This document shows, one piece after another, positions 1 to 64,000 of a stretch of DNA of 64,000 nt. Below the pieces are notes generated by a model. It was not told the DNA's origin. It did no database searches and saw nothing but the letters and a program-made list of their open reading frames with translations. Position 1 is the stretch's first letter. Each line of letters opens with the position of its first letter. The position numbers and the translations under genes were made by a program. Source of the stretch: Spirochaetaceae bacterium (GTDB lineage: Bacteria; Spirochaetota; Spirochaetia; CADAEX01); assembly GCA_009780675.1 (NCBI GenBank), contig WQZP01000007.1:1-64000 (forward strand), written 5' to 3'.

Positions 1-1
1 A

Positions 2-301
2 AACAGTGATACAAAAATCGATCATGGCACAAAAATTTTTGATGTATATAAAGAAGAAATAATTACAGAAAGACACAGGCACAGATATGAATTTTCAAAT
101 AAATACAAAGATGCTTTTAAAGATGCAGGGTTTGTAATAAGCGGATATAGTATTAATGAAGCGCTTGTGGAGTCAGTTGAGTGGTCAGACCATAAGTGGG
201 GCATAGGGGTCCAATATCATCCGGAATTTAAATCCAAACCTTTTTCTCCTCATCCTCTTTTTGTGCAATTTGTAAAGGCGAGCAAGGAGAATGTTAAATA
301 A
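2..301 (+). CDS. pyrG: CTP synthase, C-terminal end (5' part outside window)
   Basis: The frame is open from the left edge and ends with TAA at 299-301, so only the last 99 residues are present. They carry the run RHRHRYEF, which is typical of the glutaminase half of CTP synthase, and the YHPEF motif with the His-Glu pair of the class I glutamine amidotransferase triad. CTP synthase makes CTP from UTP, ATP and glutamine in the cytoplasm. The stop overlaps the ATG of the next gene by 11 nt, which suggests translational coupling to lptC. CTP is also the precursor for CMP-, CDP-sugar and lipid activation, but no specific link is shown here. Confidence 0.93.
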   Translation, partial: NSDTKIDHGTKIFDVYKEEIITERHRHRYEFSNKYKDAFKDAGFVISGYSINEALVESVEWSDHKWGIGVQYHPEFKSKPFSPHPLFVQFVKASKENVK

Positions 302-851
302 TTATAATTTTTTCTTTTTGTTGATCTTGCTATTGGGTTTGACAACAGCATGCACTTTTGACTATAGAGAAGCAATGATAGACGAAGAGCTTGCTGGCGG
401 AACACCTAATGCTATTATTATTAATTTAAATGAAACAGTAATAAGAAGAGGCCTCATAACCTATAATTTAACAGCTGACAGAGCAGAGGCTTTTAACCAA
501 AGAAACCTTACAATTTTTACAAATATTCAATTTATTGAATATGATAGAGAAAGCGAAATAGCAACCAAAGGGAATGTTGGTTATGCATATTTTTATTCTG
601 ATACAGAAAACATAATATTTGATAGAAATTTCAGGATCGAATCCCTGCAACAAGGCTACTTTATTGAGGGAGAATCGATTTTTTGGATAGGAAGCGAAAG
701 AATCCTTCAAGCTGATTTAGAAATGGAAGTAACTATGGGCAAAGAAGATGGTTCTTATATAATAGGCAGAGGATTTAGCGCCAGAGCTTCTGACAACAGT
801 TTTAACTTTGAGCTTGGAGCAAGAGGAGTTTATATTTCTGACGATGAATAA
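291..851 (+). CDS. lptC: LptC-like lipoprotein, LPS-export bridge component
   Basis: The 186-residue product starts with a hydrophobic segment and a lipobox (LTTAC, Cys21), so it should be lipid-anchored; E. coli LptC instead has an uncleaved membrane anchor. The rest is beta-rich with no further membrane segment, as expected for an LptC/OstA-like jellyroll. The assignment rests on this pattern and on position directly before lptA and lptB genes, not on a strongly diagnostic motif. LptC links the inner-membrane LptBFG extractor to periplasmic LptA. The start overlaps pyrG and the stop overlaps lptA, so the three are probably co-transcribed. Confidence 0.78.
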   Translation: MLNNYNFFFLLILLLGLTTACTFDYREAMIDEELAGGTPNAIIINLNETVIRRGLITYNLTADRAEAFNQRNLTIFTNIQFIEYDRESEIATKGNVGYAYFYSDTENIIFDRNFRIESLQQGYFIEGESIFWIGSERILQADLEMEVTMGKEDGSYIIGRGFSARASDNSFNFELGARGVYISDDE

Positions 852-1470
852 AAATGCTTTTTTACTTCTCTTTTTAATTTTTATGATTTCCGGAAATTAC
901 TGTATGGCCTCAGATACCTTTACATTTAGCGGTGATAATTTTTCATCGATAATGTCAAGAGGCAGGGAATATACAGTACTTTCCGGAAATGCAAGAATAG
1001 TATCAGGCTCTACAACCATAAATGCCGACAGAATAGAGTTATTTGGAAGTAATTACCGTTTTGCAGAGAGCTCCGGAGGAGTAAGGGTAGTTGATAATCA
1101 AAAAGGGCTCCATATAGTTGCAGACAGGATGGTCTTTGACAGAATCGAAGATATATTCAGATTTGAAGGCGCTGTTGTAATGGAAGACCTCAGAAACGAG
1201 GTAATAGTAAAAGGGGGCTTTCTTGAATATTTAGGAGCAACAGAAACTGCAACTATTCAAATAGGTGTCAGAATATTAAAAGAAGATATGGTATGCCGTT
1301 CTGAATTCGCTTTTTATAACAGAGAGACCAATATCCTTATTCTTTCGGGTCTCCCTTTTGTTTACTGGAAAGGTGATGAATACAGAGCTCTTAAAATAAC
1401 AATAAACCTTGATACAGATGATATTTTGCTGGAAGGCAATGTTTCCGGCGTAATACATAGTGACGAATGA
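844..1470 (+). CDS. lptA: LptA/OstA-like periplasmic LPS-transport protein
   Basis: The ATG at 844 is preferred over an in-frame upstream start because it gives a clean signal peptide (about 22 residues, MNKNAFLLLFLIF...) and overlaps the lptC stop by 8 nt. The 208-residue protein shows OstA-type beta repeats such as GNARIVSGSTTINADRIEL and a later GNV strand. LptA forms the periplasmic bridge that carries LPS or another lipid-linked glycan to the outer membrane. It sits between lptC and lptB. A perfect 22-bp tandem repeat covers its stop codon (see the separate repeat entry). Confidence 0.82.
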   Translation: MNKNAFLLLFLIFMISGNYCMASDTFTFSGDNFSSIMSRGREYTVLSGNARIVSGSTTINADRIELFGSNYRFAESSGGVRVVDNQKGLHIVADRMVFDRIEDIFRFEGAVVMEDLRNEVIVKGGFLEYLGATETATIQIGVRILKEDMVCRSEFAFYNRETNILILSGLPFVYWKGDEYRALKITINLDTDDILLEGNVSGVIHSDE

Positions 1471-1497
1471 TGCATTACATAGTGACGAATGATGCAT
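1454..1497 (+). repeat. 22-bp perfect tandem duplication over the lptA stop codon
   Basis: The 22-bp unit beginning TACATAGTGACGAATGATGC occurs at 1454-1475 and again without gap at 1476-1497. The first copy carries the last codons and the TGA stop of lptA (1468-1470). The second copy lies in the spacer before lptB. Confidence 0.95.
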
Positions 1498-1498
1498 G

Positions 1499-1530
1499 CA
1501 GACCATCCCTTTCCAGTAGGGTGGTGTCTG
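1499..1530 (+). other. Imperfect hairpin in the lptA-lptB spacer
   Basis: CAGAC (1499-1503) pairs with GTCTG (1526-1530), and further pairing of ACCATCCC with GGGTGGT (one bulged base) extends the stem. No run of T follows, so a simple intrinsic terminator is unlikely. It could be a processing or stability element between lptA and lptB. Confidence 0.45.
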
Positions 1531-1560
1531 AATGTGACAATGAGATAACAGGAGCAGTAA

Positions 1561-2307
1561 TTGAAGAAAAGTATAAAAAGCGAAACAAGGCTGGGTGTTG
1601 AAGGGCTTCGAAAAGTTTACAGGAAAAAAATAGCTGTTGTGGATGTGAGTTTTTCTATGGAACGGGGAGAAATCGTAGGTCTTTTGGGGCCAAATGGCGC
1701 AGGAAAAACAACTGTATTTTATCTTATTGTAGGATTTATAAAGCCAACAAGCGGCAGTGTTTATTTAGGAAGCCAGAATATATCAGATTATCCAATGTAT
1801 AAGAGAGCAAGGCTTGGGATATCATATTTGCCCCAGGAAACATCGATTTTTAGAAAACTTTCAGTAGAAGTTAATATAAAAGCAATACTTGAAATACGCA
1901 AAGATATAGGAGCAGAAGAAAAAGAAGAAGTTCTTGAATCTCTTATTAATGAGCTTGGGATATCTGCAATAAGAAAGCAGAAAGCCTTTACCCTTTCCGG
2001 TGGCGAGAGGAGGCGTACAGAAATTGCGCGAGCTCTTGCCATAAAGCCATCATATCTTCTTCTTGATGAGCCTTTTGCCGGTATTGACCCTATTGCTGTG
2101 TATGAGATCAAGCAGATTGTTAAAAACCTTGCAGCAAAAGGGATAGGTATACTTATTACAGACCATAATGTAAGAGACACGCTTGAAATAACTGACAGAG
2201 CATACATTATAAGTTTGGGAGAAATACTTACAAGCGGGTCGCGTGAAGAAATTCTCGCGAATGAGCAAGCGCGCCATATTTATCTTGGCAGAAATTTTTC
2301 AATGTAA
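1561..2307 (+). CDS. lptB: LPS export ABC transporter ATP-binding protein LptB
   Basis: The 248-residue protein is a complete ABC ATPase of LptB length. It has Walker [10 protein letters not shown] (near residue 43), the signature LSGGERRR, Walker [14 protein letters not shown] and the switch His in TDHNV. The phrase [15 protein letters not shown] is characteristic of LptB. It powers extraction of LPS by LptFG at the inner membrane. The start is TTG with AGGAGC nine bases upstream. It follows lptC-lptA, and in many diderm bacteria rpoN comes directly after it; here an accessory stretch of about 2.9 kb intervenes. Confidence 0.96.
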
Positions 2308-2503
2308 GAGATTTAGGTATGATATTTTGTTATGAATTTAAAAAAATTATTGCCTTTTTTTATATAAATTTATATATTACAAACATGAACTTGATGTTCT
2401 ATGGTGGGGATTTTCTTTTTTCACAAAAAAATAACAAATTTTTCTCATTATTATTGCGTAAACAGCAGAATCACCTGCTTTTACATATCAACTGTTCTTG
2501 AGG

Positions 2504-2529
2504 ACGGTTAATTAACCATGATTAACCGT
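2504..2529 (+). promoter_or_regulatory. Palindromic operator-like site upstream of the beta-barrel gene
   Basis: ACGGTTAAT (2504-2512) and ATTAACCGT (2521-2529) form a 9-bp inverted repeat. GGTTAATTAACC (2506-2517) is itself a perfect palindrome, so three related half-sites share 26 bp. The site ends 44 bases before the ATG at 2574, where a repressor or activator could act. The rest of the 2308-2573 spacer is AT-rich and holds only a short open frame with no ribosome-binding site or recognisable product. Confidence 0.5.
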
Positions 2530-2573
2530 TCCCATAAGATCGGGGCGGGTTGTCATGAAAAAGAGGAGTTTAT

Positions 2574-3350
2574 ATGAAAAAACTTGCTTTGATTTTAATG
2601 TGTCTGCTGATTGCGACATCCGCATTTGCGCAGACAAACAAATTTGGTTTTGCTTTAGGGCTTAACAACACTTTTATAACTGGTAGCGACTGGAAAGATA
2701 TGCGTGATGGTGTTTCTGGAGATGGGGATTTTGCTCGACCAAGTTGGGCTTGGCACGCGCTTAATGCACCTGGTTTTGATGCAGGAGGATCGCTTACTGC
2801 AGGATTTGAAGCAGGGTTCTTTTTCCAAATAGCAATAAATGAAATGTTTTCTATTCAGCCAGAGTTTAATATTATTCAAACAAGCGTTAAAATGTATTCT
2901 GAAATAACAGGTCAAGAAAGAACACAAACCATTAGACAAACATGGTTTGAAATTCCAGTGCTTGCAAGAGTTAATCTTGAAGCAGGTCCAGGTAGCTTAG
3001 GTATTTTAGCAGGTCCTTCTCTCTTAGTGAATCCATTTGGCGGAATGAGGAGTTATATAAATACAACTAATGGTCAAGAGATTACTAGAGTTGGTGATTC
3101 GGAATTTGGACCAAGTGTGGCATTCGCAGGTATTATTGGCGCAAGCTATGTGCTTCCAGCAGCAGACGGATTTATTATGTTTGATGCAAGATACAGAAGA
3201 GCGTTTTCACCTACTATGGGCTGGACTGAAATTAGTGGCACTCCTGCTGTGACTGGTTATAACCCAGGCTACTTAGGTAGAACTGGAGACAAACACAATG
3301 CAAGAGCTAATACTATTTCTCTCCGTGTAGGTTATGGTTTTAGCCTTTAA
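2574..3350 (+). CDS. Outer-membrane beta-barrel protein (porin-like family)
   Basis: The 258-residue product has a classic signal peptide (about 20 residues, ending SAFAQ) and then alternating amphipathic strands with Gly/aromatic turns, ending in VGYGFSL. It fits the small outer-membrane beta-barrel class (OMP_b-brl type) and probably forms an 8-10 strand barrel. GAGTT serves as the ribosome-binding site. The gene stands alone, with an operator-like palindrome upstream and a strong terminator downstream, so it is probably an independently regulated transcript. No specific ligand or function can be read from the sequence. Confidence 0.8.
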   Translation: MKKLALILMCLLIATSAFAQTNKFGFALGLNNTFITGSDWKDMRDGVSGDGDFARPSWAWHALNAPGFDAGGSLTAGFEAGFFFQIAINEMFSIQPEFNIIQTSVKMYSEITGQERTQTIRQTWFEIPVLARVNLEAGPGSLGILAGPSLLVNPFGGMRSYINTTNGQEITRVGDSEFGPSVAFAGIIGASYVLPAADGFIMFDARYRRAFSPTMGWTEISGTPAVTGYNPGYLGRTGDKHNARANTISLRVGYGFSL

Positions 3351-3375
3351 TTTGTAAAAAACTATAAATTTACAA

Positions 3376-3404
3376 GGGTGTCTGTTTTCAGACACTCTTT
3401 TTTT
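3376..3404 (+). terminator. Intrinsic terminator after the beta-barrel gene
   Basis: GGGTGTCTG (3376-3384) pairs with CAGACACTC (3389-3397) around a TTTT loop, and a run of T follows to 3404. Confidence 0.88.
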
Positions 3405-3421
3405 ATGGTATTACAACATCA

Positions 3422-3452
3422 TTGACATATCTTTATAAACACATGATATACT
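3422..3452 (+). promoter_or_regulatory. Sigma-70-type promoter of the MazEF-like pair
   Basis: TTGACA at 3422-3427 is followed by TGATATACT. GATATA (3445-3450) lies at 17-nt spacing and TATACT (3447-3452) at 19. AGAGGAG then sits before the ATG at 3474. Confidence 0.6.
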
Positions 3453-3473
3453 AAAAACAGAGGAGATTGCGCA

Positions 3474-3665
3474 ATGGGTAAAATCGAAATTATCAACAAT
3501 CTTATAAATGACGTGCCAGAAAACCAATTACCCGAGATAATAGACTTTTTGATGTTCTTGAAGCTAAAAAATGACAAAATGGTAATACAAGATATTGCAG
3601 CAGCAAGCATGAGCAGTATTGGCTTCTGGGATAATCCAGATGACGAGGTATGGGATAATGTATAG
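3474..3665 (+). CDS. Small antitoxin of a MazF-type system
   Basis: The 63-residue acidic protein has an N-terminal helical region (EIIDFLMFLKLK) and a C-terminal FWDNPDDEVWDNV tail. That tail resembles the toxin-wrapping end of short antitoxins found next to PemK/MazF toxins. The stop overlaps the toxin ATG by 8 nt, the usual antitoxin-first arrangement. It would neutralise the ribonuclease and probably repress the operon, although no DNA-binding fold is obvious in so short a sequence. Assignment depends mainly on the neighbour. Confidence 0.78.
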   Translation: MGKIEIINNLINDVPENQLPEIIDFLMFLKLKNDKMVIQDIAAASMSSIGFWDNPDDEVWDNV

Positions 3666-4008
3666 CCGTGGCGATATCGTCCTAATCCCTGTACCATTTT
3701 CAGACCTGTCAGCGTCAAAAAAGCGACCTGTCCTTGTAATCTCAAATAATAGTCACAATAAAACAAATCAAGATATGATTGTTGTTGCTGTCACATCGAA
3801 TCTGGCGCAACCGGGCATACATATTTCAACAAATGACATGATAAAGGGGCAGTTACCCAAACCATCAATCATTAGAAGTGATAAAATATATACGCTTGAT
3901 CAAGCTATTGTTGTAAAAAATATTGCTTGTGTTTCAGATGTTGTCCTTAAATCAGTAAAAGCAAGTGTTATAAGCCTTATATCAGAAGAATCAGAAATAC
4001 AAATGTGA
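3658..4008 (+). CDS. mazF: MazF/PemK-family mRNA interferase toxin
   Basis: The start is the ATG at 3658, inside the end of the antitoxin gene; an upstream in-frame start would lengthen the overlap without adding conserved sequence. The 116-residue protein opens with SRGDIVLIPVPFSDLSASKKRPVLVIS in pieces typical of MazF: RGDIVL, then KRPVLVI, then a TSN strand and KPSIIRSDKIYTLD. The conserved Arg of KRPVLV and the Thr/Ser of VAVTSN are present, so it looks active. MazF toxins cut mRNA (or tRNA) at short sequences and slow growth when the antitoxin is lost. Confidence 0.9.
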   Translation: MYSRGDIVLIPVPFSDLSASKKRPVLVISNNSHNKTNQDMIVVAVTSNLAQPGIHISTNDMIKGQLPKPSIIRSDKIYTLDQAIVVKNIACVSDVVLKSVKASVISLISEESEIQM

Positions 4009-4021
4009 CAGGAGTCGCCTA

Positions 4022-4054
4022 TTACAATCCCTCTAGCGCCTCTGCATCAGCCCA
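4022..4054 (-). pseudogene. Relic of the 3' end of a second nucleotidyltransferase gene
   Basis: Read on the minus strand these bases encode WADAEALEGL followed by a stop, nearly the same as the ADAEALEEL end of the intact minus-strand nucleotidyltransferase at 4474-4917. No further coding match was seen upstream. This is best explained as the remnant of a duplicated copy. Confidence 0.55.
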
Positions 4055-4063
4055 TAATTTATG

Positions 4064-4092
4064 TTGAATTTTACGTCAAATAAGGCTACAAT
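4064..4092 (+). promoter_or_regulatory. Promoter of the Phd-like antitoxin gene
   Basis: TTGAAT (4064-4069) and TACAAT (4087-4092) are spaced by 17 nt. GGAGG at 4104-4108 precedes the ATG at 4115. Confidence 0.6.
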
Positions 4093-4114
4093 TATTACAT
4101 CATGGAGGTAGTAT

Positions 4115-4369
4115 ATGCCGAATATTAAGCCTGTATCAGATTTGCGAAATTATGCAGAAGTCTTAAAAAGTATTAGTTCTGGATCTCCTGTTTATCTTAC
4201 CAAAAATGGGCGAGGCTGTTATGTTATCCAGGAAATAGGTGATTATGAAAGAAAAGAAGCTGCTATTAAATTGTTGACAGAACTTGAAAGAGGTCGACTC
4301 TCTGGAGAAAAAGAAGGCTGGCATACACTTGAAGAAATAAGAAAAGAATTCGGCATTAACAATGCTTAA
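4115..4369 (+). CDS. Phd/YefM-family antitoxin
   Basis: The 84-residue protein begins with the family pattern IKPVSDLRNYAEVL and continues with PVYLTKNGRGCYVI, the two-strand N-terminal DNA-binding region of Phd/YefM proteins. The C-terminal helix (ELERGRLSGEKEGWHTLEEIRKEF, in pieces) is the toxin-binding part. The family represses its own operon and neutralises a RelE/ParE or Doc toxin. Here the downstream toxin is truncated after about 28 residues, so the antitoxin is an orphan. It may survive as a repressor or as a solitary anti-toxin. Confidence 0.9.
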   Translation: MPNIKPVSDLRNYAEVLKSISSGSPVYLTKNGRGCYVIQEIGDYERKEAAIKLLTELERGRLSGEKEGWHTLEEIRKEFGINNA

Positions 4370-4460
4370 GTCTTTTTTGTCTGCTGAAGCAAAGCAAGAT
4401 CTAAAAAACATTCAGGACTACATTATATTTCTATACTCTTCCCTTTGGACACATCAATAG
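4362..4460 (+). pseudogene. Truncated ParE/RelE toxin
   Basis: The ATG at 4362 overlaps the antitoxin stop, as in intact pairs. The reading MLKSFLSAEAKQDLKNIQDY matches the first helices of ParE/RelE toxins. After about 25 residues the sequence stops resembling the family and ends with TAG at 4460, well short of the usual 90-100 residues. The break is followed immediately by the GTGACTGTCACC repeat and the 3' end of the minus-strand nucleotidyltransferase, so an insertion or deletion probably removed the rest. Confidence 0.72.
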
Positions 4461-4461
4461 A

Positions 4462-4476
4462 GTGACTGTCACCTTA
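4462..4476 (+). repeat. Left copy of a GTGRCTGTCACC dyad
   Basis: GTGACTGTCACCTTA at 4462-4476 is near-palindromic and matches 5157-5171 (GTGGCTGTCACCCTA) at 13 of 15 positions. The two copies bracket the nucleotidyltransferase pair. Confidence 0.6.
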
Positions 4477-4917
4477 CAACTCCTCCAGTGCTTCTGCATC
4501 AGCCAGGTCTTTTGTTCTTCCGGTAGCTCGTTTGTTTATGATTAAGTCAGGAATCGACAAAACATGGATAGGGATTCCTTCAATTTCTGTTACTTCTGAT
4601 CTGGAAAAGGCATCCTTGAATTGTAAGCCATCAATTGATGTTAAAATATCTATACGGCATGGAGCCACGCCAATCTGAAAAATTAAACCATCTTTTTGCA
4701 AATCTTTTGCAGACAAATCACCTATTGGCGCGCCAAAATCTTCAAGCGATTGCAAAACCAAAAGGGCATTTTCAAAATCTGGCATAATCCATAAGTCAAT
4801 ATCCACAGTGGAACGGGGATACCCATGAGCAGCCATGGCATATGCGCCGACCAGGAGAAATTTAACTTTTTTTTCTGATAATATTAACAATATGTCTTTG
4901 TAGTGGCTGTTTAACAT
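4474..4917 (-). CDS. MNT-type nucleotidyltransferase (AbiEii/DUF6036-like)
   Basis: The 147-residue protein has the short nucleotidyltransferase motif LLVGAYAMAAHGYPRSTVDIDLWI, in which Gly24-Ala25 and Asp39/Asp41 occupy the positions of the GS...DxD metal site. Such stand-alone proteins are the enzymatic half of many toxin-antitoxin or abortive-infection pairs and transfer nucleotides to a partner protein or RNA. The start lies 56 nt inside the upstream small gene on the same strand, so the two are translated as a pair. A relic of a second 3' end lies at 4022-4054. Confidence 0.78.
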   Translation of the reverse strand: MLNSHYKDILLILSEKKVKFLLVGAYAMAAHGYPRSTVDIDLWIMPDFENALLVLQSLEDFGAPIGDLSAKDLQKDGLIFQIGVAPCRIDILTSIDGLQFKDAFSRSEVTEIEGIPIHVLSIPDLIINKRATGRTKDLADAEALEEL

Positions 4918-5056
4918 CGTATTTTTTGCTTAAGGAAGCTGCTTCGCAAGTCAGTGGCCAGACCATGGACACCCGTTCTTCTGCGGTTCCAGGAACGAAA
5001 CCAGAGTTTTCGCGACTAATAATATCTTGGCGAATTATTGTAATTCTTTTGTCCAT
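4862..5056 (-). CDS. Small partner of the nucleotidyltransferase
   Basis: The 64-residue protein is basic at its C terminus (QRHIVNIIRKKS) and contains the phrase FVPGTAEERVSMVWPLT. It runs directly into and overlaps the nucleotidyltransferase gene by 56 nt. I recognise this small-gene/nucleotidyltransferase arrangement as recurrent but cannot name a characterised family. It is likely the partner (antitoxin or substrate) of the enzyme. The overlap, unusually long for unrelated genes, supports it as a real gene. Confidence 0.65.
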   Translation of the reverse strand: MDKRITIIRQDIISRENSGFVPGTAEERVSMVWPLTCEAASLSKKYDVKQPLQRHIVNIIRKKS

Positions 5057-5108
5057 ATATGAAAAAGTATAGTGGAAATTCCCCTTTTAATCAAGGCGCA
5101 AATATTCA

Positions 5109-5137
5109 TTGACAAAATCAGATTGCAACTTTAAATT
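5109..5137 (+). promoter_or_regulatory. Sigma-70-type promoter for rpoN
   Basis: A perfect TTGACA (5109-5114) is followed after 17 nt by TAAATT (5132-5137). The site lies upstream of rpoN and would give it its own transcript, independent of lptB. Confidence 0.62.
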
Positions 5138-5156
5138 TACTGGATATCATAATAAG

Positions 5157-5171
5157 GTGGCTGTCACCCTA
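5157..5171 (+). repeat. Right copy of the GTGRCTGTCACC dyad
   Basis: GTGGCTGTCACCCTA lies just before the rpoN ribosome-binding site and matches 4462-4476. In the rpoN leader it could also fold as a small hairpin. Confidence 0.55.
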
Positions 5172-5183
5172 TAGGAGATATAA

Positions 5184-6557
5184 TTGCAGAGCCAGAGACC
5201 TGTAATAATACAGGGACAAAAAATGAAGTTAAGCCCTCAAATGTATCAAACAATGCAATTGATGGCTTTGCCCCTTCAGGAGCTTAGACTAAAAATAGCC
5301 GAAGAAGTTGAAAAAAACCCTGCGCTGGAAGCAATAGAACACAATACCAATATTTCCCTTGATGATATTTCCAAAAAAACCAATGATGCAGATGATTATT
5401 CAGAAGAAAGCTTTGATCCGGGAGCTTTTTCGCAAACCGACAATAATAGCGACAGCAAAAGGATGTTTATAGAAGGGGCATTATCCCGCCCCCAATCCTT
5501 ACAGGATTACCTTCTTGAACAGCTTCTTGTGCAACCTGTAAAAAAAGCTATTTTAGACATCGGAAAGTTGCTTATACAAAATCTTGATGAAGATGGCTTT
5601 AATATCGAAAAAATTGAAGTTCTTACAAAAGAACATCTTCCAGAAGATATTAATGAAGCCATATCTCTTGTAAGAATGCTTGACCCTCAGGGAACATGCA
5701 CGTATGGATTTAAAGAATCGCTTGCTGTTCAGGCGAAAATAAATAACAATGTCCCTCCCTATATAATCGAAATTATTGAGAACTATTTCGAGCTTTTGGA
5801 AAAAGGGAAGTACAAAGAAATAGCAAAAAAAATAGAAATCAGTGAAAAAAAAGTAATAGCTGCTCTTGATTATATCAAGACATTAAACCCTTTTCCAGGA
5901 AGGCAATTTTCAACAAAAACTACTATATATGTAATACCTGACCTAATGATTACCACTTCGGATAATGAACTTGTTATTAAGCTTAATGAAGAGGAAATTC
6001 CTGTTTTGAAAATAAATTCAGAGTTTGGCAAACTTCATAAAAACAGAAATAAGCTATCAGATAAAAAAACAGTTCAATTTGTTGGTTTAACAATTAAAGA
6101 AGCAAATTCATTTATAAAAGCTGTCAACCTAAGGGGGCAAACTCTTTTAAAAACAGCAAAAGCCATAATCCATTTTCAGAAAGATTTTTTTCTAAAAGGG
6201 CCTAAATTTCTGGCGCCGCTCACATTAAAAGATATTTCTGAGCAAGTAGGTGTTCATGAAACTACAATTTCAAGAATTTCCAACAGAAAATATGTTCAAA
6301 CAGACTGGGGAATATATGAAATAAAATATTTTTTCTCCACAGCTCTTTCAATGACCGATAATAGGGAAAATATGGTTTCCCGTGTAAGTGTTAAGCATAT
6401 TATAAAAGAAATAATTGATGAAGAAGGAAAAGGGAGACATTTGTCTGATCAAAGTATTGCAGACTTTCTTAAAGATAAAAAAGGGATTAAAATTGCAAGG
6501 AGGACAGTAGCAAAATACAGAAAAGAACTAGATATAGCCTCTTCATACGAAAGGTAA
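5184..6557 (+). CDS. rpoN: RNA polymerase sigma-54 factor RpoN
   Basis: The 457-residue protein has all parts of sigma-54. Residues 1-50 form the Gln/Leu-rich activator-interacting region (PQMYQTMQLMALPLQELR, then EKNPALE), and an acidic linker follows. The core-binding domain and the helix-turn-helix (VGVHETTISRISNRKYVQT) come next. The RpoN box ARRTVAKYR at 438-446 contacts the -24 element. The TTG start has AGGAGAT upstream. RpoN directs transcription that depends on AAA+ activators, and one such activator is encoded at 10537. It is followed by hpf, as in many bacteria, but separated from lptB by accessory genes. Confidence 0.97.
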   Translation: MQSQRPVIIQGQKMKLSPQMYQTMQLMALPLQELRLKIAEEVEKNPALEAIEHNTNISLDDISKKTNDADDYSEESFDPGAFSQTDNNSDSKRMFIEGALSRPQSLQDYLLEQLLVQPVKKAILDIGKLLIQNLDEDGFNIEKIEVLTKEHLPEDINEAISLVRMLDPQGTCTYGFKESLAVQAKINNNVPPYIIEIIENYFELLEKGKYKEIAKKIEISEKKVIAALDYIKTLNPFPGRQFSTKTTIYVIPDLMITTSDNELVIKLNEEEIPVLKINSEFGKLHKNRNKLSDKKTVQFVGLTIKEANSFIKAVNLRGQTLLKTAKAIIHFQKDFFLKGPKFLAPLTLKDISEQVGVHETTISRISNRKYVQTDWGIYEIKYFFSTALSMTDNRENMVSRVSVKHIIKEIIDEEGKGRHLSDQSIADFLKDKKGIKIARRTVAKYRKELDIASSYER

Positions 6558-6578
6558 ATTCAAAATAAGGAGAAGAAT

Positions 6579-6881
6579 ATGAATTTGGAAATTAAAGGGA
6601 TTCATTATGAGGTAACCGATAGAACAACTGAACAGATTGAAAAAAAAGTAAAAAAGCTTGATTTTGCGTCAGATATGATTATGGATCTGCTTTTTAGAAT
6701 TGAGCGGGAAAAAGGCATTTATATTATCTCTGTAAATATTAATTTTAGATGGGGATTAAGCCATCATATAAAGGTGGAAGATCATGATCTTTATGATGGA
6801 ATAGATAAAATAATTGAAAAAATAAGAAATAAAGTTGCAAAAGAAAAAGAAAAAATTCAGGATCACACAGAAAAATTGTGA
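6579..6881 (+). CDS. hpf: Short ribosome hibernation-promoting factor (HPF/RaiA family)
   Basis: The 100-residue protein matches the short S30AE/HPF type: IKGIHYEVTDRTTEQIEKKVKKL opening, a central beta strand with SVNIN, then the KVEDHDLYDGIDKIIEKI helix typical of the family. It binds the 30S decoding centre and inactivates ribosomes in stationary phase. There is no long C-terminal dimerisation domain. AAGGAGA lies at the right distance before ATG. Its place after rpoN is conserved in many bacteria and suggests co-transcription (21-nt gap). Confidence 0.93.
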   Translation: MNLEIKGIHYEVTDRTTEQIEKKVKKLDFASDMIMDLLFRIEREKGIYIISVNINFRWGLSHHIKVEDHDLYDGIDKIIEKIRNKVAKEKEKIQDHTEKL

Positions 6882-6921
6882 TTTTTTATTAAAATTCTGT
6901 AAAAAGAATCAAACTAAAAAT

Positions 6922-6953
6922 TGGAAGAGAGCTTTTTGATAAGTTCTCTTCCA
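6922..6953 (+). terminator. Long hairpin between hpf and hprK
   Basis: TGGAAGAGAGCTT (6922-6934) pairs with AAGTTCTCTTCCA (6941-6953), 13 pairs including one G-U, with a 6-nt loop. Only an AT-rich tail follows, not a pure T-run, so termination may be partial. The spacer then holds TATAAAAT before hprK, a possible promoter. Confidence 0.55.
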
Positions 6954-6987
6954 TAATATTCACTTTCTTGTTATAAAATAATATAGT

Positions 6988-7953
6988 ATGAATAAAATAA
7001 CAGTACTTGATCTGCTTGGTTTTGACCTTAAGGGCAATGACGACTTACAGCTAAAATGTATAGCAGGTAGAAAAGGGCTTGGGAGAGAAATAACTTTACC
7101 GCATATTGACAGGCCTGGCCTGGAGCTTGCGGGATATTTTGATAATTTTACATATCAACGTATCCAGATTTTTGGAAGGGGTGAATTTGCGTTTATAAAA
7201 AGGCTAATGGATGAAAATAATTTAGCTTCAATAGAAAAGTTTTTTACTTTCCCTTTTCCATGCTGCATATTTTCGTATGGCGCAACACCTGGAAACTTTT
7301 TTATGGAGCAGGCAGAAAGAGCAAGGTGTCCGGTTTTGCAGTCTCCGCTCCCTTCTGCTGAAATTTTTAATCGTCTTGCCAGAGCGCTTGAACATATTTT
7401 TGCTCCTCGTCAGGTTGTTCACGGTGTATTTGTAGAAGTTTTTGGAATAGGTATTTTGATAAGAGGGAAAAGCTGGGTTGGAAAAAGCGAAGCAGCGCTT
7501 GAACTTATAGAAAGAGGGCATAGTCTTATTGCCGACGATACTGTTGAAATAAAGCGTGTTAGAGGAAATCATTTGGAGGGGAGAGGGGCAAATGCTTTTT
7601 TTGGACACCACATGGAAATACGGGGGCTTGGAATAATTAATATTACTCATTTGTTTGGGGTGGGTTCAATACGTGATTCCGAGTTAATACAACTTATTAT
7701 TAACCTTGAGCCATGGGACCCTGATAAAGTATATGACAGGCTCGGGACAATTGAAATGACAGAAGAAATTTTGGGTGTTCATGTGCCATGTCTTGTATTG
7801 CCTGTAAAGCCTGGCCGTAATATATCAATATTAATTGAAACAGCCGCAAAGAATGAAAGATTAAAACAAATGGGTTATTATTCTGCCAGAGAATTTAATC
7901 AAACTGTAATGAAATGGCTGGAAACTAATTCTGCAAGCAACTCCAGAGAGTAA
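6988..7953 (+). CDS. hprK: HPr kinase/phosphorylase
   Basis: The 321-residue length is normal for HprK. The N-terminal regulatory domain is followed by the catalytic domain with His146-Gly, a P-loop (GKSWVGKS, 160-167), IADDTVEIKR and the signature EIRGLGIINI (about 210-219). The enzyme phosphorylates and dephosphorylates a serine of HPr in response to metabolites. Its substrate HPr is encoded 26 nt downstream and keeps the target serine. The start ATG has only a weak ribosome-binding site. No sugar-specific PTS permease is in the window, so the pair may have a regulatory role. Confidence 0.96.
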   Translation: MNKITVLDLLGFDLKGNDDLQLKCIAGRKGLGREITLPHIDRPGLELAGYFDNFTYQRIQIFGRGEFAFIKRLMDENNLASIEKFFTFPFPCCIFSYGATPGNFFMEQAERARCPVLQSPLPSAEIFNRLARALEHIFAPRQVVHGVFVEVFGIGILIRGKSWVGKSEAALELIERGHSLIADDTVEIKRVRGNHLEGRGANAFFGHHMEIRGLGIINITHLFGVGSIRDSELIQLIINLEPWDPDKVYDRLGTIEMTEEILGVHVPCLVLPVKPGRNISILIETAAKNERLKQMGYYSAREFNQTVMKWLETNSASNSRE

Positions 7954-7979
7954 GCTTGTAAATTTGGAGAAATGACAAG

Positions 7980-8246
7980 ATGATTGAAAAAGATGTTGTT
8001 GTAAAAAACAGAGCAGGTATTCACGCAAGGCCTGCTGCAAGCATAGTAAAACTTGCCACTAAATTTAAGTCAGAGATAAAAATAAAAAAAGATAGTGATG
8101 AAATAAATGCAAAATCTATCATGGGTATAATAACACTGGCAGCGACATTTCAAACAGAATTAAAAATAATAGCAGAAGGGGAAGATGAAGAGGCTGCAGT
8201 TGATGCATTATTTAATCTCTTCGAGAATAAATTTGAAGAAGAATAG
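7980..8246 (+). CDS. ptsH: Phosphocarrier protein HPr
   Basis: The 88-residue protein keeps both phosphorylation sites: His15 in the motif GIHARPAA (enzyme I site) and Ser46 in KSIMGI (HprK site). It therefore has the dual-control form known from Gram-positive bacteria. It follows hprK directly. Enzyme I is not in this window, so whether His15 is used cannot be judged. The 3' end overlaps the start of the next gene by 14 nt. Confidence 0.96.
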   Translation: MIEKDVVVKNRAGIHARPAASIVKLATKFKSEIKIKKDSDEINAKSIMGIITLAATFQTELKIIAEGEDEEAAVDALFNLFENKFEEE

Positions 8247-8778
8247 TTTTTTGTTTTTTTTATTGCTTTTTCCACTATTTAATATCTCTGCCATGAATGT
8301 GTCATATAAATTTGATAATAATATGCTTTTTTTATACTCAATAAGTTCTCCTCCAATTAAGGCCAGAAATCTATTGAATTCAATGGAAACAGGACATAGA
8401 ACAGAAATTGAATTTGTTATCAGGGTATATAATAACAGGAGGAGCTTGCTTCGTTTTATGAGGAGGCGGGTCGAAGGGAGAGCTTCGGTGTCTTATGTTG
8501 CAACACGCGACCTTGTAAACGGAACATTTACAATAGCAAAACCTGGTGGTCAGAGAATTGTAAAAGAAGATGAAGAGTCTTTTTTTAGTTCTTTTTTTAC
8601 TGCTACTGATATTGAAATAGATATGAGAGGCGCTGGAAAAGGGGAATATTATATAATGAGCCGCATTGAAATAAAAACAATCAGGTTAATTCCCCCTCTT
8701 AATCTTTTATCCGGTATTATTCCTGGTATTATAACAAAAACAGATTGGATAAAAGCTGGTACATTCAGGATATACTAA
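8233..8778 (+). CDS. DUF4390-like exported protein
   Basis: The TTG at 8233 is chosen because it places a hydrophobic signal peptide (LKKNSFLFFLLLFPLFNISA) at the N terminus and overlaps HPr by only 14 nt. The remaining 160 residues are beta-rich. Similar proteins of the DUF4390 type occur directly before NtrY-like kinases in other bacteria, and here the stop codon overlaps the kinase start by one base. It may be a periplasmic partner or sensor for that kinase, which is inference. No catalytic motif was seen. Confidence 0.68.
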   Translation: MKKNSFLFFLLLFPLFNISAMNVSYKFDNNMLFLYSISSPPIKARNLLNSMETGHRTEIEFVIRVYNNRRSLLRFMRRRVEGRASVSYVATRDLVNGTFTIAKPGGQRIVKEDEESFFSSFFTATDIEIDMRGAGKGEYYIMSRIEIKTIRLIPPLNLLSGIIPGIITKTDWIKAGTFRIY

Positions 8779-10562
8779 TGAAAGGGCCTTATCCTTTAAT
8801 AAAATCAAGAGCAGGTCTTTTAAGCATACTCTTTATTTATGCTTTTATAATTTTTTTAATACTTTTTTTATCAAGACAAATAATGACAGACCTCTCGACC
8901 GAGGATGTTTCCGCAAGGTTTATTTTGCTCCCTTTTGCTGTTGTTCTGCCTCTTTTTCTTGCAAGTAATATTATCGTAAATATTGTAAAAGTACTAAGAG
9001 ATACAAAAAGAAAAAGGCCAGGCGCTACTTTTAAAATCAAGTTGATTCTTTTTTTCTCATTTGTTGCTTTTGTCGCTGCTATACCTCAGGCAGTTCTTTC
9101 AATAAATTTTATTGATATTGCCATGAAATCATGGCTTGCAAATGAACATTCAAGAGCTGTAAGAGGGGGTCTTGAAATTGCAATGAATTATTACAGTGAG
9201 AGGACTACCTCGCTTGAAGCAGCTGTAGATTCTCCATTTTTTGTTCATGTTGCAAATTTTATACCGCGTGATCCTGAAAGAGCCTGGATAATGTATAAAG
9301 AAAGTTTCCCATTTATATCAAGTATGCAGGTCCTTAGAGATGGGAGGACAATCTATTTTAATGGAGATGAAAAGGGAAGAGTTCCGGATTATAGGGTATA
9401 TTCCATGAGAAGAGGGCTTCTGGCAAAAGATGCAATAGAAGAGATTACAGTTTTAAGAGCGCAGGGGTTTTTTAGAACACAGGGGGTAGTATATTCAGTT
9501 ATTTTTAGTTCATCTCTTCCTGAAAGGTTTGATGCCAGAGCGGAAAGCCTTACAACATCTTATGATGTTTTTCTCCAACTCGAAAATTATCAAGCTATGT
9601 TCAGGCTTATAATTATTGGTGTACTTATTTTTTTTAGTTTGCCTATTTTTCTCTTATCCATAATTGTAAGCTTTCGGCTATCAGAAGAAATTCTTCATCC
9701 CATTGCGCAACTTGAAGAAGCTACAAGGCGGGTTGCAGAGGGCGATTTTTCATTCAGGCTTCTTGCAAGACCCGGAGATAATATCTCGGTGCTTATTAGC
9801 TCTTTTAACCAGATGATAAAGGAACTTGAATCTTCAAGAAAGAAAAATATGCAGGCAGACAAAATCAGCGCGTGGAAGGAAATTGCCCGGCGCATGGCTC
9901 ATGAAATAAAAAATCCAATTACTCCAATTAAACTTTCTGCAGAACGTGTACTTAGAAGATATAATTCCGAGGACCCAAACTTTGGTAAAATTCTTAATTC
10001 TTCGGTAAAAGTTATTGTAACAGAAGTTGACAGATTAAATCGCCTTCTGGAAGAATTCAGCGATTTTGCGAGAATGCCGCCCCTTTTGCTTTTGCCAGTA
10101 AAGCCAGCTGAGATCATAAAAGAAGCGTGCGATATTTTTTCGTCATCATCCCAATCCATTGTTTTTGATATTGCCGACATAGATGAGGGTGCGATCATTG
10201 TAGCGGATAACGAAAAAATAAAGCAGGTTCTTATAAATCTTTTTACCAATGCCATTGACGCAATGGACGGGCAGGGCGTTATTCGCATAAGAACAGATAA
10301 AATCACAAAAGAGGGCAGGCCGTTTTATAGAATTCAGATTGCAGATACAGGACGCGGCATAGATAAAGATATTGCCGAGAAGATTTTTTCCCCATATTTT
10401 ACAACAAGAGAAAATGGGACAGGGCTTGGTCTTGCTATTGTTGAAAGAATTATTTTTGACCATAATGGGTTGATATGGTTTGAAACAGAAAAGGGGCTTG
10501 GAAGCACATTTTTTATTGATTTGCCGATTGGAGTAGATGGTGAACAAAATATTGATAGTTGA
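8778..10562 (+). CDS. NtrY-like membrane sensor histidine kinase
   Basis: With the ATG at 8778 the protein has 594 residues. Three hydrophobic segments lie in the first 115 residues. An extracytoplasmic sensor region (about 120-275), another membrane segment (277-300) and a HAMP-like linker follow. The H-box is MAHEIKNPITPIK (His375); the ATP-binding domain has the N box (NLFTNAIDAM), DTGRGI and GTGLGLAI. The layout fits NtrY rather than soluble NtrB. It should phosphorylate the response regulator encoded next, whose gene overlaps it by 26 nt. Signal unknown. Confidence 0.92.
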   Translation: MKGPYPLIKSRAGLLSILFIYAFIIFLILFLSRQIMTDLSTEDVSARFILLPFAVVLPLFLASNIIVNIVKVLRDTKRKRPGATFKIKLILFFSFVAFVAAIPQAVLSINFIDIAMKSWLANEHSRAVRGGLEIAMNYYSERTTSLEAAVDSPFFVHVANFIPRDPERAWIMYKESFPFISSMQVLRDGRTIYFNGDEKGRVPDYRVYSMRRGLLAKDAIEEITVLRAQGFFRTQGVVYSVIFSSSLPERFDARAESLTTSYDVFLQLENYQAMFRLIIIGVLIFFSLPIFLLSIIVSFRLSEEILHPIAQLEEATRRVAEGDFSFRLLARPGDNISVLISSFNQMIKELESSRKKNMQADKISAWKEIARRMAHEIKNPITPIKLSAERVLRRYNSEDPNFGKILNSSVKVIVTEVDRLNRLLEEFSDFARMPPLLLLPVKPAEIIKEACDIFSSSSQSIVFDIADIDEGAIIVADNEKIKQVLINLFTNAIDAMDGQGVIRIRTDKITKEGRPFYRIQIADTGRGIDKDIAEKIFSPYFTTRENGTGLGLAIVERIIFDHNGLIWFETEKGLGSTFFIDLPIGVDGEQNIDS

Positions 10563-11940
10563 TGATGAAGAAAGCATAAGGGAAGTATTGTCCGGCATAC
10601 TCGAAGATGAAGGCTATTCTGTTGACAGCGCAAAAGATGGGCCAGAGGGGCTTAAAAAAGCAGAAAGCGGGGTTTATGATCTGGTAATACTTGATGTGTG
10701 GCTGCCTGGAATGGGTGGTATGGAAGTGCTGGATAAAATCAAAAAAACAATTGTTGATATCGAAGTTATTGTTATCTCTGGTCATGGGAATATCGACATG
10801 GCTGTAAAAGCTGTTAAAATAGGGGCTTTTGATTTTCTGGAAAAACCGCTTTCTCTTGATAAAGTTATTACTGTAGTAAAAAATGCATTGAAACTGGAAA
10901 GTCTTAAAAAAGAGAACAGGGCATTAAAGGAATCGTTATTTCTTGAGGACAGAATAACAGGCGCAAGCGCTCAGATAGAAAAGATAAGAAAAACAATCAG
11001 GCAAGTGGCAGCCTCTGATGCAAGCATAATGATCACCGGAGAAAATGGAACAGGCAAAGAACTTGTGGCGCGCGAAATACACAAAGAAAGCAACAGGAAC
11101 GATTACCCTTTTATCGAAGTAAACTGCGCGTCAATACCAGACTCGCTTATTGAAAGTGAACTTTTTGGGCATGAGAAAGGGGCTTTTACAGGAGCAGTTT
11201 CCGGAAGAAAAGGGAAGTTCGAGCTTGCAGATAAAGGGACTCTTTTTCTTGATGAAATCGCAGATATGTCTTTGAATGCTCAGTCAAAAGTTTTGCGTGC
11301 TGTTCAGGAGATGCGCTTTGAAAGGGTTGGAAGTGAAAAAAGTGTTCAGGTTGATGTAAGGATAATATGCGCTACAAATAAAGATGTTGCTGCAGAAGTA
11401 AAAGCAGGAAGATTCAGGGAAGATTTGTACTTTAGGCTAAATGTTATACCTATAAATGTACCGCCCCTGCGCGACAGAAAAAAAGATATTTTACTGCTTG
11501 CGAATTATTTTCTTAAAAAATATAACAAAGGGAAGCCAGGAGAATCTGTAGCTGAAAAAGCAATCTCCGATGAGGGGTATAATATTTTAAAACAATATCC
11601 ATGGCCCGGCAACATAAGAGAGCTTAAAAATGTTTTGCAAAGAATATCTGTAATGAGCGATGAAACTGTTATATCTCCGGAGACAATAAGGTATTATCTT
11701 GATGAAACGCAGATAACAAATGTTCCTTCTGCTGCAGAAAGGGGAGACCCTGGAAAATTTCCTATATTTTTTGATTCTGCTCTTGCATTAAATGATGCAA
11801 AAGATTTCTTTGAAAAGAATTTTATTATTAGAAAACTTGAAAAAAACAGTTATAATATAGCGAAGACTGCAAAGGATATGGGTGTTTATCCTGGCAATCT
11901 TCACCAGAAAATAAAGAAACTGGGGATCAATGTAAAATGA
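10537..11940 (+). CDS. NtrC-family sigma-54-dependent response regulator
   Basis: The 467-residue protein has a receiver domain with the phospho-acceptor Asp53 (LVILDVWLP) and an AAA+ domain with Walker A GENGTGKE (168-175). The sigma-54 contact loop GAFTGA is at 215-220. A Fis-type helix-turn-helix is at the C terminus (YNIAKTAKDMGVYPGNLHQKIKKLG, in pieces). It would open promoters with the RpoN encoded in this window. The GAFTGA loop is intact, so it should be an active sigma-54 activator. It shares an ATGA overlap with lexA. The stimulus and targets are unknown; nitrogen control is only one possibility. Confidence 0.95.
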   Translation: MVNKILIVDDEESIREVLSGILEDEGYSVDSAKDGPEGLKKAESGVYDLVILDVWLPGMGGMEVLDKIKKTIVDIEVIVISGHGNIDMAVKAVKIGAFDFLEKPLSLDKVITVVKNALKLESLKKENRALKESLFLEDRITGASAQIEKIRKTIRQVAASDASIMITGENGTGKELVAREIHKESNRNDYPFIEVNCASIPDSLIESELFGHEKGAFTGAVSGRKGKFELADKGTLFLDEIADMSLNAQSKVLRAVQEMRFERVGSEKSVQVDVRIICATNKDVAAEVKAGRFREDLYFRLNVIPINVPPLRDRKKDILLLANYFLKKYNKGKPGESVAEKAISDEGYNILKQYPWPGNIRELKNVLQRISVMSDETVISPETIRYYLDETQITNVPSAAERGDPGKFPIFFDSALALNDAKDFFEKNFIIRKLEKNSYNIAKTAKDMGVYPGNLHQKIKKLGINVK

Positions 11941-12539
11941 AAGCTTTAACAAACAGGCAAACAGAAGTTTTGAACTTTATCAAAGATTACAGGAGTAAAA
12001 AATCTTATTTGCCAACCATGCGCGAAATTGCGGAGTATTTTGAAATTTCAGTAAAAGCTGCTTATGACCATGTTAAAGCGCTTGAGAAAAAAGAAGTTAT
12101 AAAATGCAATCTAAGAAGATCACGTTCTATTGAAATTGTTAAATCCGCAGAAGTTGACGACCTCATAAGTGTCCCTATTCTTGGCAATGTCGCAGCAGGT
12201 GTTCCGCTCCTTGCAGAAGAAAATCTCGATGGTCATATTTCTATTCCGCTCCGTTTTTTGAAAAAAGGAGAACACTTTGCTCTCCGCGTAAAAGGGGACA
12301 GCATGAAGGATGCAGGAATACTTGAGGGAGATGTTGCGCTTTTTGTTATGCAGTCAAATGCAGAGAATGGTAATATTGTAGTAGCTATGCTGAATGATGA
12401 GGCAATCACCCTTAAAAAATTTTATAGAGAAACAAATAGAATAAAACTTAAAGCAGAAAACCCTGTTTACCCTCCGATTTATACACAGAATGTAAAAGTT
12501 CTGGGAAAGCTCATTTTTATATTGAGGAGTTATGACTAA
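11937..12539 (+). CDS. lexA: SOS repressor LexA
   Basis: The 200-residue protein has the winged-helix N-terminus (RQTEVLNFIKDY; PTMREIAEYFEIS), the cleavage site Ala87-Gly88 (VAAGVP), catalytic Ser122 (KGDSMKDAGI) and Lys160 (AITLKKF). All self-cleavage residues are present, so it should respond to RecA-ssDNA. The gene starts within the stop of the sigma-54 activator (ATGA) and its own end overlaps holA by 8 nt, so it has no private promoter directly upstream. uvrC, a DNA-repair gene, is convergent nearby. Its operator could not be identified with confidence. Confidence 0.95.
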   Translation: MKALTNRQTEVLNFIKDYRSKKSYLPTMREIAEYFEISVKAAYDHVKALEKKEVIKCNLRRSRSIEIVKSAEVDDLISVPILGNVAAGVPLLAEENLDGHISIPLRFLKKGEHFALRVKGDSMKDAGILEGDVALFVMQSNAENGNIVVAMLNDEAITLKKFYRETNRIKLKAENPVYPPIYTQNVKVLGKLIFILRSYD

Positions 12540-13569
12540 GGTAAAAAGTTCTTTAGCGCGATCTAACATGGCGAGCTATCTTCTTCTTGGTCCGGAAGTT
12601 GGAGAAAAAAATGATTTTATACAGGGTATAAAGGATTCTTTGGCAAAATCTTTTGGCGGAGAAGTGGAGTCATATAGTTTTTACCCTTATGATTCAGATG
12701 TTCTTGAGATTATTTCGATAATGAAAAACATTTCCCTTTTCGCAGCAGCTAAACTTGTTTTAATAAAAAACTGTCATGATTTAAAAAAAAAGGATGCTGC
12801 ATTAATTGCTGAATATATTAAAAATCCTTCCAAAGATTGTGTTCTAATTCTTACATCTGATAATACAAAAGCAGACCCTGTAATTGAAAAAGCTGTATCT
12901 GAGGATTGTAAAAAAATATTCTGGGAAATGTTTGAAAACAAAAAGAAAGGATGGGTGGTTAATTTTTTTCACAAGGAGAAAATTTCAATTGAAAATAATG
13001 CTGTTGGTTTTCTTGTGGATATATTGGAAGGGGATACTGAATCTTTGAAAAAAGAGTGCAGCAATCTTGTTCTTTTTTTTGGGAAGGATGAAGTTATAAC
13101 CGAAGAAAAAATAGCAGATTTTTTTTATAACAGAAAAGAGGAAAATATATTTTCTCTTTTTGATTATATTGCGCAAGGTGATCTTGAGAGGTCTATTACT
13201 GCTGCAAAGAATATAATTCTTTCTGGCGAAAGCACGTTTGTCCAGATGCTTGGCGGTCTTTTGTGGCAGATAAGAAATGTATATGAAATTGAAAAAATTA
13301 TTGCCAGGAAAAAATCTTTTTCCGAAGCTTGTGCAGAGCTTAATATAAGAACAAAAAAAATGCAGGGAGTATACTCCAGCGCAATACAAAATTATTCAAT
13401 AAAAGATATTGAAAAAATAATTACGCTTACTGCTCATTATGAGCTGCTTTTTAGATCCATAAGAACAGAAATGCAGCATATTATGTTGCCTGTTTTTCTG
13501 TACTCGATTATTGTGAGCAAAGGTGAGAATTTATTGGCAAATCCTAATGATGCGAGTCATTATCCCTGA
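12532..13569 (+). CDS. holA: DNA polymerase III delta subunit
   Basis: The 345-residue protein has the HolA layout: N-terminal YLLLGPEVGEKNDFIQGI, an AAA+-like region without a functional P-loop, KLVLIKNCHDLKKKD, and a C-terminal helical collar (QMLGGLLWQIRNVYEIEKI). HolA opens the beta clamp in the clamp-loader complex. The identification is based on length and these family phrases. The 3' end overlaps the convergent uvrC 3' end by 26 nt, so there is no room for a separate terminator. Confidence 0.88.
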   Translation: MTKVKSSLARSNMASYLLLGPEVGEKNDFIQGIKDSLAKSFGGEVESYSFYPYDSDVLEIISIMKNISLFAAAKLVLIKNCHDLKKKDAALIAEYIKNPSKDCVLILTSDNTKADPVIEKAVSEDCKKIFWEMFENKKKGWVVNFFHKEKISIENNAVGFLVDILEGDTESLKKECSNLVLFFGKDEVITEEKIADFFYNRKEENIFSLFDYIAQGDLERSITAAKNIILSGESTFVQMLGGLLWQIRNVYEIEKIIARKKSFSEACAELNIRTKKMQGVYSSAIQNYSIKDIEKIITLTAHYELLFRSIRTEMQHIMLPVFLYSIIVSKGENLLANPNDASHYP

Positions 13570-15385
13570 GGTATTCGATTACAGCTTCTGCGACTTTTAT
13601 TGGGAGTTGCGCTCTTTCTGATAGCGAATAACTGTCGCTGTTTTTTATATTATCCACACTGCCGAATTCCATCAGTATTTTTTTGCTCCGCTCCGCGCCT
13701 ATACCCGGTATTTCCTCAAGCATGGAAAAAGAAAGCTCTTTTTTCCTCATATTTTTATTAAAAGTTGTTGCAAACCTGTGCGCTTCGTCCCGCACATGCT
13801 GCAATATCCGCAAAGGCAAAGTCCCTTCTTCAAGTTTTACAGGCTCATCTTTTTCCGGAACAAATAAAAGTTCTTCCTGCTTTGCAAGGCTGGCTATGTT
13901 GATATCATCAATGCCAAGAGCTTCCAGAATACCTTTTGCTGCGTTAAGCTGCCCTTTGCCCCCATCTATTAAAATAAGATCAGGCATGGGAAGGCCTTCA
14001 TTTTTTAACCGTGTATATCTCCTTGCAACAACTTCCCTTATTGAAGCATAATCATCAACCTCCCGGTCTTGCAAAGTTTTTATTCTAAAAACTCTGTATT
14101 CAGGTTTATCAGGCTTCCCATTATAAAACGAGACCATGGAAGAGACTGTGTTATACCCGTCAAGGTGCGAAATATCAAACCCTTCTATCCGTAATGGAAT
14201 TTTGCTTAGCCCAAGAGAATCCTTGATTTTTCCAAGAGCTTCTGAATATGTAAGTTCTTTTTCTATTCTCATAAGTTCAAGACGGCAGTTTTCTTCTGCC
14301 ATTTTCATTATAGAAGCTTCTTTTTCATCCCCTGGAGCAGTTACCTGAAAGCTTATCTGAAATTTTTCCAGGAAGAATTTTGTTAAAAGCGCGATTTCCG
14401 GAACAATATTTACCAGCGCTTTTTCGGGAAAAATAGAGTTTTCTGTTCCCGTAAAATAGCCATCATAATATTGAATAAGAAAGCGACTCATATTTTCTTC
14501 ATTATCTGAATAAGTGGTAAAGCTAAAAACAGATTTCCCGGAGATTTTTCCTTCCCTCATCTGTAGTACGACTATTGCGCAGTTTATCCCGTTTGATAAA
14601 AGCGAGATAAAATCTTTTTTTTCTGTAGTAAAATCCTGCACTTTTTGTTCCTCAATAAGAGTTCTTATTGAAAAAAGAATATCCCTGTGTTCAGCTGCTT
14701 TTTCATAATTTAAAGATGCTGATTCCTGTTGCATCTTTTTCTCCAGCTCCTTTTCAAGGTCATTAATATTGCCAGAAAAAATTTTTATAATTGTCTCAAC
14801 TTCTTTTTCATAATCTTTTTTATCTGCTTTACTTGTGCATGGAGAACAGCATTGGTCAATGTGAAAGTAAAGGCACGGTGTTTTTCGTTGTCTAAGAGGA
14901 ATTCCTTTGCATTTTCTTAACTTGAACTGTTTTTTTACAAGCTCAAGGTAGGTATCTATGCTTTTCACATTTGGATATGGCCCGAAATAGAGCGAGCCAT
15001 CGTCGATTATCCTTCTTGTTTTGAAAATTCTCGGAAAATCCTCATTTGTAACTCTTATTACAGGAAATGTTTTATTGTCTTTAAGGCTTATATTATATTT
15101 TGGCTTCCATTGTTTTATGAGGTTGTTTTCAAGGATAAGCGCTTCATATTCTGTAGTTGTTGTTATAGTTTCAATAGAGGCGATTTTTTTTACAAGATGA
15201 GATGTTTTGATTTCCTTGTTTGCTGATTTTAAAAAATAAGACCTTACTCTGGAGCGTAAATTCTTTGCTTTTCCCACATATATTATCTCTTCCCTCTGGT
15301 TTTTCATGATATATACACCGGGAGTTTCGGGTAATTCTTTTACCCTTTCTTCAAGGTTTGCTCTATTTTCTTTTGAATCTTTCAT
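13544..15385 (-). CDS. uvrC: Excinuclease ABC subunit C
   Basis: The 613-residue protein is full length. The GIY-YIG nuclease (GVYIMKNQREEIIYVGKAKN) lies near residues 23-45 and makes the 3' incision. The UVR helix follows near residues 205-240. The RNase H-like domain (GFDISHLDG, then LILIDGGKGQLNAA) makes the 5' incision, and helix-hairpin-helix motifs (EEIPGIGAERSKKIL) are at the end. It works with UvrAB in nucleotide-excision repair. It is divergent from the LamG-like gene over a 36-bp AT-rich gap, and its 3' end overlaps holA. Confidence 0.97.
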   Translation of the reverse strand: MKDSKENRANLEERVKELPETPGVYIMKNQREEIIYVGKAKNLRSRVRSYFLKSANKEIKTSHLVKKIASIETITTTTEYEALILENNLIKQWKPKYNISLKDNKTFPVIRVTNEDFPRIFKTRRIIDDGSLYFGPYPNVKSIDTYLELVKKQFKLRKCKGIPLRQRKTPCLYFHIDQCCSPCTSKADKKDYEKEVETIIKIFSGNINDLEKELEKKMQQESASLNYEKAAEHRDILFSIRTLIEEQKVQDFTTEKKDFISLLSNGINCAIVVLQMREGKISGKSVFSFTTYSDNEENMSRFLIQYYDGYFTGTENSIFPEKALVNIVPEIALLTKFFLEKFQISFQVTAPGDEKEASIMKMAEENCRLELMRIEKELTYSEALGKIKDSLGLSKIPLRIEGFDISHLDGYNTVSSMVSFYNGKPDKPEYRVFRIKTLQDREVDDYASIREVVARRYTRLKNEGLPMPDLILIDGGKGQLNAAKGILEALGIDDINIASLAKQEELLFVPEKDEPVKLEEGTLPLRILQHVRDEAHRFATTFNKNMRKKELSFSMLEEIPGIGAERSKKILMEFGSVDNIKNSDSYSLSERAQLPIKVAEAVIEYLRDNDSHH

Positions 15386-15430
15386 TATTTTCCGATATTA
15401 TTATAAATTATAAAAGAAAATTTGATAATA

Positions 15431-16924
15431 GTGAAAAAAATAGTAGTATTTCTGTTTATCATTATAACGCCTCTCTATTCAATTGATCGGGAATTTACCT
15501 TGGCTGGAGATAATTGGCAGCCATTTTTGTTAAAAAACCTGGAAATCAATAGAAATGTAGCTGGGGAAAACGCGCTTTTTATTCAAAATGGCGAATTTCA
15601 AGTGGATAGTTCTACAGAACTTCTTCTCCATTTTAATTCCCTCCCTATTGTTGATGCCACAGGTAATTTTCGGGTAATAGAGAATAAATCTTCCATATCT
15701 ACTGGAATAAGAAAGTTTGGCGCAGGGGCAGCTCTGTTTAATGGAGAAACAAATAGTATTATCCTTGACCGCAGGGGAGGAGGAATCTTCCCGGGACAAG
15801 TTTATTCAAATGATTTCAGTATAGAATTTTGGGTTTATGGACAAAATCTTTCTGATGGAGAAACTATTTTTTTTGTAGATGGCTTTGCAGATATAGGCAA
15901 TGGTTTTATTCCGCAACTTATCAGGTGCTATATTCAAAATAGAAGAGTTGTCTGGAATATAAAAAACTTTTTTATCCCCTTTGGCTCAAGAGAGTTTGAA
16001 TTTAGAATTTCCAGCGAAAGACAGCTTATTCCTGGTGTGTGGACCCATCATTTGCTTAGATACAATGCTGCAAATGGTTTAATGGAATATCTTATTGATG
16101 GCAGACCAGAGGCAGTTGCATATATTACATCATCTGGCAGAGAAGTTGGTGAGATTTTTCCTTTATATTCCGGAACCAGGGGCAGAATTATAATAGGCAA
16201 CAACTTTACAGGTTTGATCGATGAGTTCCGTTTTAAACTTGATTGGGTTGATAATGATATAGCGCCGATGTTGGGAAGTCATACAGGCGTTTATATATCA
16301 GGGCCTATAGATTTGGGACACAGTAAATCTACGCTTATTGCTATTGAAACAAGAAGTATGATTCCTGCTAACACAGATATTTTATATTTTTACCGTCTTA
16401 GTGATACGAGGCAAAACTTTACAGAAAATAGTCCTGGATGGCAAAGGTTCTCGCCAGGAATGATCAATGCAAGAGGCGGGCGTTTTTTAAGCATTAAAGC
16501 TATACTGTATTCAGACGGAGAAAGAAACATATCCCCATCTGTTTCAAGGATAAATATAAGATTTGATCAAAAAGACCCGCCTTCTCCGCCAAGAGTTGTA
16601 AGAGCAGAGCCGGGAAATGGCAGTGTTCGGCTTAGATGGTCAGAAGTAGGAGACCCGGATATTGACGGCTATTATGTCTATTTTGGGGAAAGGCCAGGGA
16701 GATATTTTGGCTGTGCAAGAAATAACGTAACTTCTCCTATAAATGCAGGAAAAAACAACGAGATAATAATACGCAATCTTGAAAATGGCATAATATATTA
16801 TTTTGTTGTTGTTTCATACAGCAGATCAGCAACCCGCTATGGAACTGCAATTATAAACGAAGGTGGAAATTTCTCTGCTGAAGTAAGCGCGAGGCCTCTT
16901 AATATATATGGAGCTCTGGAGTGA
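15431..16924 (+). CDS. Secreted LamG-like and fibronectin-III-like protein
   Basis: The GTG at 15431 gives a signal peptide (KKIVVFLFIIITPLYS); a TTG at 15422 is also possible. Residues of roughly 60-280 look like a laminin-G/concanavalin-like jellyroll: FGAGAALFNGE, DFSIEFWVYG, GVWTHHLLRYN, then GLIDEFRF. These are hallmarks of LamG_3 domains. A fibronectin-III-like domain follows (PPSPPRVVRAEPGNGSVRLRW; YYFVVVSYS). The protein is likely periplasmic or surface-exposed and may bind glycan or protein. Its stop overlaps the GTG start of the TPR gene (GTGA), so both are probably made together. Confidence 0.78.
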   Translation: MKKIVVFLFIIITPLYSIDREFTLAGDNWQPFLLKNLEINRNVAGENALFIQNGEFQVDSSTELLLHFNSLPIVDATGNFRVIENKSSISTGIRKFGAGAALFNGETNSIILDRRGGGIFPGQVYSNDFSIEFWVYGQNLSDGETIFFVDGFADIGNGFIPQLIRCYIQNRRVVWNIKNFFIPFGSREFEFRISSERQLIPGVWTHHLLRYNAANGLMEYLIDGRPEAVAYITSSGREVGEIFPLYSGTRGRIIIGNNFTGLIDEFRFKLDWVDNDIAPMLGSHTGVYISGPIDLGHSKSTLIAIETRSMIPANTDILYFYRLSDTRQNFTENSPGWQRFSPGMINARGGRFLSIKAILYSDGERNISPSVSRINIRFDQKDPPSPPRVVRAEPGNGSVRLRWSEVGDPDIDGYYVYFGERPGRYFGCARNNVTSPINAGKNNEIIIRNLENGIIYYFVVVSYSRSATRYGTAIINEGGNFSAEVSARPLNIYGALE

Positions 16925-19596
16925 ATAAAGAGGTATTGTTTAAAAAAGTTCTTACTCTTATAAAGCAAAAGGAGTATGACGAGGCAGAGGACATTCTTAA
17001 ACAACTCATAGAAAAAAATCCTGACAAAGAAACTCTGTATCTTACTTTGGGTAATGTATATTCGTTCAAAAACAAAAAACAGCAAGCACTGGATGTTTAT
17101 GAAAAAGCTTTGCAAATTACTCCGGAAAACCCGGATATTTACAGTAACATAGGCCTTATCTATAAACAGCAGGGCGATATGGATAAGGCTATTTCGTATT
17201 TACAAAAAGCATTGTCTTTTGCGGGCGACAGGGCAGATGTTTATTATAACTTGGGTAACGCATACAAGCGGGCAAAACTTTGTGCAGAAGCAGAAAAAAT
17301 GTTTCTGGAAGCTATCAGGCTGCATCCGGAATTTGCGCAGGCTTATAATAACCTTGGTTCTATCTATATTGAAAGAGGCGAGCTTAAAAAAGCAGAAGAT
17401 ATAATAAAACAGGGCCTTTCTGTAGATAAAAATCATCCCAGACTTCTATACAATCTTGGTGTTATAAAAGATTTGCAGGGAGAATCCGAAGAAGCAATAG
17501 GATTCTTTAAACACTCTATTGTAAGCCAGCCATTATGGGTAGAGAGCCTTAATAATTTGGGTATTGCATATCATAAATCCAACAAGCATGGAAAAGCAAT
17601 AAAAACTTTTAACAGCGCTCTTGATGTTGAGCCAAGCAATCCTGTTGTTAAAAATAATATTGCTGTTACATATAAATCAGTTGGGGAAGAAAAAAAAGCA
17701 AAAAAATATTATAAAGAGGCAATTTCCCAAAACCCTGAATATATAAAAGCTTCGTTAAATCTTAGCGACTTATACAGAGAAACAGGTGATTTTGATAGCG
17801 CGCTAAAAGAATTAAACAGGATTGAAACAATAAGCCCTAAAGATGAAGAGATAAAAATTCATAAAGCGCATGTTTATTTTGATAAAGGCGAATTTGATAA
17901 TGCAGAGAAAATTATAGATCACTCAGTAAAAAGTGAAGGCAAGAGCGTTTCTGCTGCACTTGCTCTCAAAGCGCTTTTAAGTATTAAAAAAGGTGATGCA
18001 AAAGAAGCAGCAAAATATATTGAAAAAGCAGATACTTCTGAACCTGGAAATCTTTATCTTAAAAGCGCCAAGGCAGAGCTTTACAAGCATCAGGGTGATT
18101 TTAAAAAAGCAGAAAATGAATTTAAAGATATTCTTTCTTTAAATAAAGGAAATTTTAAAGCGTCGCTTGAGCTTGTAAAAATTCTCAAAGAGCAGGAAAA
18201 ATTTGAAGATGCTATTTCTGTTCTCGATTCTCTTAAAGGAGATTACAAATATTATAATGATACAATAACGGAATATTCTGATATTTACAAAAAATCCGGG
18301 CAGACAGAAAAAGCTCTTGAATATTCCAATCAACTTCTTGGAAAGATGGGAGAAGACAACTCCCAGATTGATATATCTTTCCTGAGTAAAGGGATAGAAT
18401 TATTTGAAGAAGCATCAAAATCTTATGAACTTTTAAATAACGAAAGAATAGAGGAGCGGCTTTCTGGTTTTGTAAAAGAATATGTCAGAAATGAGCAGAA
18501 AAAAGTTGCGCCGCAAGATGCAACGAGTTTTCTTATTGGGTCTATGGATGGGCTGGGTGATGAACAAGTTCAGATAATTGATATTGGAGGAATAGAGCCT
18601 GTAATAGAAATAAATGAAGAAGAAGAGATGCGTATTCTAAAAGAAGATGAAGATTTTTTTGATGATGAAAAAGGGCTTGGTTTTTATGAGGAAGTAAAAG
18701 AAAAAATCGAAAAAGAATTTGTTGAAAAAATGATTGAAAGAGAAAATCCTCGGCATTTGTCTCCCAATCCTTTGAATACTCCCATGAGCCCGCCTATGCA
18801 TCCAGCTATGAATCCACCTATGTATCCACCTATGTATCAGCCCATGAGTCCTTTAGCAGTCCCTTCTTATCTTCCGCCGCATTATTCGCACCATCCGCAT
18901 CCGCAGCATTCAAGACCAGAGCCTGCTGCTTTTTCTCCTCAACACGACAACCCTTCTGCAACGCCGGCAGCAAAACCTCAGCCCGCTCCACCGCAGGAAG
19001 CTGATGAAGAGCAAGACGATATATTGGAAAAATATGATGGGATTGAAGAACCTGATGGAGAATCGTTTGCAGATAATCTTAAAGACAGCTTTGAGTATGT
19101 AAACGAAGATATTGCCAAATTGTTTGATAACCTTGAAGGCCTTACAGATTATCTTACTGAAGACAGAAAAGATAAGTATGAAAATAGCGTAATAAAACTT
19201 AAAGTTGCAGCATTAAAGCGGAAACTTAATGGAAACAAGGGGCTTCTTGATGCTCTTTCCCAAAGCAGCGGAGGCATAGACGAAAGCGAAGATGAGCCTA
19301 AAAGAAAAGAAGTTGTGCCTGAAAAAAGAGCCAATAAAGAAAGAAGAGAAGATGAAAATAGAAGAAGTGAAGAAGATAGAAGAAGTGAAGAGGATAGAAG
19401 AGCCGCAGACAGAAGAAATTTTCTGGATAGAAGGAATCGCATAAAAAATATTACAAAAGATGATTTGGAAAATACATTTAGTTATATAAAAGGGCTTGCA
19501 GATTTTTTGCCACAGGATGCAGGTGGAGATGTTTTAAAGCTTAAAATCAATAATCTGCTTGAGAAAATAGACGAAAAAGAAAATGTAGAAATATAG
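16921..19596 (+). CDS. Large TPR-repeat protein with Met/Pro-rich and Arg/Glu-rich tails
   Basis: The 891-residue protein starts with GTG at 16921. Residues of about 1-490 are a near-continuous array of tetratricopeptide repeats (for example AYNNLGSIYIERGELKKAE). There is no signal peptide, so it is probably cytoplasmic. A Met/Pro-rich stretch (repeated NPPMYPP-type units) lies near 620-690. Two RRSEED repeats within a longer Arg/Glu-rich run lie near 810-845, and acidic segments flank them. TPR arrays usually act as scaffolds. Its role is unknown; coupling to the secreted LamG-like gene hints at a cell-envelope job. Confidence 0.85.
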   Translation: MNKEVLFKKVLTLIKQKEYDEAEDILKQLIEKNPDKETLYLTLGNVYSFKNKKQQALDVYEKALQITPENPDIYSNIGLIYKQQGDMDKAISYLQKALSFAGDRADVYYNLGNAYKRAKLCAEAEKMFLEAIRLHPEFAQAYNNLGSIYIERGELKKAEDIIKQGLSVDKNHPRLLYNLGVIKDLQGESEEAIGFFKHSIVSQPLWVESLNNLGIAYHKSNKHGKAIKTFNSALDVEPSNPVVKNNIAVTYKSVGEEKKAKKYYKEAISQNPEYIKASLNLSDLYRETGDFDSALKELNRIETISPKDEEIKIHKAHVYFDKGEFDNAEKIIDHSVKSEGKSVSAALALKALLSIKKGDAKEAAKYIEKADTSEPGNLYLKSAKAELYKHQGDFKKAENEFKDILSLNKGNFKASLELVKILKEQEKFEDAISVLDSLKGDYKYYNDTITEYSDIYKKSGQTEKALEYSNQLLGKMGEDNSQIDISFLSKGIELFEEASKSYELLNNERIEERLSGFVKEYVRNEQKKVAPQDATSFLIGSMDGLGDEQVQIIDIGGIEPVIEINEEEEMRILKEDEDFFDDEKGLGFYEEVKEKIEKEFVEKMIERENPRHLSPNPLNTPMSPPMHPAMNPPMYPPMYQPMSPLAVPSYLPPHYSHHPHPQHSRPEPAAFSPQHDNPSATPAAKPQPAPPQEADEEQDDILEKYDGIEEPDGESFADNLKDSFEYVNEDIAKLFDNLEGLTDYLTEDRKDKYENSVIKLKVAALKRKLNGNKGLLDALSQSSGGIDESEDEPKRKEVVPEKRANKERREDENRRSEEDRRSEEDRRAADRRNFLDRRNRIKNITKDDLENTFSYIKGLADFLPQDAGGDVLKLKINNLLEKIDEKENVEI

Positions 19597-19694
19597 GTGA
19601 CGTAAAATCCATTTTTTATGGAAAAACATCTTCCAGCTATTGTATGTTTTTTAATATTTTTGTATTTTGGTACTTAAAAAAAATATGGAAAATA

Positions 19695-20798
19695 ATGGCT
19701 AAAGTTTCAATTATAGTACCGGTTTATAACGTTGAAAAATACTTGCATGAGTGTTTGGAAAGTTTGGTTTCACAAGCCCTGCAGGATATTGAAATAATCT
19801 GTATCAATGATGGCTCAACCGACAGCTCTGGCGAAATACTGGATGCATACGCGGCAAGAGACAGCCGCTTCAAAGTTATCCATAAACCAAACTCTGGTTA
19901 CGGACATTCCTGTAACCTTGGGCTTGACACTGCAACTGCAGATTACATCGGGATTATTGAGAGCGATGATTTTGCAGACAAAAATATGTTTTCAGACTTA
20001 TATGCATTGATTACAGAGAATAACTGCGATGTTGCTAAATCCGACTGGTGGGAATATTGGGGTAAAGGCAAAAAGGTCTTTAAAAGTGAACAACTTATTT
20101 CCATGTTAAAGCCTGGCAAAATATCAAATGTTGAAGAGAAGAAAAAACTATCAAAATGTCCTCCGGCGGTATGGTCATCGCTTTACAATAAAAATTTTTT
20201 AAATAAAAATAACATCCGTTTTTTAGAAACTCCTGGCGCGAGTTTTCAGGACATATCATTCACCTTTAAAGTGGTTGTGCTTGCAAAAGATATTTATATT
20301 ACAAATAATGCGTATGTTTATTATCGCCATGATAATCTGAATTCCTCAGCCAGAAGAAAAGATGGTGGTGAGTTTATTCTCAAAGAGTATGCGGAAATTG
20401 ACAGGCTTTTGAATGAGCGCCCTGAATTAAAAAAAGTATATAAAGGATGCAAGTTTTATAAGCAATACGATAACTACATTTGGAATTTGAAAAGGCTCGC
20501 TCCTGAGTACAAAAAAGAAATTTTTGGAAAGTTTGTAAAAGAGTTTCAAACTTATTATGAAAACAGGGAGTTGGACGAGAGTGCATTTGAATATTTAAAC
20601 AAATCAAAAATTATGATGTTAATAAATGACCAGAGAAAAGCATGGAAAAAGTTTCAGTTTTTATTTATTAGAACAGCGCTAAAAGAATTTATGCGAAATT
20701 TTTTTCTGGTGCGAATCAACCACGAGCGTGTCTATATTAGAGTTTTTGGCAATTTTTCTTTCAGGGTTGAGAGAAGACCGAAAAAAAATATTAAATGA
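19695..20798 (+). CDS. Family 2 glycosyltransferase
   Basis: The ATG at 19695 is chosen because the GT2 core starts right after it (VSIIVPVYNVEKYLHECLESL). The 367-residue protein has the nucleotide-binding NDGSTDSS and the metal-binding IESDD motif of a GT-A fold. The following QDISFTF segment and no membrane helix fit an inverting transferase of the peripheral, cytoplasmic-face type. It is the first gene of the polysaccharide locus but is followed by a terminator-bearing gap of 264 bp, so it is probably transcribed separately from the rest. The sugar donor cannot be read from sequence. Confidence 0.88.
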   Translation: MAKVSIIVPVYNVEKYLHECLESLVSQALQDIEIICINDGSTDSSGEILDAYAARDSRFKVIHKPNSGYGHSCNLGLDTATADYIGIIESDDFADKNMFSDLYALITENNCDVAKSDWWEYWGKGKKVFKSEQLISMLKPGKISNVEEKKKLSKCPPAVWSSLYNKNFLNKNNIRFLETPGASFQDISFTFKVVVLAKDIYITNNAYVYYRHDNLNSSARRKDGGEFILKEYAEIDRLLNERPELKKVYKGCKFYKQYDNYIWNLKRLAPEYKKEIFGKFVKEFQTYYENRELDESAFEYLNKSKIMMLINDQRKAWKKFQFLFIRTALKEFMRNFFLVRINHERVYIRVFGNFSFRVERRPKKNIK

Positions 20799-20870
20799 GT
20801 CACTTGAAAAAGTATTTTTATGAATTGATGTTTTTATATTTAAAACAATTAAAATTTATTAAATAAAACC

Positions 20871-20899
20871 TGTTGTAAAGCAGCAAAATTTGTTATAAT
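20871..20899 (+). promoter_or_regulatory. Putative promoter of a leader RNA
   Basis: A perfect TATAAT lies at 20894-20899. TGTTGT (20871-20876) is at 17-nt spacing and TTGTAA (20873-20878) at 15. The overlapping inverted repeat ATAATGTTC / GAACATTAT (20895-20903 and 20911-20919) could be an operator at the start site. Confidence 0.5.
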
Positions 20900-20904
20900 G
20901 TTCG

Positions 20905-21008
20905 ATGTTTGAACATTATGATTCCGGGCAGCCAGCATGTTGCGGCAGCGGCTGTTTTTCTATAAAAATTTTACACACCTTACCCTAAGGGGCGAGGTGT
21001 CTTTTTTT
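20905..21008 (+). ncRNA. Putative ~100-nt leader or small RNA ahead of the polysaccharide locus
   Basis: The span between the TATAAT box and the downstream T-tract would be about 100 nt long. It folds into a GC-rich hairpin (CAGCC 20929-20933 with GGCTG 20950-20954, then TTTTTC). A second terminator hairpin follows. Two U-tailed hairpins in a row suggest attenuation or a small RNA. No open reading frame of note lies in it. Confidence 0.35.
20975..21008 (+). terminator. Intrinsic terminator before the second glycosyltransferase
   Basis: ACACCT...CCC (20975-20985) pairs with GGG...AGGTGT (20990-21000), with one wobble and one mismatch, around a TAAG loop. CTTTTTTT follows immediately. It stands 64 bp before the next start, so read-through or antitermination may control the locus. 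Confidence 0.75.
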
Positions 21009-21071
21009 GGGAATGTTGTGTAATATTGAAAATATTAAAACGAATTTATTGTAAATTAAAAGTTGAGTTGC

Positions 21072-22139
21072 ATGAAAGCGCCTATTATTTCCATAATAGT
21101 TCCAGTCTATAATACAGAAAAATACATAGCCCGTTGTCTCGAAAACCTTATCAATCAAACTTTTAGGGATATAGAGATTATCTGCGTAAACGATGGATCA
21201 CCGGATAATGCGCTGGCGATTTGTGAAGACTATGCAAAGCAAGACGATCGTATTGTCCTTTTGTCACAAACAAACCAGGGACTTTCCGCGGCTCGTAATA
21301 CTGGTCTTTTACACGCACAGGGGAAATACATACAGTTTTGTGATTCTGATGATTATTTTGATTTATCAATGTGCGAAAAGTTGCACGCTGCTATCTCTTT
21401 ATCGAACGCAGATCTTGCAGTTTCCGGAACCCGAATAATTTATGAGCAGAGCCATATTGTTCCGGGTGATGATGAATATTACCGGATAAAAAGCAAAGGT
21501 TTGACAACCATTAATGAGGCTGTATTCAAAAATACCAATGTGCATGCATGGAACAAAATATTTAGAAAATCAATAATTGACGCGTACAATATAAAATTTC
21601 CAGTTGGTCTGTATTATGAAGACGCGTGTTTTTTTAGCAAGTATTTATTTGTATCCAAAACAATATATTGTGTGCCGGAATGTTTATATACATACATCAG
21701 GCGTGAAAACTCAATTATGGGAGAAACATTTCGGAAAACACCCAAAGCAATTGATCATATAAAAATTTTGGAAGATATAAAAAATTTTTTAGCGAAAAAT
21801 AATCTAAATGGCAGTTATGAGACAAATGTTTTTCTTTGGCTGGTTATTGCATATATGCGGTCAGTGGTTAGATATGGTGTTGAGTCAATTTATGATCCTG
21901 CTGTTAAAATCGCTTCGGACCTGTTAATAGATATTTCCACTGATTCTATAAAAAAGTGTCCTAATATTTTCCGGAATGATAAATCGAAATTAATAGCATT
22001 AAAAAATAATGACACAAAATTATTTCTGCAGCTTGAAACAACCAAGTCAGTATTAAAAAAAATTGTTTTGCCTTTTTTCCCTCAAGGATCAAAGAGAAGA
22101 GCATTTTTAAAGAAAGCATACGAAAAAGTGATTGGGTGA
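21072..22139 (+). CDS. Family 2 glycosyltransferase
   Basis: The ATG at 21072 precedes the GT2 core (PIISIIVPVYNTEKYIARCLENL). The 355-residue protein shows VNDGSPD, CDSDDYFD (the DxD region) and a C-terminal acceptor-binding half with YEDACFF, as in the LPS/capsule GT2 group. Its paralogue at 19695 shares this layout. A TTG nine bases upstream is an alternative start. The next gene starts 5 nt after this stop. Substrate unknown. Confidence 0.88.
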   Translation: MKAPIISIIVPVYNTEKYIARCLENLINQTFRDIEIICVNDGSPDNALAICEDYAKQDDRIVLLSQTNQGLSAARNTGLLHAQGKYIQFCDSDDYFDLSMCEKLHAAISLSNADLAVSGTRIIYEQSHIVPGDDEYYRIKSKGLTTINEAVFKNTNVHAWNKIFRKSIIDAYNIKFPVGLYYEDACFFSKYLFVSKTIYCVPECLYTYIRRENSIMGETFRKTPKAIDHIKILEDIKNFLAKNNLNGSYETNVFLWLVIAYMRSVVRYGVESIYDPAVKIASDLLIDISTDSIKKCPNIFRNDKSKLIALKNNDTKLFLQLETTKSVLKKIVLPFFPQGSKRRAFLKKAYEKVIG

Positions 22140-22143
22140 TATA

Positions 22144-23664
22144 ATGAGCAATCAGGCGTTTACAGTTGTTAAACGTTTTAAAGATGACTTGCGCATATCT
22201 CCTTTGCGAACTTGTTTTTTAATTCCCTGGTATATATTCAAAATTTTCTGCATAACATATAATAAGTTTCTTCCCAGGCGAAATATAAAGCTTCTATTAA
22301 GGGCATATTTTTTTTCCCCTTACTATGTAGTAAAACTTTTTCTGAAATTAATACAGCAACAGGCATCCAAAAAAAAGCATAATAAAAAAAGTGCTGGATA
22401 TATTGCGAATAAAATTCTTACAGAAGGGAACCTTAAATCTTTTGATGGAACAGTTTCTGTAGTAATCCCTGTATACAATGGTGGCGATGATTTAAAAAAT
22501 CTGATAGCCATGTTAAAGAAGCAAGAAAAAGTAGGAAAAATAGAAATAATTGCAATAGACTCAGGCAGTGTTGATGGCTCTGTAGAGTTTCTAAAAAAAG
22601 AAGATGTAAATCTTACTGAAATACCTAACAAGGATTTTTCTCATTCAGGAACAAGAAATTTAGGGGCGAAAAAAGCTACGGGCGCTATTTTGCTTTTTAT
22701 GACACAAGACGCATTACCTATGGATAAAGAATGGGTTTTTAAAATGATTTTGCCTATTCTGGAATATGGAGTAGTAGCAACTACAGGTATTGAAAAAGTA
22801 AAAGAGAAAAGCACCCTTTTTGCCTGCTTGGCAAACAATGGATTCAGGCAATACTTTGGCGCAAACAATGGCGATAGAATAGCTTACTTGCCATGCAATA
22901 AAAAAGATAGTTATTCTCTTCGCCGAAACGCGTTGTTGAACAATATAGGATGCGCAGTGAGAAAAGATGTTTTCACAACATTTTTTTATCAAGGTGAATA
23001 TGGGGAAGATCTTGATTTGGGTGTCCGCTTGATCCAGGCAGGACACAAGATTGCTCTTTTATCATCAATTCAAACAATACACTCTCACGATCGTTCATGT
23101 TCATATTATTTGCGGTATGTTTATATTGATACAAAGACAAATAAAAATATTTTTCCGGATCTTTATCATAGTAATAAATCCTTGAAAGAAATAATTGCTT
23201 CTGCTTTTTGCGCATATTATCATTTGCAGAAACTTTTTACATATATTCACTCTTTGCAAGGTGATTTAAGCATCTCTGAATTTTTCAATTCTGTTATGTA
23301 TTTTTGGAACAACAGTTTAAAAGAAACTTTTTGTGAGCAGGAAGCGCTTGCTTTTGGTTCATGGTACTCTGATTCCACAGTAGATGATTTTTTTCAGATG
23401 GTTTTAATATCTTTTCCAAAAATAAATCTTGATGGATTTTCATATATCGAATCACAAAAGCATTACTTTGATGTCCGCTTACGAAATTATATTGCTGTGA
23501 ATTTTAAATCAATCAATGCTGATTTGCGCAGGCAGGTAATCGATACAATGTATAAAGACTTGATGTGGAAGTTTGCTTTTGATCTTGCTTTGTATTTTTG
23601 TGATAATCAGGATAAAGACAACCCTTTATTTATTACTTTGGAAAAAATGTCAAAAGGAGTATAA
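22144..23664 (+). CDS. Family 2 glycosyltransferase, rhamnosyltransferase-like
   Basis: The 506-residue protein has an N-terminal extension of about 100 residues with hydrophobic stretches (RTCFLIPWYIFKIFC), then a GT2 domain (GTVSVVIPVYNGGDDL; AIDSGSVDGS; HSGTRNLGAKKATG). The HSGTRN and MTQDALP phrases are typical of rhamnosyltransferase-type GT2 enzymes. Its position directly before the dTDP-rhamnose genes supports that donor, as inference. The C-terminal 150 residues are helical and unassigned. The ATG at 22144 is preferred to an upstream TTG within the previous gene. Confidence 0.85.
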   Translation: MSNQAFTVVKRFKDDLRISPLRTCFLIPWYIFKIFCITYNKFLPRRNIKLLLRAYFFSPYYVVKLFLKLIQQQASKKKHNKKSAGYIANKILTEGNLKSFDGTVSVVIPVYNGGDDLKNLIAMLKKQEKVGKIEIIAIDSGSVDGSVEFLKKEDVNLTEIPNKDFSHSGTRNLGAKKATGAILLFMTQDALPMDKEWVFKMILPILEYGVVATTGIEKVKEKSTLFACLANNGFRQYFGANNGDRIAYLPCNKKDSYSLRRNALLNNIGCAVRKDVFTTFFYQGEYGEDLDLGVRLIQAGHKIALLSSIQTIHSHDRSCSYYLRYVYIDTKTNKNIFPDLYHSNKSLKEIIASAFCAYYHLQKLFTYIHSLQGDLSISEFFNSVMYFWNNSLKETFCEQEALAFGSWYSDSTVDDFFQMVLISFPKINLDGFSYIESQKHYFDVRLRNYIAVNFKSINADLRRQVIDTMYKDLMWKFAFDLALYFCDNQDKDNPLFITLEKMSKGV

Positions 23665-23667
23665 AAA

Positions 23668-24543
23668 ATGAAAGGAATAATTCTCGCCGGAGGATCTGGC
23701 ACCCGACTTTTTCCCATTACCAAGGCTGTATCCAAACAGATATTGCCTCTTTATGACAAACCCATGATCTATTACCCCCTTTCGGTGTTGATGCTTGCTG
23801 GGATCCGGGATGTGTTGATCATTTCTACCCCACGAGACTTACCTTTTTTTGAGAGCTTGTTTGGACAAGGTGATTGGCTCGGTATGAATTTTGAGTACAA
23901 GGTTCAGGAATCGCCCAGGGGCCTTGCAGACGCGTTTATTGTAGGAGCGGATTTTATCGGCAATGGAAGTTGTGCGCTGGTATTGGGTGATAATGTGTTT
24001 TACGGCCGGGGTTTTAGTGATACAGTCAGAGGAGCAAAAAGCCGCATTGAGAAAGAAGGGGGAGGGGCGATTTTTGGTTATTATGTTAAAGACCCGAGCG
24101 CCTATGGAGTCGTAGAATTTAATAAAGAAGGGAAAGCCATTTCTATCGAAGAAAAACCTGTTCATCCAAAAAGTCACTATGCTGTTCCTGGACTTTATTT
24201 TTATGATAATGAAGTAGTAAATATCGCAAAAAACATTAAGCCCTCTGCCAGGGGAGAAATAGAAATTACTGCAGTAAATAACGTATATCTTGAACGAGGC
24301 AGACTTTCTGTGGAGACCATGGGCCGTGGAATGGCATGGCTTGATACCGGGACCTATGACAGTCTTCTGCAAGCTGCCAACTTTATTGAGACTATCCAGA
24401 AGCGGCAGGGTATGTATGTTTCCTGTATAGAAGAGATAGCTTATGCCAATAGGTGGATACCCAAAAAGAAACTTTTAGATCTTGCCGGAGGTTACAAAAC
24501 AGATTACGGCGAGTATTTGCGGTACATTGCGGAGAACTTTTAA
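23668..24543 (+). CDS. rfbA: Glucose-1-phosphate thymidylyltransferase
   Basis: The 291-residue protein has the full signature [17 protein letters not shown] and the phrases [12 protein letters not shown] and VLGDNVFYG of RmlA. It makes dTDP-glucose from glucose-1-phosphate and dTTP, the first step of dTDP-L-rhamnose synthesis. AGGAG lies before the ATG. The four rhamnose genes follow in the order A-C-D-B with 0-8 nt gaps or overlaps, one operon. Their product also supplies the 3-acetamido-sugar module at 55.1-58.6 kb. Confidence 0.97.
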
Positions 24544-25095
24544 ATGCCTTTTACTTTTATCCCATGCCCAATACCGGACTTATATGAAATACAGCCAAAA
24601 ATATTTGGAGATCAGCGGGGTTACTTTTTTGAAAGCTATTCGGAGCGGGATTTTAACGCTGCCGGACTTATGCTCCCGTTTGTACAGGATAACCAGTCTC
24701 AATCAGGCAAGGGTACTCTCCGGGGATTACATTTTCAGAAAACACATCCTCAGGGAAAGCTGGTGCGGGCCATAGAGGGCGAAGTGTTTGATGTGGCAGT
24801 GGATATGCGGCCAGATTCCTTGACCAGAGGCAAGTGGCACGCTGTTATACTAAGCAGCGAAAAACAAAACCAGTTTTATATTCCACCCGGGTTTGCCCAT
24901 GGGTTTTTGGCATTAACAGACAAAACAATCTTTGCCTATAAGTGCACAGATTTTTACTACCCCGAAGATGAAGGCGGTATTATCTGGAATGATTCAGATA
25001 TTGGCATTAAATGGCCGGATTTGGGGATGGAATACATTTTATCGGATAAAGACAAAAAACTTCCTTCTTTTTCGTCGTTGTCCGCAAGTAGGTAA
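24544..25095 (+). CDS. rfbC: dTDP-4-dehydrorhamnose 3,5-epimerase
   Basis: The 183-residue cupin protein begins right at the rfbA stop and shows the family motifs FGDQRGYFFESY, QDNQSQSGKGTLRGLHFQ (catalytic His of GLHFQ), and PPGFAHGFLAL. RmlC epimerises C3 and C5 of the 4-keto sugar. All expected catalytic positions are present. It is the second gene of the rhamnose operon. Confidence 0.96.
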   Translation: MPFTFIPCPIPDLYEIQPKIFGDQRGYFFESYSERDFNAAGLMLPFVQDNQSQSGKGTLRGLHFQKTHPQGKLVRAIEGEVFDVAVDMRPDSLTRGKWHAVILSSEKQNQFYIPPGFAHGFLALTDKTIFAYKCTDFYYPEDEGGIIWNDSDIGIKWPDLGMEYILSDKDKKLPSFSSLSASR

Positions 25096-25101
25096 ATAAC
25101 G

Positions 25102-25992
25102 ATGATATGGCTGATAGGGAGCAAGGGAATGTTGGGAACAGAACTTTCCCTGCTTTTCGAAAAATTGGGTATTCCCTTTGTTGGAACGGATCAGGAAGTG
25201 GATATTACTAATCCTGTTGCGATTAGGGATTTTTCCCAAACGCAGTCCATTAAGCAATCTATTGAGCAGTCCATTGAATGGATAATAAATTGCGCTGCTT
25301 ACACTGCAGTTGACAAGGCAGAGGATGATAAAGAAAACAGCCATCTGCTTAATACCGCAGGGCCACGAAACATAGCTGCGCAAGCAAAAGAACTTGGCGC
25401 AAGATTGATTCATATCTCTACAGATTATGTGTTTAATGGACAGGGAAGCAAACCTTATACCGAAGAAGATTCCACAGATCCAATAGGCATTTACGGCCTT
25501 ACCAAGCGGGATGGAGAGATAAAGGTTTTGGAAGAAAACGAAAAATCCTATATCATCCGGACAGCCTGGCTTTACGGTAAATATGGCAATAATTTTGTTC
25601 ATACCATGCTCAGGCTTATGAAGGAGCGGGAAAGCATTTCTGTGGTAAACGATCAACAAGGCAGCCCTACATGGGCGCGTGATCTTGCGGAAACAATATC
25701 CGCATTTATATCTCTTACTGCTGAGGGTAAAACAATTCCTTATGGGATTTATCACTTTACCAACGAAGGTGAAATTACCTGGTTTGATTTTGCCAGAGAG
25801 ATTTATACCCAAGCCCAGGCAAATGGTATTTTGACAAAGAACTGCGAAGTAAAACCTTGTACCAGCGCTGATTTCCCTGCCAAGGTAAAGCGTCCTGCTT
25901 ATTCAGTGCTGGATAAGTCCAAAATCAAAACAACTCTGGGGATAACTATTCCATCGTGGGATGAAAGTTTAAGGAGATTTCTTTATGCGTAA
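25102..25992 (+). CDS. rfbD: dTDP-4-dehydrorhamnose reductase
   Basis: The 296-residue short-chain reductase has the cofactor motif GSKGMLG, INCAAYTAVDKAE, the catalytic YGLTKRDGE (Tyr and Lys) and STDYVFNG. RmlD makes dTDP-L-rhamnose with NAD(P)H. A run of three QSI-type four-residue units (QSIK-QSIE-QSIE) extends the loop before IINCAAY; at DNA level it is a 12-bp tandem repeat (25243-25278). The loop is on the surface, so activity is probably kept. It overlaps rfbB by 8 nt. Confidence 0.96.
   Translation: MIWLIGSKGMLGTELSLLFEKLGIPFVGTDQEVDITNPVAIRDFSQTQSIKQSIEQSIEWIINCAAYTAVDKAEDDKENSHLLNTAGPRNIAAQAKELGARLIHISTDYVFNGQGSKPYTEEDSTDPIGIYGLTKRDGEIKVLEENEKSYIIRTAWLYGKYGNNFVHTMLRLMKERESISVVNDQQGSPTWARDLAETISAFISLTAEGKTIPYGIYHFTNEGEITWFDFAREIYTQAQANGILTKNCEVKPCTSADFPAKVKRPAYSVLDKSKIKTTLGITIPSWDESLRRFLYA
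25243..25278 (+). repeat. 12-bp tandem repeat inside rfbD
   Basis: Three adjacent 12-bp units (CAGTCCATTAAG, CAATCTATTGAG, CAGTCCATTGAA) keep the reading frame and encode three four-residue repeats. The units differ at two or three positions each. Confidence 0.85.
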
Positions 25993-27067
25993 GTTAAGCA
26001 ATATCCTTGTTACAGGAGGCGCCGGGTTTATAGGGGTAAATTTTATCCGTTATCTTCTTGGCAAGTGCGCGCAAACATCAAACTTTAAAGGGCGTATTAT
26101 AAATCTGGATGCCCTTACATACGCAGGTAACATAACAAGTCTTAAAGAAATAAATGAAAATTTTGAAGAGACGAAATATTTTTTTGAAAAGGGTGATATT
26201 GGCGACCGCACTCTTGTTGAAAAAATCTTTGAAAAGTACGCAATTGATACAGTAGTACATTTTGCAGCGGAAAGCCATGTAGACCGTTCAATACTGGGCC
26301 CCGAAGCGTTTATTAAAACCAATGTGCTGGGAACTTTTACGCTCCTTGATGTTGCCAGAAATATTTGGAAAGACGCTGATGGAGTACTGTTCCACCATGT
26401 TAGTACCGATGAAGTATACGGCTCTCTTGGAGAAACCGGATACTTTACAGAAACCACCCCCTATGACCCCCGTTCGCCATATTCAGCAAGTAAAGCTTCA
26501 AGCGATCATCTGGTAATGGCTTATTATCATACTTATGGCTTGCCCATTACCCTTTCCAATTGCTCCAATAATTACGGCCCTTTTCAATTTCCGGAAAAAC
26601 TTATCCCCTTGATGATCCTCAATATGCTGGAAGGCAAAGCTCTTCCGGTTTACGGAGATGGAAAAAATATCAGGGACTGGTTGTATGTGGATGACCACAA
26701 TAGCGCGGTGTGGAATATTATTCAAAATGGCAAAATAGGGGAAGAGTACAATATTGGCGGTGATAACGAGTGGGAGAATATTAAACTTCTCAATGTGCTT
26801 ATTGATATTGTAGCGAAAAAAATAAATAAAAACGCAGAAACAATACGATCTTTAATCACCTATGTCAAAGACCGCCCAGGCCATGATCGCCGCTATGCCA
26901 TTGATTGTTCCAAAATCAAACGCGAACTTGGCTGGAAGCAAACAGTAAGCTTTGAGCAAGGGCTTGAGCGCACTGTTGACTGGTACTTAGCCAACACAGA
27001 ATGGATCAATGGCATACGGAGCGGGGAGTACAAGCGCTGGGTAGAGAAAAATTATGGGGAGAGGTAA
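25985..27067 (+). CDS. rfbB: dTDP-glucose 4,6-dehydratase
   Basis: The 360-residue extended short-chain enzyme has TGGAGFIGVNFIRY, HFAAESHVDRSI, HVSTDEVYG and the active-site SPYSASKASSDHL, all diagnostic of RmlB. It makes dTDP-4-keto-6-deoxyglucose, which is the branch point to rhamnose (rfbC, rfbD) and to 3-acetamido-3,6-dideoxy sugars (the genes at 55152-58558). It is the last gene of the rhamnose block. A gene relic and a change to more AT-rich sequence follow at once. Confidence 0.97.
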   Translation: MRKLSNILVTGGAGFIGVNFIRYLLGKCAQTSNFKGRIINLDALTYAGNITSLKEINENFEETKYFFEKGDIGDRTLVEKIFEKYAIDTVVHFAAESHVDRSILGPEAFIKTNVLGTFTLLDVARNIWKDADGVLFHHVSTDEVYGSLGETGYFTETTPYDPRSPYSASKASSDHLVMAYYHTYGLPITLSNCSNNYGPFQFPEKLIPLMILNMLEGKALPVYGDGKNIRDWLYVDDHNSAVWNIIQNGKIGEEYNIGGDNEWENIKLLNVLIDIVAKKINKNAETIRSLITYVKDRPGHDRRYAIDCSKIKRELGWKQTVSFEQGLERTVDWYLANTEWINGIRSGEYKRWVEKNYGER

Positions 27068-27076
27068 GTGCGATAA

Positions 27077-27130
27077 ATGATTTCAATAATAATATGTTCA
27101 ACTGAAGAAGTAGAGGTTTCCATATGGTAA
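27077..27130 (+). pseudogene. Relic of a family 2 glycosyltransferase start
   Basis: An ATG at 27077 with GGAGAGG upstream reads MISIIICSTEEVEVSIW and then a stop. MISIIICST is the usual beginning of GT2 proteins. Nothing else of a GT2 gene follows. The fragment lies exactly at the border between the rfb block and the AT-rich genes downstream, as expected of a recombination junction. Confidence 0.5.
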
Positions 27131-27972
27131 GTACCAGAATAAAGAAATTATTCAAAAATATATTACTTAGTATTAGCCCATTATATAGAATGACTACTAA
27201 CATGCAAAAACAATTAGATAATTTAAGAGAACAATTAGAATGTATGCAAAAAAATATTGTTTCTGTTCCAGTTGAAAATGATAATGCTTATTTGCATGCT
27301 GATGTACCATTATCAACGCAATTTAGACATAATAATCAGTGGGAAAAATTATTTGAATTGGGAAACAAAGAAGGATTTCGAATATTGGAAATAGGTAGTC
27401 GTGAGGTTACTGGAGAAAGAAAAGAATTTGTAAGAAGTAACTTGAAAAACGCAACTTATATTGGATTTGATTTTCATCCTGGTAATAATGTTGATGTTGT
27501 TGGAGATGTGCATAAATTATCAAAATATTTTAAAGAAGATGAAAAATTTGATATTATATTTTCAACAGCATGTTTCGAACATTTTGCCATGCCATGGATT
27601 GCGGCAGTGGAAATAGCCAAAATGTTAAAGATAGGCGGATATTTAATGATAGAAACACATTTTACATTTTCATCACATGAAAGACCATGGCATTTTTTTC
27701 AATTTAGTGATATGGCATTAAAAGTTCTATTTTCATCTGCATTGGGATTTGAATGTATTGAAGCAGGGGTTTCAAATCCTATAGTAGGGAGGTTTTCATC
27801 ATTAGCAGATGAATACTTGAGATACAAGCCTGTTACGGGGTTATACTGTCATGTTGAGTATTTTGGAAGAAAAATAAATGAAGTAAATAATTTTTGTTGG
27901 GAAGAAATAAATTTAAATGAGATTGTTGGGGAAACAAAATATCCAGAGCCTCTAAAAATAGACAGAGAGTAA
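27124..27972 (+). CDS. SAM-dependent methyltransferase
   Basis: The 282-residue protein has a helical N-terminus and then a class I methyltransferase core: FRILEIGSREVTG (SAM-binding motif I), FDFHPGNNVDVVGD, and FDIIFSTACFEHF (motif IV region). IGGYLMIETHFTF follows the pattern of sugar or glycan methyltransferases. Such enzymes cap or decorate polysaccharide chains, but the acceptor cannot be read here. The codon and base use is more AT-rich than in rfbB upstream. RgpF-like and GT genes follow. Confidence 0.8.
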   Translation: MVSTRIKKLFKNILLSISPLYRMTTNMQKQLDNLREQLECMQKNIVSVPVENDNAYLHADVPLSTQFRHNNQWEKLFELGNKEGFRILEIGSREVTGERKEFVRSNLKNATYIGFDFHPGNNVDVVGDVHKLSKYFKEDEKFDIIFSTACFEHFAMPWIAAVEIAKMLKIGGYLMIETHFTFSSHERPWHFFQFSDMALKVLFSSALGFECIEAGVSNPIVGRFSSLADEYLRYKPVTGLYCHVEYFGRKINEVNNFCWEEINLNEIVGETKYPEPLKIDRE

Positions 27973-28090
27973 AAGCCTTTATTGTAGTAAACTTTGAAAC
28001 CTCAACAAAGCCATTGCGGCTTTTGTCAGGATTAATAAAGAGAATTGCGGGAACCAGAAAAAAATAGTAACGAGAGGGTGAAAAAATATC

Positions 28091-29923
28091 ATGAACAGGG
28101 TGGCAATATTTGTATTCTATGATAAAGATGGAATTGTTGATCGCTATGTAATATATCTTTTGCAAGAAATATTAAAAGTAGTCAATAGACTCGTTATCGT
28201 ATGTAATGGAAAATTGTCTGTTGAAGGAAGAGAAGCATTTAGTATGCTTACGCCAGATATATTGGAGAGAAAAAATGAAGGTTTTGATGCTTGGGCTTTT
28301 AAAACAGGACTTGAATATTTGGGTTGGGGTGATCTGGCGCAGTATGATGAGCTAATATTGCTAAATGATACAGTATATGGCCCGCTTTACCCATTCAAAA
28401 TCATGTTTGATGAAATGGCTAAAAAAAATCTTGATTTCTGGGGGATTACAAAACATGGAGAGTGTGCTGATCCATATGGCGTGACACAGAGCGGTATATT
28501 GCCAGAACATATTCAATCATATTTTTTCGCAATTAACAGAAAAATGTTTTTGTACCCGGAATTCAAATCGTATTGGAGCAATTTGCCAAATTTATATACG
28601 CGAAAAGAAACCATATGTTTTTTTGAGCTCAGATTTACAAAATATTTTTCAGATTTGGGATTTACTTGGGATGTTTATATTAATACAGACGCAGAGTTTA
28701 AGGAATTTACAGATGTAAGTTTACTTGAGCGAATGCCTTATGAGCTAATAAAAAATTATAGAGCGCCTGTCATAAAGCGTAGAAATTTTTCAGAAAAGTA
28801 TTCTACTAGTTTTCGCTATACTGTTGGCGATAGCACTAAGAAGGTCTTTGACTATATCAAGGGATATACAGAATATGACGCAGATTTGATATGGGAAAAT
28901 ATTCTCCGCACGATGGATTTCAAAAATGTTAAAGATAATTTGCATCTAAACTATATACTTCCTCAAAAATATGTATCTGGTAAAACTATCAATATTGCCA
29001 ATGTTAAAGTTGCGTTATTTGCTCATATATATTATGAAGATCAGATTGAGTATTGTGCAAATTATGCCGCTTCCATTATAGATAATGCGGACATTATTGT
29101 TACCACGCATTCCGAACACATGAAAAATGTTATTATTAAGCGATTCGGCAAAATTAACTGCCGTAAACTTGAAGTCATTGTTTTACATCAAAATAGAGGT
29201 AGAGATGTATCTGCGCTTTGGGTGGCGCTGAAACCATATATAGTTGATTATGATTATATTTGCTTCATTCATGACAAAAAATCTCCTCAGGATAAACCAC
29301 TAACAATTGGTCGTGACTTTGCATATAAGTGCCTTGAAAACACGCTTGCGAGCAAAGAATATGTATTAAACATATTGAGCACATTCCACGACAACCCTCG
29401 TCTCGGAATGCTGTTTCCCCCACCGCCTATGCATGGACCATATCGTGCAATTATATCGAGCTTATGGTGTACCAATTATAGAAACACAACAGATTTAGCA
29501 AGGAAGCTAAACATTAATGTGCCCATGGATGAGCAAGGACTTGTTTTTCCTGCTGGTTGTATTTTCTGGTTCAGAACAAAAGCATTGAAAAAACTTATTG
29601 ACCAGAATTGGGATTATAGTGATTTCCATGTTGAGCCAATGCCTATTGACGGAACTTTTAGTCATGCGCTTGAGAGAATATATTGTTTTGCTGCGCAGAG
29701 TGAAGGATATTATTCAGCATGGGTTATGACAGAACAATTTGCGGCTGCAGAATTAACTTCACTAAACTATCTTCTTATTGATACACATATAAAGTTGAAT
29801 CAGCCGGTCACAACAGATAAGCAAATACATTTAAAAGATTGTATAAAGCATAAATTAAAAAAGTATCCAAAGGTTTTTAATGCAGCACAAAAAATTTATT
29901 CTTTTCTGGTAGAGCGGAAATAA
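28091..29923 (+). CDS. Rhamnan-synthesis protein F (RgpF)-like glycan enzyme
   Basis: The 610-residue protein begins VAIFVFYDKDGIVDRYVIYLLQEI, a start typical of RgpF-family proteins. A first half has NEGFDAWAFKTGLEYLG and LNDTVYGPLYP; a second half has the related VALFAHIYYEDQIEYC, QNRGRDVSALWVAL and DYICFIHDKKSPQ. RgpF proteins belong to rhamnose-polymer synthesis and are thought to be glycosyltransferases. With dTDP-rhamnose made upstream, a rhamnose-containing backbone is plausible. Confidence 0.82.
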   Translation: MNRVAIFVFYDKDGIVDRYVIYLLQEILKVVNRLVIVCNGKLSVEGREAFSMLTPDILERKNEGFDAWAFKTGLEYLGWGDLAQYDELILLNDTVYGPLYPFKIMFDEMAKKNLDFWGITKHGECADPYGVTQSGILPEHIQSYFFAINRKMFLYPEFKSYWSNLPNLYTRKETICFFELRFTKYFSDLGFTWDVYINTDAEFKEFTDVSLLERMPYELIKNYRAPVIKRRNFSEKYSTSFRYTVGDSTKKVFDYIKGYTEYDADLIWENILRTMDFKNVKDNLHLNYILPQKYVSGKTINIANVKVALFAHIYYEDQIEYCANYAASIIDNADIIVTTHSEHMKNVIIKRFGKINCRKLEVIVLHQNRGRDVSALWVALKPYIVDYDYICFIHDKKSPQDKPLTIGRDFAYKCLENTLASKEYVLNILSTFHDNPRLGMLFPPPPMHGPYRAIISSLWCTNYRNTTDLARKLNINVPMDEQGLVFPAGCIFWFRTKALKKLIDQNWDYSDFHVEPMPIDGTFSHALERIYCFAAQSEGYYSAWVMTEQFAAAELTSLNYLLIDTHIKLNQPVTTDKQIHLKDCIKHKLKKYPKVFNAAQKIYSFLVERK

Positions 29924-29927
29924 TGTT

Positions 29928-31742
29928 ATGATTAAAATTAAAACAAAAATTCATACTGTCATAAAAATTTTAAGAAGATACGGATTGCGTGGTTTTGTAT
30001 TTGCCATTTTTAACAAGCTGCGAGGAAGGACTGCGCTTTATGGTGTTGATGATGGACTGCGGGAAGCAGCAACGGTAATAACATACGAAGAATGGATAGC
30101 AAAAAACGAGTATAATGATGCAGAATTACAAAAACAAAGAGAAGTGCTTTTTGCATATGCTCCCAAAATAAGCATTGTTACTCCGCTGTATTTAACTCCA
30201 CAAAAATTTTTGGTAGATTTACTTGAGTCGGTTTGTTCGCAAACATATTCAAATTGGGAATTATGTTTAGTTGATGCAAAAAATGAGTCAAGCATACAGG
30301 AAATTGTATCTTCATACTCCGTGCGATACAATAATATTCGCTATAAAAAACTGGAATGCAACTTAGGTATATCAGAGAATACTAACCAAGGCCTCGAAAT
30401 GACCACAGGGGCTTATGTAATTTTTCTTGACCATGATGATACTTTATCGCCTTTTGCATTATATGAAGTTGTAAAAGCGCTTAATAATAAGGAGATAGAT
30501 GTAATTTATTCTGATTTAGATAAAATTACACAAGATGGAGAAAAAAGAGTAGAGCCATTTTTCAAGCCACAATGGTCGTTGGAGTATTTTCGGAGTGTAA
30601 TGTATGTGGGGCACTTGCTCTGTGTAAAAAAAGCGCTCTTGCTTGAGATAAATGGTTTTGATAAAACGTATGACGGTGTGCAAGACTTTGAATTAATGTT
30701 AAGGCTTTCTGAAAAAACAAGTCAAGTATATCATATTCCAAAAATATTATATCATTGGAGAATATCAGAGAGCAGTATAGCTGGCAATATCAATGCAAAA
30801 AGCACTATAGATGATCTTCAAAGAAAAGCTGTAAATGCACATTTGTTAAGATGTCAAGTAGGAGGAACTGCTGTTTCAGTAGGATATCATAGGCTGAGAA
30901 TAATTCCAAATAAGAAAAGTTATTATCCCAAAGTATCTGTAATTGTTCCGAATAAAACTGCTCCTGAATTAATTAGCAAGTGTCTGCAGTCTATATATGG
31001 TAAGACTTCTTATCCAAATTTTGAAGTAATAATAGGTAACAGCGGCACGACAGGTAGAAAAAAAATAAGTTCACGCAATGTTATAGAGGTAGAATGCAGC
31101 AAGCACTGCAATTACTCAGAAATAAAAAATTTATGCGCAAAAAACTCGAGTGGAGAATATTTAGTATTTTTAAATAACAATACTGAGATAGTGACAGATA
31201 ACTGGTTGGAAGAAATGTTGTTCTATGCAGAAAGAAATGACGCTGGAGCAGTAGGAGCGTTATTGGTTTACCCTGATATGACAGTGCAGCACGCAGGAAT
31301 AGCATTAGGCATGGGGGGGGCAGCGGGTCATTTGATGCAAGGTTTCCCATATGAAGCAGATGGTTATTACGGATCTCTTAAGTGTGTACGAGAAGTGAGT
31401 GCTGTTTCGACGGCATGTCTGATGATAAAGAAGAGGCTGTTTTTTGATATAGATGGGTTTAATCAGCATTACGCTGCTTGTTATCACGATGTTGATTTAT
31501 GCTGTACGCTTTTGTCAGCGGGGTATAAAAATATAATTAATCCTAATGCAATAATAAAGCATTATGAGTCTCGTGCTGGAAGTGAAACATATAATATGGT
31601 AGATAGGTATGTTTTTTTGGACAAATTCTGGCAGCTCGTTGCTCAAGGAGATCGGTATTATAATGTGAATTTGGATTTGCAGAAAGGGAACTATCAAATT
31701 GGAGAACAACATAAAAAAAATACTTTTTGTCCTATATGGTGA
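29928..31742 (+). CDS. Glycosyltransferase with two tandem GT-A domains
   Basis: The 604-residue protein holds two family 2 modules. The first (about 80-290) has ISIVTPLYLTPQKFL and FLDHDDTLSPFAL with the DHDD metal site. The second (about 335-600) has VSVIVPNKTAPELISKCL and VFLNNNTEIVTDNW with LVYPDMTVQHAG. The second lacks a clear DxD and carries NNNTE instead, as is common in this subfamily. It may add two sugars in succession. It overlaps the next gene by 44 nt. Confidence 0.87.
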   Translation: MIKIKTKIHTVIKILRRYGLRGFVFAIFNKLRGRTALYGVDDGLREAATVITYEEWIAKNEYNDAELQKQREVLFAYAPKISIVTPLYLTPQKFLVDLLESVCSQTYSNWELCLVDAKNESSIQEIVSSYSVRYNNIRYKKLECNLGISENTNQGLEMTTGAYVIFLDHDDTLSPFALYEVVKALNNKEIDVIYSDLDKITQDGEKRVEPFFKPQWSLEYFRSVMYVGHLLCVKKALLLEINGFDKTYDGVQDFELMLRLSEKTSQVYHIPKILYHWRISESSIAGNINAKSTIDDLQRKAVNAHLLRCQVGGTAVSVGYHRLRIIPNKKSYYPKVSVIVPNKTAPELISKCLQSIYGKTSYPNFEVIIGNSGTTGRKKISSRNVIEVECSKHCNYSEIKNLCAKNSSGEYLVFLNNNTEIVTDNWLEEMLFYAERNDAGAVGALLVYPDMTVQHAGIALGMGGAAGHLMQGFPYEADGYYGSLKCVREVSAVSTACLMIKKRLFFDIDGFNQHYAACYHDVDLCCTLLSAGYKNIINPNAIIKHYESRAGSETYNMVDRYVFLDKFWQLVAQGDRYYNVNLDLQKGNYQIGEQHKKNTFCPIW

Positions 31743-32847
31743 TTTATCGTGTAATAGCGCATACCATGCTTCTTCATTAGCAAATGAGATGGTAAAGTTA
31801 GGGAATGAGTGTGCTATTGCCATACCCGCCAACAAGGAATCAGTCTGGTTTCAGCCGGAACATTTATATGAAGTTTATTTATTTTCAGACTATGAAGAGC
31901 TAATGAGATGGAATCCAGATGTTATTCATTATTGGACACCAAGAGAAGTGAACAGAGTTTTTCATGAGAAAATAAAATCCATAGCAGCTAAAGTAATAAT
32001 TCATTTGGAAGATAATGAAATAAATATAACAATGAACAGTTTGGGATTATCCCATGAGGAAGTTAATGATTCCTCTTTAGAGCAGTTAAAAAATATGCCA
32101 TCTGCTTTGTCGCATCCTGTATACTATAAAGAATTTATAAAGAAAGCAAATGGCTACACATTGTTAATAGATGATTTAAAAGAATTTATTGATCAAGATA
32201 AACCTAGTTGTGTTTTCTGGCCTGCAGCTGATAATAATATTTTTTATCAAAATGAACATATAGATGATGAAGAAAAAAGAAAGCTTGGAATAAAATCGAA
32301 TGAATTAACAGTTGTTTACAATGGCAATGCGCATAATTCCAATTATCTTGAAGTGAGGAGTCTGTATGTCGCAATAGCTTTACTAAACAGGGAGGGAATA
32401 CCTGTAAAGATTATTAGAACAGGAATTGATTATGTGAATTTTTGGGGAAATGATAAATCGTGGTACAGTGAATATGAGATTAGTCTTGGATTCATTGAAA
32501 GAAATAGAATCCCGAAAATTATGTCTTTATCAGATATATTTATTCAACCTGGAAGAGATGATACGTTTAATAAATACAGATTCCCAAGTAAATTACCTGA
32601 GTTTTTTTCAATTGGGAAACCGGTTATTTTACCAAAGACGAATATTGGAAAGTACTTAGTTCATAAAGAAGAGGCATATGTGCTGGATGTTGCGGATGCT
32701 GTAAGCATTGTTGAGGCAGTAAAAGAGATTGTTAATGATAAGGATTTCTATAGAACGCTTGCTACAGGAGCGAGAAAATTTTATGAAAAGAATTTGTCAT
32801 GGAAGAAAAATGCTGAAAAGGTTCTGGAATTTTATAACACGCTTTAA
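31699..32847 (+). CDS. Family 4-type glycosyltransferase
   Basis: The 382-residue protein opens with KKILFVLYGDLSCNSAYHASSLANEMVKLG, the N-terminal Rossmann pattern of GT-B enzymes. A C-terminal half with VVYNGNAHNSNY, DIFIQPGRDDTFNKYRFPSKLPEFFSIGKPVI and then EEAYVLDVAD fits the GT4 nucleotide-sugar binding region. The TTG start lies inside the end of the preceding gene. It is a retaining transferase by family; donor unknown. Confidence 0.82.
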   Translation: MENNIKKILFVLYGDLSCNSAYHASSLANEMVKLGNECAIAIPANKESVWFQPEHLYEVYLFSDYEELMRWNPDVIHYWTPREVNRVFHEKIKSIAAKVIIHLEDNEINITMNSLGLSHEEVNDSSLEQLKNMPSALSHPVYYKEFIKKANGYTLLIDDLKEFIDQDKPSCVFWPAADNNIFYQNEHIDDEEKRKLGIKSNELTVVYNGNAHNSNYLEVRSLYVAIALLNREGIPVKIIRTGIDYVNFWGNDKSWYSEYEISLGFIERNRIPKIMSLSDIFIQPGRDDTFNKYRFPSKLPEFFSIGKPVILPKTNIGKYLVHKEEAYVLDVADAVSIVEAVKEIVNDKDFYRTLATGARKFYEKNLSWKKNAEKVLEFYNTL

Positions 32848-32885
32848 GGTTGTCCAAAATAAAAATTTGCAAGGAATTAAAAAAA

Positions 32886-33758
32886 ATGAAATTTTATAAA
32901 AGAGCTGCTCTTTTATTTCCGCCGATAAAAAGAATTTATCAGGATATATTAAATTTGCGACAGCGGATTGAAATCCTGGAAGGGTGCAATAATGCGCAAC
33001 TCGGTTCGATGAATGCAGACATCCATGCAGCTTATTCAAAGTATCAAAATTACAAAGTTGACAAAATTGATTATGGTAAAGTGGAAGATTATTGCGATAG
33101 CATGGATAATATAAGATGTTTGACTGACATTCACAAGGATTTAAAAGATGTTCAAAGGCCCTGGATTTTTAAAGCTATCTTGTCACTACTGCCAGTTGGC
33201 TCAAAGCTTTTGGAAATAGGCGCAGGAGAACCCTTAATAGCAAATATGCTTTCTAAACTGGGGTATGACGTATATGTGATTGATCCATATGATGGTACAG
33301 GCAATGGTCCTGTGGAATATGAAAATTTTGTACAAAGATATCCAGATGTAAAAATAATTCGTAAATATTTTACGACTAACATGAGTGAGTTTAAAGAGAA
33401 TGAATTTGACTGCATATTTTCTGTGTCGGTATTAGAGCATATATCGAATGAAGATTTTCCGGTTTTTTTTGATGCAGTAAAAAAATATTTAAAACAAGAC
33501 GGATACACAATTCATGCTATTGACCACATTCAGAGAGGGCTTGGAGATGAGGAAAGTCGGAAAAAAATGAAATTGATTTGCAGTGAAATACATTTGGATG
33601 AAAAAGAATTAGAAAGCGTTCTAAAAAAATCCGATGAAGATACAGAGACTTTTTATTTATCAGCATATGGATTTAATCTATGGAGAAGAGGAGTGCTGTA
33701 TAAAGATTTTCCCATGAGAAGGTTTATCTCTGTGAATCTTTGCAGTAAAATGAATTAG
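32886..33758 (+). CDS. SAM-dependent methyltransferase
   Basis: The ATG at 32886 with AAGGAATT upstream is chosen over an upstream TTG. The 290-residue protein has LLEIGAGEPLIANMLSKLGYDVYVIDPYDG (motif I and the acidic ribose-binding residue) and FDCIFSVSVLEHISNEDF. It is a class I methyltransferase of the type seen in polysaccharide loci. Its N-terminal coiled region (FPPIKRIYQDILNLRQRIEILEG) resembles that of the methyltransferase at 27124. A 135-bp spacer without a recognised gene follows. Confidence 0.82.
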   Translation: MKFYKRAALLFPPIKRIYQDILNLRQRIEILEGCNNAQLGSMNADIHAAYSKYQNYKVDKIDYGKVEDYCDSMDNIRCLTDIHKDLKDVQRPWIFKAILSLLPVGSKLLEIGAGEPLIANMLSKLGYDVYVIDPYDGTGNGPVEYENFVQRYPDVKIIRKYFTTNMSEFKENEFDCIFSVSVLEHISNEDFPVFFDAVKKYLKQDGYTIHAIDHIQRGLGDEESRKKMKLICSEIHLDEKELESVLKKSDEDTETFYLSAYGFNLWRRGVLYKDFPMRRFISVNLCSKMN

Positions 33759-33893
33759 CATACTCGGCATGCTGTAGGTGTATTGAGTCAACCATAAAAA
33801 ACAAGCGATACGCTTAGCATCGAGGTTGTGAGCAATATATGCAAACTGTAATGCTGCATCTTGGAAGAATTAAATAGTTTTAAAGGAGGAATG

Positions 33894-36347
33894 ATGGTTT
33901 CTGTTAGGTTTTGTAAAATTTTATTAAGTCTCAAGGTAATAACTGCCATATTATTATGTATAAATATTTTGTTTTCACTTTTTTCCTCATCAAGATTATT
34001 TTTTATAAGCCTTGTGGAAAAATATGTGATGCATAGAGCGCTGAATGTATCTCATTGGGATTCTGTTGTTTTTAATTATTCAATAATTTTTATTATTATT
34101 TTTGGAGTGTTGTTGCTATACTTGTACAGCATAAACATAATAAATTCGAAGATCAAAAATATTATTCAAAAAAAAGTGTTGGTGTTTTTATTAATAATTT
34201 TATCCGGTCTGGCAATAACGCAAATATTCCTTACTTCAGGTGATTTGAGGGATATGCTTGTAAGAGAACAATACGTAATAAGATATACACAAGATGAATT
34301 GTACAGTAATCTTAAAGATTTTTCTATTGAAGGAAGCGTGATAATTTCTACAAGCAATGATCCATGGATTTTTTTGGATACAACTAGTGTAAAACCATTT
34401 AAATATATAAGACTGGATATTGACTTACTTGGCGCAGAGAGAGTGTGGGCACAGTTTTTTTATTGGTCTGTCTCTGAAGAATGGTTTTCAGAAGCTAACT
34501 CAAAGCGACAAATATTAAGAAACGGTGTAAACCATATTAGGATTCCCATTCGAGAATACAGAGGCATAAGGCTTGATTTAACAGAAATAGAAGGAGTTGC
34601 GCTTTCTGTGCGATCGGTTGAGTTAACGAATAAATTTAGGCCGTCCCCAAGGGATATGTTGCTGGGAGTATTATTGAATGCCCTTTGGTGGGGTATCTTT
34701 ATCTTGGTATTTAAAATAGCTTATTTAAAGAAACATTTAATGGAATTTATCTCGATTATAAAATTGGGTATGAATAAAGCGGCTGAAAAATTGAGTACGA
34801 TGTACCCATCCGAATATCTGGAAAAGTTATGGAAAAGTATTACGTTTCCTGTTAAGATTACGTTTGTTTCAACCATAATTATAGGGTTAATTGCTTATTT
34901 ATTTCATATTACTAACATGTTGCCCAATCATGATTCTGTTTTCGTATATCACGATTCACGCTGGATAGTGACCCAGGGGCGATGGTTTTTTTCTATAGCG
35001 GATCGGTTGAACAGCTATTATATATTACCATGGGTTAGCGGTTTTATGACAATTATTTATATAGCTATTTCTGCTTGTCTTGTCATAAAATGTCTAAGAA
35101 TTAATAATAACCTTAATTGTGTTTTAATTTCAGGTCTAATGGTTTCTTTTCCTTCAGTTACCATTGCGTTATTGTATTTTGCTGATACTTTTTATTTTTC
35201 ACTACTTCTTGCTTGCCTTGCAGTCTATATTACCGCTCGGTTTCGTTTTGGTTTCTGTATAGGATTTGTTTTTATTGCTATGTCTCTAGGTATTTATCAA
35301 GCGTTTATTTCTGTTGCCGCAGGTCTTGCAGTTGGAATTCTTATTGTCGATATACTGCAGACGAACATTCCGGTAAAAAAAATATTATTGAAAGGAATGC
35401 GTTTATTTTTAATGTTGCTATTAGGTCTTATAGCATATTTTATAATGGTTAAAATGTCATTGAAGTATTATCAAGCAGGACTGACGACTTACATGGGGAT
35501 TGACGAAATGGGTAGAATACCTATTGCTATGCTTCCTCTATTTATAAAACAAGCATATGCCGGTATATATCATTTTTTTGTTAACGACATATATAATGCT
35601 CACAGCTTCTTTTTGCCAAACATCTTATCCGTTTTATTTTTTATATCCTGTATAATTTTTGTTATAATTGTCAAAGAAAAACAGCTTATAAAGAAGAGGG
35701 CACATTTCTTTCTTCTTATTTTTCTATCTATTTTATTTCCTATTGCCAGCAATGTTATATATTTAATGAATGCCAGTTTTATTTATTTAAATATGATTTA
35801 CGGGGTTGTTTTAGTACCAATAGCGGTAATAGTGTTATTGGAGACAGTTCAAAAAAATATGTGTATTAATGGAAGCCAATTTACCCAATTTTTTAAGCGC
35901 ATAGCTTGTTGGATGATATCTATTTCTTTTTTACTCTGCATTTATAATTATGTAATTTTTGCAAACATAATATATAAAAAAGCTCATATTGTATATGAAC
36001 AGGGGTATGCTTATTCCGTTGAGTTAGCAACACGTATTCAAAGCACAGATGGGTATACAATGGATATTCCTGTTTTATTATATGGTGATCGCGGTGCGTC
36101 CATAAACGAGCATCCTGCTTTTAATAAATTTAAATGGCTTACTGGTTCTACGCCCAATCTTCCCGCGAGTTATAGTTATGTTCCGTTTATGCAAAATTAT
36201 CTTGGTTTTAGAGATGGTCTTAAGATCTTCGAGCCCGTGCATTTTGAACTATATAATATCGAGAAGCAAGAGTTATATATTATGCCACGCTATCCGGAGC
36301 CAGGATCAATAAAAAGAATAAATGATGTATTGGTTGTCAAATTTTAA
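33894..36347 (+). CDS. GtrII-type membrane glucosyltransferase (O-antigen modifying)
   Basis: AGGAGG stands 4 nt before the ATG at 33894 and 1 nt before another ATG at 33891; the former is chosen. The 817-residue protein has two N-terminal membrane segments, an extracytoplasmic beta-rich region (to about 245), and then at least eight further segments. NHDSVFVYHDSRWIVTQGRW at the start of the second half matches the GtrII (Glucos_trans_II) family: the acidic periplasmic loop followed by RW. GtrII enzymes move glucose from undecaprenyl-phosphate-glucose to a surface glycan. The GtrA/GtrB partners are 8 kb away (44489, 44926), and a relic of a second GtrII start follows gtrB. Confidence 0.78.
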   Translation: MVSVRFCKILLSLKVITAILLCINILFSLFSSSRLFFISLVEKYVMHRALNVSHWDSVVFNYSIIFIIIFGVLLLYLYSINIINSKIKNIIQKKVLVFLLIILSGLAITQIFLTSGDLRDMLVREQYVIRYTQDELYSNLKDFSIEGSVIISTSNDPWIFLDTTSVKPFKYIRLDIDLLGAERVWAQFFYWSVSEEWFSEANSKRQILRNGVNHIRIPIREYRGIRLDLTEIEGVALSVRSVELTNKFRPSPRDMLLGVLLNALWWGIFILVFKIAYLKKHLMEFISIIKLGMNKAAEKLSTMYPSEYLEKLWKSITFPVKITFVSTIIIGLIAYLFHITNMLPNHDSVFVYHDSRWIVTQGRWFFSIADRLNSYYILPWVSGFMTIIYIAISACLVIKCLRINNNLNCVLISGLMVSFPSVTIALLYFADTFYFSLLLACLAVYITARFRFGFCIGFVFIAMSLGIYQAFISVAAGLAVGILIVDILQTNIPVKKILLKGMRLFLMLLLGLIAYFIMVKMSLKYYQAGLTTYMGIDEMGRIPIAMLPLFIKQAYAGIYHFFVNDIYNAHSFFLPNILSVLFFISCIIFVIIVKEKQLIKKRAHFFLLIFLSILFPIASNVIYLMNASFIYLNMIYGVVLVPIAVIVLLETVQKNMCINGSQFTQFFKRIACWMISISFLLCIYNYVIFANIIYKKAHIVYEQGYAYSVELATRIQSTDGYTMDIPVLLYGDRGASINEHPAFNKFKWLTGSTPNLPASYSYVPFMQNYLGFRDGLKIFEPVHFELYNIEKQELYIMPRYPEPGSIKRINDVLVVKF

Positions 36348-36364
36348 AGTACAAAGGAAAAAAC

Positions 36365-37144
36365 ATGAAAGTAGCAATCTTAGCCGGCGGGCTTGGAACC
36401 CGTCTTTCAGAAGAAACAAATTTGATTCCAAAACCCATGGTAGAAATTGGTGGGCGCCCAATTCTATGGCATATAATGAAAATTTACTCTTATTGGGGTT
36501 TTAATGATTTTATTATTCTTACAGGCTACAAATCCCATGTCATTAAAGATTATTTTATTAATTATTATACACGTTATTCGGATATTACAATTGATATGGC
36601 AAATAATTCGGTTGAACTACACAACCATAGGACCGAGCCCTGGAAGGTTACCATGCTCTATACAGGGCAGGAAACCATGACAGGGGGCCGATTACTTGCC
36701 GCAAAAGATATTATTGGAAGAGAACGCTTTATGTTAACTTATGGTGATGGGGTAAGTAATGTCAATATTCCTGATTTAATTAAATCGCACGAGCATTCTG
36801 GAAAGTATGCAACATTAACATCTATACAGCCCAGCGGGCGTTTTGGTGCGTTGGATATCAAAGAAGATGGAGCAATAACTTCTTTTAAAGAAAAACCAGA
36901 TGGTGATAATGCCTGGATTAATGGCGGTTTTTTTGTAATGGAACACAATGTGTTTGACTATTTGACCGAAGGCAACGATACTATTTTGGAGAGAAAGCCC
37001 CTTGAGACTTTGGCAGAAGAAGGACAGCTTAATGCTTATAAACATACAGGTTTTTGGCGGCCAATGGATACTTTAAAAGATAAAAATGATTTAACTGATA
37101 TGTGGACAAAGGGGACAGCCCCATGGGCGATGTGGTTAAAATAA
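36365..37144 (+). CDS. rfbF: Glucose-1-phosphate cytidylyltransferase
   Basis: The 259-residue protein has GGLGTRLSEETNLIPKPMVEIGGRPILWHIMKIY in pieces, the RfbF signature, and TYGDGVSNVNI. It makes CDP-glucose from glucose-1-phosphate and CTP. CDP-glucose leads to CDP-4-keto-6-deoxyglucose through the next gene, whose start overlaps this stop by one base. These two genes open the block with visibly higher G+C than its left neighbours. AAAGGA precedes the ATG. Confidence 0.96.
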   Translation: MKVAILAGGLGTRLSEETNLIPKPMVEIGGRPILWHIMKIYSYWGFNDFIILTGYKSHVIKDYFINYYTRYSDITIDMANNSVELHNHRTEPWKVTMLYTGQETMTGGRLLAAKDIIGRERFMLTYGDGVSNVNIPDLIKSHEHSGKYATLTSIQPSGRFGALDIKEDGAITSFKEKPDGDNAWINGGFFVMEHNVFDYLTEGNDTILERKPLETLAEEGQLNAYKHTGFWRPMDTLKDKNDLTDMWTKGTAPWAMWLK

Positions 37145-38190
37145 TGCTTGATTTTTATAAAAATAAAAATGTTTTTTTAACAGGACACACAGGATTCAAG
37201 GGCGCATGGCTTTCCAGAATTCTTTTACAGGCTGGAGCAGCCAATGTTACAGGATATGCTCTTGAACCACACACTACACCATCGCTTTTTGTTCAGACAA
37301 AAACAGAAAAAAATATAAATTCTATAATAGCTGATATCAGAGATCGTAATACTCTTGTTTGGGCAGTACAGAATGCAAAACCAGATATTATATTTCACTT
37401 AGCAGCCCAGCCTCTTGTGAGGCTTTCCTACCGTGAACCGGTTGGTACATATGATACAAATATTATGGGAACTGTGAATATTCTTGAAGCAGTGCGGCAA
37501 ACATCTTCGGTGCAATCTTTCGTGAATATTACAACAGATAAGGTTTATGAAAATAAAGAATGGTGCTGGGGTTATCGCGAGAATGAGAATTTATGTGGCT
37601 TTGACCCTTATTCCAACAGTAAGTCATGTGCTGAGCTAGTGACGTATAGTTATCGCAATGCTTTTTTTAAGGATAAAGGCTCTTCTGCTATTTCCACTGC
37701 ACGCTCTGGTAATGTCATAGGTGGTGGCGATTACGCTGAAGACAGGATTATTCCTGATTGTGTACGAGCAATGGGAGCAGGAACAGAGATTATCATAAGA
37801 AACCCCCACTCCACGCGCCCGTATCAATATGTCTTGGAATGTTTGTATGGGTATTTACTACTTGCGGAAAAGCAGTATAATAACAAGAATTTCGAGGGGT
37901 CGTACAACTTCGGACCTGATGACGACAGTTGCGTGACGAACGAACAGCTTGTCAATTTGTTTTGTGATGCGTGGGGGGGAGATGCGTTGTGGCGCGTCCA
38001 GGGAGACGGCGGTCCGCATGAAGCTAATTTTTTGAAGCTTGATTGTTCAAAGGCAAAGTCAATACTTGGATGGAAGCCATGTTGGGACATAAGGACTGCA
38101 GTTGAAAAGACTGTAGAATTCGCAAAAATCACTGCCGATGATGAAAGAAGCGCCTGCGTTGACCGGCAGATCGGAGCGTACTTTGGCTGA
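37144..38190 (+). CDS. rfbG: CDP-glucose 4,6-dehydratase
   Basis: The ATG at 37144 sits in the rfbF stop and starts the family opening MLDFYKNKNVFLTGHTGFKGAWLS (in pieces). The 348-residue enzyme has HLAAQPLVRLSYREP, NITTDKVYEN and the active-site YSNSKSCAEL, which are the RfbG features. It makes CDP-4-keto-6-deoxyglucose. The usual next enzyme for 3,6-dideoxy sugars, RfbH, is not here. Instead an aldolase and thiamine enzymes follow. Confidence 0.95.
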   Translation: MLDFYKNKNVFLTGHTGFKGAWLSRILLQAGAANVTGYALEPHTTPSLFVQTKTEKNINSIIADIRDRNTLVWAVQNAKPDIIFHLAAQPLVRLSYREPVGTYDTNIMGTVNILEAVRQTSSVQSFVNITTDKVYENKEWCWGYRENENLCGFDPYSNSKSCAELVTYSYRNAFFKDKGSSAISTARSGNVIGGGDYAEDRIIPDCVRAMGAGTEIIIRNPHSTRPYQYVLECLYGYLLLAEKQYNNKNFEGSYNFGPDDDSCVTNEQLVNLFCDAWGGDALWRVQGDGGPHEANFLKLDCSKAKSILGWKPCWDIRTAVEKTVEFAKITADDERSACVDRQIGAYFG

Positions 38191-38902
38191 ATTCGATAAA
38201 TTTGCTCAAAATTATTCTGATGAAGCTGCAAAGGACTTGGGAAATTTCGAGAAATACCGCAATACTGCTTTTCTATACAAAAGCCAATACCTAAAATACA
38301 TTTTGCCAAAAGAGCCGAAAGGAATACTTGATTTTGGTTGTGGAGTAGGATTGAATGTACCATATTTGAAAAAATATTTTCCAAACGCAAATCTGTTCGG
38401 TTGTGATGTATCATCGGAGTCAATAAAGATCGCCGAAGATAATTTTCCATACTGCGAATTCTCAGTTGTGAATACGCCGGAAGGGCTGATGCGGTTCAGA
38501 GATAAAATCAATGTAATATTTGTCAGCACCGTTTTACATCATATACCGTCTGTTGAACATGAGAAGTGGATTAACGGGCTTCATTTGGCAATGAACAGCG
38601 GGGACTATCTGGTAATTTTTGAACACAATATAAAAAACCCGATAACGGCAAAAGTTGTTAAAGGGTCAAAAGGGGATGAAGAAGCGATAATGCTTGACGC
38701 GAGATACTGTGAGCAGCTCGTGAAAGGCAGGTTTTATGGAACACTGGTGAGGAATCAAGAGATTAAAGTAACTTGCAATAACGTAAGGCTACGCTACACT
38801 TACTTCTTCCCTTGGCGAAGCAGTCTATTTACAGCTATTGAACGGTTTTTATGGTTCATCCCGCTCGGCGCACAGTATTGTGTGTATGCAAGAAAATTGT
38901 AA
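38183..38902 (+). CDS. SAM-dependent methyltransferase
   Basis: A TTG at 38183 with GGAG six bases upstream is favoured; an ATG at 38138 is also open. The 239-residue protein starts AEFDKFAQNYSDEA, as do many UbiE-like enzymes, and has GILDFGCGVGLNVPYLKKYF (SAM motif I), FGCDVSSESIKIAE and VIFVSTVLHHI. It overlaps rfbG by 8 nt. In this block it could methylate the branched sugar or its precursor. The acceptor is unknown. Confidence 0.82.
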   Translation: MAEFDKFAQNYSDEAAKDLGNFEKYRNTAFLYKSQYLKYILPKEPKGILDFGCGVGLNVPYLKKYFPNANLFGCDVSSESIKIAEDNFPYCEFSVVNTPEGLMRFRDKINVIFVSTVLHHIPSVEHEKWINGLHLAMNSGDYLVIFEHNIKNPITAKVVKGSKGDEEAIMLDARYCEQLVKGRFYGTLVRNQEIKVTCNNVRLRYTYFFPWRSSLFTAIERFLWFIPLGAQYCVYARKL

Positions 38903-38918
38903 GGATGATTGGTAAATT

Positions 38919-39968
38919 ATGAATAAGCGCATTCAAATTTTGGACTGTACCCTTAGGGACGGCGGACTTGGTCTTGAGGACGCAAGGATAAACAAAGAAG
39001 CTGACCTTGTATTTTCCAAAGATGACATGGATGGTGTGTCACACAATTTGAGCCGTTCTGGTATAGATATCATTGAAATTGGCTCAATAGAAATATCAAA
39101 TGATGATAAAAGAAACATGGCTATATATCAAAATATGGAAAGCATTTCCAATGAAATACCTAAGCTGTACAATCCTAATCAAATGTATGCTGCTTTATAC
39201 AGAGGCCCTGATACACCTTTATCAGACATTCCATATTGGAATGAGTCTTATTGTAAAGCAGTCAGAGTAATACTGCGTTATTCAGAACTTAAAAAATCTT
39301 TGGATTTTTGCAGAGAGCTTTCAAAGAAGAACTATAAAGTATTTATACAACCAATGGTCACAATGCGTTATACAAAGGATGAGCTGCAAATGCTTATTGA
39401 TGATGCGAACGAGATGTCCGCCTATGCTTTATATTTTGTTGACAGTTACGGGTATATGCTTGATCAGGATGTAAAGCATTTCTTTTCAACATTTGATAAA
39501 GGCTTGAATGCATCAATAAAAATTGGTTTTCATGCTCACAATAACATGAATTTGGCGTTTTCAAACGTACTTGCTTTTATTATGCAAGAGTCCGACAGAG
39601 GACTTATTGTTGATTCCTGCTGCCTCGGCATGGGACAAGGAGCTGGAAATCTCCAAACCGAGATTATAGTTGATCACCTGAATAAGTATTATGGAACTTC
39701 CTATAATTATGATGCAGTACTCATGGCTTGTGAAATAATAGAAAAATATTCAAATACAAGTTTATGGGGTTATTCGCTAACGCGTTTTCTTCCTGCAATT
39801 AATAAATCAGCATATAAAATTTCATTAACCTTGAGGAATAAATATAAACTTTCTTTTGTAGAAATACATAACATTTTAAAAAATATGCCTGGAAAGTACA
39901 GGGATCGTTACACCCCTGAAGGCACTAAAGACTTGCTAAAGATGTTTGGCTACACAAATTTAATTTAG
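38919..39968 (+). CDS. DRE-TIM metallolyase/aldolase (HMG-CoA lyase/HOA type)
   Basis: The 349-residue protein has the superfamily motif LDCTLRDGG near the N-terminus, the metal-binding HAHNN with GFHAHNNMNLAFSN, and DSCCLGMGQGAGNLQTEI. These fit 4-hydroxy-2-oxoacid aldolase, HMG-CoA lyase and isopropylmalate synthase relatives. It lacks the C-terminal DmpG-type extension, so a specific substrate cannot be named. Within a CDP-sugar block it may form or split a C-C bond between a keto-acid and an aldehyde. It is 14 nt from the ThDP gene that follows. Confidence 0.85.
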   Translation: MNKRIQILDCTLRDGGLGLEDARINKEADLVFSKDDMDGVSHNLSRSGIDIIEIGSIEISNDDKRNMAIYQNMESISNEIPKLYNPNQMYAALYRGPDTPLSDIPYWNESYCKAVRVILRYSELKKSLDFCRELSKKNYKVFIQPMVTMRYTKDELQMLIDDANEMSAYALYFVDSYGYMLDQDVKHFFSTFDKGLNASIKIGFHAHNNMNLAFSNVLAFIMQESDRGLIVDSCCLGMGQGAGNLQTEIIVDHLNKYYGTSYNYDAVLMACEIIEKYSNTSLWGYSLTRFLPAINKSAYKISLTLRNKYKLSFVEIHNILKNMPGKYRDRYTPEGTKDLLKMFGYTNLI

Positions 39969-39982
39969 GAATAACGTGTCTA

Positions 39983-41692
39983 ATGAAAGCGTCTGACTAC
40001 ATTGTAAATTTTCTTATCGACAAAGGTGTTGCGGATGTCTTTGGAATACCCGGCGGAGTTGTGCTTGACTTTTTAGACTCAGTGGGCAAGAGAAAAGGCG
40101 AGATAGCAGCACACTTGAATTACAATGAACAGGCATCGGCGTTTGCAGCCTGTGGTTACGCACAGATTGCTGGAAAATTGGCAGCCGCGTATGCCACGCG
40201 CGGACCAGGAATAACAAATATGGTTACTGGCATTACCAATGCCTTTTGCGAATCGCTGCCGATTTTTTTTATAACCGCACATTCTCATAAAAGCTTTTTA
40301 TCGGATATACGAATTGAAGAAGAACAGGAATTTGATACGATCAAGATGTTGTCGTCAGTAACTAAATATGCCGTAAAGATTGAGAATGTTGAAAGCGTGC
40401 GTTATGAGATTGAAAAAGCCTGTTATTTTGCACTGAACGAGCGCCCCGGACCGGTGTTAATTGATTTTTTGTTGAGTGTACTAAGGGCCGACATCGATCC
40501 AAAATCACAGCGTCCATTTATACCGGAACAAGATATTAATGATGGGCAAATGTCCGCCAAAATGATTGCAAACTGCTTAAAGCAGGAGTTAAGTAAAGCG
40601 AAACGGCCGGCGGTATTGATCGGTAACGGAATACGGCAGTCCGGTATGTCAAAATATGTCGAGAGGTTAATAAAAAAATGGAATATCCCCGTTCTTTCAA
40701 GCCGCTCCGCTCAGGACATCATTCCTGACTCAAAGAATTATTATGGATACATAGGCAGTCACGGTATAAGATATAGTAATTTTATCCTGTCTAAATGCGA
40801 CTTGCTCATTTCGCTTGGAAATAGGCTTATGTTTAAGCCATCATCTAAAACTTTTGGAGTTATTACCGATAGGGCGAAGATAATAAGGATTGATGTCGAC
40901 AAAAATGAGTTTCTAAGAGAAATCCCCAATTCCGTATGCTTTGCCGCAGATCTGAGAGCAGTTATCCCATTACTTGTTGACGCTGATATCGAGTGGCAGG
41001 ATAGCACTGAGTGGGGTTCTGTCTGCAAAAAAACAAAGGAAACTTTGTATGCCAATGACTCAGATTTTCCAGTGAACGTCATTGTTAAGGTAATAAAAAG
41101 TGTCGGCTCTCAAACAGTAATAACAAGCGATGTCGGTAATAATGAATTTTTGCTCTCAAGAGCATATACCCTTTCTGGAGCGACGAATCGGATATTATAT
41201 TCAAAATCATTCGGGCCGCTCGGCATATCTATGCCTAAAGCAATTGGGGCATTTTATTCAACAAAAAGCAAAGTCCTCTGTTTTACCGGCGACCAGGGCT
41301 TACAGATGAACATTCAGGAACTTCAGTTCATTGTCAAAGAGAATTTGCCGATAGTTATCGTTGTACTAAATAATTTTTCGTCCGGCATGATTCGTGATCA
41401 GCAAGAGAAAAAGTTTGATTCGCGATTTTTGTGTACGACGCTTAATGATGGTTACAGTGTACCTAATATTGAAAAGGTTGCAACCGCGTTTGGAATGGGT
41501 TATCATCGTTGCGATAATAAGACTGATATCAATGCATTAAAATCTATGCTTGGTGATGATGGACCGGTTATAATCGAAATCTTGGTTGACAAGACTGAAG
41601 AAATTATTCCTCATTTGCCAGTGGGGTATCCGATGCAAAATATCGCCCCGGAAATAGACGGGGTACTTTATGAAAGATTAGAAAGGATGTGA
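39983..41692 (+). CDS. ThDP-dependent acetolactate-synthase-like enzyme
   Basis: The 569-residue protein has the three-part fold of the acetolactate synthase family. ThDP-activating Glu49 (NYNEQASA), a middle domain with VLIGNGIRQSGM, and the ThDP-binding segment GDQGLQMNIQELQF, with NN 28 residues after the GD, are all present. In sugar pathways such as YerE, enzymes of this group add a two-carbon acetyl unit from pyruvate to a 4-keto CDP-sugar. Which donor and acceptor this enzyme uses is inference. It overlaps the next gene. Confidence 0.88.
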   Translation: MKASDYIVNFLIDKGVADVFGIPGGVVLDFLDSVGKRKGEIAAHLNYNEQASAFAACGYAQIAGKLAAAYATRGPGITNMVTGITNAFCESLPIFFITAHSHKSFLSDIRIEEEQEFDTIKMLSSVTKYAVKIENVESVRYEIEKACYFALNERPGPVLIDFLLSVLRADIDPKSQRPFIPEQDINDGQMSAKMIANCLKQELSKAKRPAVLIGNGIRQSGMSKYVERLIKKWNIPVLSSRSAQDIIPDSKNYYGYIGSHGIRYSNFILSKCDLLISLGNRLMFKPSSKTFGVITDRAKIIRIDVDKNEFLREIPNSVCFAADLRAVIPLLVDADIEWQDSTEWGSVCKKTKETLYANDSDFPVNVIVKVIKSVGSQTVITSDVGNNEFLLSRAYTLSGATNRILYSKSFGPLGISMPKAIGAFYSTKSKVLCFTGDQGLQMNIQELQFIVKENLPIVIVVLNNFSSGMIRDQQEKKFDSRFLCTTLNDGYSVPNIEKVATAFGMGYHRCDNKTDINALKSMLGDDGPVIIEILVDKTEEIIPHLPVGYPMQNIAPEIDGVLYERLERM

Positions 41693-41700
41693 AACGCTTT

Positions 41701-42531
41701 ATGTCTACAGATTTGGAACAAAAGGCCCTTGACTTGCGGAAAAGGGTTATTTCAGTAAGTAAAATGTCAGGAGCGGGTCATATCGCATCGTCTCTTTCGT
41801 CAATAGATATTTTGAACGCCCTATATAACGGCGGCATACTTCGTATTGACTGCAAGCAACCAGAATGGAGAGAAAGAGATCGCTTTATTCTCAGCAAGGG
41901 ACATGCCACGTTGGCCCTGTATAATGTTTTGGTCGATGCAGGTTTCGTATCACAAAAGGATGTCGATAGATATTGTCAGAAAGGAAGTATATTCGGTGGA
42001 CACACCACTTCATCCGTTCCCGGTGTTGAGTGCAACACTGGCTCTTTGGGTCACGGCCTCTCTTTTGCCATCGGCTCAGCACTGTGCGCTAGACTTGAAA
42101 AAGCCGACTATCTTACTATCGCCCTTTCCGGTGATGGCGAGTGCCAGGAGGGGAGTATGTGGGAAGCTGCAATGTTCATCACTCACTATAATTTAATCAA
42201 TTTGGTCTGGATAATCGACAAGAACAATATACAGCTTTGCGGACGCATCAATGCGGTGATGAATCTGGATCCACTTGATGAAAAGCTTAAGGCTTTTGGT
42301 TTTGATGTCAAGGTCATAGATGGTCATAACTATGATGAGTTGATGTCCACTATAAAAATAGACAGAAACAATCTTCCTGCCAAACCGATAGCAATTATCG
42401 CTAACACAATAAAAGGCAAAGGCGTCCCGTTAATGGAAGATGTACCAGAATGGCACGGGAGGAAGCCCAACGCCGATGATTACGCAATCATATACGAGCA
42501 ACTGAGAATGCCGAAGGATGCAGGAAAATGA
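41701..42531 (+). CDS. Transketolase, N-terminal (ThDP-binding) subunit
   Basis: The 276-residue protein covers only the first transketolase domain: RDRFILSKGHATLALYNVL (active-site His), GSLGHGLSFAIGSAL, and the ThDP motif GDGECQEGSMWEA...NN. A GTG at 41689 is an alternative start that overlaps the ThDP gene. It must pair with the C-terminal subunit encoded next to form a working enzyme. Split transketolases occur in special sugar pathways, and here a glycolaldehyde (C2) transfer to a keto-sugar is possible. Overlaps the next gene by 4 nt. Confidence 0.9.
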   Translation: MSTDLEQKALDLRKRVISVSKMSGAGHIASSLSSIDILNALYNGGILRIDCKQPEWRERDRFILSKGHATLALYNVLVDAGFVSQKDVDRYCQKGSIFGGHTTSSVPGVECNTGSLGHGLSFAIGSALCARLEKADYLTIALSGDGECQEGSMWEAAMFITHYNLINLVWIIDKNNIQLCGRINAVMNLDPLDEKLKAFGFDVKVIDGHNYDELMSTIKIDRNNLPAKPIAIIANTIKGKGVPLMEDVPEWHGRKPNADDYAIIYEQLRMPKDAGK

Positions 42532-43466
42532 AAAAGGATTTTGAAGCCTCTCTTTATGAGCAAATGAAAATCAATAAAAAAATCGTCCTTTTTTTGGCTG
42601 ACAGCGTCTTTGATTTGTATGAAGAATTCGAAAGAGAATTTCCGGGTCGCTTTTTCAATTTCGGCATCGCCGAGTCGAACATGGTCGCAGCAGCCGGCGG
42701 ACTGGCAAAGGCATCTGGAAAAGGCGACGGCGAACTCATACCGGTCGTATATACTATGACCCCGTTTCTGATCTACAGAGCCTACGAGTTCATCAGAAAT
42801 GACATCTGTATGCAAAAGTTGAATGTTAAACTCGTAGGCGTATGCTCCGGCGTCAAGAATAATAACCTCGGGCCTACCCATCACGCAACCGAAGACATCG
42901 CCGTCATGCGAGTATTACCTGATTTGACAATACTTTCGCCGGTCAGTCCAAAAGAGGTGTCGACTGCTTTTCTAAAAAGTCTCGAACACAACGGGCCTGT
43001 CTACATCAGATTGGGAAAGGCGTTCGAAACGGAAATTTATGATGACGCGCCTCAATTTGAAATAGGCAAAAGCACGCTGATTCAATCCGGGAATGACATC
43101 ACCATAATATCCACAGGCAACATCATAACCTGTGCGTTGGAAGCTGCGGCACGTCTGAGAAACGAAGGGATCACGGCAGACGTGATAAATATGTCCACAA
43201 TCAAGCCGATTGATGCTGAGGGAATAATCCGCTCGGCACGAAAAACAGGACGTGTGGTTTCGGTCGAAGAACATCAAATCATAGGCGGGCTTGGTTCGGC
43301 GGTAAGCGAGGTTCTGTGCGAGAACAATATCCACACGTCGTTCGAAAGAATAGGTTTCAAGGATACTTTTTGCACAGAATATGGCTGGCACAAGGATTTG
43401 TTGGAGTTTTATGGAATGTCGCCAGACAGTATTTTTAATGTTTGCAAAAATATTCTGAACAAATAG
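42528..43466 (+). CDS. Transketolase, C-terminal subunit
   Basis: The 312-residue protein has the pyrimidine-binding domain with catalytic Glu in FNFGIAESNMVAAAGGLAK, GPTHHATEDIAVMRVLP, and the C-terminal domain (GGLGSAVSEVLCE). It complements the N-terminal subunit at 41701; the two together equal a full transketolase, and both have intact active-site residues. The pair overlaps by ATGA. The sequence is clearly richer in G+C than genes left of 36 kb. Confidence 0.9.
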   Translation: MKKDFEASLYEQMKINKKIVLFLADSVFDLYEEFEREFPGRFFNFGIAESNMVAAAGGLAKASGKGDGELIPVVYTMTPFLIYRAYEFIRNDICMQKLNVKLVGVCSGVKNNNLGPTHHATEDIAVMRVLPDLTILSPVSPKEVSTAFLKSLEHNGPVYIRLGKAFETEIYDDAPQFEIGKSTLIQSGNDITIISTGNIITCALEAAARLRNEGITADVINMSTIKPIDAEGIIRSARKTGRVVSVEEHQIIGGLGSAVSEVLCENNIHTSFERIGFKDTFCTEYGWHKDLLEFYGMSPDSIFNVCKNILNK

Positions 43467-43478
43467 AAGAGGGTTTTT

Positions 43479-44504
43479 ATGTTGAAAGAAAAAACTTTTT
43501 TAGTGACAGGGGCGACAGGGCTTATTGGCAGCAATATCATAAACAAGTTGCTGGGTATGAAAAACGCACACATCATCGCCCTAAGTCGCAGCGAAACAAA
43601 GCAGAAAGAGATGTTCAGCAAGCATATCAACAACGGTTCATTGGAGTGTGTCGCAAAAGATATCGGTACTGATTTTGATTTGCCATCTATCACCAGAAAT
43701 TCTCCTGTTGACGTTATTTTCCATGCTGCCAGCCCGATATCTGGCAAGATAATCACCGAATGCCCGGTGGATGTCATCAAGCCGAATCTTCTTGCCACGA
43801 CCTCTCTTTTAGACGGACTTGTCGACCAAAAGCACAAAACCGGGATCAATGGTCGGCTGATAATATTTTCTTCCGCAACGGTATATGGGGTAAACTCGCA
43901 GAGCGATATCACAGTGAGTGAGCCCGATACACAATGCTCTGATGGTTTAAATAGTGGGAACGCACCTTACGCCGAATCCAAGCGTATGACCGAAGTTATA
44001 GCACGGGCCTATGTAAAACAATATAATGTTGATGCGGTAATTGCTCGCCTCGGATGGGTCTACGGTGCGACCCTCTATCCCCCGGAAACCGCCATGTTTG
44101 AGTTCATAAACAACGCACTTCGCTGCGAAGACATCCGTTTTAAATCATCTGGGATGCCGAGACGTGATAACATTCATGTCGATGATGCGGTTTCTGGACT
44201 CTTTACTCTCATGGAAAATGGAGAGGCGGGAGATGCTTACAACATATCATCTGGAGGAGCTTTAGGTAATTTTGCAGCCATAGATGAAATTGCGGAAATC
44301 ATCGCCAAAGTCTCATGCGAAGAGCTGTCCAACAAAATTAAAGTAATCTACGAGAGCCAGCCGGCCCAATCCAGAAAGCCCGGAATCATAATGGGTAACA
44401 GCAAACTGGGGGCACTTGGGTGGAAACCAACCGTAGGGCTCTACGAAGGACTAAAAAACACGGTGTTGGGGCAGAAAGAGTATAATACATGTCGCGCGCA
44501 ATGA
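43479..44504 (+). CDS. NAD-dependent epimerase/dehydratase-like reductase
   Basis: The 341-residue short-chain enzyme has TGATGLIGSNIINKLLGM, HAASPISGK, IIFSSATVYG and the catalytic YAESKRMTE. It is of the type that reduces or epimerises nucleotide-sugars (for example CDP-sugar 4-ketoreductases such as YerF). It could reduce the keto group left after the carbon-chain addition by the thiamine enzymes, which is inference. A GAGGG motif precedes the ATG. The last 16 nt overlap the GtrA-like gene. Confidence 0.86.
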   Translation: MLKEKTFLVTGATGLIGSNIINKLLGMKNAHIIALSRSETKQKEMFSKHINNGSLECVAKDIGTDFDLPSITRNSPVDVIFHAASPISGKIITECPVDVIKPNLLATTSLLDGLVDQKHKTGINGRLIIFSSATVYGVNSQSDITVSEPDTQCSDGLNSGNAPYAESKRMTEVIARAYVKQYNVDAVIARLGWVYGATLYPPETAMFEFINNALRCEDIRFKSSGMPRRDNIHVDDAVSGLFTLMENGEAGDAYNISSGGALGNFAAIDEIAEIIAKVSCEELSNKIKVIYESQPAQSRKPGIIMGNSKLGALGWKPTVGLYEGLKNTVLGQKEYNTCRAQ

Positions 44505-44926
44505 TATCTTCTGGTCGTACTTCGATTCAGTTTTTTAAATTTGTAGTCGTTGGATTGTCCAACACGGCGATCGCCTATTTTATCTATTTTTTTTTGGTAT
44601 ACTTCGGCGTTCACTATTTGGTCGCCAGCATCACGTCTTTCGCTGTCAGCGTGCTGAATGCGTTTTTCTGGAACCACAGGTTCGTTTTCAAAGACGAAAC
44701 TGGCGGTAAACGCAATGTTATGCATTCGCTGATAAAAACCTATGTATCCTACGCTTTTACTGGCATTGTGGTACAGAATGTTTTGCTGTTTACTTTCATA
44801 GATGTGCTGTTGCTATCAAAATATATCGCGCCGCTTTTAGCATTATTTGTTACCGTTCCGCTTAATTTTTTTTTAAACAAGCGGTGGGCATTTAGACTGG
44901 CAAAGAGTAACAAGGAAGGTAATTAA
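44489..44926 (+). CDS. GtrA-like membrane protein
   Basis: The 145-residue protein has four hydrophobic segments and begins QFFKFVVVGLSNTAIAYFIYF, with NAFFWNHRFVFKD between segments 2 and 3 and FFLNKRWAFRL near the end. Both are GtrA-family features. GtrA flips undecaprenyl-phosphate-glucose across the membrane. The GtrB-type gene starts right at its stop. A GtrII enzyme at 33894 could use the flipped donor. Confidence 0.88.
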   Translation: MSRAMISSGRTSIQFFKFVVVGLSNTAIAYFIYFFLVYFGVHYLVASITSFAVSVLNAFFWNHRFVFKDETGGKRNVMHSLIKTYVSYAFTGIVVQNVLLFTFIDVLLLSKYIAPLLALFVTVPLNFFLNKRWAFRLAKSNKEGN

Positions 44927-45888
44927 TGAAGAAAATAAGCATAATGATACCGTGCTATAACGAAGAAGAAAATGTCGTTCCCCTAAGCGACGAGATAGTG
45001 AAAATCTTTAAAACCGAACTTGCGTCTTACGACTACGAGATTATATTCGTCGACAATTTCTCCACGGATAACACAAGACCGCTGTTGCGCGAGCTTTGCA
45101 GGCAAAACCAAAGGATAAAAGCAATATTCAACGCTAGGAATTTTGGACCGAATTCCTCTCCATATTATGGACTGTGCCAGACGTCTGGAGATTGTACTAT
45201 TCTGATAGTTGCAGATTTTCAAGAACCGGTTGAATTGATTCCCACTTTCGTCCATGAGTGGGAAAATGGCTATAAAATCATCTCTGCGATTAAGACAAAA
45301 AGCAAGGAAAATAAACTGATCCGTTTTATGCGTTCATGTTATTATAAAACAATCAAGAAGATGTCTGATGTCGATCAAATAGAACATTTTACCGGATTTG
45401 GACTTTACGATAAATCATTTATTGATGTGATGAAGAGTCTTAATGATCCAACGCCACACCTTCGTGGTGTAGTTGCAGAGATGGGTTTTCGTCGGAAAGA
45501 GATCAAATACGAGCAACAAAAACGAAAGGCCGGAAAATCAAAATTTAATTGGTATGTACTTTATGATATGGCAATGCTCAGTTTTACCTCTTATACAAAA
45601 ACTGGACTTAGGATAGCAACTATTTCTGGATTTATAATTGGTGGGCTCACTTTAATTGTAGCGCTCGTATACCTTGTGTTGAAATTAATGTACTGGGATG
45701 ATTTTCCTATGGGGATTGCGCCGCTGATTCTCGGAGTTTTCTTTTTTGGCTCTATTCAGTTGTTCTTCATTGGCTTCATCGGTGAGTATATAATGGCTAT
45801 AAACACAAGGCTCAGGCTCATGAATCGACCTCTTGTTATTGAAGAAGAAAGAATTAATTTTAGTTCTGACTTTAAGTTGGAGGACTAG
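44926..45888 (+). CDS. GtrB-like polyprenyl-phosphate glycosyltransferase
   Basis: The 320-residue protein has a GT2 catalytic domain (ISIMIPCYNEEENVVPL; IFVDNFSTDNTRPLL; LIVADFQEPVELI) and two C-terminal membrane segments (TISGFIIGGLTLIVALVYL; IQLFFIGFIGEYI), the GtrB/DPM layout. It should load glucose or another sugar onto undecaprenyl phosphate. With GtrA it forms the donor supply for a membrane transferase. The matching membrane transferase gene is missing directly downstream, where only its first codons remain. Confidence 0.88.
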   Translation: MKKISIMIPCYNEEENVVPLSDEIVKIFKTELASYDYEIIFVDNFSTDNTRPLLRELCRQNQRIKAIFNARNFGPNSSPYYGLCQTSGDCTILIVADFQEPVELIPTFVHEWENGYKIISAIKTKSKENKLIRFMRSCYYKTIKKMSDVDQIEHFTGFGLYDKSFIDVMKSLNDPTPHLRGVVAEMGFRRKEIKYEQQKRKAGKSKFNWYVLYDMAMLSFTSYTKTGLRIATISGFIIGGLTLIVALVYLVLKLMYWDDFPMGIAPLILGVFFFGSIQLFFIGFIGEYIMAINTRLRLMNRPLVIEEERINFSSDFKLED

Positions 45889-45923
45889 ATTGAGATGTAT
45901 TCATCAGATTTTTTGGAGAAATT

Positions 45924-45974
45924 ATGGACTCGGTTAGATTTTGTAAAATTTTAAAAGGATATGAATATATCTAA
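45924..45974 (+). pseudogene. Relic of a GtrII-type gene start after gtrB
   Basis: An ATG at 45924 with GGAGA upstream reads MDSVRFCKILKGYEYI and stops at 45974. The first ten residues match the start of the GtrII-type protein at 33894 (MVSVRFCKIL) at nine positions, and the DNA is nearly the same over the TTTTGTAAAATTTTA part. The next gene starts inside it in another frame. It marks where a gtrA-gtrB-gtrII operon was cut. Confidence 0.72.
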
Positions 45975-48069
45975 ACAATCATCCTTATGCACTATATTTT
46001 TAGACTCAGGCAACGGCTTCAATAAAGACGAATATTTATTACTTTCGATAAGTAAATATGGAAATCAGTTTAGGGTAAGTATAAATATTACTCCTAATAT
46101 AAAAGGTATACGCTTTGATCCTTATGAAGGGTATGGCTGCATTATAACTGATTTTCAGGTATTAATAGATGGCAATTCAGCCTGTTATTCATATACCAAT
46201 AGCAATGAAATAAATAGCGTATTATTTTTCGATAACCTTGATCCGCAGATAGCTATTGATTTTAACAGCAAAGTTATTAGTACAGTGATATTATCAGGGG
46301 AAATTTATAGAATTAATCCTGCCAATCTTTCAATTCTTTTAAAATACAGGAGAAAAATTGAAAAGACAACCTGGATTAGAAAATTATTGAAAATATTCAA
46401 ACTACATATTATTTGTTTGCAAGTTCTTATCTTTTTTAAGAATTTTGGTAAACATTTTGATAAAACAGGATGTGTTATATATATTGATACCGGAAACAAT
46501 TTTAACGAAAAAGAAACCACATCTGTTTTGCTTAATAAAATTGGAAGCCGTTTTTGTGCAATAATTCAACCAACTTCAAATGCCAAGCGCATACGTTTTG
46601 ATCCTTATGAAGGGTATGGTTGTATAATAACTAATTTGCAAATATTTATAGATGGTAATCCCGCCCATTATTCATATACTAATAGCAATGAAATAGATAA
46701 CGTATTATTTTTTGATGACCTTGACCCACAAGTAGCCATTGATTTTAATCAAAGAGTTATTTCTACAATTGTAATATCTGGAAATATTTTCCAATTATAT
46801 CCTCATGTTATTTCAACTCTATCAAGATTTAAAAGAATATATGAAAAGTATATAGCAAAAAAAAGATATATTAGAAAAATATTTAAAATACTTAACTTAT
46901 ATATTGCTTGTTATAGGATTATTGTTTTTCTTTTTAAAAAAGGACGAGCCAGAGATTCAAAGCGAATTTATTCTTTTAAAGATGTGTGTAGTGATAAAAG
47001 TGTTTTATATCACAAGAAATTAAAATTGTCATATACACAGCCGCAATTTGATAATGATGTATCAAAATCAATAATATATGAAGATAAATTATACGCCCAA
47101 TATGCGGTTAAATTAGAAAGCGCAATGTTTTTTGGGTGTTCCAGTCTTATTATATGGAAAAATAAAGTGGTGTATGATTTGCCATTTTATGATATGGACC
47201 GTAGATATAATTATACAGATCCTCAAATAATAAAAGTTAAAGGAAGTAAAATTACTTTTTGGAAAAATCAAAAGGCTAGAATAGATAGGGCAATATGGAT
47301 GGGGGGCTGCGCTTCATATAATTACTATCATCTTATGTATGAATATGTTATTAAATTCTTGAAATTACAAACCTTAAATATTTCTACAGAAATACCTGTT
47401 TTTGTAGACCAAATATGTCTTGATGTGCCACAATACAGAGAGTTACTTGAACTAGTGAATAAAAAAAAATATCCTTTATTGCCTGCCCATCCAGATTATT
47501 GTTATATAACAAAAGAATTGTACTATATTAATTGCCCTAATTATATTCCAGTAAATTTTATCGATGATAACGATATTAAAGCCGAGGATTTTCAATTTGA
47601 TGTATCACTATTAATGGAATTAAGAAATTATTTACTATCATATTCATCAAAAAATGTTTTTCCGGAAAAAATATTTATTTCCAGAAAAAATGCAAATAAA
47701 ATCAGAAATTATAATGAAGACGAAGTAAAAGAGATATTTTTAAATGATGGATTTGAAATCGTATATCCTGAAACATTATCTATTAAAGATCAAATAGCAA
47801 TGTTTCATCAAGTAAAATATATTGCTGGTGGTTCTGGAGCTGCTTTTACAAATATCTTATTTTGTAATGATCATTGTAAGTGTTTAGTATTTGCAAAATC
47901 TACAGTACCGCTTTCAATATTTTCTACAATAGCACATATTGCAGGCGTTGATTTAAAATACATTACAGAGGAAGCAACAAGAGGTAAAAATAAGATAGAT
48001 AGTATACATGAATCATTTGAAATAGATGTTAATTATTTAAAAAAATATTTATCCTCATGGTGTAATTAA
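45961..48069 (+). CDS. GT61-like glycosyltransferase with two copies of an unnamed N-terminal domain
   Basis: The 702-residue protein has two repeats (about 10-118 and 171-281), each carrying DTG/DSG..FN, RFDPYEGYGCIIT, YSYTNSNEI and FFD.LDPQ.AIDFN. Between and after them are basic helical spacers. The C-terminal half (about 380-700) has FISRKNANKIRNYNE, YPETLSIKDQIAMF and GGSGAAFTN, typical of DUF563/GT61 glycosyltransferases of capsule loci. A third copy of the domain is in the protein at 58574. The domain is probably a beta-sandwich, but no name is known to me. Confidence 0.82.
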   Translation: MNISKQSSLCTIFLDSGNGFNKDEYLLLSISKYGNQFRVSINITPNIKGIRFDPYEGYGCIITDFQVLIDGNSACYSYTNSNEINSVLFFDNLDPQIAIDFNSKVISTVILSGEIYRINPANLSILLKYRRKIEKTTWIRKLLKIFKLHIICLQVLIFFKNFGKHFDKTGCVIYIDTGNNFNEKETTSVLLNKIGSRFCAIIQPTSNAKRIRFDPYEGYGCIITNLQIFIDGNPAHYSYTNSNEIDNVLFFDDLDPQVAIDFNQRVISTIVISGNIFQLYPHVISTLSRFKRIYEKYIAKKRYIRKIFKILNLYIACYRIIVFLFKKGRARDSKRIYSFKDVCSDKSVLYHKKLKLSYTQPQFDNDVSKSIIYEDKLYAQYAVKLESAMFFGCSSLIIWKNKVVYDLPFYDMDRRYNYTDPQIIKVKGSKITFWKNQKARIDRAIWMGGCASYNYYHLMYEYVIKFLKLQTLNISTEIPVFVDQICLDVPQYRELLELVNKKKYPLLPAHPDYCYITKELYYINCPNYIPVNFIDDNDIKAEDFQFDVSLLMELRNYLLSYSSKNVFPEKIFISRKNANKIRNYNEDEVKEIFLNDGFEIVYPETLSIKDQIAMFHQVKYIAGGSGAAFTNILFCNDHCKCLVFAKSTVPLSIFSTIAHIAGVDLKYITEEATRGKNKIDSIHESFEIDVNYLKKYLSSWCN

Positions 48070-48071
48070 TA

Positions 48072-50060
48072 ATGAATATAACTTTTTGTGTTTGTATAGT
48101 GTTTTCTCGATTTGGTGAAAAAGCAGGCGATATATTGCAATCTGTTTTTGAGCAGAGTTATTCGGACTTGCGTTTATTTATTTTAGATAATGCCTGCCCG
48201 GGATTTGATTATGCGCACCTAGTTGAAATCATTCGGCAATATAGTACAGAAAAAAAAGTAGACATAAAAATACAAAAAAATAATCATCAGGAAAAAGCAG
48301 AAAAAGTATTTAAGCAATGTGTCGAAGTTGCAAAAGATTGCAATTTTACTATTTTATGTCCGAACGAAATATTTATTAGCCTTGATGCTATTTCTCAGGC
48401 TTGTACGAAATTACAAAAAGAATCATTTTTTTATATTTCTTCTGGCAACGAGACAATTCCTTTTTTTGCTAATATTACTGATATCTCTATTCAACTCGAT
48501 TCTACAATAATATCCATAAGGAGAGCATTGAATCTGGCTCGAGGCATCACACCTCTATTAACCGAAGCAAATTGGATAAAGCATGAAGAAGTATACTTAA
48601 ATTATAGCAGTTATCGGATGCTTGAAAAATTGGTTGCCAGCATACCAAGTTTATGGAAGCGTAAGGATTATTTTTATATTTTTGAACGAAATATTCGTAA
48701 TAAACTTATAAATGAATTTGCCTACCCAATAGGATTATGGGGTCTTTCGAAAAATGATTATACATTAATATTATATTTACAACAATTATTGGAAATAATT
48801 CAAGAAATGAATTTAAAAAACAGAAAGTCTTATATATTATTAAAAGAGAATTTGGGTATTTTTTTGAAACAACTGAAGACCTTTTCTGAAAGTAAAATAA
48901 AAATTGTTTTTTTTGCACAAGAGTATTCAGTTTGGCCATCGCTTCAATCTTTTTATGATGCATGTAAAAATGATGAACGTTTTATTGCACAGCTTGTATA
49001 TGTTCCTTTTAATCATCCAAATTCCAATGAAGATCCTTATATTGAAGGAGAAGCAATTCCAAATTCCAGAATGGAACCTTATTGGCAAAATGGATATCAA
49101 ATTATCCCTTGCACCATGTATGATCTATCCAAAGAATGTCCGGATATTGCAGTATTTGTGAAGCCTTATGATCTTGTTCCTCCGAATTTCAGTTTTCAAG
49201 CTATAAATAAAGTAATAAGACGTTGTATATATATCGGATATGGTTTTGAAATAGCAGCATGGAATAAAGATTATCATTTCAATCTTCCAATACATTTAGT
49301 ATCCTGGAAATTTATTCTTTATGGAGATACAATAAAAGAATTAGCAGAAAAATACAGCTATAATAATGGGAAAAATATAGTTGCATGGGGACACCCAAGA
49401 GCTGATTATTATATTGACTTGGAAAAAAAACGAGAACCCATTTCTCTTGAATGGAAAAACAAGATAAACAATCGAAAAGTAATTTTATGGAATACACAGC
49501 ATACAATCAAAGAAGGGATCGGAGCAGGAACTTTTTTAAAATGGAGGGAAGAAGTATTTTCATATTTTAATAACCATAATGACATTGTATTATTATGGCG
49601 GCCTCATCCATTTATGTTTAGTTCTTTGCGAAACAGCGATTCAATGACAGAAATTGAAGTAAACAATTTAGTTGAAACAATTGAAAATAGAGAAAATATA
49701 ATACTGGACCGCTCTCCAGATTATAGAAATTCTTTTTATGCATCCGATGCAATTATAACCGATGGAACTTCATTTCTAATTGAATATCTTTATACAGGAA
49801 AGCCCATTATATATACGCCAAAAGAAGGCAATGGAGACATCTACTTTCAGGATGAGATATTTGACAGTATGTATATAGCAAGAGATGAAGGTGATATCAT
49901 CCAGCTGCTGGATAATATTTGTCAGGGACTGGATCCGTTTAAGAAAAAAAGGATTTCATTTGCAAAAAGAATGTTGAAAGTAAATCCTGAAGGTAATGGC
50001 GAATATATAAAAAATCAGGTTTATTCGGATTTCACAAAGGAATGCAGCAATGGGATATAA
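48072..50060 (+). CDS. Fusion of GT-A-like domain and CDP-glycerol/ribitol transferase-like (TagB/TagF) domain
   Basis: The 662-residue protein starts like a family 2 transferase (NITFCVCIVFSRFGEKAGDIL) but has no clear DxD site, so that part may be degenerate. The second half (about 275-650) has IVFFAQEYSVWPS, YIGYGFEI, WGHPRADYY, VLLWRPHPFMF and ASDAIITDGTSFLIEYLYTGKPII, which match the glycerophosphotransferase family of teichoic-acid enzymes. It would use a CDP-alditol donor, in keeping with the TagD-like cytidylyltransferase that overlaps its end. Phosphodiester-linked glycan parts are therefore possible. Confidence 0.82.
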   Translation: MNITFCVCIVFSRFGEKAGDILQSVFEQSYSDLRLFILDNACPGFDYAHLVEIIRQYSTEKKVDIKIQKNNHQEKAEKVFKQCVEVAKDCNFTILCPNEIFISLDAISQACTKLQKESFFYISSGNETIPFFANITDISIQLDSTIISIRRALNLARGITPLLTEANWIKHEEVYLNYSSYRMLEKLVASIPSLWKRKDYFYIFERNIRNKLINEFAYPIGLWGLSKNDYTLILYLQQLLEIIQEMNLKNRKSYILLKENLGIFLKQLKTFSESKIKIVFFAQEYSVWPSLQSFYDACKNDERFIAQLVYVPFNHPNSNEDPYIEGEAIPNSRMEPYWQNGYQIIPCTMYDLSKECPDIAVFVKPYDLVPPNFSFQAINKVIRRCIYIGYGFEIAAWNKDYHFNLPIHLVSWKFILYGDTIKELAEKYSYNNGKNIVAWGHPRADYYIDLEKKREPISLEWKNKINNRKVILWNTQHTIKEGIGAGTFLKWREEVFSYFNNHNDIVLLWRPHPFMFSSLRNSDSMTEIEVNNLVETIENRENIILDRSPDYRNSFYASDAIITDGTSFLIEYLYTGKPIIYTPKEGNGDIYFQDEIFDSMYIARDEGDIIQLLDNICQGLDPFKKKRISFAKRMLKVNPEGNGEYIKNQVYSDFTKECSNGI

Positions 50061-50478
50061 AATCGGTTATACTTCTGGTGTATTTGATTTATTTCATATT
50101 GGTCATTTAAATTTATTACAAAGAGCAAAAGAACAATGTGAATATTTAATAGTTGGCGTCACTATAGATGATTTAGTTGCATATAAAAATAAAAAAGCTG
50201 TTATCCCTTTTGAAGAAAGGATCAAAATTATAAGCGCCATTAAGTATGTAGACATTGCAGTTCCACAAGAAAGTATTGACAAACTGGAGGCATGGAATAA
50301 ATATAAATTTAATGTTATTTTTGTAGGTGATGATTGGAAAGGTTCTGAAAGCTGGATTATTTATGAGAATGAACTTAAAAAAGTTAATGTTGATGTGGTT
50401 TATTTTCCATATACAAAAGGAACATCATCAACGTTAATTAATAATACTTTAATTTATTTACGAGATGGAAATACCTGA
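50050..50478 (+). CDS. TagD-like cytidylyltransferase
   Basis: The 142-residue protein has the nucleotidyltransferase motif HIGH (FDLFHIGHLNLL, His16-His19) and the C-terminal TKGTSST, the two key motifs of glycerol-3-phosphate cytidylyltransferases. It would activate an alditol- or amino-alcohol phosphate with CTP. It overlaps the transferase-like gene upstream and the ATP-pyrophosphatase gene downstream (1 nt), so the three may be translated together. Substrate is not fixed by sequence. Confidence 0.88.
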   Translation: MGYKIGYTSGVFDLFHIGHLNLLQRAKEQCEYLIVGVTIDDLVAYKNKKAVIPFEERIKIISAIKYVDIAVPQESIDKLEAWNKYKFNVIFVGDDWKGSESWIIYENELKKVNVDVVYFPYTKGTSSTLINNTLIYLRDGNT

Positions 50479-51521
50479 TGGTTGATAAAATTTATGCAAT
50501 GAGCAGTTTTTTGCAATTTCGCACTGTATATGATCTAAGCATTAGATTCTCGGAAACAATTGAATTACCTCGCAGAGCAGATGTTTCATTTTCAGCGAAT
50601 CGAACTCCAATAAATACATCTGATGAATTATATGAATTCATTAAATCGTTTGTTGAACGGGAATCAGCCGGTGGCAAAACTGCTCTTGCTTTAAGTGGCG
50701 GAATCGACAGCGCCATATGCGCTGCGTTTATGCCGAAAGGTTCAGTTGCATATACGTTCAGATGCGTAGTTTCAGATAAAGAAGTTATAGACGAAACTAC
50801 GAAAGCTAGGCAATTTTGTGATATATACGGTTTAGAACAACGTATTGTAGAAATATTCTGGGAAGATTATGAACGATATTCCCCAATACTAATGAAAAGA
50901 AAGAAAGCACCTATTCATTCTATCGAAGTTCAAATATATAAAGCAGCGTTACAAGCAAAAAAAGATGGTTTCGAAAAAATAATTTTTGGCGAACCTGCGG
51001 ACTTGGTTTTTGGAGGCTTTGATCAACTTTTATCAAAAGAATACACATTTGGAGACTTTGTTGAAAGATACTCATGTGTTATGCCATATAAAGCTTTAAA
51101 AGAATTTGTAGTAATTACTGAACCTTTTAAAAAATGGGCTAATGATGGGTATATAAATGTACATGGTTTTTTGGATAATCATCTTTTTTGGGAAGATATC
51201 AACTCTTATACGAATGCGTGTGAAGCAGCAGATATAAAGTATTCTGGAGCATATATGGGTCTTGTACATTACCCGCTTGATATAAAACGAATACGGGAAG
51301 GTGAAAGCAAGTATCTGGTAAGAGAATTGTTCAAACGTTTATATCCTAAAGTAGAAATACCAAAGAAAATACCTATGCCACGCCCAATGGCAGAATGGCT
51401 TGAAAGCTGGAATGGGCCAAAACGATATGAGTTTTGGCCTTGCTGTCATATAAACATGACTGGGGATCAAAAATATTATATATGGATATTGGAAAAATTT
51501 ATTAATGAATTCAATATTTGA
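50478..51521 (+). CDS. Asparagine-synthase-like ATP pyrophosphatase without glutaminase domain
   Basis: The 347-residue protein has the PP-loop SGGIDSA (73-79) and the phrases IIFGEPADLVFGGFDQLL and IPKKIPMPRP, as in the C-terminal domain of asparagine synthase. The N-terminal glutaminase with its Cys is missing. Such proteins adenylate a carboxylate or other acceptor and then amidate or thiolate it. It overlaps the cytidylyltransferase by one base and lies 13 nt before a radical SAM gene. A role in building an unusual glycan group is inference. Confidence 0.82.
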   Translation: MVDKIYAMSSFLQFRTVYDLSIRFSETIELPRRADVSFSANRTPINTSDELYEFIKSFVERESAGGKTALALSGGIDSAICAAFMPKGSVAYTFRCVVSDKEVIDETTKARQFCDIYGLEQRIVEIFWEDYERYSPILMKRKKAPIHSIEVQIYKAALQAKKDGFEKIIFGEPADLVFGGFDQLLSKEYTFGDFVERYSCVMPYKALKEFVVITEPFKKWANDGYINVHGFLDNHLFWEDINSYTNACEAADIKYSGAYMGLVHYPLDIKRIREGESKYLVRELFKRLYPKVEIPKKIPMPRPMAEWLESWNGPKRYEFWPCCHINMTGDQKYYIWILEKFINEFNI

Positions 51522-51534
51522 ATAAGAAGAGCTT

Positions 51535-52761
51535 ATGAATATAAATAATGATAAGTTACTGAAAAATGTAAAAGTTTTACATGACCGAGCAGAAATTGGT
51601 TTAGAAGGTAAATATAAAGTGAATTTGAATGAAATTATCATGGTTATAACAAATAAATGTAATGGTATGTGTATCATGTGTCCCAATCTTATTTTAGATT
51701 CAGTTAACCAAACCTATCTAAACGCAAGCCCCTGGAGCCTTTCTTTTAAAGAATATAAAAAAAAGTATTTATCTAGCCCAAGAATGCTTCCGAGATTTTT
51801 ATGGCCAAACAAACAGTTTTATGAAAGTAATGTAACTATTCGATTTGATCAAGGAGAATCTTTTCTAAATAAGGATTTTCATAAGATATTAAAATATACA
51901 AAACGGACACTGCCTAATTCTACAACTGTTTTGCTTACAAGTGGTAGTATTTATCCAGAAAATTTTGAAATAGTTAAGAATTTGTCGATTTTATCATTTT
52001 CAATTGATGGATGTACTGCGGAAACATTTGAAAAAATTCGCACAACATTTAAGTTCGATAAAGTAGTCAATTTGATGAAAGCATTTATTGCAGCAAAAAG
52101 GAAGTATAAATCCGATACTATACTCAGGATGTCGGTATGTCTTTCTGGAATGAATGTTCACGAACTTGGAGGAATAATTCGTCTTGCAAAAGAAATAGGA
52201 GAATTCGAATCTGTTTATACTAACCCTCTAATGATAATGGAACATATGCCAGAAAAACAAAAAGAGTTTTTAAGACCTCATCAACTTGAAAATTTGGATT
52301 ATGATTATGTTCATAAACATATAGTAGAAGCATTTCAAGCTTCAGAAGAAACCGGAATTCGCTTGGATGCCCCAGATGAAGTACGTAAATACCTTAATCC
52401 TAAAACACCTTCGATTTTTAATGATAGTGTATCTGAAGATGCGTCACGATATGATACAAGTTTACATAAATATTGCACAAAACCCTGGCATGGTATTGTT
52501 AAATATGACGAAGAAGGTAAATTTTCTCGCTGGTGCGGTAATATTGCTCTTGAACCAAGTCTGGAAATTATAGAAAAATATAATATACCTAGAATAGGGA
52601 CACCCTGGGAAATTCTTAATAGTGAAGGATTTTTTCAATACAGAAAAGATTCTCTTGATGGAAAATTATTAAAATACTGTGAAGGCTGCCGTGTTGGTTC
52701 TTTTTGGGTCAATGAGTTAGCGCAAAATGATGTTGTTCCCGAAAGATGGGTTACATCATAA
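51535..52761 (+). CDS. Radical SAM protein with C-terminal SPASM-like cluster
   Basis: The 408-residue protein carries the CNGMCIMC cluster motif (Cys42, Cys46, Cys49), an iron-sulphur site that generates the 5'-deoxyadenosyl radical. The last 90 residues contain CTKPW, WCGN and CEGC with WEILNSEGFFQYRK between, the signature of a SPASM/Twitch auxiliary cluster. The function is unknown. It follows the asparagine-synthase-like gene and precedes two other radical SAM genes, so it may act with them. Confidence 0.87.
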   Translation: MNINNDKLLKNVKVLHDRAEIGLEGKYKVNLNEIIMVITNKCNGMCIMCPNLILDSVNQTYLNASPWSLSFKEYKKKYLSSPRMLPRFLWPNKQFYESNVTIRFDQGESFLNKDFHKILKYTKRTLPNSTTVLLTSGSIYPENFEIVKNLSILSFSIDGCTAETFEKIRTTFKFDKVVNLMKAFIAAKRKYKSDTILRMSVCLSGMNVHELGGIIRLAKEIGEFESVYTNPLMIMEHMPEKQKEFLRPHQLENLDYDYVHKHIVEAFQASEETGIRLDAPDEVRKYLNPKTPSIFNDSVSEDASRYDTSLHKYCTKPWHGIVKYDEEGKFSRWCGNIALEPSLEIIEKYNIPRIGTPWEILNSEGFFQYRKDSLDGKLLKYCEGCRVGSFWVNELAQNDVVPERWVTS

Positions 52762-52804
52762 ATATTATAAAATAATAAACCATAAAAGGAATAATTTTAA
52801 TAAT

Positions 52805-53935
52805 ATGGAAAAAGAATTTAGTAAATTTCCTGTTTGCCTTGAACCATGGATATTTTTAGGTCTTGGCTGGAATCAATTCAATATGTGTTGTAGGGGTGGA
52901 TATGGATATGATTTTGGTGAAATTATAAGTTATTCTAATAATAGTGATTTTCATAAAGATATATGGAATCATGAAAATTTTATAAAATTAAGGAATAACT
53001 TAATAAATGGTGAGTTACCATCAATATGTATTAATTGTTCACTAAAGAGGACATGGGGTATAAGAAACTATTTTTTTCGTTATTTACCTCTTATAAAAGA
53101 TGAAAATCAAAAAAACAGAGCTTTGGAGAATTATAATAGAACTATTGATTCTATTATAAATAAACAGACTTATATTGAAAGTAAGCCGATTTATTTACAT
53201 ATAATATGTGGTTCAAATTGTAACATAAAATGTAAGTTTTGTTATAACAGAAACATGAACTATAACCCAAATGCAAAAGATTTATTAAACATTATAGATA
53301 AATTTCATGAAACTTTAATATTCGTAACTTTATCTGGAGGAGAACCCCTTATTACACAAGCTGGACGATCTTTATTAAAAAAATTTGATGAAGGCATTTA
53401 TAAATTTGGTGTATGTCTACAAACAAATGGTCAATATTTTGATTTTGATCTTTTAAAATCAGTCAATTTGTTGTCAGTAGTAATCTCAACAGATGCAGCA
53501 ACAAAAAGGACTTATGAAAATGTTAGAATTGGAGCAAATTTTGAAAATTTAATAAAAAACATTAAATTATTTATTGACTTAAAAAAAAATGAAAAGCCTA
53601 CATTAGATATTTTATCAAATTATACAATAACATCTGATAATTATATAGAAATTCCTGAGGCAGTAAAATTATATCAAGATTTAGGTCTAAGTTTTGGATT
53701 TAATTTAGTTCAAAGAGATATAGATTGTCCGCAGAATATAATTGAAAGAAAAGATTTATATGATTCATTTTTATTTAAAATAAATGAAGGTATAGAAAAC
53801 GCTTATAATTTTAATACAAAAAACTCATTAAATACAATAAAAAACATTTTATTAAATAAAATAAATGATGAACAAGAACAGCAGAAATTTAAAGAAAAAA
53901 AACGTAAGTTTATCTTTTTCTGGAAAAATATTTAA
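52805..53935 (+). CDS. Radical SAM protein with an N-terminal auxiliary-cluster region (paralogue 1)
   Basis: The ATG at 52805 starts MEKEFSKFPVCLEPW; an earlier in-frame ATG overlaps the previous gene. The 376-residue protein has N-terminal Cys11, Cys28-Cys29, Cys75 and Cys78 with IWNHENFIKLRNNLINGE, which looks like an SPASM/Twitch cluster placed before the radical domain. The core CNIKCKFC motif follows (Cys139, Cys143, Cys146). The tail KEKKRKFIFFWKN is very basic. A close paralogue is next. Confidence 0.86.
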   Translation: MEKEFSKFPVCLEPWIFLGLGWNQFNMCCRGGYGYDFGEIISYSNNSDFHKDIWNHENFIKLRNNLINGELPSICINCSLKRTWGIRNYFFRYLPLIKDENQKNRALENYNRTIDSIINKQTYIESKPIYLHIICGSNCNIKCKFCYNRNMNYNPNAKDLLNIIDKFHETLIFVTLSGGEPLITQAGRSLLKKFDEGIYKFGVCLQTNGQYFDFDLLKSVNLLSVVISTDAATKRTYENVRIGANFENLIKNIKLFIDLKKNEKPTLDILSNYTITSDNYIEIPEAVKLYQDLGLSFGFNLVQRDIDCPQNIIERKDLYDSFLFKINEGIENAYNFNTKNSLNTIKNILLNKINDEQEQQKFKEKKRKFIFFWKNI

Positions 53936-53973
53936 ATACTTCAATAATTTATATTTAATAAGGATTACTATAG

Positions 53974-55131
53974 ATGAATACTTCACTCACCTCTCCAAAT
54001 ACGAATAAACAATTTTTTAATTTTCCTATATGCGTTTATCCATTTCTTTATTTAGGGCTTGGATGGAACAATTTTAGTTTTTGTCCAAATTGTTATAGCA
54101 TGGATTTTGGTAATATTAAAGAAACACCGCGCGATGTAAATATTAAAAATATATTCAATCATGAGAATTTTGTTGATGCAAGAAAAAAATATTTAAATGG
54201 TGAAATTCCGGATTATTGTAATAAATGTTTATTTTTTGGAACGCCGACATTTCCTTTATTGCAAACACATTTTACAAACTCATTAATACAAATTGAGGAT
54301 TTTAATCAAAAACAATCAGCATCTGAAAATTATATTTCAGCAATTTCTTCTATATTTAGAAATGAAATTATAGTTGACCATCTGCCAGTTATCTCAATAG
54401 TGGCATGCGGCTCTTCATGTAATCTGAAATGTAAATATTGTTACCAACGAAATTTAGATTATCATCCAGATCCATATGATATATTGAAAATATTAGATCA
54501 AATACATAGTACATTATTGAATTGTCATTTATCTGGAGGAGAGCCATTCGTTTGCAAAGCTGGAAGAGAAATTCTAAAAAGGTTTTCAGATGGAATTTAT
54601 AAATTTAATGTACGTATTGTTACAAATGCTCAATTCGTCGATTTCGACCTCTTAAAACATGTTAATCTTCAATCTGTCCATATATCAGCTGATGCTGCAT
54701 CAAGACATGTATATGAATCCATTCGTCAAGGTGGTAATTTTGACAATTTAATTAATAATATTAAAAAATTTATAGAACTAAAAAAAGAAAAACCTTATTT
54801 AAAATTAAATGCTAATTTTACAATTACTTCTGATAATTATCATGAAATACCAGATGCGCTCAAGCTTTATGAAGATTTAGTTGACTATGTTACATTTAAT
54901 CTAGTTATGGCGGAAGAAAATGATCCTCAGAATATAAAGGAACGTTCTGACTTATATGAACCATTATTAAAAAATATAGATATTGCAATAGCCAATACAA
55001 ATAATAATATTACAAAAGATAAGTTAAATGCTGCTAAGAGTACTATAATTAATAAAATTCAAGAGAAGCAACAAGAGCAACAAAAAATAAAAGAAAAAAA
55101 ACGCAAGCTTTTCTCTTTCTGGAAAAAATAA
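53974..55131 (+). CDS. Radical SAM protein with an N-terminal auxiliary-cluster region (paralogue 2)
   Basis: The 385-residue protein is a paralogue of the preceding gene: Cys20, Cys37, Cys40, Cys82 and Cys85 with FNHENFVDARKKYLNGE, then CNLKCKYC (Cys149, Cys153, Cys156), GGEPFVCKAG, and a basic tail KEKKRKLFSFWKK. The two genes are a tandem duplication with divergence, and may form a heterodimer or act on different parts of one substrate. Domain order differs from the SPASM protein at 51535. Confidence 0.86.
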   Translation: MNTSLTSPNTNKQFFNFPICVYPFLYLGLGWNNFSFCPNCYSMDFGNIKETPRDVNIKNIFNHENFVDARKKYLNGEIPDYCNKCLFFGTPTFPLLQTHFTNSLIQIEDFNQKQSASENYISAISSIFRNEIIVDHLPVISIVACGSSCNLKCKYCYQRNLDYHPDPYDILKILDQIHSTLLNCHLSGGEPFVCKAGREILKRFSDGIYKFNVRIVTNAQFVDFDLLKHVNLQSVHISADAASRHVYESIRQGGNFDNLINNIKKFIELKKEKPYLKLNANFTITSDNYHEIPDALKLYEDLVDYVTFNLVMAEENDPQNIKERSDLYEPLLKNIDIAIANTNNNITKDKLNAAKSTIINKIQEKQQEQQKIKEKKRKLFSFWKK

Positions 55132-55151
55132 ATTATAAGGTTTTTAATTTT

Positions 55152-55574
55152 ATGACAGAAAAGCTGAAAATACCATGTATAATTCAACTCCCAAAGATCG
55201 TTGACAAGCGCGGAAATCTTTCTTTCTTTGAAAATAACAATCACATTCCATTTTCTATAAGAAGAACTTTCTGGATATATGATGTTCCTGGCGGAGAAGC
55301 CCGCGGCGGGCACGCATATAAAGAGAGTGAAGAATTTATTGTAGCCTTATCTGGTAGTTTTGATATAATCCTTGATAATGGGTTTGAAAAAAAGGTGTTT
55401 AACATGAATCGTTCATATTATGGTTTATATATTCCAAAAATGTATTGGCGGGAAATTAACAACTTCTCTACCAATTCTCTTGCATTAATTGTCGCTAATA
55501 CAGAATATAGCGCTGATGATTATATCCGTGATTATAATGATTTTTGTATGTTAAAAAAGAACAATAATGGCTAA
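55152..55574 (+). CDS. dTDP-sugar 3,4-ketoisomerase-like cupin (FdtA/QdtA family), altered active site
   Basis: The 140-residue cupin matches FdtA/QdtA proteins ([43 protein letters not shown]). Family members have two histidines in the RGxHAHK strip; this copy has His54 but Tyr56 instead of the second. The neighbouring copy at 55567 has both. This copy may be inactive, a partner, or tuned to another isomerisation. Starts 21 nt after the radical SAM gene and overlaps the next copy by 8 nt. Confidence 0.85.
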   Translation: MTEKLKIPCIIQLPKIVDKRGNLSFFENNNHIPFSIRRTFWIYDVPGGEARGGHAYKESEEFIVALSGSFDIILDNGFEKKVFNMNRSYYGLYIPKMYWREINNFSTNSLALIVANTEYSADDYIRDYNDFCMLKKNNNG

Positions 55575-55983
55575 TACTTCTGTTAACGATTGCAAAATTA
55601 TTGAACTGCCTGTAAATCACCGTGATAAGGGAAATATCACGGTGATAGAAAATCAAAAGATTATTCCTTTTGATGTGCGCCGTATATATTATCTATATGA
55701 TGTTCCTGCAGGAGAAGCTAGAGGCGGGCACGCTCACAAAGAATTAAAACAACTTATAGTAGCAGCGCAAGGTAGTTTTGATGTTATTTTATCTGATGGA
55801 AAAAACACGCGCACAATTACTTTAAACCGTCCTTTTATAGGATTAACAATAGTTCCTGGTATTTGGCGGGAGCTTGATAATTTTTCTTCTGGCTCGGTTT
55901 GTCTTGTTTTGGCGTCAACAGAATATAATGAAAATGATTATATTCGTGAATATGAAGAATTTTTAAAATGGAAGGCGTTATGA
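55567..55983 (+). CDS. dTDP-4-keto-6-deoxyglucose 3,4-ketoisomerase (FdtA/QdtA family)
   Basis: The 138-residue cupin has [12 protein letters not shown] with both histidines (His55, His57), the putative catalytic pair. It turns dTDP-4-keto-6-deoxyglucose (from RfbB) into a 3-keto sugar, glucose- or galactose-type depending on FdtA or QdtA specificity. Sequence alone does not decide which. It follows its altered paralogue and ends inside the next gene's start. Confidence 0.87.
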
Positions 55984-56501
55984 TACACCCTCTTTCTGAT
56001 GTTAAGTCTCAAAAAATTGGCGAAAACACAAAAATATGGCAATTTTGTGTTGTATTAGATGGGGCAAGGATTGGAAATAATTGCAATATTTGCATGAATG
56101 TTTTAATAGAAAGTGATGTAGAAATAGGTAACAACGTTACTGTAAAGTCCGGTGTTCAATTATGGAATGGATTAAGAGTTGAAGATGATGTCTTTATTGG
56201 CCCAAATGTAACTTTTACAAATGATATTATACCACGTTCAAAACAATATCCAGATTCTTTTGTAGAAACAGTAATAAAGCGAGGGGCTTCTATAGGCGCT
56301 AATAGTGTTATAATAGCAGGCAACATAATAGGAGAATATGCGCTTCTTGGAGCGGGTAGTGTAGTTACAAAGAATGTTCCGCCGCATACAATATGGTATG
56401 GAAACCCTGCTAAGCAAAAAGGATATATAACGAAATCAGGTATTTTACTTGATAATTCTTTTTGTGATAAAACAGGCAAAAAACGGGATTTATCAGAATA
56501 A
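55980..56501 (+). CDS. Hexapeptide acetyltransferase (FdtC/QdtC-like)
   Basis: The ATG at 55980 is favoured because GGAAGG sits five bases ahead; an ATG 12 nt upstream is also in frame. The 173-residue protein has left-handed beta-helix repeats ([35 protein letters not shown]). The [12 protein letters not shown] end is typical of WxcM/FdtC-type dTDP-3-amino-sugar N-acetyltransferases. It would acetylate the 3-amino group made by the aminotransferase at 57449. Confidence 0.87.
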
Positions 56502-57434
56502 ATGACTAACCCTCTTGTTTCAGTAATTATTCCAGCTTACAATCATGAAAAATATATTTGTGAAACAATTTTTTCAATTATTAATCAAACATATAAAAAT
56601 ATTGAGCTTTTGATCGTTGACGATGGCTCAGGAGATTCTACTTATGATAAAATCTGTGATTTAGAAGTCTTATGCAGGAAAAGGTTTAAGTCCTTTTATT
56701 TCAATTCACAGAAAAACAAGGGCATAAGCGAAACTTTAAATACCCTTATTAATATGTCTGCGGGCGAATATATTTTTCTTATTGCATCTGACGATATTGC
56801 CGCTCCTCATGCGATAGAAACAGAGCTTTCCTTTCTTGAAAACAATCCTGATTATGCGCTTTGTGTTGGAAATAACGATAATATTGATGGAAACAGTCGT
56901 CGATTTTTTTGGGATGAAAATTTTAATGTTGTTTATGAAGCAGATAAAGCCTATTGCTTATCTTTTTCCGATCAATTGATTCAAAGATTTCCAAATATAG
57001 ATTTTTTTTCAGATGAATTCGGTTCATATTATAATTTAATACAATATGGAAATCATATTCCAAATGGTTATCTTATAAGGAAATCTATTTTCGAAAAAAC
57101 GAATCTATATGTCAAAGAAGCTCCATTGGAAGATTATTGGATAATGCTGCAGATTTCAAAATATGCAAAAATGAAATATTTATCAGACACACTTTTTTAC
57201 TATAGAAATCATGGAAAAAATACTATCTCCACTATTCCTGGCTATTATACATATAAAACACTGCTTTATGAATTTATAACAACATATTCTGGCGCCGAAA
57301 AGAATAAAAAATGCAATCAAGATCTTGAGCAATGGAAACAAGAGTTTGAACAATGTGGTAAAAATGCTGAAGTAAGTATGAAAGAATATGAAGCAAAAAT
57401 AAAAATATTAAAGAAAATGTTTCTTGCATATTAG
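56502..57434 (+). CDS. Family 2 glycosyltransferase
   Basis: The 310-residue protein has PLVSVIIPAYNHEKYICETI, VDDGSGDS and FLIASDDIAAPHAIE as its GT-A nucleotide and metal sites. It begins directly at the acetyltransferase stop and precedes the aminotransferase, so it may add the 3-acetamido sugar to the chain, as inference from context. The C-terminal 50 residues are a charged coiled-coil-like stretch. No membrane segment. Confidence 0.87.
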   Translation: MTNPLVSVIIPAYNHEKYICETIFSIINQTYKNIELLIVDDGSGDSTYDKICDLEVLCRKRFKSFYFNSQKNKGISETLNTLINMSAGEYIFLIASDDIAAPHAIETELSFLENNPDYALCVGNNDNIDGNSRRFFWDENFNVVYEADKAYCLSFSDQLIQRFPNIDFFSDEFGSYYNLIQYGNHIPNGYLIRKSIFEKTNLYVKEAPLEDYWIMLQISKYAKMKYLSDTLFYYRNHGKNTISTIPGYYTYKTLLYEFITTYSGAEKNKKCNQDLEQWKQEFEQCGKNAEVSMKEYEAKIKILKKMFLAY

Positions 57435-57448
57435 GAGTGTAAAGTAAG

Positions 57449-58558
57449 ATGAATATACCATTTTTATCAATAAAAGACATTACAAATAAACACAAGAGCG
57501 AATTAAGCAAAGCGTTAATCGATACACTTGATTCTGGATGGTATATTCTTGGTGATATGTTGAAATCATTTGAAAAAAATTACTCCGACTATATTGGCAC
57601 TGATTATTGTATTGGAGTTGCAAATGGTCTTGACGCGTTATCGCTCATTTTGCGCGCATATAAAGAGCTTGGTATCTTTCAGGAAAATGATGAGATTATA
57701 GTTCCAGCGAATACTTTTATCGCCTCCATATTGGCAATCACAGAAAACAATCTTGCTCCTGTTTTTGTTGAGCCAGATATTCGCACTTATCAGATTGATG
57801 ACCAAAATATCGAAAATGCCATAACAAAAAAGACGAAAGCTCTAATGCTCGTACATCTATATGGGCAATGCGCGTATACAGAGAAAATAAATCAAATATG
57901 TAAAAAATATAATTTGATTTTAATAGAAGATAACGCGCAAGCTCATGGGTGCTTGTTTAAAGGAAAATATAAAACAGGCTCTTTAGGCGATGCAGCAGGA
58001 CATAGCTTTTATCCCGGGAAAAATCTTGGCGCCATTGGAGACGGAGGCGCTGTGACTACAAATAATAAAGAACTCGCGCGAATTATCAGGACAATTGCAA
58101 ATTATGGATCCATTGAAAAATATGTATATGATTATCAAGGAAGAAACAGCAGGCTGGATGAACTACAGGCTGCTGTTCTTGATGTTAAATTACGCCATCT
58201 GGATAAAGATAATCAATCAAGAAGACAGGTCGCTAAAATGTATCTTAATGGAATAAAAAATACTTCAATTATTCTTCCTGAAGTATCTGACTGGGAGAGT
58301 AATGTTTTTCATGTTTTCCCGATACGTACATATCATAGGGCAAAATTACAGGACTATCTTGCTAATAAGAGCATACAGACTATAATCCACTATCCCATTC
58401 CGCCACATAAACAAAAATGTTACAAACAATGGAATTCTCTATCTTTTCCAATAACAGAAAAAATTCATGAAGAAATTTTAAGTCTTCCAATCAGCCAAGT
58501 GTTGAATGATGAATGTGTTCAATATATCATTGATGCTATTAATCAATATGAAGTATAA
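57449..58558 (+). CDS. PLP-dependent sugar aminotransferase (DegT/DnrJ/EryC1; FdtB/QdtB-like)
   Basis: The 369-residue enzyme has [33 protein letters not shown] and the Schiff-base lysine in [19 protein letters not shown] (Lys191). The last motif is typical of the 3-aminotransferases FdtB and QdtB, which act on dTDP-3-keto-6-deoxyhexose. With the ketoisomerase and acetyltransferase it makes dTDP-Fuc3NAc or dTDP-Qui3NAc. AGGAG precedes the ATG. Confidence 0.92.
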
Positions 58559-58573
58559 AATTGAGGTTTTATA

Positions 58574-59788
58574 ATGTCGGATAAACAAGACGATTTCCTG
58601 CCAAGCGCAAATATCAACACAAGAGATGGAAAAATACTTCATTATATTCGATCTAATTCTACTGTTCTTGAATTTGGTTCGTCTTATGGAAGAATGACAA
58701 AATATTTAAAGGAAGTTCTTGGTTGTAAAGTCTACATTGTAGAAATTGACCGTGAAGCTTATGAAAATTCTCTACAATATGCTGCTGCAGGAGTATGTGC
58801 AGATATCCTTGATTTTACATGGGCTAATGAATTCAAAGACATTTCTTTTGATCATATTATTTTAGCAAATGTATTGGAATATTTATTTGATCCTGAAAAA
58901 GTACTGGAAAAATCTTTATCGCTTCTTAAGGATGATGGTAGCGTATTGCTCTCTGCTTATAATATTGCCCACAGTGCGGTAATTATTAATCTTATTAATA
59001 ATAAATTCGAATATGAAAATCTAGGGGTTTTAAATAAAGAGCATATTAGATTTTTTACACATTCTTCTTTGTCAAAAATGCTTGACGTTAATTCTCTTGT
59101 TCCTGTTGTTGAAGATGCTGTTGTGATATTGCCGGAAAATACAGAATTTAAAAGCAATTATGGAAGTCTTAATGGCAATACAGAAATTCTTGAAGAAAAA
59201 GAATACGCGAATGTTTATCAATTTGTTTTTAAATGTGTGAAAAAAAGATGTTATCTGGAAAATAAGGATGTTTGTGTGATTCAGAAATTATACGAAAATA
59301 AAACATCGTCTTCATGTATAATATATTTTGATACTGGTTCTGATTTTAATCCTTATGAATTTACAACAAGGCCAGTGTATAAAAATAAAAAGCATCATTT
59401 TGAAGTAGATGTAACGCTATCTCCTGATGTTAAAAGAATACGATTTGATCCATTCGAAGGTTATGCTTGTATTATTGATAACCTGCAAATATTAACAGAT
59501 AAAGGCGTGATAGAATATGCATATACAAATGGTATGGCATCTGGTGGGGTTTTTCTTTTTGATACCATTGACCCTCAGATCATTATTGATTTTAATGGCA
59601 GAATTTTTCAGCAAGTAAAAATATCCTACAATGCATACAAATTCAACTTTGATGATATTCCTTTGTTATTTAAGATAAAGTCAAAAACAATAGATCTTGT
59701 CGCAGAAAAAGAGAATATGCAGGCATCTATATCTTGGCGTATTACCAAACCCTTAAGGATGATTGCCCGTTTTTTGCGTAAAAAATAA
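58574..59788 (+). CDS. Methyltransferase fused to the unnamed RFDP..G domain
   Basis: Residues 28-170 of this 404-residue protein are a class I methyltransferase (VLEFGSSYGRMTKYL, FDHIILANVLEYLFDPEKV). Residues of about 248-358 are a single copy of the domain seen twice in the protein at 45961 (YFDTGSDFN, RFDPFEGYACII, FDTIDPQIIIDFN). The C-terminus has SWRITKPLR, a tail frequently seen in O-antigen glycosyltransferases and methyltransferases. It likely methylates a chain end or sugar. The shared domain suggests a common ligand. Confidence 0.85.
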   Translation: MSDKQDDFLPSANINTRDGKILHYIRSNSTVLEFGSSYGRMTKYLKEVLGCKVYIVEIDREAYENSLQYAAAGVCADILDFTWANEFKDISFDHIILANVLEYLFDPEKVLEKSLSLLKDDGSVLLSAYNIAHSAVIINLINNKFEYENLGVLNKEHIRFFTHSSLSKMLDVNSLVPVVEDAVVILPENTEFKSNYGSLNGNTEILEEKEYANVYQFVFKCVKKRCYLENKDVCVIQKLYENKTSSSCIIYFDTGSDFNPYEFTTRPVYKNKKHHFEVDVTLSPDVKRIRFDPFEGYACIIDNLQILTDKGVIEYAYTNGMASGGVFLFDTIDPQIIIDFNGRIFQQVKISYNAYKFNFDDIPLLFKIKSKTIDLVAEKENMQASISWRITKPLRMIARFLRKK

Positions 59789-59865
59789 TGCTTTTCGCTT
59801 TTTCACGAAAGGATGATTATCCATATTTAGAGTTTCCTGAAAAAGAGCGAAGTCTATACAGATAA
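59788..59865 (+). other. Small open frame, possible relic
   Basis: An ATG at 59788 overlaps the methyltransferase stop and reads 25 codons (MLFAFSRKDDYPYLEFPEKE first), then a stop. It has no ribosome-binding site of its own beyond coupling. It may be a relic of a gene between the methyltransferase and wzm, or a tiny peptide. Nothing clear was recognised. Confidence 0.25.
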
Positions 59866-59937
59866 AAAAATTAAGTATAAAATTCCCTGGTAAAGTGTAA
59901 GTAAAAATTATTAAAATGCGGGAGAGATAATAAATAA

Positions 59938-60714
59938 ATGAAGTTGCTTTTAAAACATCTAAAATATAAAGAACTGCTTTTTAATCTTATATCGAGAGAT
60001 TTAAAATTAAAATACCGCAGGAGTGTATTGGGATATTTATGGACAATCCTTAACCCTCTTTTGATCATGATAGTCATGACAATAGTTTTTTCACATATGT
60101 TTCGCTTTAGAATTCAACATTTTCCTGTATACCTTCTGACTGGCACCCTGCTGTTTGGTTTTATGCAGACCGCCACCATTAGGGCGCTTAATTCCATAAT
60201 AGATAATGCCTCGCTTATAAGAAAGACGTATGTCCCTAAATATATCTTTACCATGTCTGCGATAACAAGCGAATTGGTTAACTTGTTGTTTGCATTATTT
60301 GCATTGCTGTTTGTTATACTTGCAACAGGCGTTCCATTTACCTGGTATTTTTTGTTTATAGTTGTACCATTGATTCAATTATATGTATTCTGTTTGGGAG
60401 TTGGGCTGTTTCTTGCGCAGGTTGCGGTTTTTTTTCGCGATATTCAATATATCTGGACTGTTTTGTGCACAGCCTGGATGTATTTGACACCCATATTTTA
60501 CCCAGTTGAATTATTGCCAGATACTTTGCAGTGGATAGTTATGAGATTTAACCCATTATATATTTATATAACGGCATTTCGGGGATGCATTCTGCCTGGC
60601 ATTGCCTTGCAGCCGGAATATTTTTTATATGGCGCAGCGCTAGCCATTGTGGTTTTGCTTTTGGGAGCATTGACCTTTAATTTAAATAAAAATAAATTTA
60701 TTCTGCATATTTGA
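59938..60714 (+). CDS. wzm: Polysaccharide ABC-2 transporter permease
   Basis: The 258-residue protein has about six membrane segments and begins KELLFNLISRDLKLKYRRSVLGYLWTILNPLL, the diagnostic amphipathic N-terminus of Wzm/TagG/KpsM permeases. It forms the membrane channel for lipid-linked O-antigen or teichoic-type glycans. The stop overlaps an in-frame upstream region of wzt. The last step of chain export therefore uses this pathway. Confidence 0.95.
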   Translation: MKLLLKHLKYKELLFNLISRDLKLKYRRSVLGYLWTILNPLLIMIVMTIVFSHMFRFRIQHFPVYLLTGTLLFGFMQTATIRALNSIIDNASLIRKTYVPKYIFTMSAITSELVNLLFALFALLFVILATGVPFTWYFLFIVVPLIQLYVFCLGVGLFLAQVAVFFRDIQYIWTVLCTAWMYLTPIFYPVELLPDTLQWIVMRFNPLYIYITAFRGCILPGIALQPEYFLYGAALAIVVLLLGALTFNLNKNKFILHI

Positions 60715-60725
60715 AGGATCATATT

Positions 60726-61466
60726 TTGGACAATACAGTAATTAAAGTTGAAGATGCATCAATACTTTTTAATATGGCATCTGAAAAAACAGATAACTTA
60801 AAAGAATATTTTATAAAACTTGTAAGCGGGAAGCTCCATTTTAAAGAATTTTGGGCACTAAAAGATATTAGTTTTGAAATCAAAAAAGGGGAATCGTGGG
60901 GAGTTGTTGGAAGAAATGGCGCAGGCAAATCTACTCTCCTTAAGCTTATTTGTGGAATTCTTGCTCCTTATAAGGGAAAAGTTACGATACACGGCTCCAT
61001 AGCGCCGCTTATAGAACTTGGCGCTGGCTTTGACGATAACTTAACTGCCGAAGAAAATATTTATCTTGGCGGATCCATACTGGGGCATAGCAAAAAGTTC
61101 ATGCGGGAACAGTACGACGAAATAGTTGATTTTGCCGAGCTTCACGAATTTATGGAAATGCCGCTTAAAAATTATTCTTCGGGAATGCGCGCTCGTATAG
61201 GTTTTGCGATTGCAACTTTGGTAAAACCCGACATACTCATTATAGACGAAGTGTTGGCTGTAGGGGATGCAGCTTTTCAGAAAAAATGCGAAACACGGTT
61301 AAATAAAATGATAGGCGAAGGCACTACTTTGCTTTTTGTGTCACACGATAATAGTCAGGTTAAACAAGTATGTAAAAAAGCATTATGGCTGAACAAAGGT
61401 AAGCTGGTAATGACAGGCACTGCAGAAGAAGTTTGCGATGCGTACGAGAAAGAGATATTGCCATAA
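60726..61466 (+). CDS. wzt: Polysaccharide ABC transporter ATP-binding protein
   Basis: A TTG at 60726 with AAGGA upstream is preferred; a TTG at 60711 is possible. The 246-residue protein has GRNGAGKST (62-70), YSSGMRARIGFAIAT, DILIIDEVLAVGD and the DDNLTAEEN segment of Wzt/TagH ATPases. No C-terminal carbohydrate-binding domain is present, so it cannot select capped chains by itself. The last 48 bp, including the stop, are repeated at 62623-62670. Confidence 0.95.
   Translation: MDNTVIKVEDASILFNMASEKTDNLKEYFIKLVSGKLHFKEFWALKDISFEIKKGESWGVVGRNGAGKSTLLKLICGILAPYKGKVTIHGSIAPLIELGAGFDDNLTAEENIYLGGSILGHSKKFMREQYDEIVDFAELHEFMEMPLKNYSSGMRARIGFAIATLVKPDILIIDEVLAVGDAAFQKKCETRLNKMIGEGTTLLFVSHDNSQVKQVCKKALWLNKGKLVMTGTAEEVCDAYEKEILP
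61419..61466 (+). repeat. 48-bp direct repeat, copy at the wzt 3' end
   Basis: The sequence starting ACTGCAGAAGAAGTTTGCGA encodes the last 15 codons of Wzt with the stop and is repeated at 62623-62670 with one mismatch. Copies lie 1.2 kb apart and frame the first MNT/HEPN pair. Confidence 0.95.
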
Positions 61467-61538
61467 TCGGTTTAGTTAAAAACCCCTAAAACTCAACCAA
61501 AAAAATGGCAATTATACTTGTACTGTGTTGTGTTTACT

Positions 61539-61731
61539 ATGGAAGTGTATTATGCCGCAAATATCACACTATATATAGACCAAAATACACTTGAAAAAAT
61601 AGATAAAGCAGCCAAAGAGAGACAGGTATTCTTATGACCTTGATTTCTTTTTAAGCCAGTCAAAAACATATAATGAGTAGATTGATAAAGTTTTATCGTT
61701 GCTGCGAGAAGCAGGTAAGAGATTTTCTTAA
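61539..61731 (+). pseudogene. Decayed ribbon-helix-helix antitoxin-like gene
   Basis: The ATG at 61539 reads ANITLYIDQNTLEKIDKAAK, the pattern of CopG-type ribbon-helix-helix proteins, then stops at 61637. The +1 frame continues sensibly from there (SYDLDFFLSQSKTYNE, stop, IDKVLSLLREAGKRFS) to 61731. A frameshift and a nonsense codon therefore disrupt the gene. It lies between wzt and the MNT gene. The rest of the 61467-61769 spacer shows no feature. Confidence 0.6.
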
Positions 61732-61769
61732 TTGCCGAGTCTAAGCAAATATGATAAAATGTTCTTGAT

Positions 61770-62126
61770 ATGTATGGAAATGTCATATTAAAAAAAAGCA
61801 ATCCACCTCTTTATACAGACAAAATAGATTTAGTGCGTTCCGTTATTCTTGAAAGCGTTGATAAAGATATATTAAAAAAGGTATACCTGTTTGGCTCGTA
61901 TGCTTATGGTAAGCCAAATGGAAAAAGCGATTTAGATATATGTGTAGTTATTGATGATGCTGTTGAGAGAACAGATATTTATTTAAAAATTGCTAAAAAA
62001 TTGAGTGATAATGATATTATCCTTTTTGACTTAGTAGTTTGTAATGAAAAATATTTTTATGGCGCTAAAAACCCAAAAGGTGTAGAACACACTATAATGG
62101 AAAAGGGAATATTGCTTTATGGCTAA
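61770..62126 (+). CDS. MNT-type nucleotidyltransferase (first HEPN/MNT pair)
   Basis: The 118-residue protein has LFGSYAYGKPNGKSDLDICV, with Gly42-Ser43 and Asp54/Asp56 of the minimal nucleotidyltransferase site. Proteins of this type pair with HEPN proteins as toxin-antitoxin systems; in known cases they AMPylate the HEPN toxin to silence it. The HEPN gene starts within its end (8-nt overlap). Confidence 0.88.
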   Translation: MYGNVILKKSNPPLYTDKIDLVRSVILESVDKDILKKVYLFGSYAYGKPNGKSDLDICVVIDDAVERTDIYLKIAKKLSDNDIILFDLVVCNEKYFYGAKNPKGVEHTIMEKGILLYG

Positions 62127-62601
62127 AGATTATGTTACAGAGTCGTCGTCACAATTAATTGATATGGCAAATAAAGATATTGTTCAAATAATAAGCGCAG
62201 TAAATAACAGGGAATATCCTGTTGAATATTCCTATGAGAATATTTGCTTTCATGCTACACAAGCAGTAGAAAAATATTTAAAGGGCTATATTGTTGGAAG
62301 TAATAAAAATGTGGAAAAAATACATAATTTAACATATTTAAGAAAATCAGCGGAAAATATTGATAAAAATTTTATTAAAATAGAAAATGAATGTTTTTTA
62401 TTAAACAAATATGCTTTTGCTAAATATGGATTTGAACAAAAAATAACAGATAAAGAAGTAAGTGACGTATTAAAAGCGTTAATTACTATATATGAGTTTG
62501 AGCCACTCCAAAAAATACGTGAAAGATTTGAAAGCGAAGGGAAAATTATAAAATTAATAGATGTCAAAAATAAACTATTAAATAAAGATAAGAGGCCATA
62601 A
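62119..62601 (+). CDS. HEPN-domain protein (first HEPN/MNT pair)
   Basis: The 160-residue helical protein has YENICFHATQAVEKYLKGYIV and KIHNLTYL, which are typical HEPN-family helices. The usual RX4-6H ribonuclease motif is not evident, so it may be a variant or inactive nuclease. It likely forms the toxin half with the MNT protein. The gene ends about 20 bp before the wzt-like repeat. Confidence 0.82.
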   Translation: MAKDYVTESSSQLIDMANKDIVQIISAVNNREYPVEYSYENICFHATQAVEKYLKGYIVGSNKNVEKIHNLTYLRKSAENIDKNFIKIENECFLLNKYAFAKYGFEQKITDKEVSDVLKALITIYEFEPLQKIRERFESEGKIIKLIDVKNKLLNKDKRP

Positions 62602-62622
62602 GAATATGCGGATATTCTGCCA

Positions 62623-62670
62623 ACTGCAGAAGAAGTTTGCGATGCGTACGAGAAAGAGATATTGTCATAA
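62623..62670 (+). repeat. 48-bp direct repeat, displaced copy of the wzt 3' end
   Basis: This copy is nearly identical to 61419-61466 (47 of 48 positions), including the stop codon of Wzt. It is not part of a gene here and lies between the two MNT/HEPN pairs. Confidence 0.95.
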
Positions 62671-62682
62671 ATAGGATAATAC

Positions 62683-63015
62683 ATGCAATCAATAGCTAAT
62701 TTGGAAATTCCAATCAAAGTAAAAGACGATATAGAAACATCGATTAATGCTTTATTAGCGAAATTCCGTTTCAATATAAATAAAATTATATTGTTTGGTA
62801 GTTTTGCAACAGGTAAATATCAGCCAGACAGCGATATTGACATTATGGTTGTATTAAATGAATTACCAGATATTAAGCATAGGCGTTTATACAAGCAAGC
62901 AATTGATCTTGAAAATATAGATTTACTTTTTTGTTCAAAGAATCAATTGTCAAATGACAATTTGGTGTTTAAGCGTGTTAATGAAAAAGGACTAGTGTTA
63001 TATGAACAATTATAA
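62683..63015 (+). CDS. MNT-type nucleotidyltransferase (second HEPN/MNT pair)
   Basis: The 110-residue protein has ILFGSFATGKYQPDSDIDIMVV, with Gly39-Ser40 and Asp51/Asp53 at the nucleotidyltransferase site. It is distinct from the first MNT (61770) in length and sequence, so the two pairs are not recent copies of each other. It overlaps the second HEPN gene by 14 nt. Confidence 0.88.
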   Translation: MQSIANLEIPIKVKDDIETSINALLAKFRFNINKIILFGSFATGKYQPDSDIDIMVVLNELPDIKHRRLYKQAIDLENIDLLFCSKNQLSNDNLVFKRVNEKGLVLYEQL

Positions 63016-63373
63016 GGACTTAGCGTTATACGATATTCAATCAGCGAAAGCGAATTATGAATTTGGTTTATGGAATAAAGTGGGTCGGGAATGTCAGCAG
63101 GCTTGTGAAAAGTATGTAAAACATTACTTGCAGGAAAATCATTTGCTGACAGAGGAATTGGAAAGAACTCATAATTTGAAAAAACTAATTAAAGTTATTC
63201 CCAATTATGACAAGAAAATGTATAAAGACCTATCAATTGTTGGGGACTATTATTTTGAGACCAATTATCCAGGAGATAATTTTATTATTTTAGATAGGGA
63301 AATGGCTGATGAGGCTATGGATATTACAAATGCTTTTGTTTCATATATTGATAATCTGGCAAGCTGTAAATAA
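63002..63373 (+). CDS. HEPN-domain protein (second HEPN/MNT pair)
   Basis: The 123-residue protein has YDIQSAKANYEFGLWNKVGRECQQACEKYVKHYL and RTHNLKKLI, characteristic HEPN helices. It is likely the substrate or toxin for the MNT protein upstream. No clear RX4-6H motif is seen near the C-terminal half. Function in defence or stress is inferred from the family. Confidence 0.82.
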   Translation: MNNYKDLALYDIQSAKANYEFGLWNKVGRECQQACEKYVKHYLQENHLLTEELERTHNLKKLIKVIPNYDKKMYKDLSIVGDYYFETNYPGDNFIILDREMADEAMDITNAFVSYIDNLASCK

Positions 63374-63422
63374 TTGTACTATAGGGTAATATGTTTTGTT
63401 ATAAGAATAAGGGGAGTTGCAC

Positions 63423-63788
63423 ATGGGAATGTCTACAAAAGAGTTTGCAGAAAATATTTTGGGAATAAATTATGATACTCTTAAAAAGCGCGAGGTTTTT
63501 ATAAAATTTATTGTGGCCAACGGGAAAGTAGCTTTTGACCCTGCGCTTCATGTAAATTTTGAAAAAACATACGGCGAAGGCTCTCTTTATCACAAAGATA
63601 TTGCGGATGCAAACTTGATTGACAGAGCTAATGTAACAGGCGGCGCATTTGTTGCAATATCCAGCGACAAAGTAAGGATTTCTGGATACAGCATGGATTT
63701 TGGCAGAATAGATGGTTACGAAGAAACAGCAGTAGCATTTTTCGAAGATTATTTTGATAAAAATGTTACTGTTGTTAATGATTTATAA
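63423..63788 (+). CDS. Hypothetical protein, family not recognised
   Basis: The ATG at 63423 with GGGGAG six bases ahead is used; an in-frame TTG at 63417 is also open. The 121-residue soluble protein is mixed alpha/beta, with TKEFAENILGINYDTLKKREVF at its start and KVRISGYSMDFGRIDGYEETAVAFFEDYF at its end. No family, signal peptide or membrane segment was identified. It has its own spacing and lies before a TPR gene, and may belong to the flanking chromosome rather than to the inserted cassettes. Confidence 0.7.
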   Translation: MGMSTKEFAENILGINYDTLKKREVFIKFIVANGKVAFDPALHVNFEKTYGEGSLYHKDIADANLIDRANVTGGAFVAISSDKVRISGYSMDFGRIDGYEETAVAFFEDYFDKNVTVVNDL

Positions 63789-63805
63789 TTCCCTTATTTT
63801 TTGAT

Positions 63806-64000
63806 ATGGATCATTCAGAACTTAACAAAATTATTATTGATGCAATTGAAAAATCCCTTGAAGAGAATTTCGAAGAAGGGGAGACAATTCTTCTTAATGC
63901 CCTAAAAGACTTTCCTGATAATTATCTTCCATATTATAATCTTGGAGTTCTTTACATAAACTCAGGTCAGCCAGATAAAGCTATTCCGTTATTATTAAAA
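63806..64000 (+). CDS. TPR-repeat protein, N-terminal end (cut by the window edge)
   Basis: The ATG at 63806 opens a frame that reaches the window end (65 codons). The residues DNYLPYYNLGVLYINSGQPDKAI are a tetratricopeptide repeat. It is too short to say more; it lies 17 nt after the preceding stop and may be co-transcribed. Confidence 0.7.
   Translation, partial: MDHSELNKIIIDAIEKSLEENFEEGETILLNALKDFPDNYLPYYNLGVLYINSGQPDKAIPLLLK

Follow-up and report, generated by a model that had tools for sequence, protein, structure and literature searches.

What product would call for an operon in which the genes for a CDP-sugar are followed by an aldolase, a ThDP enzyme, a split transketolase and a reductase? 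The question was raised by an eight-gene block in a 64,000-nucleotide stretch of a Spirochaetaceae contig (the window). The block had been correctly read from its letters: all ORFs fall within 36365-44504, on the + strand, and neighbours overlap or are separated by gaps of less than 20 bases. The catalytic residues are also as claimed, with Glu49 and GDQ (residue 436) in the ThDP enzyme and FGIAES in the transketolase C subunit. Functionally the block extends from 33861 (GtrII) through 45888 (GtrA and GT2). The genes are, in order:

33861..36347, +, GtrII-type membrane glycosyltransferase, 828 aa (PF14264, 162.5 bits)
36365..37144, +, RfbF, glucose-1-phosphate cytidylyltransferase (TIGR02623, 386.5 bits, cut-off 300)
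37144..38190, +, RfbG, CDP-glucose 4,6-dehydratase (TIGR02622, 450.7 bits, cut-off 278; frame from 37138)
38138..38902, +, SAM-dependent methyltransferase, MT (PF13649/PF13489)
38919..39968, +, ALD, DRE-TIM metal-dependent aldolase, a 4-hydroxy-2-oxovalerate aldolase relative (PF00682, HMGL-like)
39983..41692, +, GDQ-type ThDP enzyme, acetolactate-synthase fold, three domains (PF02775/02776/00205)
41689..42531, +, split transketolase N (ThDP-binding) subunit (PF00456, Transketolase_N; best solved relative 6yak, 213.7 bits)
42528..43466, +, split transketolase C subunit (PF02779/PF02780, Transket_pyr and Transketolase_C; 6yaj, 215.5 bits)
43479..44504, +, extended SDR, NDP-sugar type (PF01370, 129 bits)
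44489..44926, +, GtrA-type membrane protein (PF04138)
44926..45888, +, GT2, GtrB/ArnC/PgfS type (PF00535; NF047588, 178.7 bits, below the cut-off of 500)

The RfbG start is probably the ATG at 37144, which overlaps the RfbF stop, as judged from the ORF reading. The MT ORF overlaps the end of RfbG by 53 bases. The flanking genes comprise the set of a Gtr system, namely GtrA, a GtrB-type GT2 (with ArnC/PgfS-type matches below cut-off) and a large membrane glycosyltransferase, in a non-contiguous arrangement in which GtrII precedes the block and GtrA and GT2 come after it. GT2 is probably the undecaprenyl-phosphate sugar synthase, GtrA probably the flippase of the lipid-linked sugar and GtrII probably the periplasmic transferase of the finished sugar. 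Their position around the block suggests that the sugar is destined for a polysaccharide side chain.

To see how the genes recur, we assembled 32 close-family loci, consisting of the window, 29 loci from a genome scan with ALD and two from a phylum search; ALD is thus present in 32/32 by choice of query. Genes were counted by tblastn because simple ORF clustering miscalled genes lying under longer antisense ORFs (for example over RfbG in L043); the one exception is the RfbG tail of L057, which was seen by ORF clustering. L006 and L007 are shorter copies of L069 and L070, and each pair was counted once. The contigs of L035, L045 and L057 are short, and an absent gene there means little. The sequence-only reading had named in advance the linkage of its aldolase and thiamine genes to rfbF/rfbG as a point on which its pathway could fail, and this linkage held: RfbF and/or RfbG shares the fetched stretch with ALD in 28 of the 32 loci across phyla (27 by tblastn plus L057), and in three further loci RfbF/RfbG is located elsewhere in the genome. 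Bacillota, Bacteroidota and one CSSED10-310 contig also have the set, and L069, which comes from a different class of the window's own phylum, shows the identical order ALD, ThDP enzyme, transketolase N, transketolase C, SDR. The block is a recurrent module. Across phyla, rfbF/rfbG go with ALD and the ThDP enzyme. The proposal that a branch is made in more than one step also stands as the best reading; the parts of the earlier interpretation that fell were the split transketolase as a core component, the methyltransferase and the view that no close pathway is known.

RfbF and RfbG both score above their curated cut-offs, which places the block in the CDP-6-deoxyhexose pathways. The reported absence of RfbH was confirmed for the whole genome, where the best match reaches 160 bits against a cut-off of 423, so that the RfbH-defined CDP-3,6-dideoxyhexose pathways do not apply. 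RfbH occurs in 5 of 20 loci that carry the ThDP enzyme and is thus optional in the family; its absence from the window only determines the C3 hydroxyl. The methyltransferase is not conserved, with a single other match (32%, in L070).

Plasmid and phage collections were also searched with ALD. In the plasmid collection 76 records match, all below 60% identity; among five records examined only that of Desulfobaculum bizertense (L064) has a related cluster, and no rfb genes were found in the examined stretches of the other four. The single matching phage record (Salmonella) is a match to a 4-hydroxy-2-oxovalerate aldolase.

ALD shows the DRE-TIM barrel with RD and HxH motifs. An alignment of 31 sequences has 25 invariant columns, including R13, D14, H205 and H207, and the AF2 model (pLDDT 94) is nearest to 3dxi (Z 30.0), with DmpG (1nvm) at Z 27.4. 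ALD shares the fold and metal ligands with DmpG/MhpE; it differs in that the His following RDG (8ih7, 4lrs) is not conserved, as is also the case in 3dxi, and in that the block has no aldehyde dehydrogenase partner. With TIGR03217 (4-hydroxy-2-oxovalerate aldolase) it scores 77.4 bits, under the cut-off of 286.

The partner of ALD varies. In the fetched stretches it is an acetolactate-synthase-like ThDP enzyme in 20/32 loci, with ALD directly upstream of the ThDP gene in all 20 (in L060, the second ALD copy), and a 2-hydroxyacid dehydrogenase of one of two unrelated types in 11/32. Both partners never occur together (0/32, L062 being cut off by a contig end; Fisher p 1.2e-8, a test that ignores relatedness and treats non-independent loci as separate observations). 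The ALD tree, from which L062 was excluded, gives the safer figure: the two kinds are interleaved, requiring five changes, of which at least two are forced by well-supported branches. For example, L055 groups with the ThDP-type loci L053 and L054 at 100/92, a rough bootstrap. L060, with its two ALD copies, was given no group label and took no part in the column comparison, in which none of the 15 most group-specific columns is near-invariant or catalytic. Because the kinds interleave and no catalytic position separates them, the product of ALD is very probably a 2-oxo acid, and one such reaction would supply both kinds of module. The predicted activity is formation of this 2-oxo acid from pyruvate.

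The ThDP enzyme does not carry the GDG of YerE-like carboligases (CDG in JanthE). Its cofactor motif reads GDQ in 20/20 clade members; the other 13 rows show GDG or CDG. In an unrooted tree these 20 form their own clade at 100/100, with L078 as sister at 100/99; the ThDP gene of L087 consists of two ORFs, too short for trees. The pairing of PpYerE with AHAS is weak (91/59), and JanthE falls with L063 and further sequences; YpYerE and ErwE were left out. Among solved structures the best match is 5ahk, which we take to be PpYerE, and the YerE-like JanthE (8rph) is third. The predicted role of the enzyme is decarboxylation of the ALD product.

The split transketolase had been regarded as part of the core set. 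It is present in only 3/20 ThDP-type loci; a DXS-like enzyme is found in 7/20, and in the remaining 10/20 tblastn detected no transketolase, DXS or acetaldehyde dehydrogenase, which leaves these loci without a dedicated aldehyde source. Within the 32 loci such a second C2-transfer enzyme is restricted to the ThDP kind (10/20 against 0/11 dehydrogenase-type loci; p 0.005, relatedness ignored). The window transketolase keeps FGIAE, GPTH, GDG and SKGHA (catalytic Glu and ThDP site) and the conserved histidines of the N subunit. The TH..GEDG residues, presumably those holding sugar-phosphate acceptors, are absent from it (VCSGVKNNNLGPTH). They are kept by 6yaj and by the housekeeping transketolase of the same genome, and GED by human TKT; THxx and GED are lost in 5/5 cluster enzymes (window, L051, L069, L078 and L064). 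This loss fits an acceptor with neither a phosphate nor an alpha-hydroxyl. The L078 N subunit is missing several conserved histidines, so this enzyme may not be a working transketolase.

A relative of the SDR (41-50%) is present in 14 of the 19 other ThDP-type loci, and the predicted role of the window enzyme is that of the final ketone reductase. The 11 dehydrogenase-type loci gave only two SDR matches, at 25%. With two SDR queries no 4-ketone reductase was found in the dehydrogenase modules beyond RmlB-like matches, which fits consumption of the 4-ketone by ALD. By eye, RmlD-like ORFs were seen in L040 and L049.

The observed genes, their families and linkage, the exclusive partners and the lost acceptor residues leave the chemistry to be inferred. 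We favour, as nearly but not quite probable, a pathway to a C4-branched CDP-6-deoxyhexose that is passed to the Gtr-type side-chain system. RfbF and RfbG would form CDP-4-keto-6-deoxyglucose, to which ALD would add pyruvate enolate, most likely at the C4 ketone; the tertiary alcohol so formed would carry -CH2-CO-COOH as its branch, that is, a 4-hydroxy-2-oxo acid. In sister modules the dehydrogenase would reduce this 2-oxo acid; in the window the GDQ-type enzyme would decarboxylate it to the -CH2-CHO aldehyde or feed it directly into carboligation. The split transketolase would then add a glycolaldehyde unit, with the branch aldehyde, free of phosphate and alpha-hydroxyl, as acceptor (DXS-like enzymes of sister modules would add an acetyl unit). 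The SDR would reduce the new ketone, and MT possibly methylates a hydroxyl. The predicted product is CDP-6-deoxy-4-C-(2,3,4-trihydroxybutyl)-hexose with the C3 hydroxyl retained. GT2 would load the sugar on undecaprenyl phosphate, GtrA would flip it and GtrII would attach it to a rhamnose-containing polysaccharide. The weakest step is the bond formed by the transketolase, and L064 (18 kb, several genes in pieces) counts against the transketolase requiring the ThDP step and slightly lowers our confidence: RfbFGH and a split transketolase occur there beside a distant ALD, with no ThDP-enzyme match. For ALD we lean towards the C4 ketone as acceptor rather than a free aldehyde, although we know of no precedent for aldol addition to a nucleotide-sugar ketone by a 4-hydroxy-2-oxovalerate-type aldolase.

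Yersiniose synthesis resembles the block in that a ThDP enzyme (YerE) works on a CDP-4-keto sugar; to our knowledge the pathway contains no aldolase. It also differs in its two-carbon branch, which comes from pyruvate and is placed on a 3,6-dideoxy sugar (PMC12247030). Closer systems, overlooked when the gene set was said to match no characterised pathway, are erwiniose (ErwE, Pectobacterium atrosepticum) and caryophyllose (MMAR_2332, Mycobacterium marinum). According to the available passages of PMC12247030, ErwE-type enzymes use 4-hydroxy-2-oxo acids as donors in the branching of CDP-4-keto sugars; erwiniose thus shares with the block a CDP-4-keto-deoxyhexose precursor, a ThDP decarboxylase-superfamily enzyme and the origin of the branch carbon, but it is built from a 3,6-dideoxy sugar, needs the RfbH that the window does not have, and is described in these passages with no mention of a split transketolase. 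Caryophyllose has a long C4 branch with a pyruvate-aldol pattern, and MMAR_2332 is YerE-like with an ErwE-like donor preference (PMC12247030, PMC5706390); literature passages searched by term yielded neither an aldolase nor a transketolase for it. For miharamycin and amipurimycin a split-gene transketolase is proposed to branch a keto sugar, with 13 putative sequences, all from Streptomycetes; such ketone-accepting transketolases are proposed from gene clusters, and experimental evidence is described as still missing (PMC12247030, passages available). In contrast, the window transketolase belongs to a locus for cell-surface polysaccharide and is accompanied there by an aldolase and another ThDP enzyme. 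Searching the open-licence literature by title and start of abstract found no paper describing this gene set, which is weak evidence of novelty.

These systems suggest another order of events, which we regard as possible and on balance rather doubtful. ALD would join pyruvate to a free aldehyde prepared by the transketolase or DXS; the ThDP enzyme would decarboxylate the product and attach the resulting acyl anion to CDP-4-keto-6-deoxyglucose at its C4 ketone, and reduction of the new ketone by the SDR would give a 4-C-(1,3-dihydroxyalkyl)-6-deoxyhexose with the C3 hydroxyl kept. A free acetaldehyde acceptor would suit the transketolase changes equally well, L064 fits a transketolase that serves the aldolase, and JanthE is among the nearest solved relatives of the ThDP enzyme. 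In L063 an RfbFGH-ThDP-SDR cluster includes an acetaldehyde dehydrogenase and a 4-hydroxy-2-oxovalerate aldolase, both scoring above their cut-offs, and this combination speaks for a free 4-hydroxy-2-oxo acid at that locus. KdsB/KdsC-like genes beside distant ALD relatives imply free 2-oxo-3-deoxy acids and point to aldehyde acceptors in the wider family. YpYerE and ErwE couple a 2-oxo acid straight to the C4 ketone, which counts against ALD acting on that ketone; ErwE favours longer functionalised donors (4-hydroxy-2-oxobutanoate, -pentanoate and -hexanoate), as MMAR_2332 does (PMC12247030, in part), and the caryophyllose branch is a 1,3,4,5-tetrahydroxyhexyl group (PMC5706390, in part). This order nevertheless leaves the 11 dehydrogenase modules unexplained: they would make a free dihydroxy acid with no recognised activating gene and, by two SDR queries, no 4-keto reductase, and the expected aldehyde-making transketolase or DXS is found in 0/11. 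The window ThDP enzyme, moreover, belongs to a separate clade, with GDQ rather than GDG or CDG, in a tree that does not include ErwE itself.

Direct two-carbon branching, in which the ThDP enzyme, like YerE, moves the acetaldehyde unit of pyruvate to C4 and the SDR reduces it, while ALD and transketolase build a separate, later-attached substituent, appears improbable. YerF partners YerE as a recurring pair, and the ThDP enzyme and SDR recur together in the same manner, with the presumed PpYerE as best solved match; yet ALD immediately 5' of the ThDP gene in every ThDP-type locus suggests one pathway, and no gene for activating a separate substituent was recognised in the block. A chance presence of thiamine and aldolase genes that are paralogues of metabolic enzymes, with no joint pathway, is highly improbable. 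Unrelated genes do gather in polysaccharide loci, and the methyltransferase is not conserved, but the linkage and gene order conserved between phyla and classes contradict this, and housekeeping AHAS (756 bits), DXS (710 bits) and transketolase (contig C20) are encoded elsewhere in the genome.

The favoured pathway can be put more generally as a further route to C-branched nucleotide sugars, a tentative proposal that we consider possible and somewhat less than probable. A DRE-TIM pyruvate aldolase would extend the C4 ketone, and interchangeable modules would either reduce the 2-oxo branch or decarboxylate it (by a new GDQ-type ThDP subfamily) and lengthen it (by acceptor-changed split transketolases or DXS-like enzymes). 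What began as an odd operon is thereby turned into a module that is widespread and open to test. Its exchangeable parts are defined: a dehydrogenase can stand in for the ThDP enzyme and DXS for the transketolase, and RfbH may be present or absent. Each of these swaps predicts its own branched sugar. Split transketolases with altered acceptor residues are also added to the enzymes of sugar-branching clusters. Should the sugar ketone be the substrate of ALD, the enzyme would represent a new enzymatic route to nucleotide sugars bearing a tertiary alcohol; with aldehydes as its substrates, it would be a candidate for the enzyme type that supplies 2-oxo acids to ErwE-like enzymes. Interchangeable modules of this kind would, if the proposal is true, endow Bacillota and Bacteroidota with a family of surface sugars that have so far gone unreported.

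The sequence-only reading had described eight co-directional genes at 36365-44504, and reading of the ORFs confirmed all eight on the + strand with gaps or overlaps of less than 20 bases. Family searches bore out the names given to them: RfbF, RfbG, a methyltransferase, a DRE-TIM metal-dependent aldolase (ALD), an acetolactate-synthase-like ThDP enzyme, the N and C subunits of a split transketolase, and an SDR reductase. RfbF and RfbG passed curated cut-offs in profile searches. The ALD, the ThDP enzyme and the transketolase halves gave family matches only and reached no NCBIfam equivalog cut-off, so annotation does not give their exact reactions. The reported absence of RfbH also held, with no match above the cut-off in the organism's own genome (2.4 Mb, 82 contigs). 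Since this genome in addition encodes separate housekeeping AHAS, DXS and transketolase, the enzymes of the block are dedicated extra copies.

A scan of genome contigs with the ALD as query returned 30 loci, of which 29 were close. In the phylum, 24 of 392 genomes had a match, and in three, the own genome among them, the identity was about 50% or higher. The close-family set comprised 32 loci (L034-L062, L069, L070 and the window), with ALDs 49-63% identical to that of the window. RfbF and/or RfbG were detected by tblastn within the fetched stretch in 27 of these, and an RfbG tail at the start of L057 raises rfb linkage to 28. RfbG was found above the cut-off elsewhere in the same genome for L059, L062 and L069. 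For L045, of which the contig ends inside RfbH, no RfbG above the cut-off was found elsewhere in the genome, nor was one found for L040, which was counted for RfbF. The order ALD-ThDP-TKN-TKC-SDR (TKN and TKC being the transketolase subunits) is common to the window and L069, from another class of the same phylum, and the nearest named species, Phascolarctobacterium faecium (L036, strain DSM 14760), has the base module RfbF-RfbG-ALD-ThDP-SDR. One cluster (L060:8001-11834) holds two different ALD genes, 61% and 51% identical to the window ALD.

The ALD occurs in two kinds of module. A ThDP enzyme is present in 20 of the 32 close-family loci, each directly after an ALD, while 11 loci have a 2-hydroxyacid dehydrogenase instead; within the fetched stretches no locus has both (0/32; L062 is cut off). 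The dehydrogenases belong to two unrelated types:

D-type 2-hydroxyacid dehydrogenase: L034, L039, L040, L046, L049, L070
L-type 2-hydroxyacid dehydrogenase: L043, L044, L047, L055, L061

Representative dehydrogenases match their families below equivalog cut-offs, and the one of L070 passes the Pfam cut-off. No cluster-type ThDP enzyme was found in the assemblies of the 11 dehydrogenase-type loci and L062; the best ThDP match in these 12 genomes was 29-32% identical, compared to at least 38.8% for other members of the ThDP clade. The reductases show the same split. The window-type SDR occurs in 15 of the 20 ThDP-type loci; three others (L038, L052, L060) have only a different SDR, and L035 (contig end) and L048 lack both, whereas SDR searches of the 11 dehydrogenase-type loci gave only 25% matches, in L040 and L049, which are RmlB-like by eye. 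The family-library scan covered part of the ORFs in these loci rather than each one.

The two kinds are intermixed in the ALD tree, with five changes of which at least two are forced by well-supported branches (bootstrap rough); dehydrogenase-type L055 nests among Bacteroidota ThDP-type loci. The 15 ALD columns with the strongest contrast between the kinds include no near-invariant one. From this interleaving and the lack of a separating near-invariant column we conclude that the ALD would yield the same 2-oxo acid in both kinds of module. At L070:5202-12239, L049:5024-9038 and L043:3945-9032, RfbF-RfbG-ALD is accompanied by a 2-hydroxyacid dehydrogenase and, judged by eye, a membrane protein of acyltransferase-3 type; these modules are predicted to lead to a CDP-sugar with a hydroxy-acid branch.

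The ThDP enzyme of the window is one of 20 members of a clade with 100/100 support, to which L078 is sister (100/99). The clade is apart from PpYerE, which we take to be 5ahk, and AHAS, themselves a weak grouping (91/59). It is also apart from the group of JanthE (PDB 8rph according to PMC12188165), which includes the ThDP enzymes of L063, L074, L076, L081, L083, L084 and L086. All 20 clade members carry GDQ, versus GDG or CDG in the 13 of 13 other rows, L078 included. Its own clade and this motif difference indicate that the window enzyme is a separate subfamily, and that a YerE-like reaction cannot be taken for granted.

Many ThDP-type modules contain a further thiamine enzyme. A split transketolase is present in three of the 20 loci (window, L051, L069) and a DXS-like enzyme in seven (L038, L042, L048, L050, L052, L053, L054); tblastn found neither in the 11 dehydrogenase-type loci (p 0.005, relatedness ignored). 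The ALDs of L051 and L052 are 97% identical, yet the slot is filled by a split transketolase in the former and a DXS-like enzyme in the latter. Split transketolases also lie beside more distant ALDs in L078, with a ThDP enzyme, and in plasmid locus L064, where 18 kb gave no ThDP enzyme match. L064 weighs against the ThDP step being strictly required, with the caveat that several genes of this locus are fragmented. This Desulfobaculum bizertense plasmid (NZ_CP090010.1) carries RfbFGH, the split transketolase and a distant ALD, with RfbG fragments at two places in the record.

The split transketolases of the window and L069 share 48 and 54% identity. By pairwise identities only, the remaining ones are about equally close to the Carboxydothermus enzyme and to each other, which suggests that split transketolases were likely recruited more than once. 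In the alignment, all five cluster C subunits lack histidine and GED residues that are present in the Carboxydothermus and human enzymes and in the housekeeping transketolase of the own genome. We take these residues to be binders of the acceptor phosphate and alpha-hydroxyl. Their loss would fit an aldehyde without phosphate or alpha-hydroxyl, for example a branch -CH2-CHO, and free acetaldehyde equally. In L078, several conserved histidines of the N subunit are missing too, and this enzyme may not function as a transketolase.

The AlphaFold2 model of the ALD was confident (pLDDT 94), with 3dxi and 4-hydroxy-2-oxovalerate aldolases as nearest folds. Metal and arginine motifs are invariant across 31 ALD sequences. 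The His after RDG in aldolases 8ih7 and 4lrs, presumably the base in enzymes of that type, is missing from the ALD and likewise from 3dxi. A distant set of 18 loci has ALDs that are 25-33% identical and often longer, in the following settings, partly judged by eye:

RfbF, RfbG, RfbH and ThDP enzyme (6/18): L074, L076, L078, L081, L084, L086
ThDP enzyme, no rfb genes in the stretch (2/18): L083, L087
KdsB- or PseF-like cytidylyltransferases and/or HAD phosphatases (8/18): L071, L073, L075, L077, L080, L082, L085, L088
Neither setting (2/18): L072, L079

With ten neighbours scanned, KdsB-type models scored above a cut-off in L085, L088 and L077 and KdsC-type models in L085, L088 and L073; PseF matches in L071 and L073 were weak. 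The KdsB/KdsC-type neighbours support the view that the wider ALD family makes 2-oxo-3-deoxy acids, there from aldehydes. Fused or single DRE-TIM aldolases lie by KdsB/PseF-like cytidylyltransferases and/or KdsC/HAD phosphatases at L085:6241-9070, L088:5750-8606, L073:5831-9002 and L077:5921-9634, and by eye also in L071, L075, L080, L082 and L087; these neighbourhoods are candidates for a pyruvate-aldolase route to CMP-activated ulosonic acids. A separate row at L074:2210-10888 (RfbF, RfbG, RfbH, ThDP enzyme, aldolase, 3-dehydroquinate-synthase-like protein and an SDR that was judged by eye) is a candidate pathway for a carbocyclic branched sugar, perhaps one similar to caryose.

For the order of the pathway we lean, tentatively and short of calling it probable, towards addition of pyruvate by the ALD directly to the C4 ketone of CDP-4-keto-6-deoxyglucose. 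Such action on the sugar would explain why RfbF, RfbG, ALD and dehydrogenase form the core of the dehydrogenase modules, why transketolase or DXS accompanies the ThDP enzyme among close-family loci, and why no aldehyde source was seen in 10 of the 20 ThDP-type loci; our confidence was lowered very slightly because of L064. In an ErwE-type order, the other one left in play and in our view only somewhat less likely, the ALD would form a free 4-hydroxy-2-oxo acid of which the ThDP enzyme would move the acyl part to C4. This order has biochemical precedent in ErwE, the erwiniose enzyme (PMC12247030). It also has a clear relative in L063, which encodes an acetaldehyde dehydrogenase and a 4-hydroxy-2-oxovalerate aldolase that score above their cut-offs. 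Both enzymes sit inside an RfbFGH-ThDP-SDR cluster of this Desulfobacteraceae genome (L063:3403-11457), probably an erwiniose-like pathway. C-branched sugars of this kind are reported both with and without the C3 hydroxyl (PMC9912281). Relative to open-licence papers, as far as searched, the new elements are the aldolase-centred module, the mutual exclusion of its partners, the ThDP subfamily with GDQ and the split transketolase with altered acceptor residues.

The block is surrounded by genes of families that suggest a polysaccharide locus:

25102-29923: RmlD-type protein, NDP-sugar dehydratase/epimerase-type protein and rhamnan synthesis protein RgpF, upstream of the block
33861-36347: GtrII membrane glycosyltransferase, directly upstream
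44489-45888: GtrA and GtrB/ArnC-type GT2, directly downstream
59938-61466: ABC-2 permease and ATPase, downstream

Directly after the block, 45961-50060 encodes a GT61 protein and another protein whose C-terminal part resembles CDP-glycerol glycerophosphotransferase. Within the polysaccharide locus, 50478-55131 encodes an asparagine-synthase-like protein and, after it, three radical SAM proteins. As judged from the protein families, the simplest reading is that the locus makes a polysaccharide that contains rhamnose and is exported through an ABC transporter, and that the branched sugar would be added to this polysaccharide as a side chain via undecaprenyl phosphate.

Follow-up and report, generated by a model that had tools for sequence, protein, structure and literature searches.

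A conserved cytidylyltransferase and amide synthetase gene pair in a surface-glycan locus of a Spirochaetaceae bacterium

Introduction

What product is encoded by a run of genes in which relatives of TagF and TagD overlap a gene for an asparagine-synthetase-like protein and are followed by three radical SAM genes? This question is raised by positions 48072-55131 of a 64,000-nucleotide stretch of DNA from a Spirochaetaceae bacterium (GCA_009780675.1 WQZP01000007.1:1-64000). This stretch, referred to below as the window, holds a large locus for a surface glycan; a Wzm/Wzt-type ABC exporter, read from the sequence, closes it (59938-61466). The original prediction joined all six genes into one pathway for a phosphodiester-linked group that is aminated and altered by radical chemistry. 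Here, we describe how the six gene products compare with known enzymes, how often their genes recur together elsewhere, and which part of that pathway we retain.

Results

Six genes in one direction within a surface-glycan locus

A check of the sequence bore out the predicted layout of six intact genes on the same (+) strand, the first three overlapping. Gene 1 (48072-50060) encodes a divergent TagF-like (PF04464) phosphotransferase, gene 2 (50050-50478) a TagD-like cytidylyltransferase, and gene 3 (50478-51521) a PP-loop amide synthetase of the AsnB/beta-lactam-synthetase fold without a glutaminase, while genes 4 (51535-52761), 5 (52805-53935) and 6 (53974-55131) encode radical SAM proteins 1, 2 and 3. 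Genes 1 and 2 overlap by 11 nt and genes 2 and 3 by 1 nt, so that genes 1-3 are probably translationally coupled; gene 4 starts 13 nt past the end of gene 3. All Pfam matches lie above the curated cut-offs, namely Glyphos_transf (PF04464) in the C-terminal part of gene 1 (1.3e-11), CTP_transf_like in gene 2 (1.2e-18), Asn_synthase in gene 3 (4.3e-14) and Radical_SAM in genes 4-6 (1.1e-8 for gene 4 and 8.1e-13 for gene 5). Together with the motifs found (HIGH, TKGTSST, SGGIDS and three copies of CX3CX2C), they agree with the original description of a TagD-like protein with HIGH and TKGTSST, an asparagine-synthase-like PP-loop protein lacking a glutaminase, and three radical SAM proteins.

Elsewhere in the window (36365-44504), genes of a CDP-glucose pathway precede those for an HMGL-like aldolase, an acetolactate-synthase-like ThDP enzyme, a split transketolase and an SDR, and together they resemble a pathway to a branched, yersiniose-like sugar that has two ThDP systems. 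At 55152-58558, a tandem of two FdtA ketoisomerase genes, along with genes for a hexapeptide acyltransferase and a DegT aminotransferase, suggests the synthesis of an acylated 3-amino-3,6-dideoxyhexose. A domain of ~125 residues with the motifs IRFDPYEGYGCIIT, DGN, YTN and DPQIAIDFN is found in 45961-48069 and 58574-59788, twice ahead of a GT61 domain and once behind a methyltransferase, in copies that are 38-39% identical. Just past the exporter (61770-63373), two adjacent pairs of small genes resemble, by eye, MNT nucleotidyltransferase plus HEPN.

Genes 1-3 encode divergent members of known enzyme families

The product of gene 3 has 347 residues and matches the PP-loop domain (PF00733) from residue 63; Pfam detected no N-terminal Cys1 glutaminase domain of AsnB in it. 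The protein is modelled by AlphaFold with a pLDDT of 95.7, and among PDB folds the model comes closest to carbapenam synthetase, AsnB and beta-lactam synthetase; by sequence, AsnB (PDB 1ct9, E=3.3e-9) ranks first, before an NH3-dependent NAD synthetase. The motifs SGG-DS, GExxD...GG and KY-(L/I/V)-(I/V)-R are conserved together with an invariant K297, and GExxD-GG, which is GDG in some variants, aligns with GEGSDE-FGG of AsnB. A search of 97 further genomes surrounding that of the host gave no close relative, only weak partial matches of AsnB-type length in six, and the viral contigs and phages searched contained no relative. Six Lactiplantibacillus plantarum plasmids encode proteins with 50% identity to the window protein, which groups with full support with proteins from a betaproteobacterial locus (L013) and a Gracilibacteraceae locus (L014). 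Because this fully supported group spans three apparent lineages, the tree indicates that the PP-loop gene has moved by lateral transfer.

Against the glycerol-3-phosphate cytidylyltransferase equivalog TIGR01518, with a cut-off of 165.4 bits, gene 2 scores 98.5 bits and its L. plantarum homologue 82.8 bits; judged by this score, gene 2 is therefore not TagD proper. The nucleotide-binding motif HxGH is retained as HIGH, with H16 and H19 invariant. The RTEGISTT motif is absent, the window protein having YTKGTSST and its clade PYT[KRQN]xxSST, such that PYTKGxSST takes the place of the PRTEGISTT of TagD. The protein is 49-66% identical to the TagDs that are paired with PP-loop proteins elsewhere.

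Gene 1 had been described as a fusion of GT-A and TagF-like halves. The TagF-like C-terminal half stands, with a PF04464 match of 44.5 bits (gathering threshold 22.1) over profile positions 135-365 of 367, whereas Pfam recognised no domain in the N-terminal ~270 residues. AlphaFold confidence is very low for residues 1-272, and the quality of the full-length model is insufficient for assigning the N-terminal domain, leaving its GT-A identity only plausible. The first catalytic histidine, that of WHGTP (H444 in TagF, H479 in CgoT), is missing in the window protein, in which IYIGYG aligns with this motif, and is likewise missing throughout the Selenomonad TagF-like clade. The second (H609 in CgoT) is kept as the invariant H512 of RPHP, and an extra H502 is common to the window protein and the Selenomonad clade. 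The window protein belongs with those of Selenomonad TagF-TagD-PP-loop loci.

A TagD-like/PP-loop pair recurs across phyla

When 84,980 species genomes were scanned for the PP-loop protein, 48 loci emerged, in Bacillota, Bacteroidota, Synergistota, Saccharibacteria, one betaproteobacterium and one archaeal bin, and a TagD-like gene is present in 46 of them, mostly immediately upstream. The exceptions are L046, in which the contig starts inside the PP-loop gene, and L048, where the place of TagD is taken by a PEP-mutase/cytidylyltransferase fusion, accompanied by genes for an aspartate-aminotransferase-type enzyme and a formyltransferase. In a Paludibacteraceae locus (L056), PP-loop and TagD are fused in one 489-aa open frame, and the L. 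plantarum exopolysaccharide plasmids have the same TagF-TagD-PP-loop gene order within an exopolysaccharide operon. The TagD-like and PP-loop genes are a conserved two-gene unit that is common to gut bacteria of many phyla. Congruence between the PP-loop and TagD distances falls short of significance (Mantel r 0.13, 429/5000), so an exchange of partners is possible. The enzyme families are each known; what appears to be new is their constant pairing and the CDP-amide that it predicts. Literature searches, largely outside the subscription journals, returned nothing that describes the pair or its CDP-amide, nothing on glyceramide phosphate or on phosphonoalanine with PEP mutase that matches the pair, and nothing matching on radical SAM proteins with LicD or CDP-glycerol loci.

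Two loci stand out by their composition. At L048 (5906-11789), where the PP-loop relative lies by the PEP-mutase fusion and the aspartate-aminotransferase-type enzyme, no phosphonopyruvate decarboxylase was seen, and a phosphonoalanine-amide glycan decoration is possible. In a Quinella locus (L040:3073-5196), a head-to-tail fusion unites two PP-loop synthetases, each from a different subfamily.

Of 49 loci, 37 have a gene for LicD (28 loci) or a TagF-like protein (9 loci) no more than 6 kb away; the 12 genome loci without either include the closest relatives, L013 and L014, and several lie on short or truncated contigs. Among the same 49 loci, Stealth-type proteins are found in 5, a HisC-like PLP enzyme in 5 (between TagD and PP-loop in L050, L052, L053 and L057) and a distinct DUF362 subfamily in 8. 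The DUF362 protein, which comes next after PP-loop in these 8 loci, was rejected as a missing part of the system, the DUF362 proteins of the window genome all being distant and on another contig. Known capsule systems use LicD and PF04464 enzymes to transfer polyol phosphate from its CDP conjugates (PMC11666461), and glycerol-phosphate capsule synthesis by TagF-like and TagD proteins has been proven biochemically in Campylobacter jejuni HS:1 (PMC11924219) and Actinobacillus pleuropneumoniae (PMC11666461). Given these cases, relatives of TagD and TagF in diderms are unsurprising, which weakens the earlier view of them as normally Gram-positive.

The radical SAM genes and the pair have different distributions

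Radical SAM proteins 2 and 3 are paralogues (50% identical), and protein 1 is unrelated to both. Protein 1 has a twitch/SPASM-like C-terminal set of cysteines (Cys314/334/382/385), and protein 2 an N-terminal Cys cluster followed by CX3CX2C. The best NCBIfam model for protein 2 is NF033640 (twitch-domain radical SAM), against which proteins 2 and 3 score 86.6 and 87.7 bits, below the curated cut-off of 170 and with the radical SAM motif intact. For gene 5, the ATG at 52805 is favoured over a doubtful ATG at 52727 because the paralogue agrees and AAAGGAA lies ~15 nt upstream; genes 4 and 5 therefore probably do not overlap.

Relatives of proteins 2 and 3 are absent from 44 pair-carrying genomes, save one weak partial match, and relatives of protein 1 from 23, in a search that had no positive control of its own, though in the search of the relatives the same query detects the window's own genome. 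Homologues of protein 1 were not found in 59 relatives, nor close relatives of proteins 2 and 3 in the relatives' genomes or in 392 further genomes sampled from the phylum. Plasmids and phages contained no close relative of the radical SAM proteins: protein 3 had matches of only 20-29%, protein 1 had none in plasmids, and phage matches were weak (24-27%). An adjacent radical SAM gene of the glycan-locus type is found only in L013 and L052. The two proteins belong to another family, being 40% identical to each other and ~25% to those of the window, and the neighbour in L017 was judged by eye to be an unrelated rRNA-methyltransferase-like radical SAM protein. The L013 gene (8454-9563), directly upstream of TagD, encodes a degenerate TagD-like N-terminal domain (HLNPEH, not HxGH) ahead of the radical SAM part that resembles the protein at L052:10980-11957.

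Discussion

Of the original prediction, we retain a group that bears an amide and is attached to a surface glycan through a phosphodiester; this is the best reading of genes 1-3, a set also found together in other loci. With little better than even confidence, we propose that these genes (48072-51521) are a decoration module by which an amide-bearing, CDP-activated phospho-alcohol is placed on the glycan as a phosphodiester. The observed part of this explanation comprises the pairing, the one natural fusion, the fold, the conservation of motifs and the partner transferases. In our model, the TagD-like enzyme would join CTP to a small carboxylic acid that carries a phosphate, or to the corresponding amide, to give a CDP-linked product; the PP-loop enzyme would adenylate the carboxylate with ATP and then amidate it, using free ammonia or another amine because a glutaminase domain is absent; and the TagF-like protein, or LicD in most other hosts, would transfer the amide-bearing phospho-alcohol from CMP to a glycan sugar. 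The order of steps would be CDP-acid, CDP-amide and then transfer. The sufficiency of two genes in very different hosts, including small Saccharibacteria, suggests a substrate from central metabolism. Because most hosts carry the pair without dedicated supply genes, 3- or 2-phosphoglycerate (giving CDP-glyceramide) would be most economical, followed by phosphoserine (giving CDP-serinamide). Of three small Saccharibacteria genomes, all have PGK and two have GpsA-type genes, and full-length SerC was found in none, a pattern that does not single out one substrate. The acid may differ between clades and contain an amine, since variant loci insert the HisC-like aminotransferase (the four loci named above) or phosphonate genes (L048). 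Counting against a decoration module are the weak, non-significant congruence of PP-loop and TagD distances, the 12 loci without LicD or TagF and the absence of one of the two canonical catalytic histidines from the TagF-like protein of the window. More tentatively, and at somewhat less than an even chance, we suggest that cytidylyltransferase/AsnB-type pairs in several phyla make an undescribed class of CDP-amides, such as CDP-glyceramide or CDP-serinamide, for use by LicD/TagF-like enzymes on surface glycans.

Three other readings have to be weighed against this module. The PP-loop enzyme might be a ligase that couples the amine of phosphoethanolamine, serinol phosphate, phosphoserine or another phospho-amine with a carboxylic acid, yielding an N-acylated CDP-amino-alcohol that is then transferred. 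Its lack of a glutaminase domain is consistent with such a role, as are its structural neighbours carbapenam and beta-lactam synthetase, which use an internal amine in place of ammonia, and the HisC-like enzyme inserted in the four variant loci; however, a gene for making a phospho-amine is absent from most loci and the best sequence matches are AsnB and then the NH3-dependent NAD synthetase, and we regard a ligase as rather unlikely. A plain glycerol-phosphate system is unlikely. Here TagD would supply CDP-glycerol to the TagF-like transferase, and amidation by the PP-loop protein would fall on a uronic acid of that glycan that has no relation to the glycerol phosphate. TagD-like proteins of the same broad family do stand beside LicD or TagF without a PP-loop gene, capsules built from CDP-glycerol have been proven for Gram-negative bacteria (PMC11924219), and synteny alone cannot assign the molecule on which the PP-loop protein acts. 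Yet the fusion and the near-constant pairing across phyla, amid differing glycan genes, point to a shared substrate, and the TagD clade lies below the equivalog cut-off with PYTKGxSST rather than PRTEGISTT.

The single six-gene pathway of the original prediction, in which the radical SAM enzymes alter the phosphodiester-linked group, we consider very improbable. The six genes are co-directional and tightly spaced, and a radical SAM gene also lies alongside in L052 and in the closest relative, L013, whose protein has the degenerate TagD-like part; but those two genes are of another family, and the distributions described above separate the radical SAM proteins of the window from the pair. In the neighbourhood co-occurrence check named with the original prediction, the TagD/PP-loop pair nearly always occurs without these genes, an outcome that counts against a joint pathway, and we reject it on that ground. 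The radical SAM proteins are probably separate, laterally acquired glycan- or sugar-tailoring proteins whose genes share the cluster by chance.

With the radical SAM genes of this surface-glycan locus set apart from the TagD-like/PP-loop unit, what remains is a small, widely shared combination of a cytidylyltransferase and an amide synthetase, which predicts a new activated building block for the glycans of bacteria from gut, rumen and food. Since L. plantarum is a food organism that is easy to work with, its plasmid-borne copy of the unit opens this chemistry to direct testing.

Each element of the proposed module has counterparts in known systems. PYTKGxSST of the TagD-like clade resembles PYTPGISST of Fom1, a PEP mutase with a cytidylyltransferase domain (PDB 5x3d); a PEP mutase gene, by contrast, was not found in the part of the window examined, and the clade scores higher against TagD (87.6 bits) than against 5x3d (62.3 bits). 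The PP-loop protein has the synthetase fold and the SGG-DS, GExxD-GG and K-R motifs in common with AsnB, beta-lactam and carbapenam synthetases, and it differs from AsnB-type synthetases in lacking the N-terminal glutaminase, in ~50 unique N-terminal residues and in its cytidylyltransferase partner. The amines of the C. jejuni HS:2 capsule are products of HisC-like PLP enzymes, as are encoded in the variant loci. The HS:2 capsule is amidated with ethanolamine or serinol (PMC12409886, PMC12096443) and is thus amide-decorated as proposed here; its amide is on glucuronic acid of the chain, whereas we place it on a CDP-activated phospho-alcohol. Finally, in C. jejuni HS1.09/HS1.11 (PMC11924219) and A. 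pleuropneumoniae CpsA/C/D (PMC11666461), a TagD-family enzyme likewise feeds a PF04464/LicD phosphotransferase in a surface-glycan locus. The system described here departs from both in a TagF-like protein without the HGTP histidine, a TagD relative outside the equivalog and a PP-loop synthetase as constant partner.
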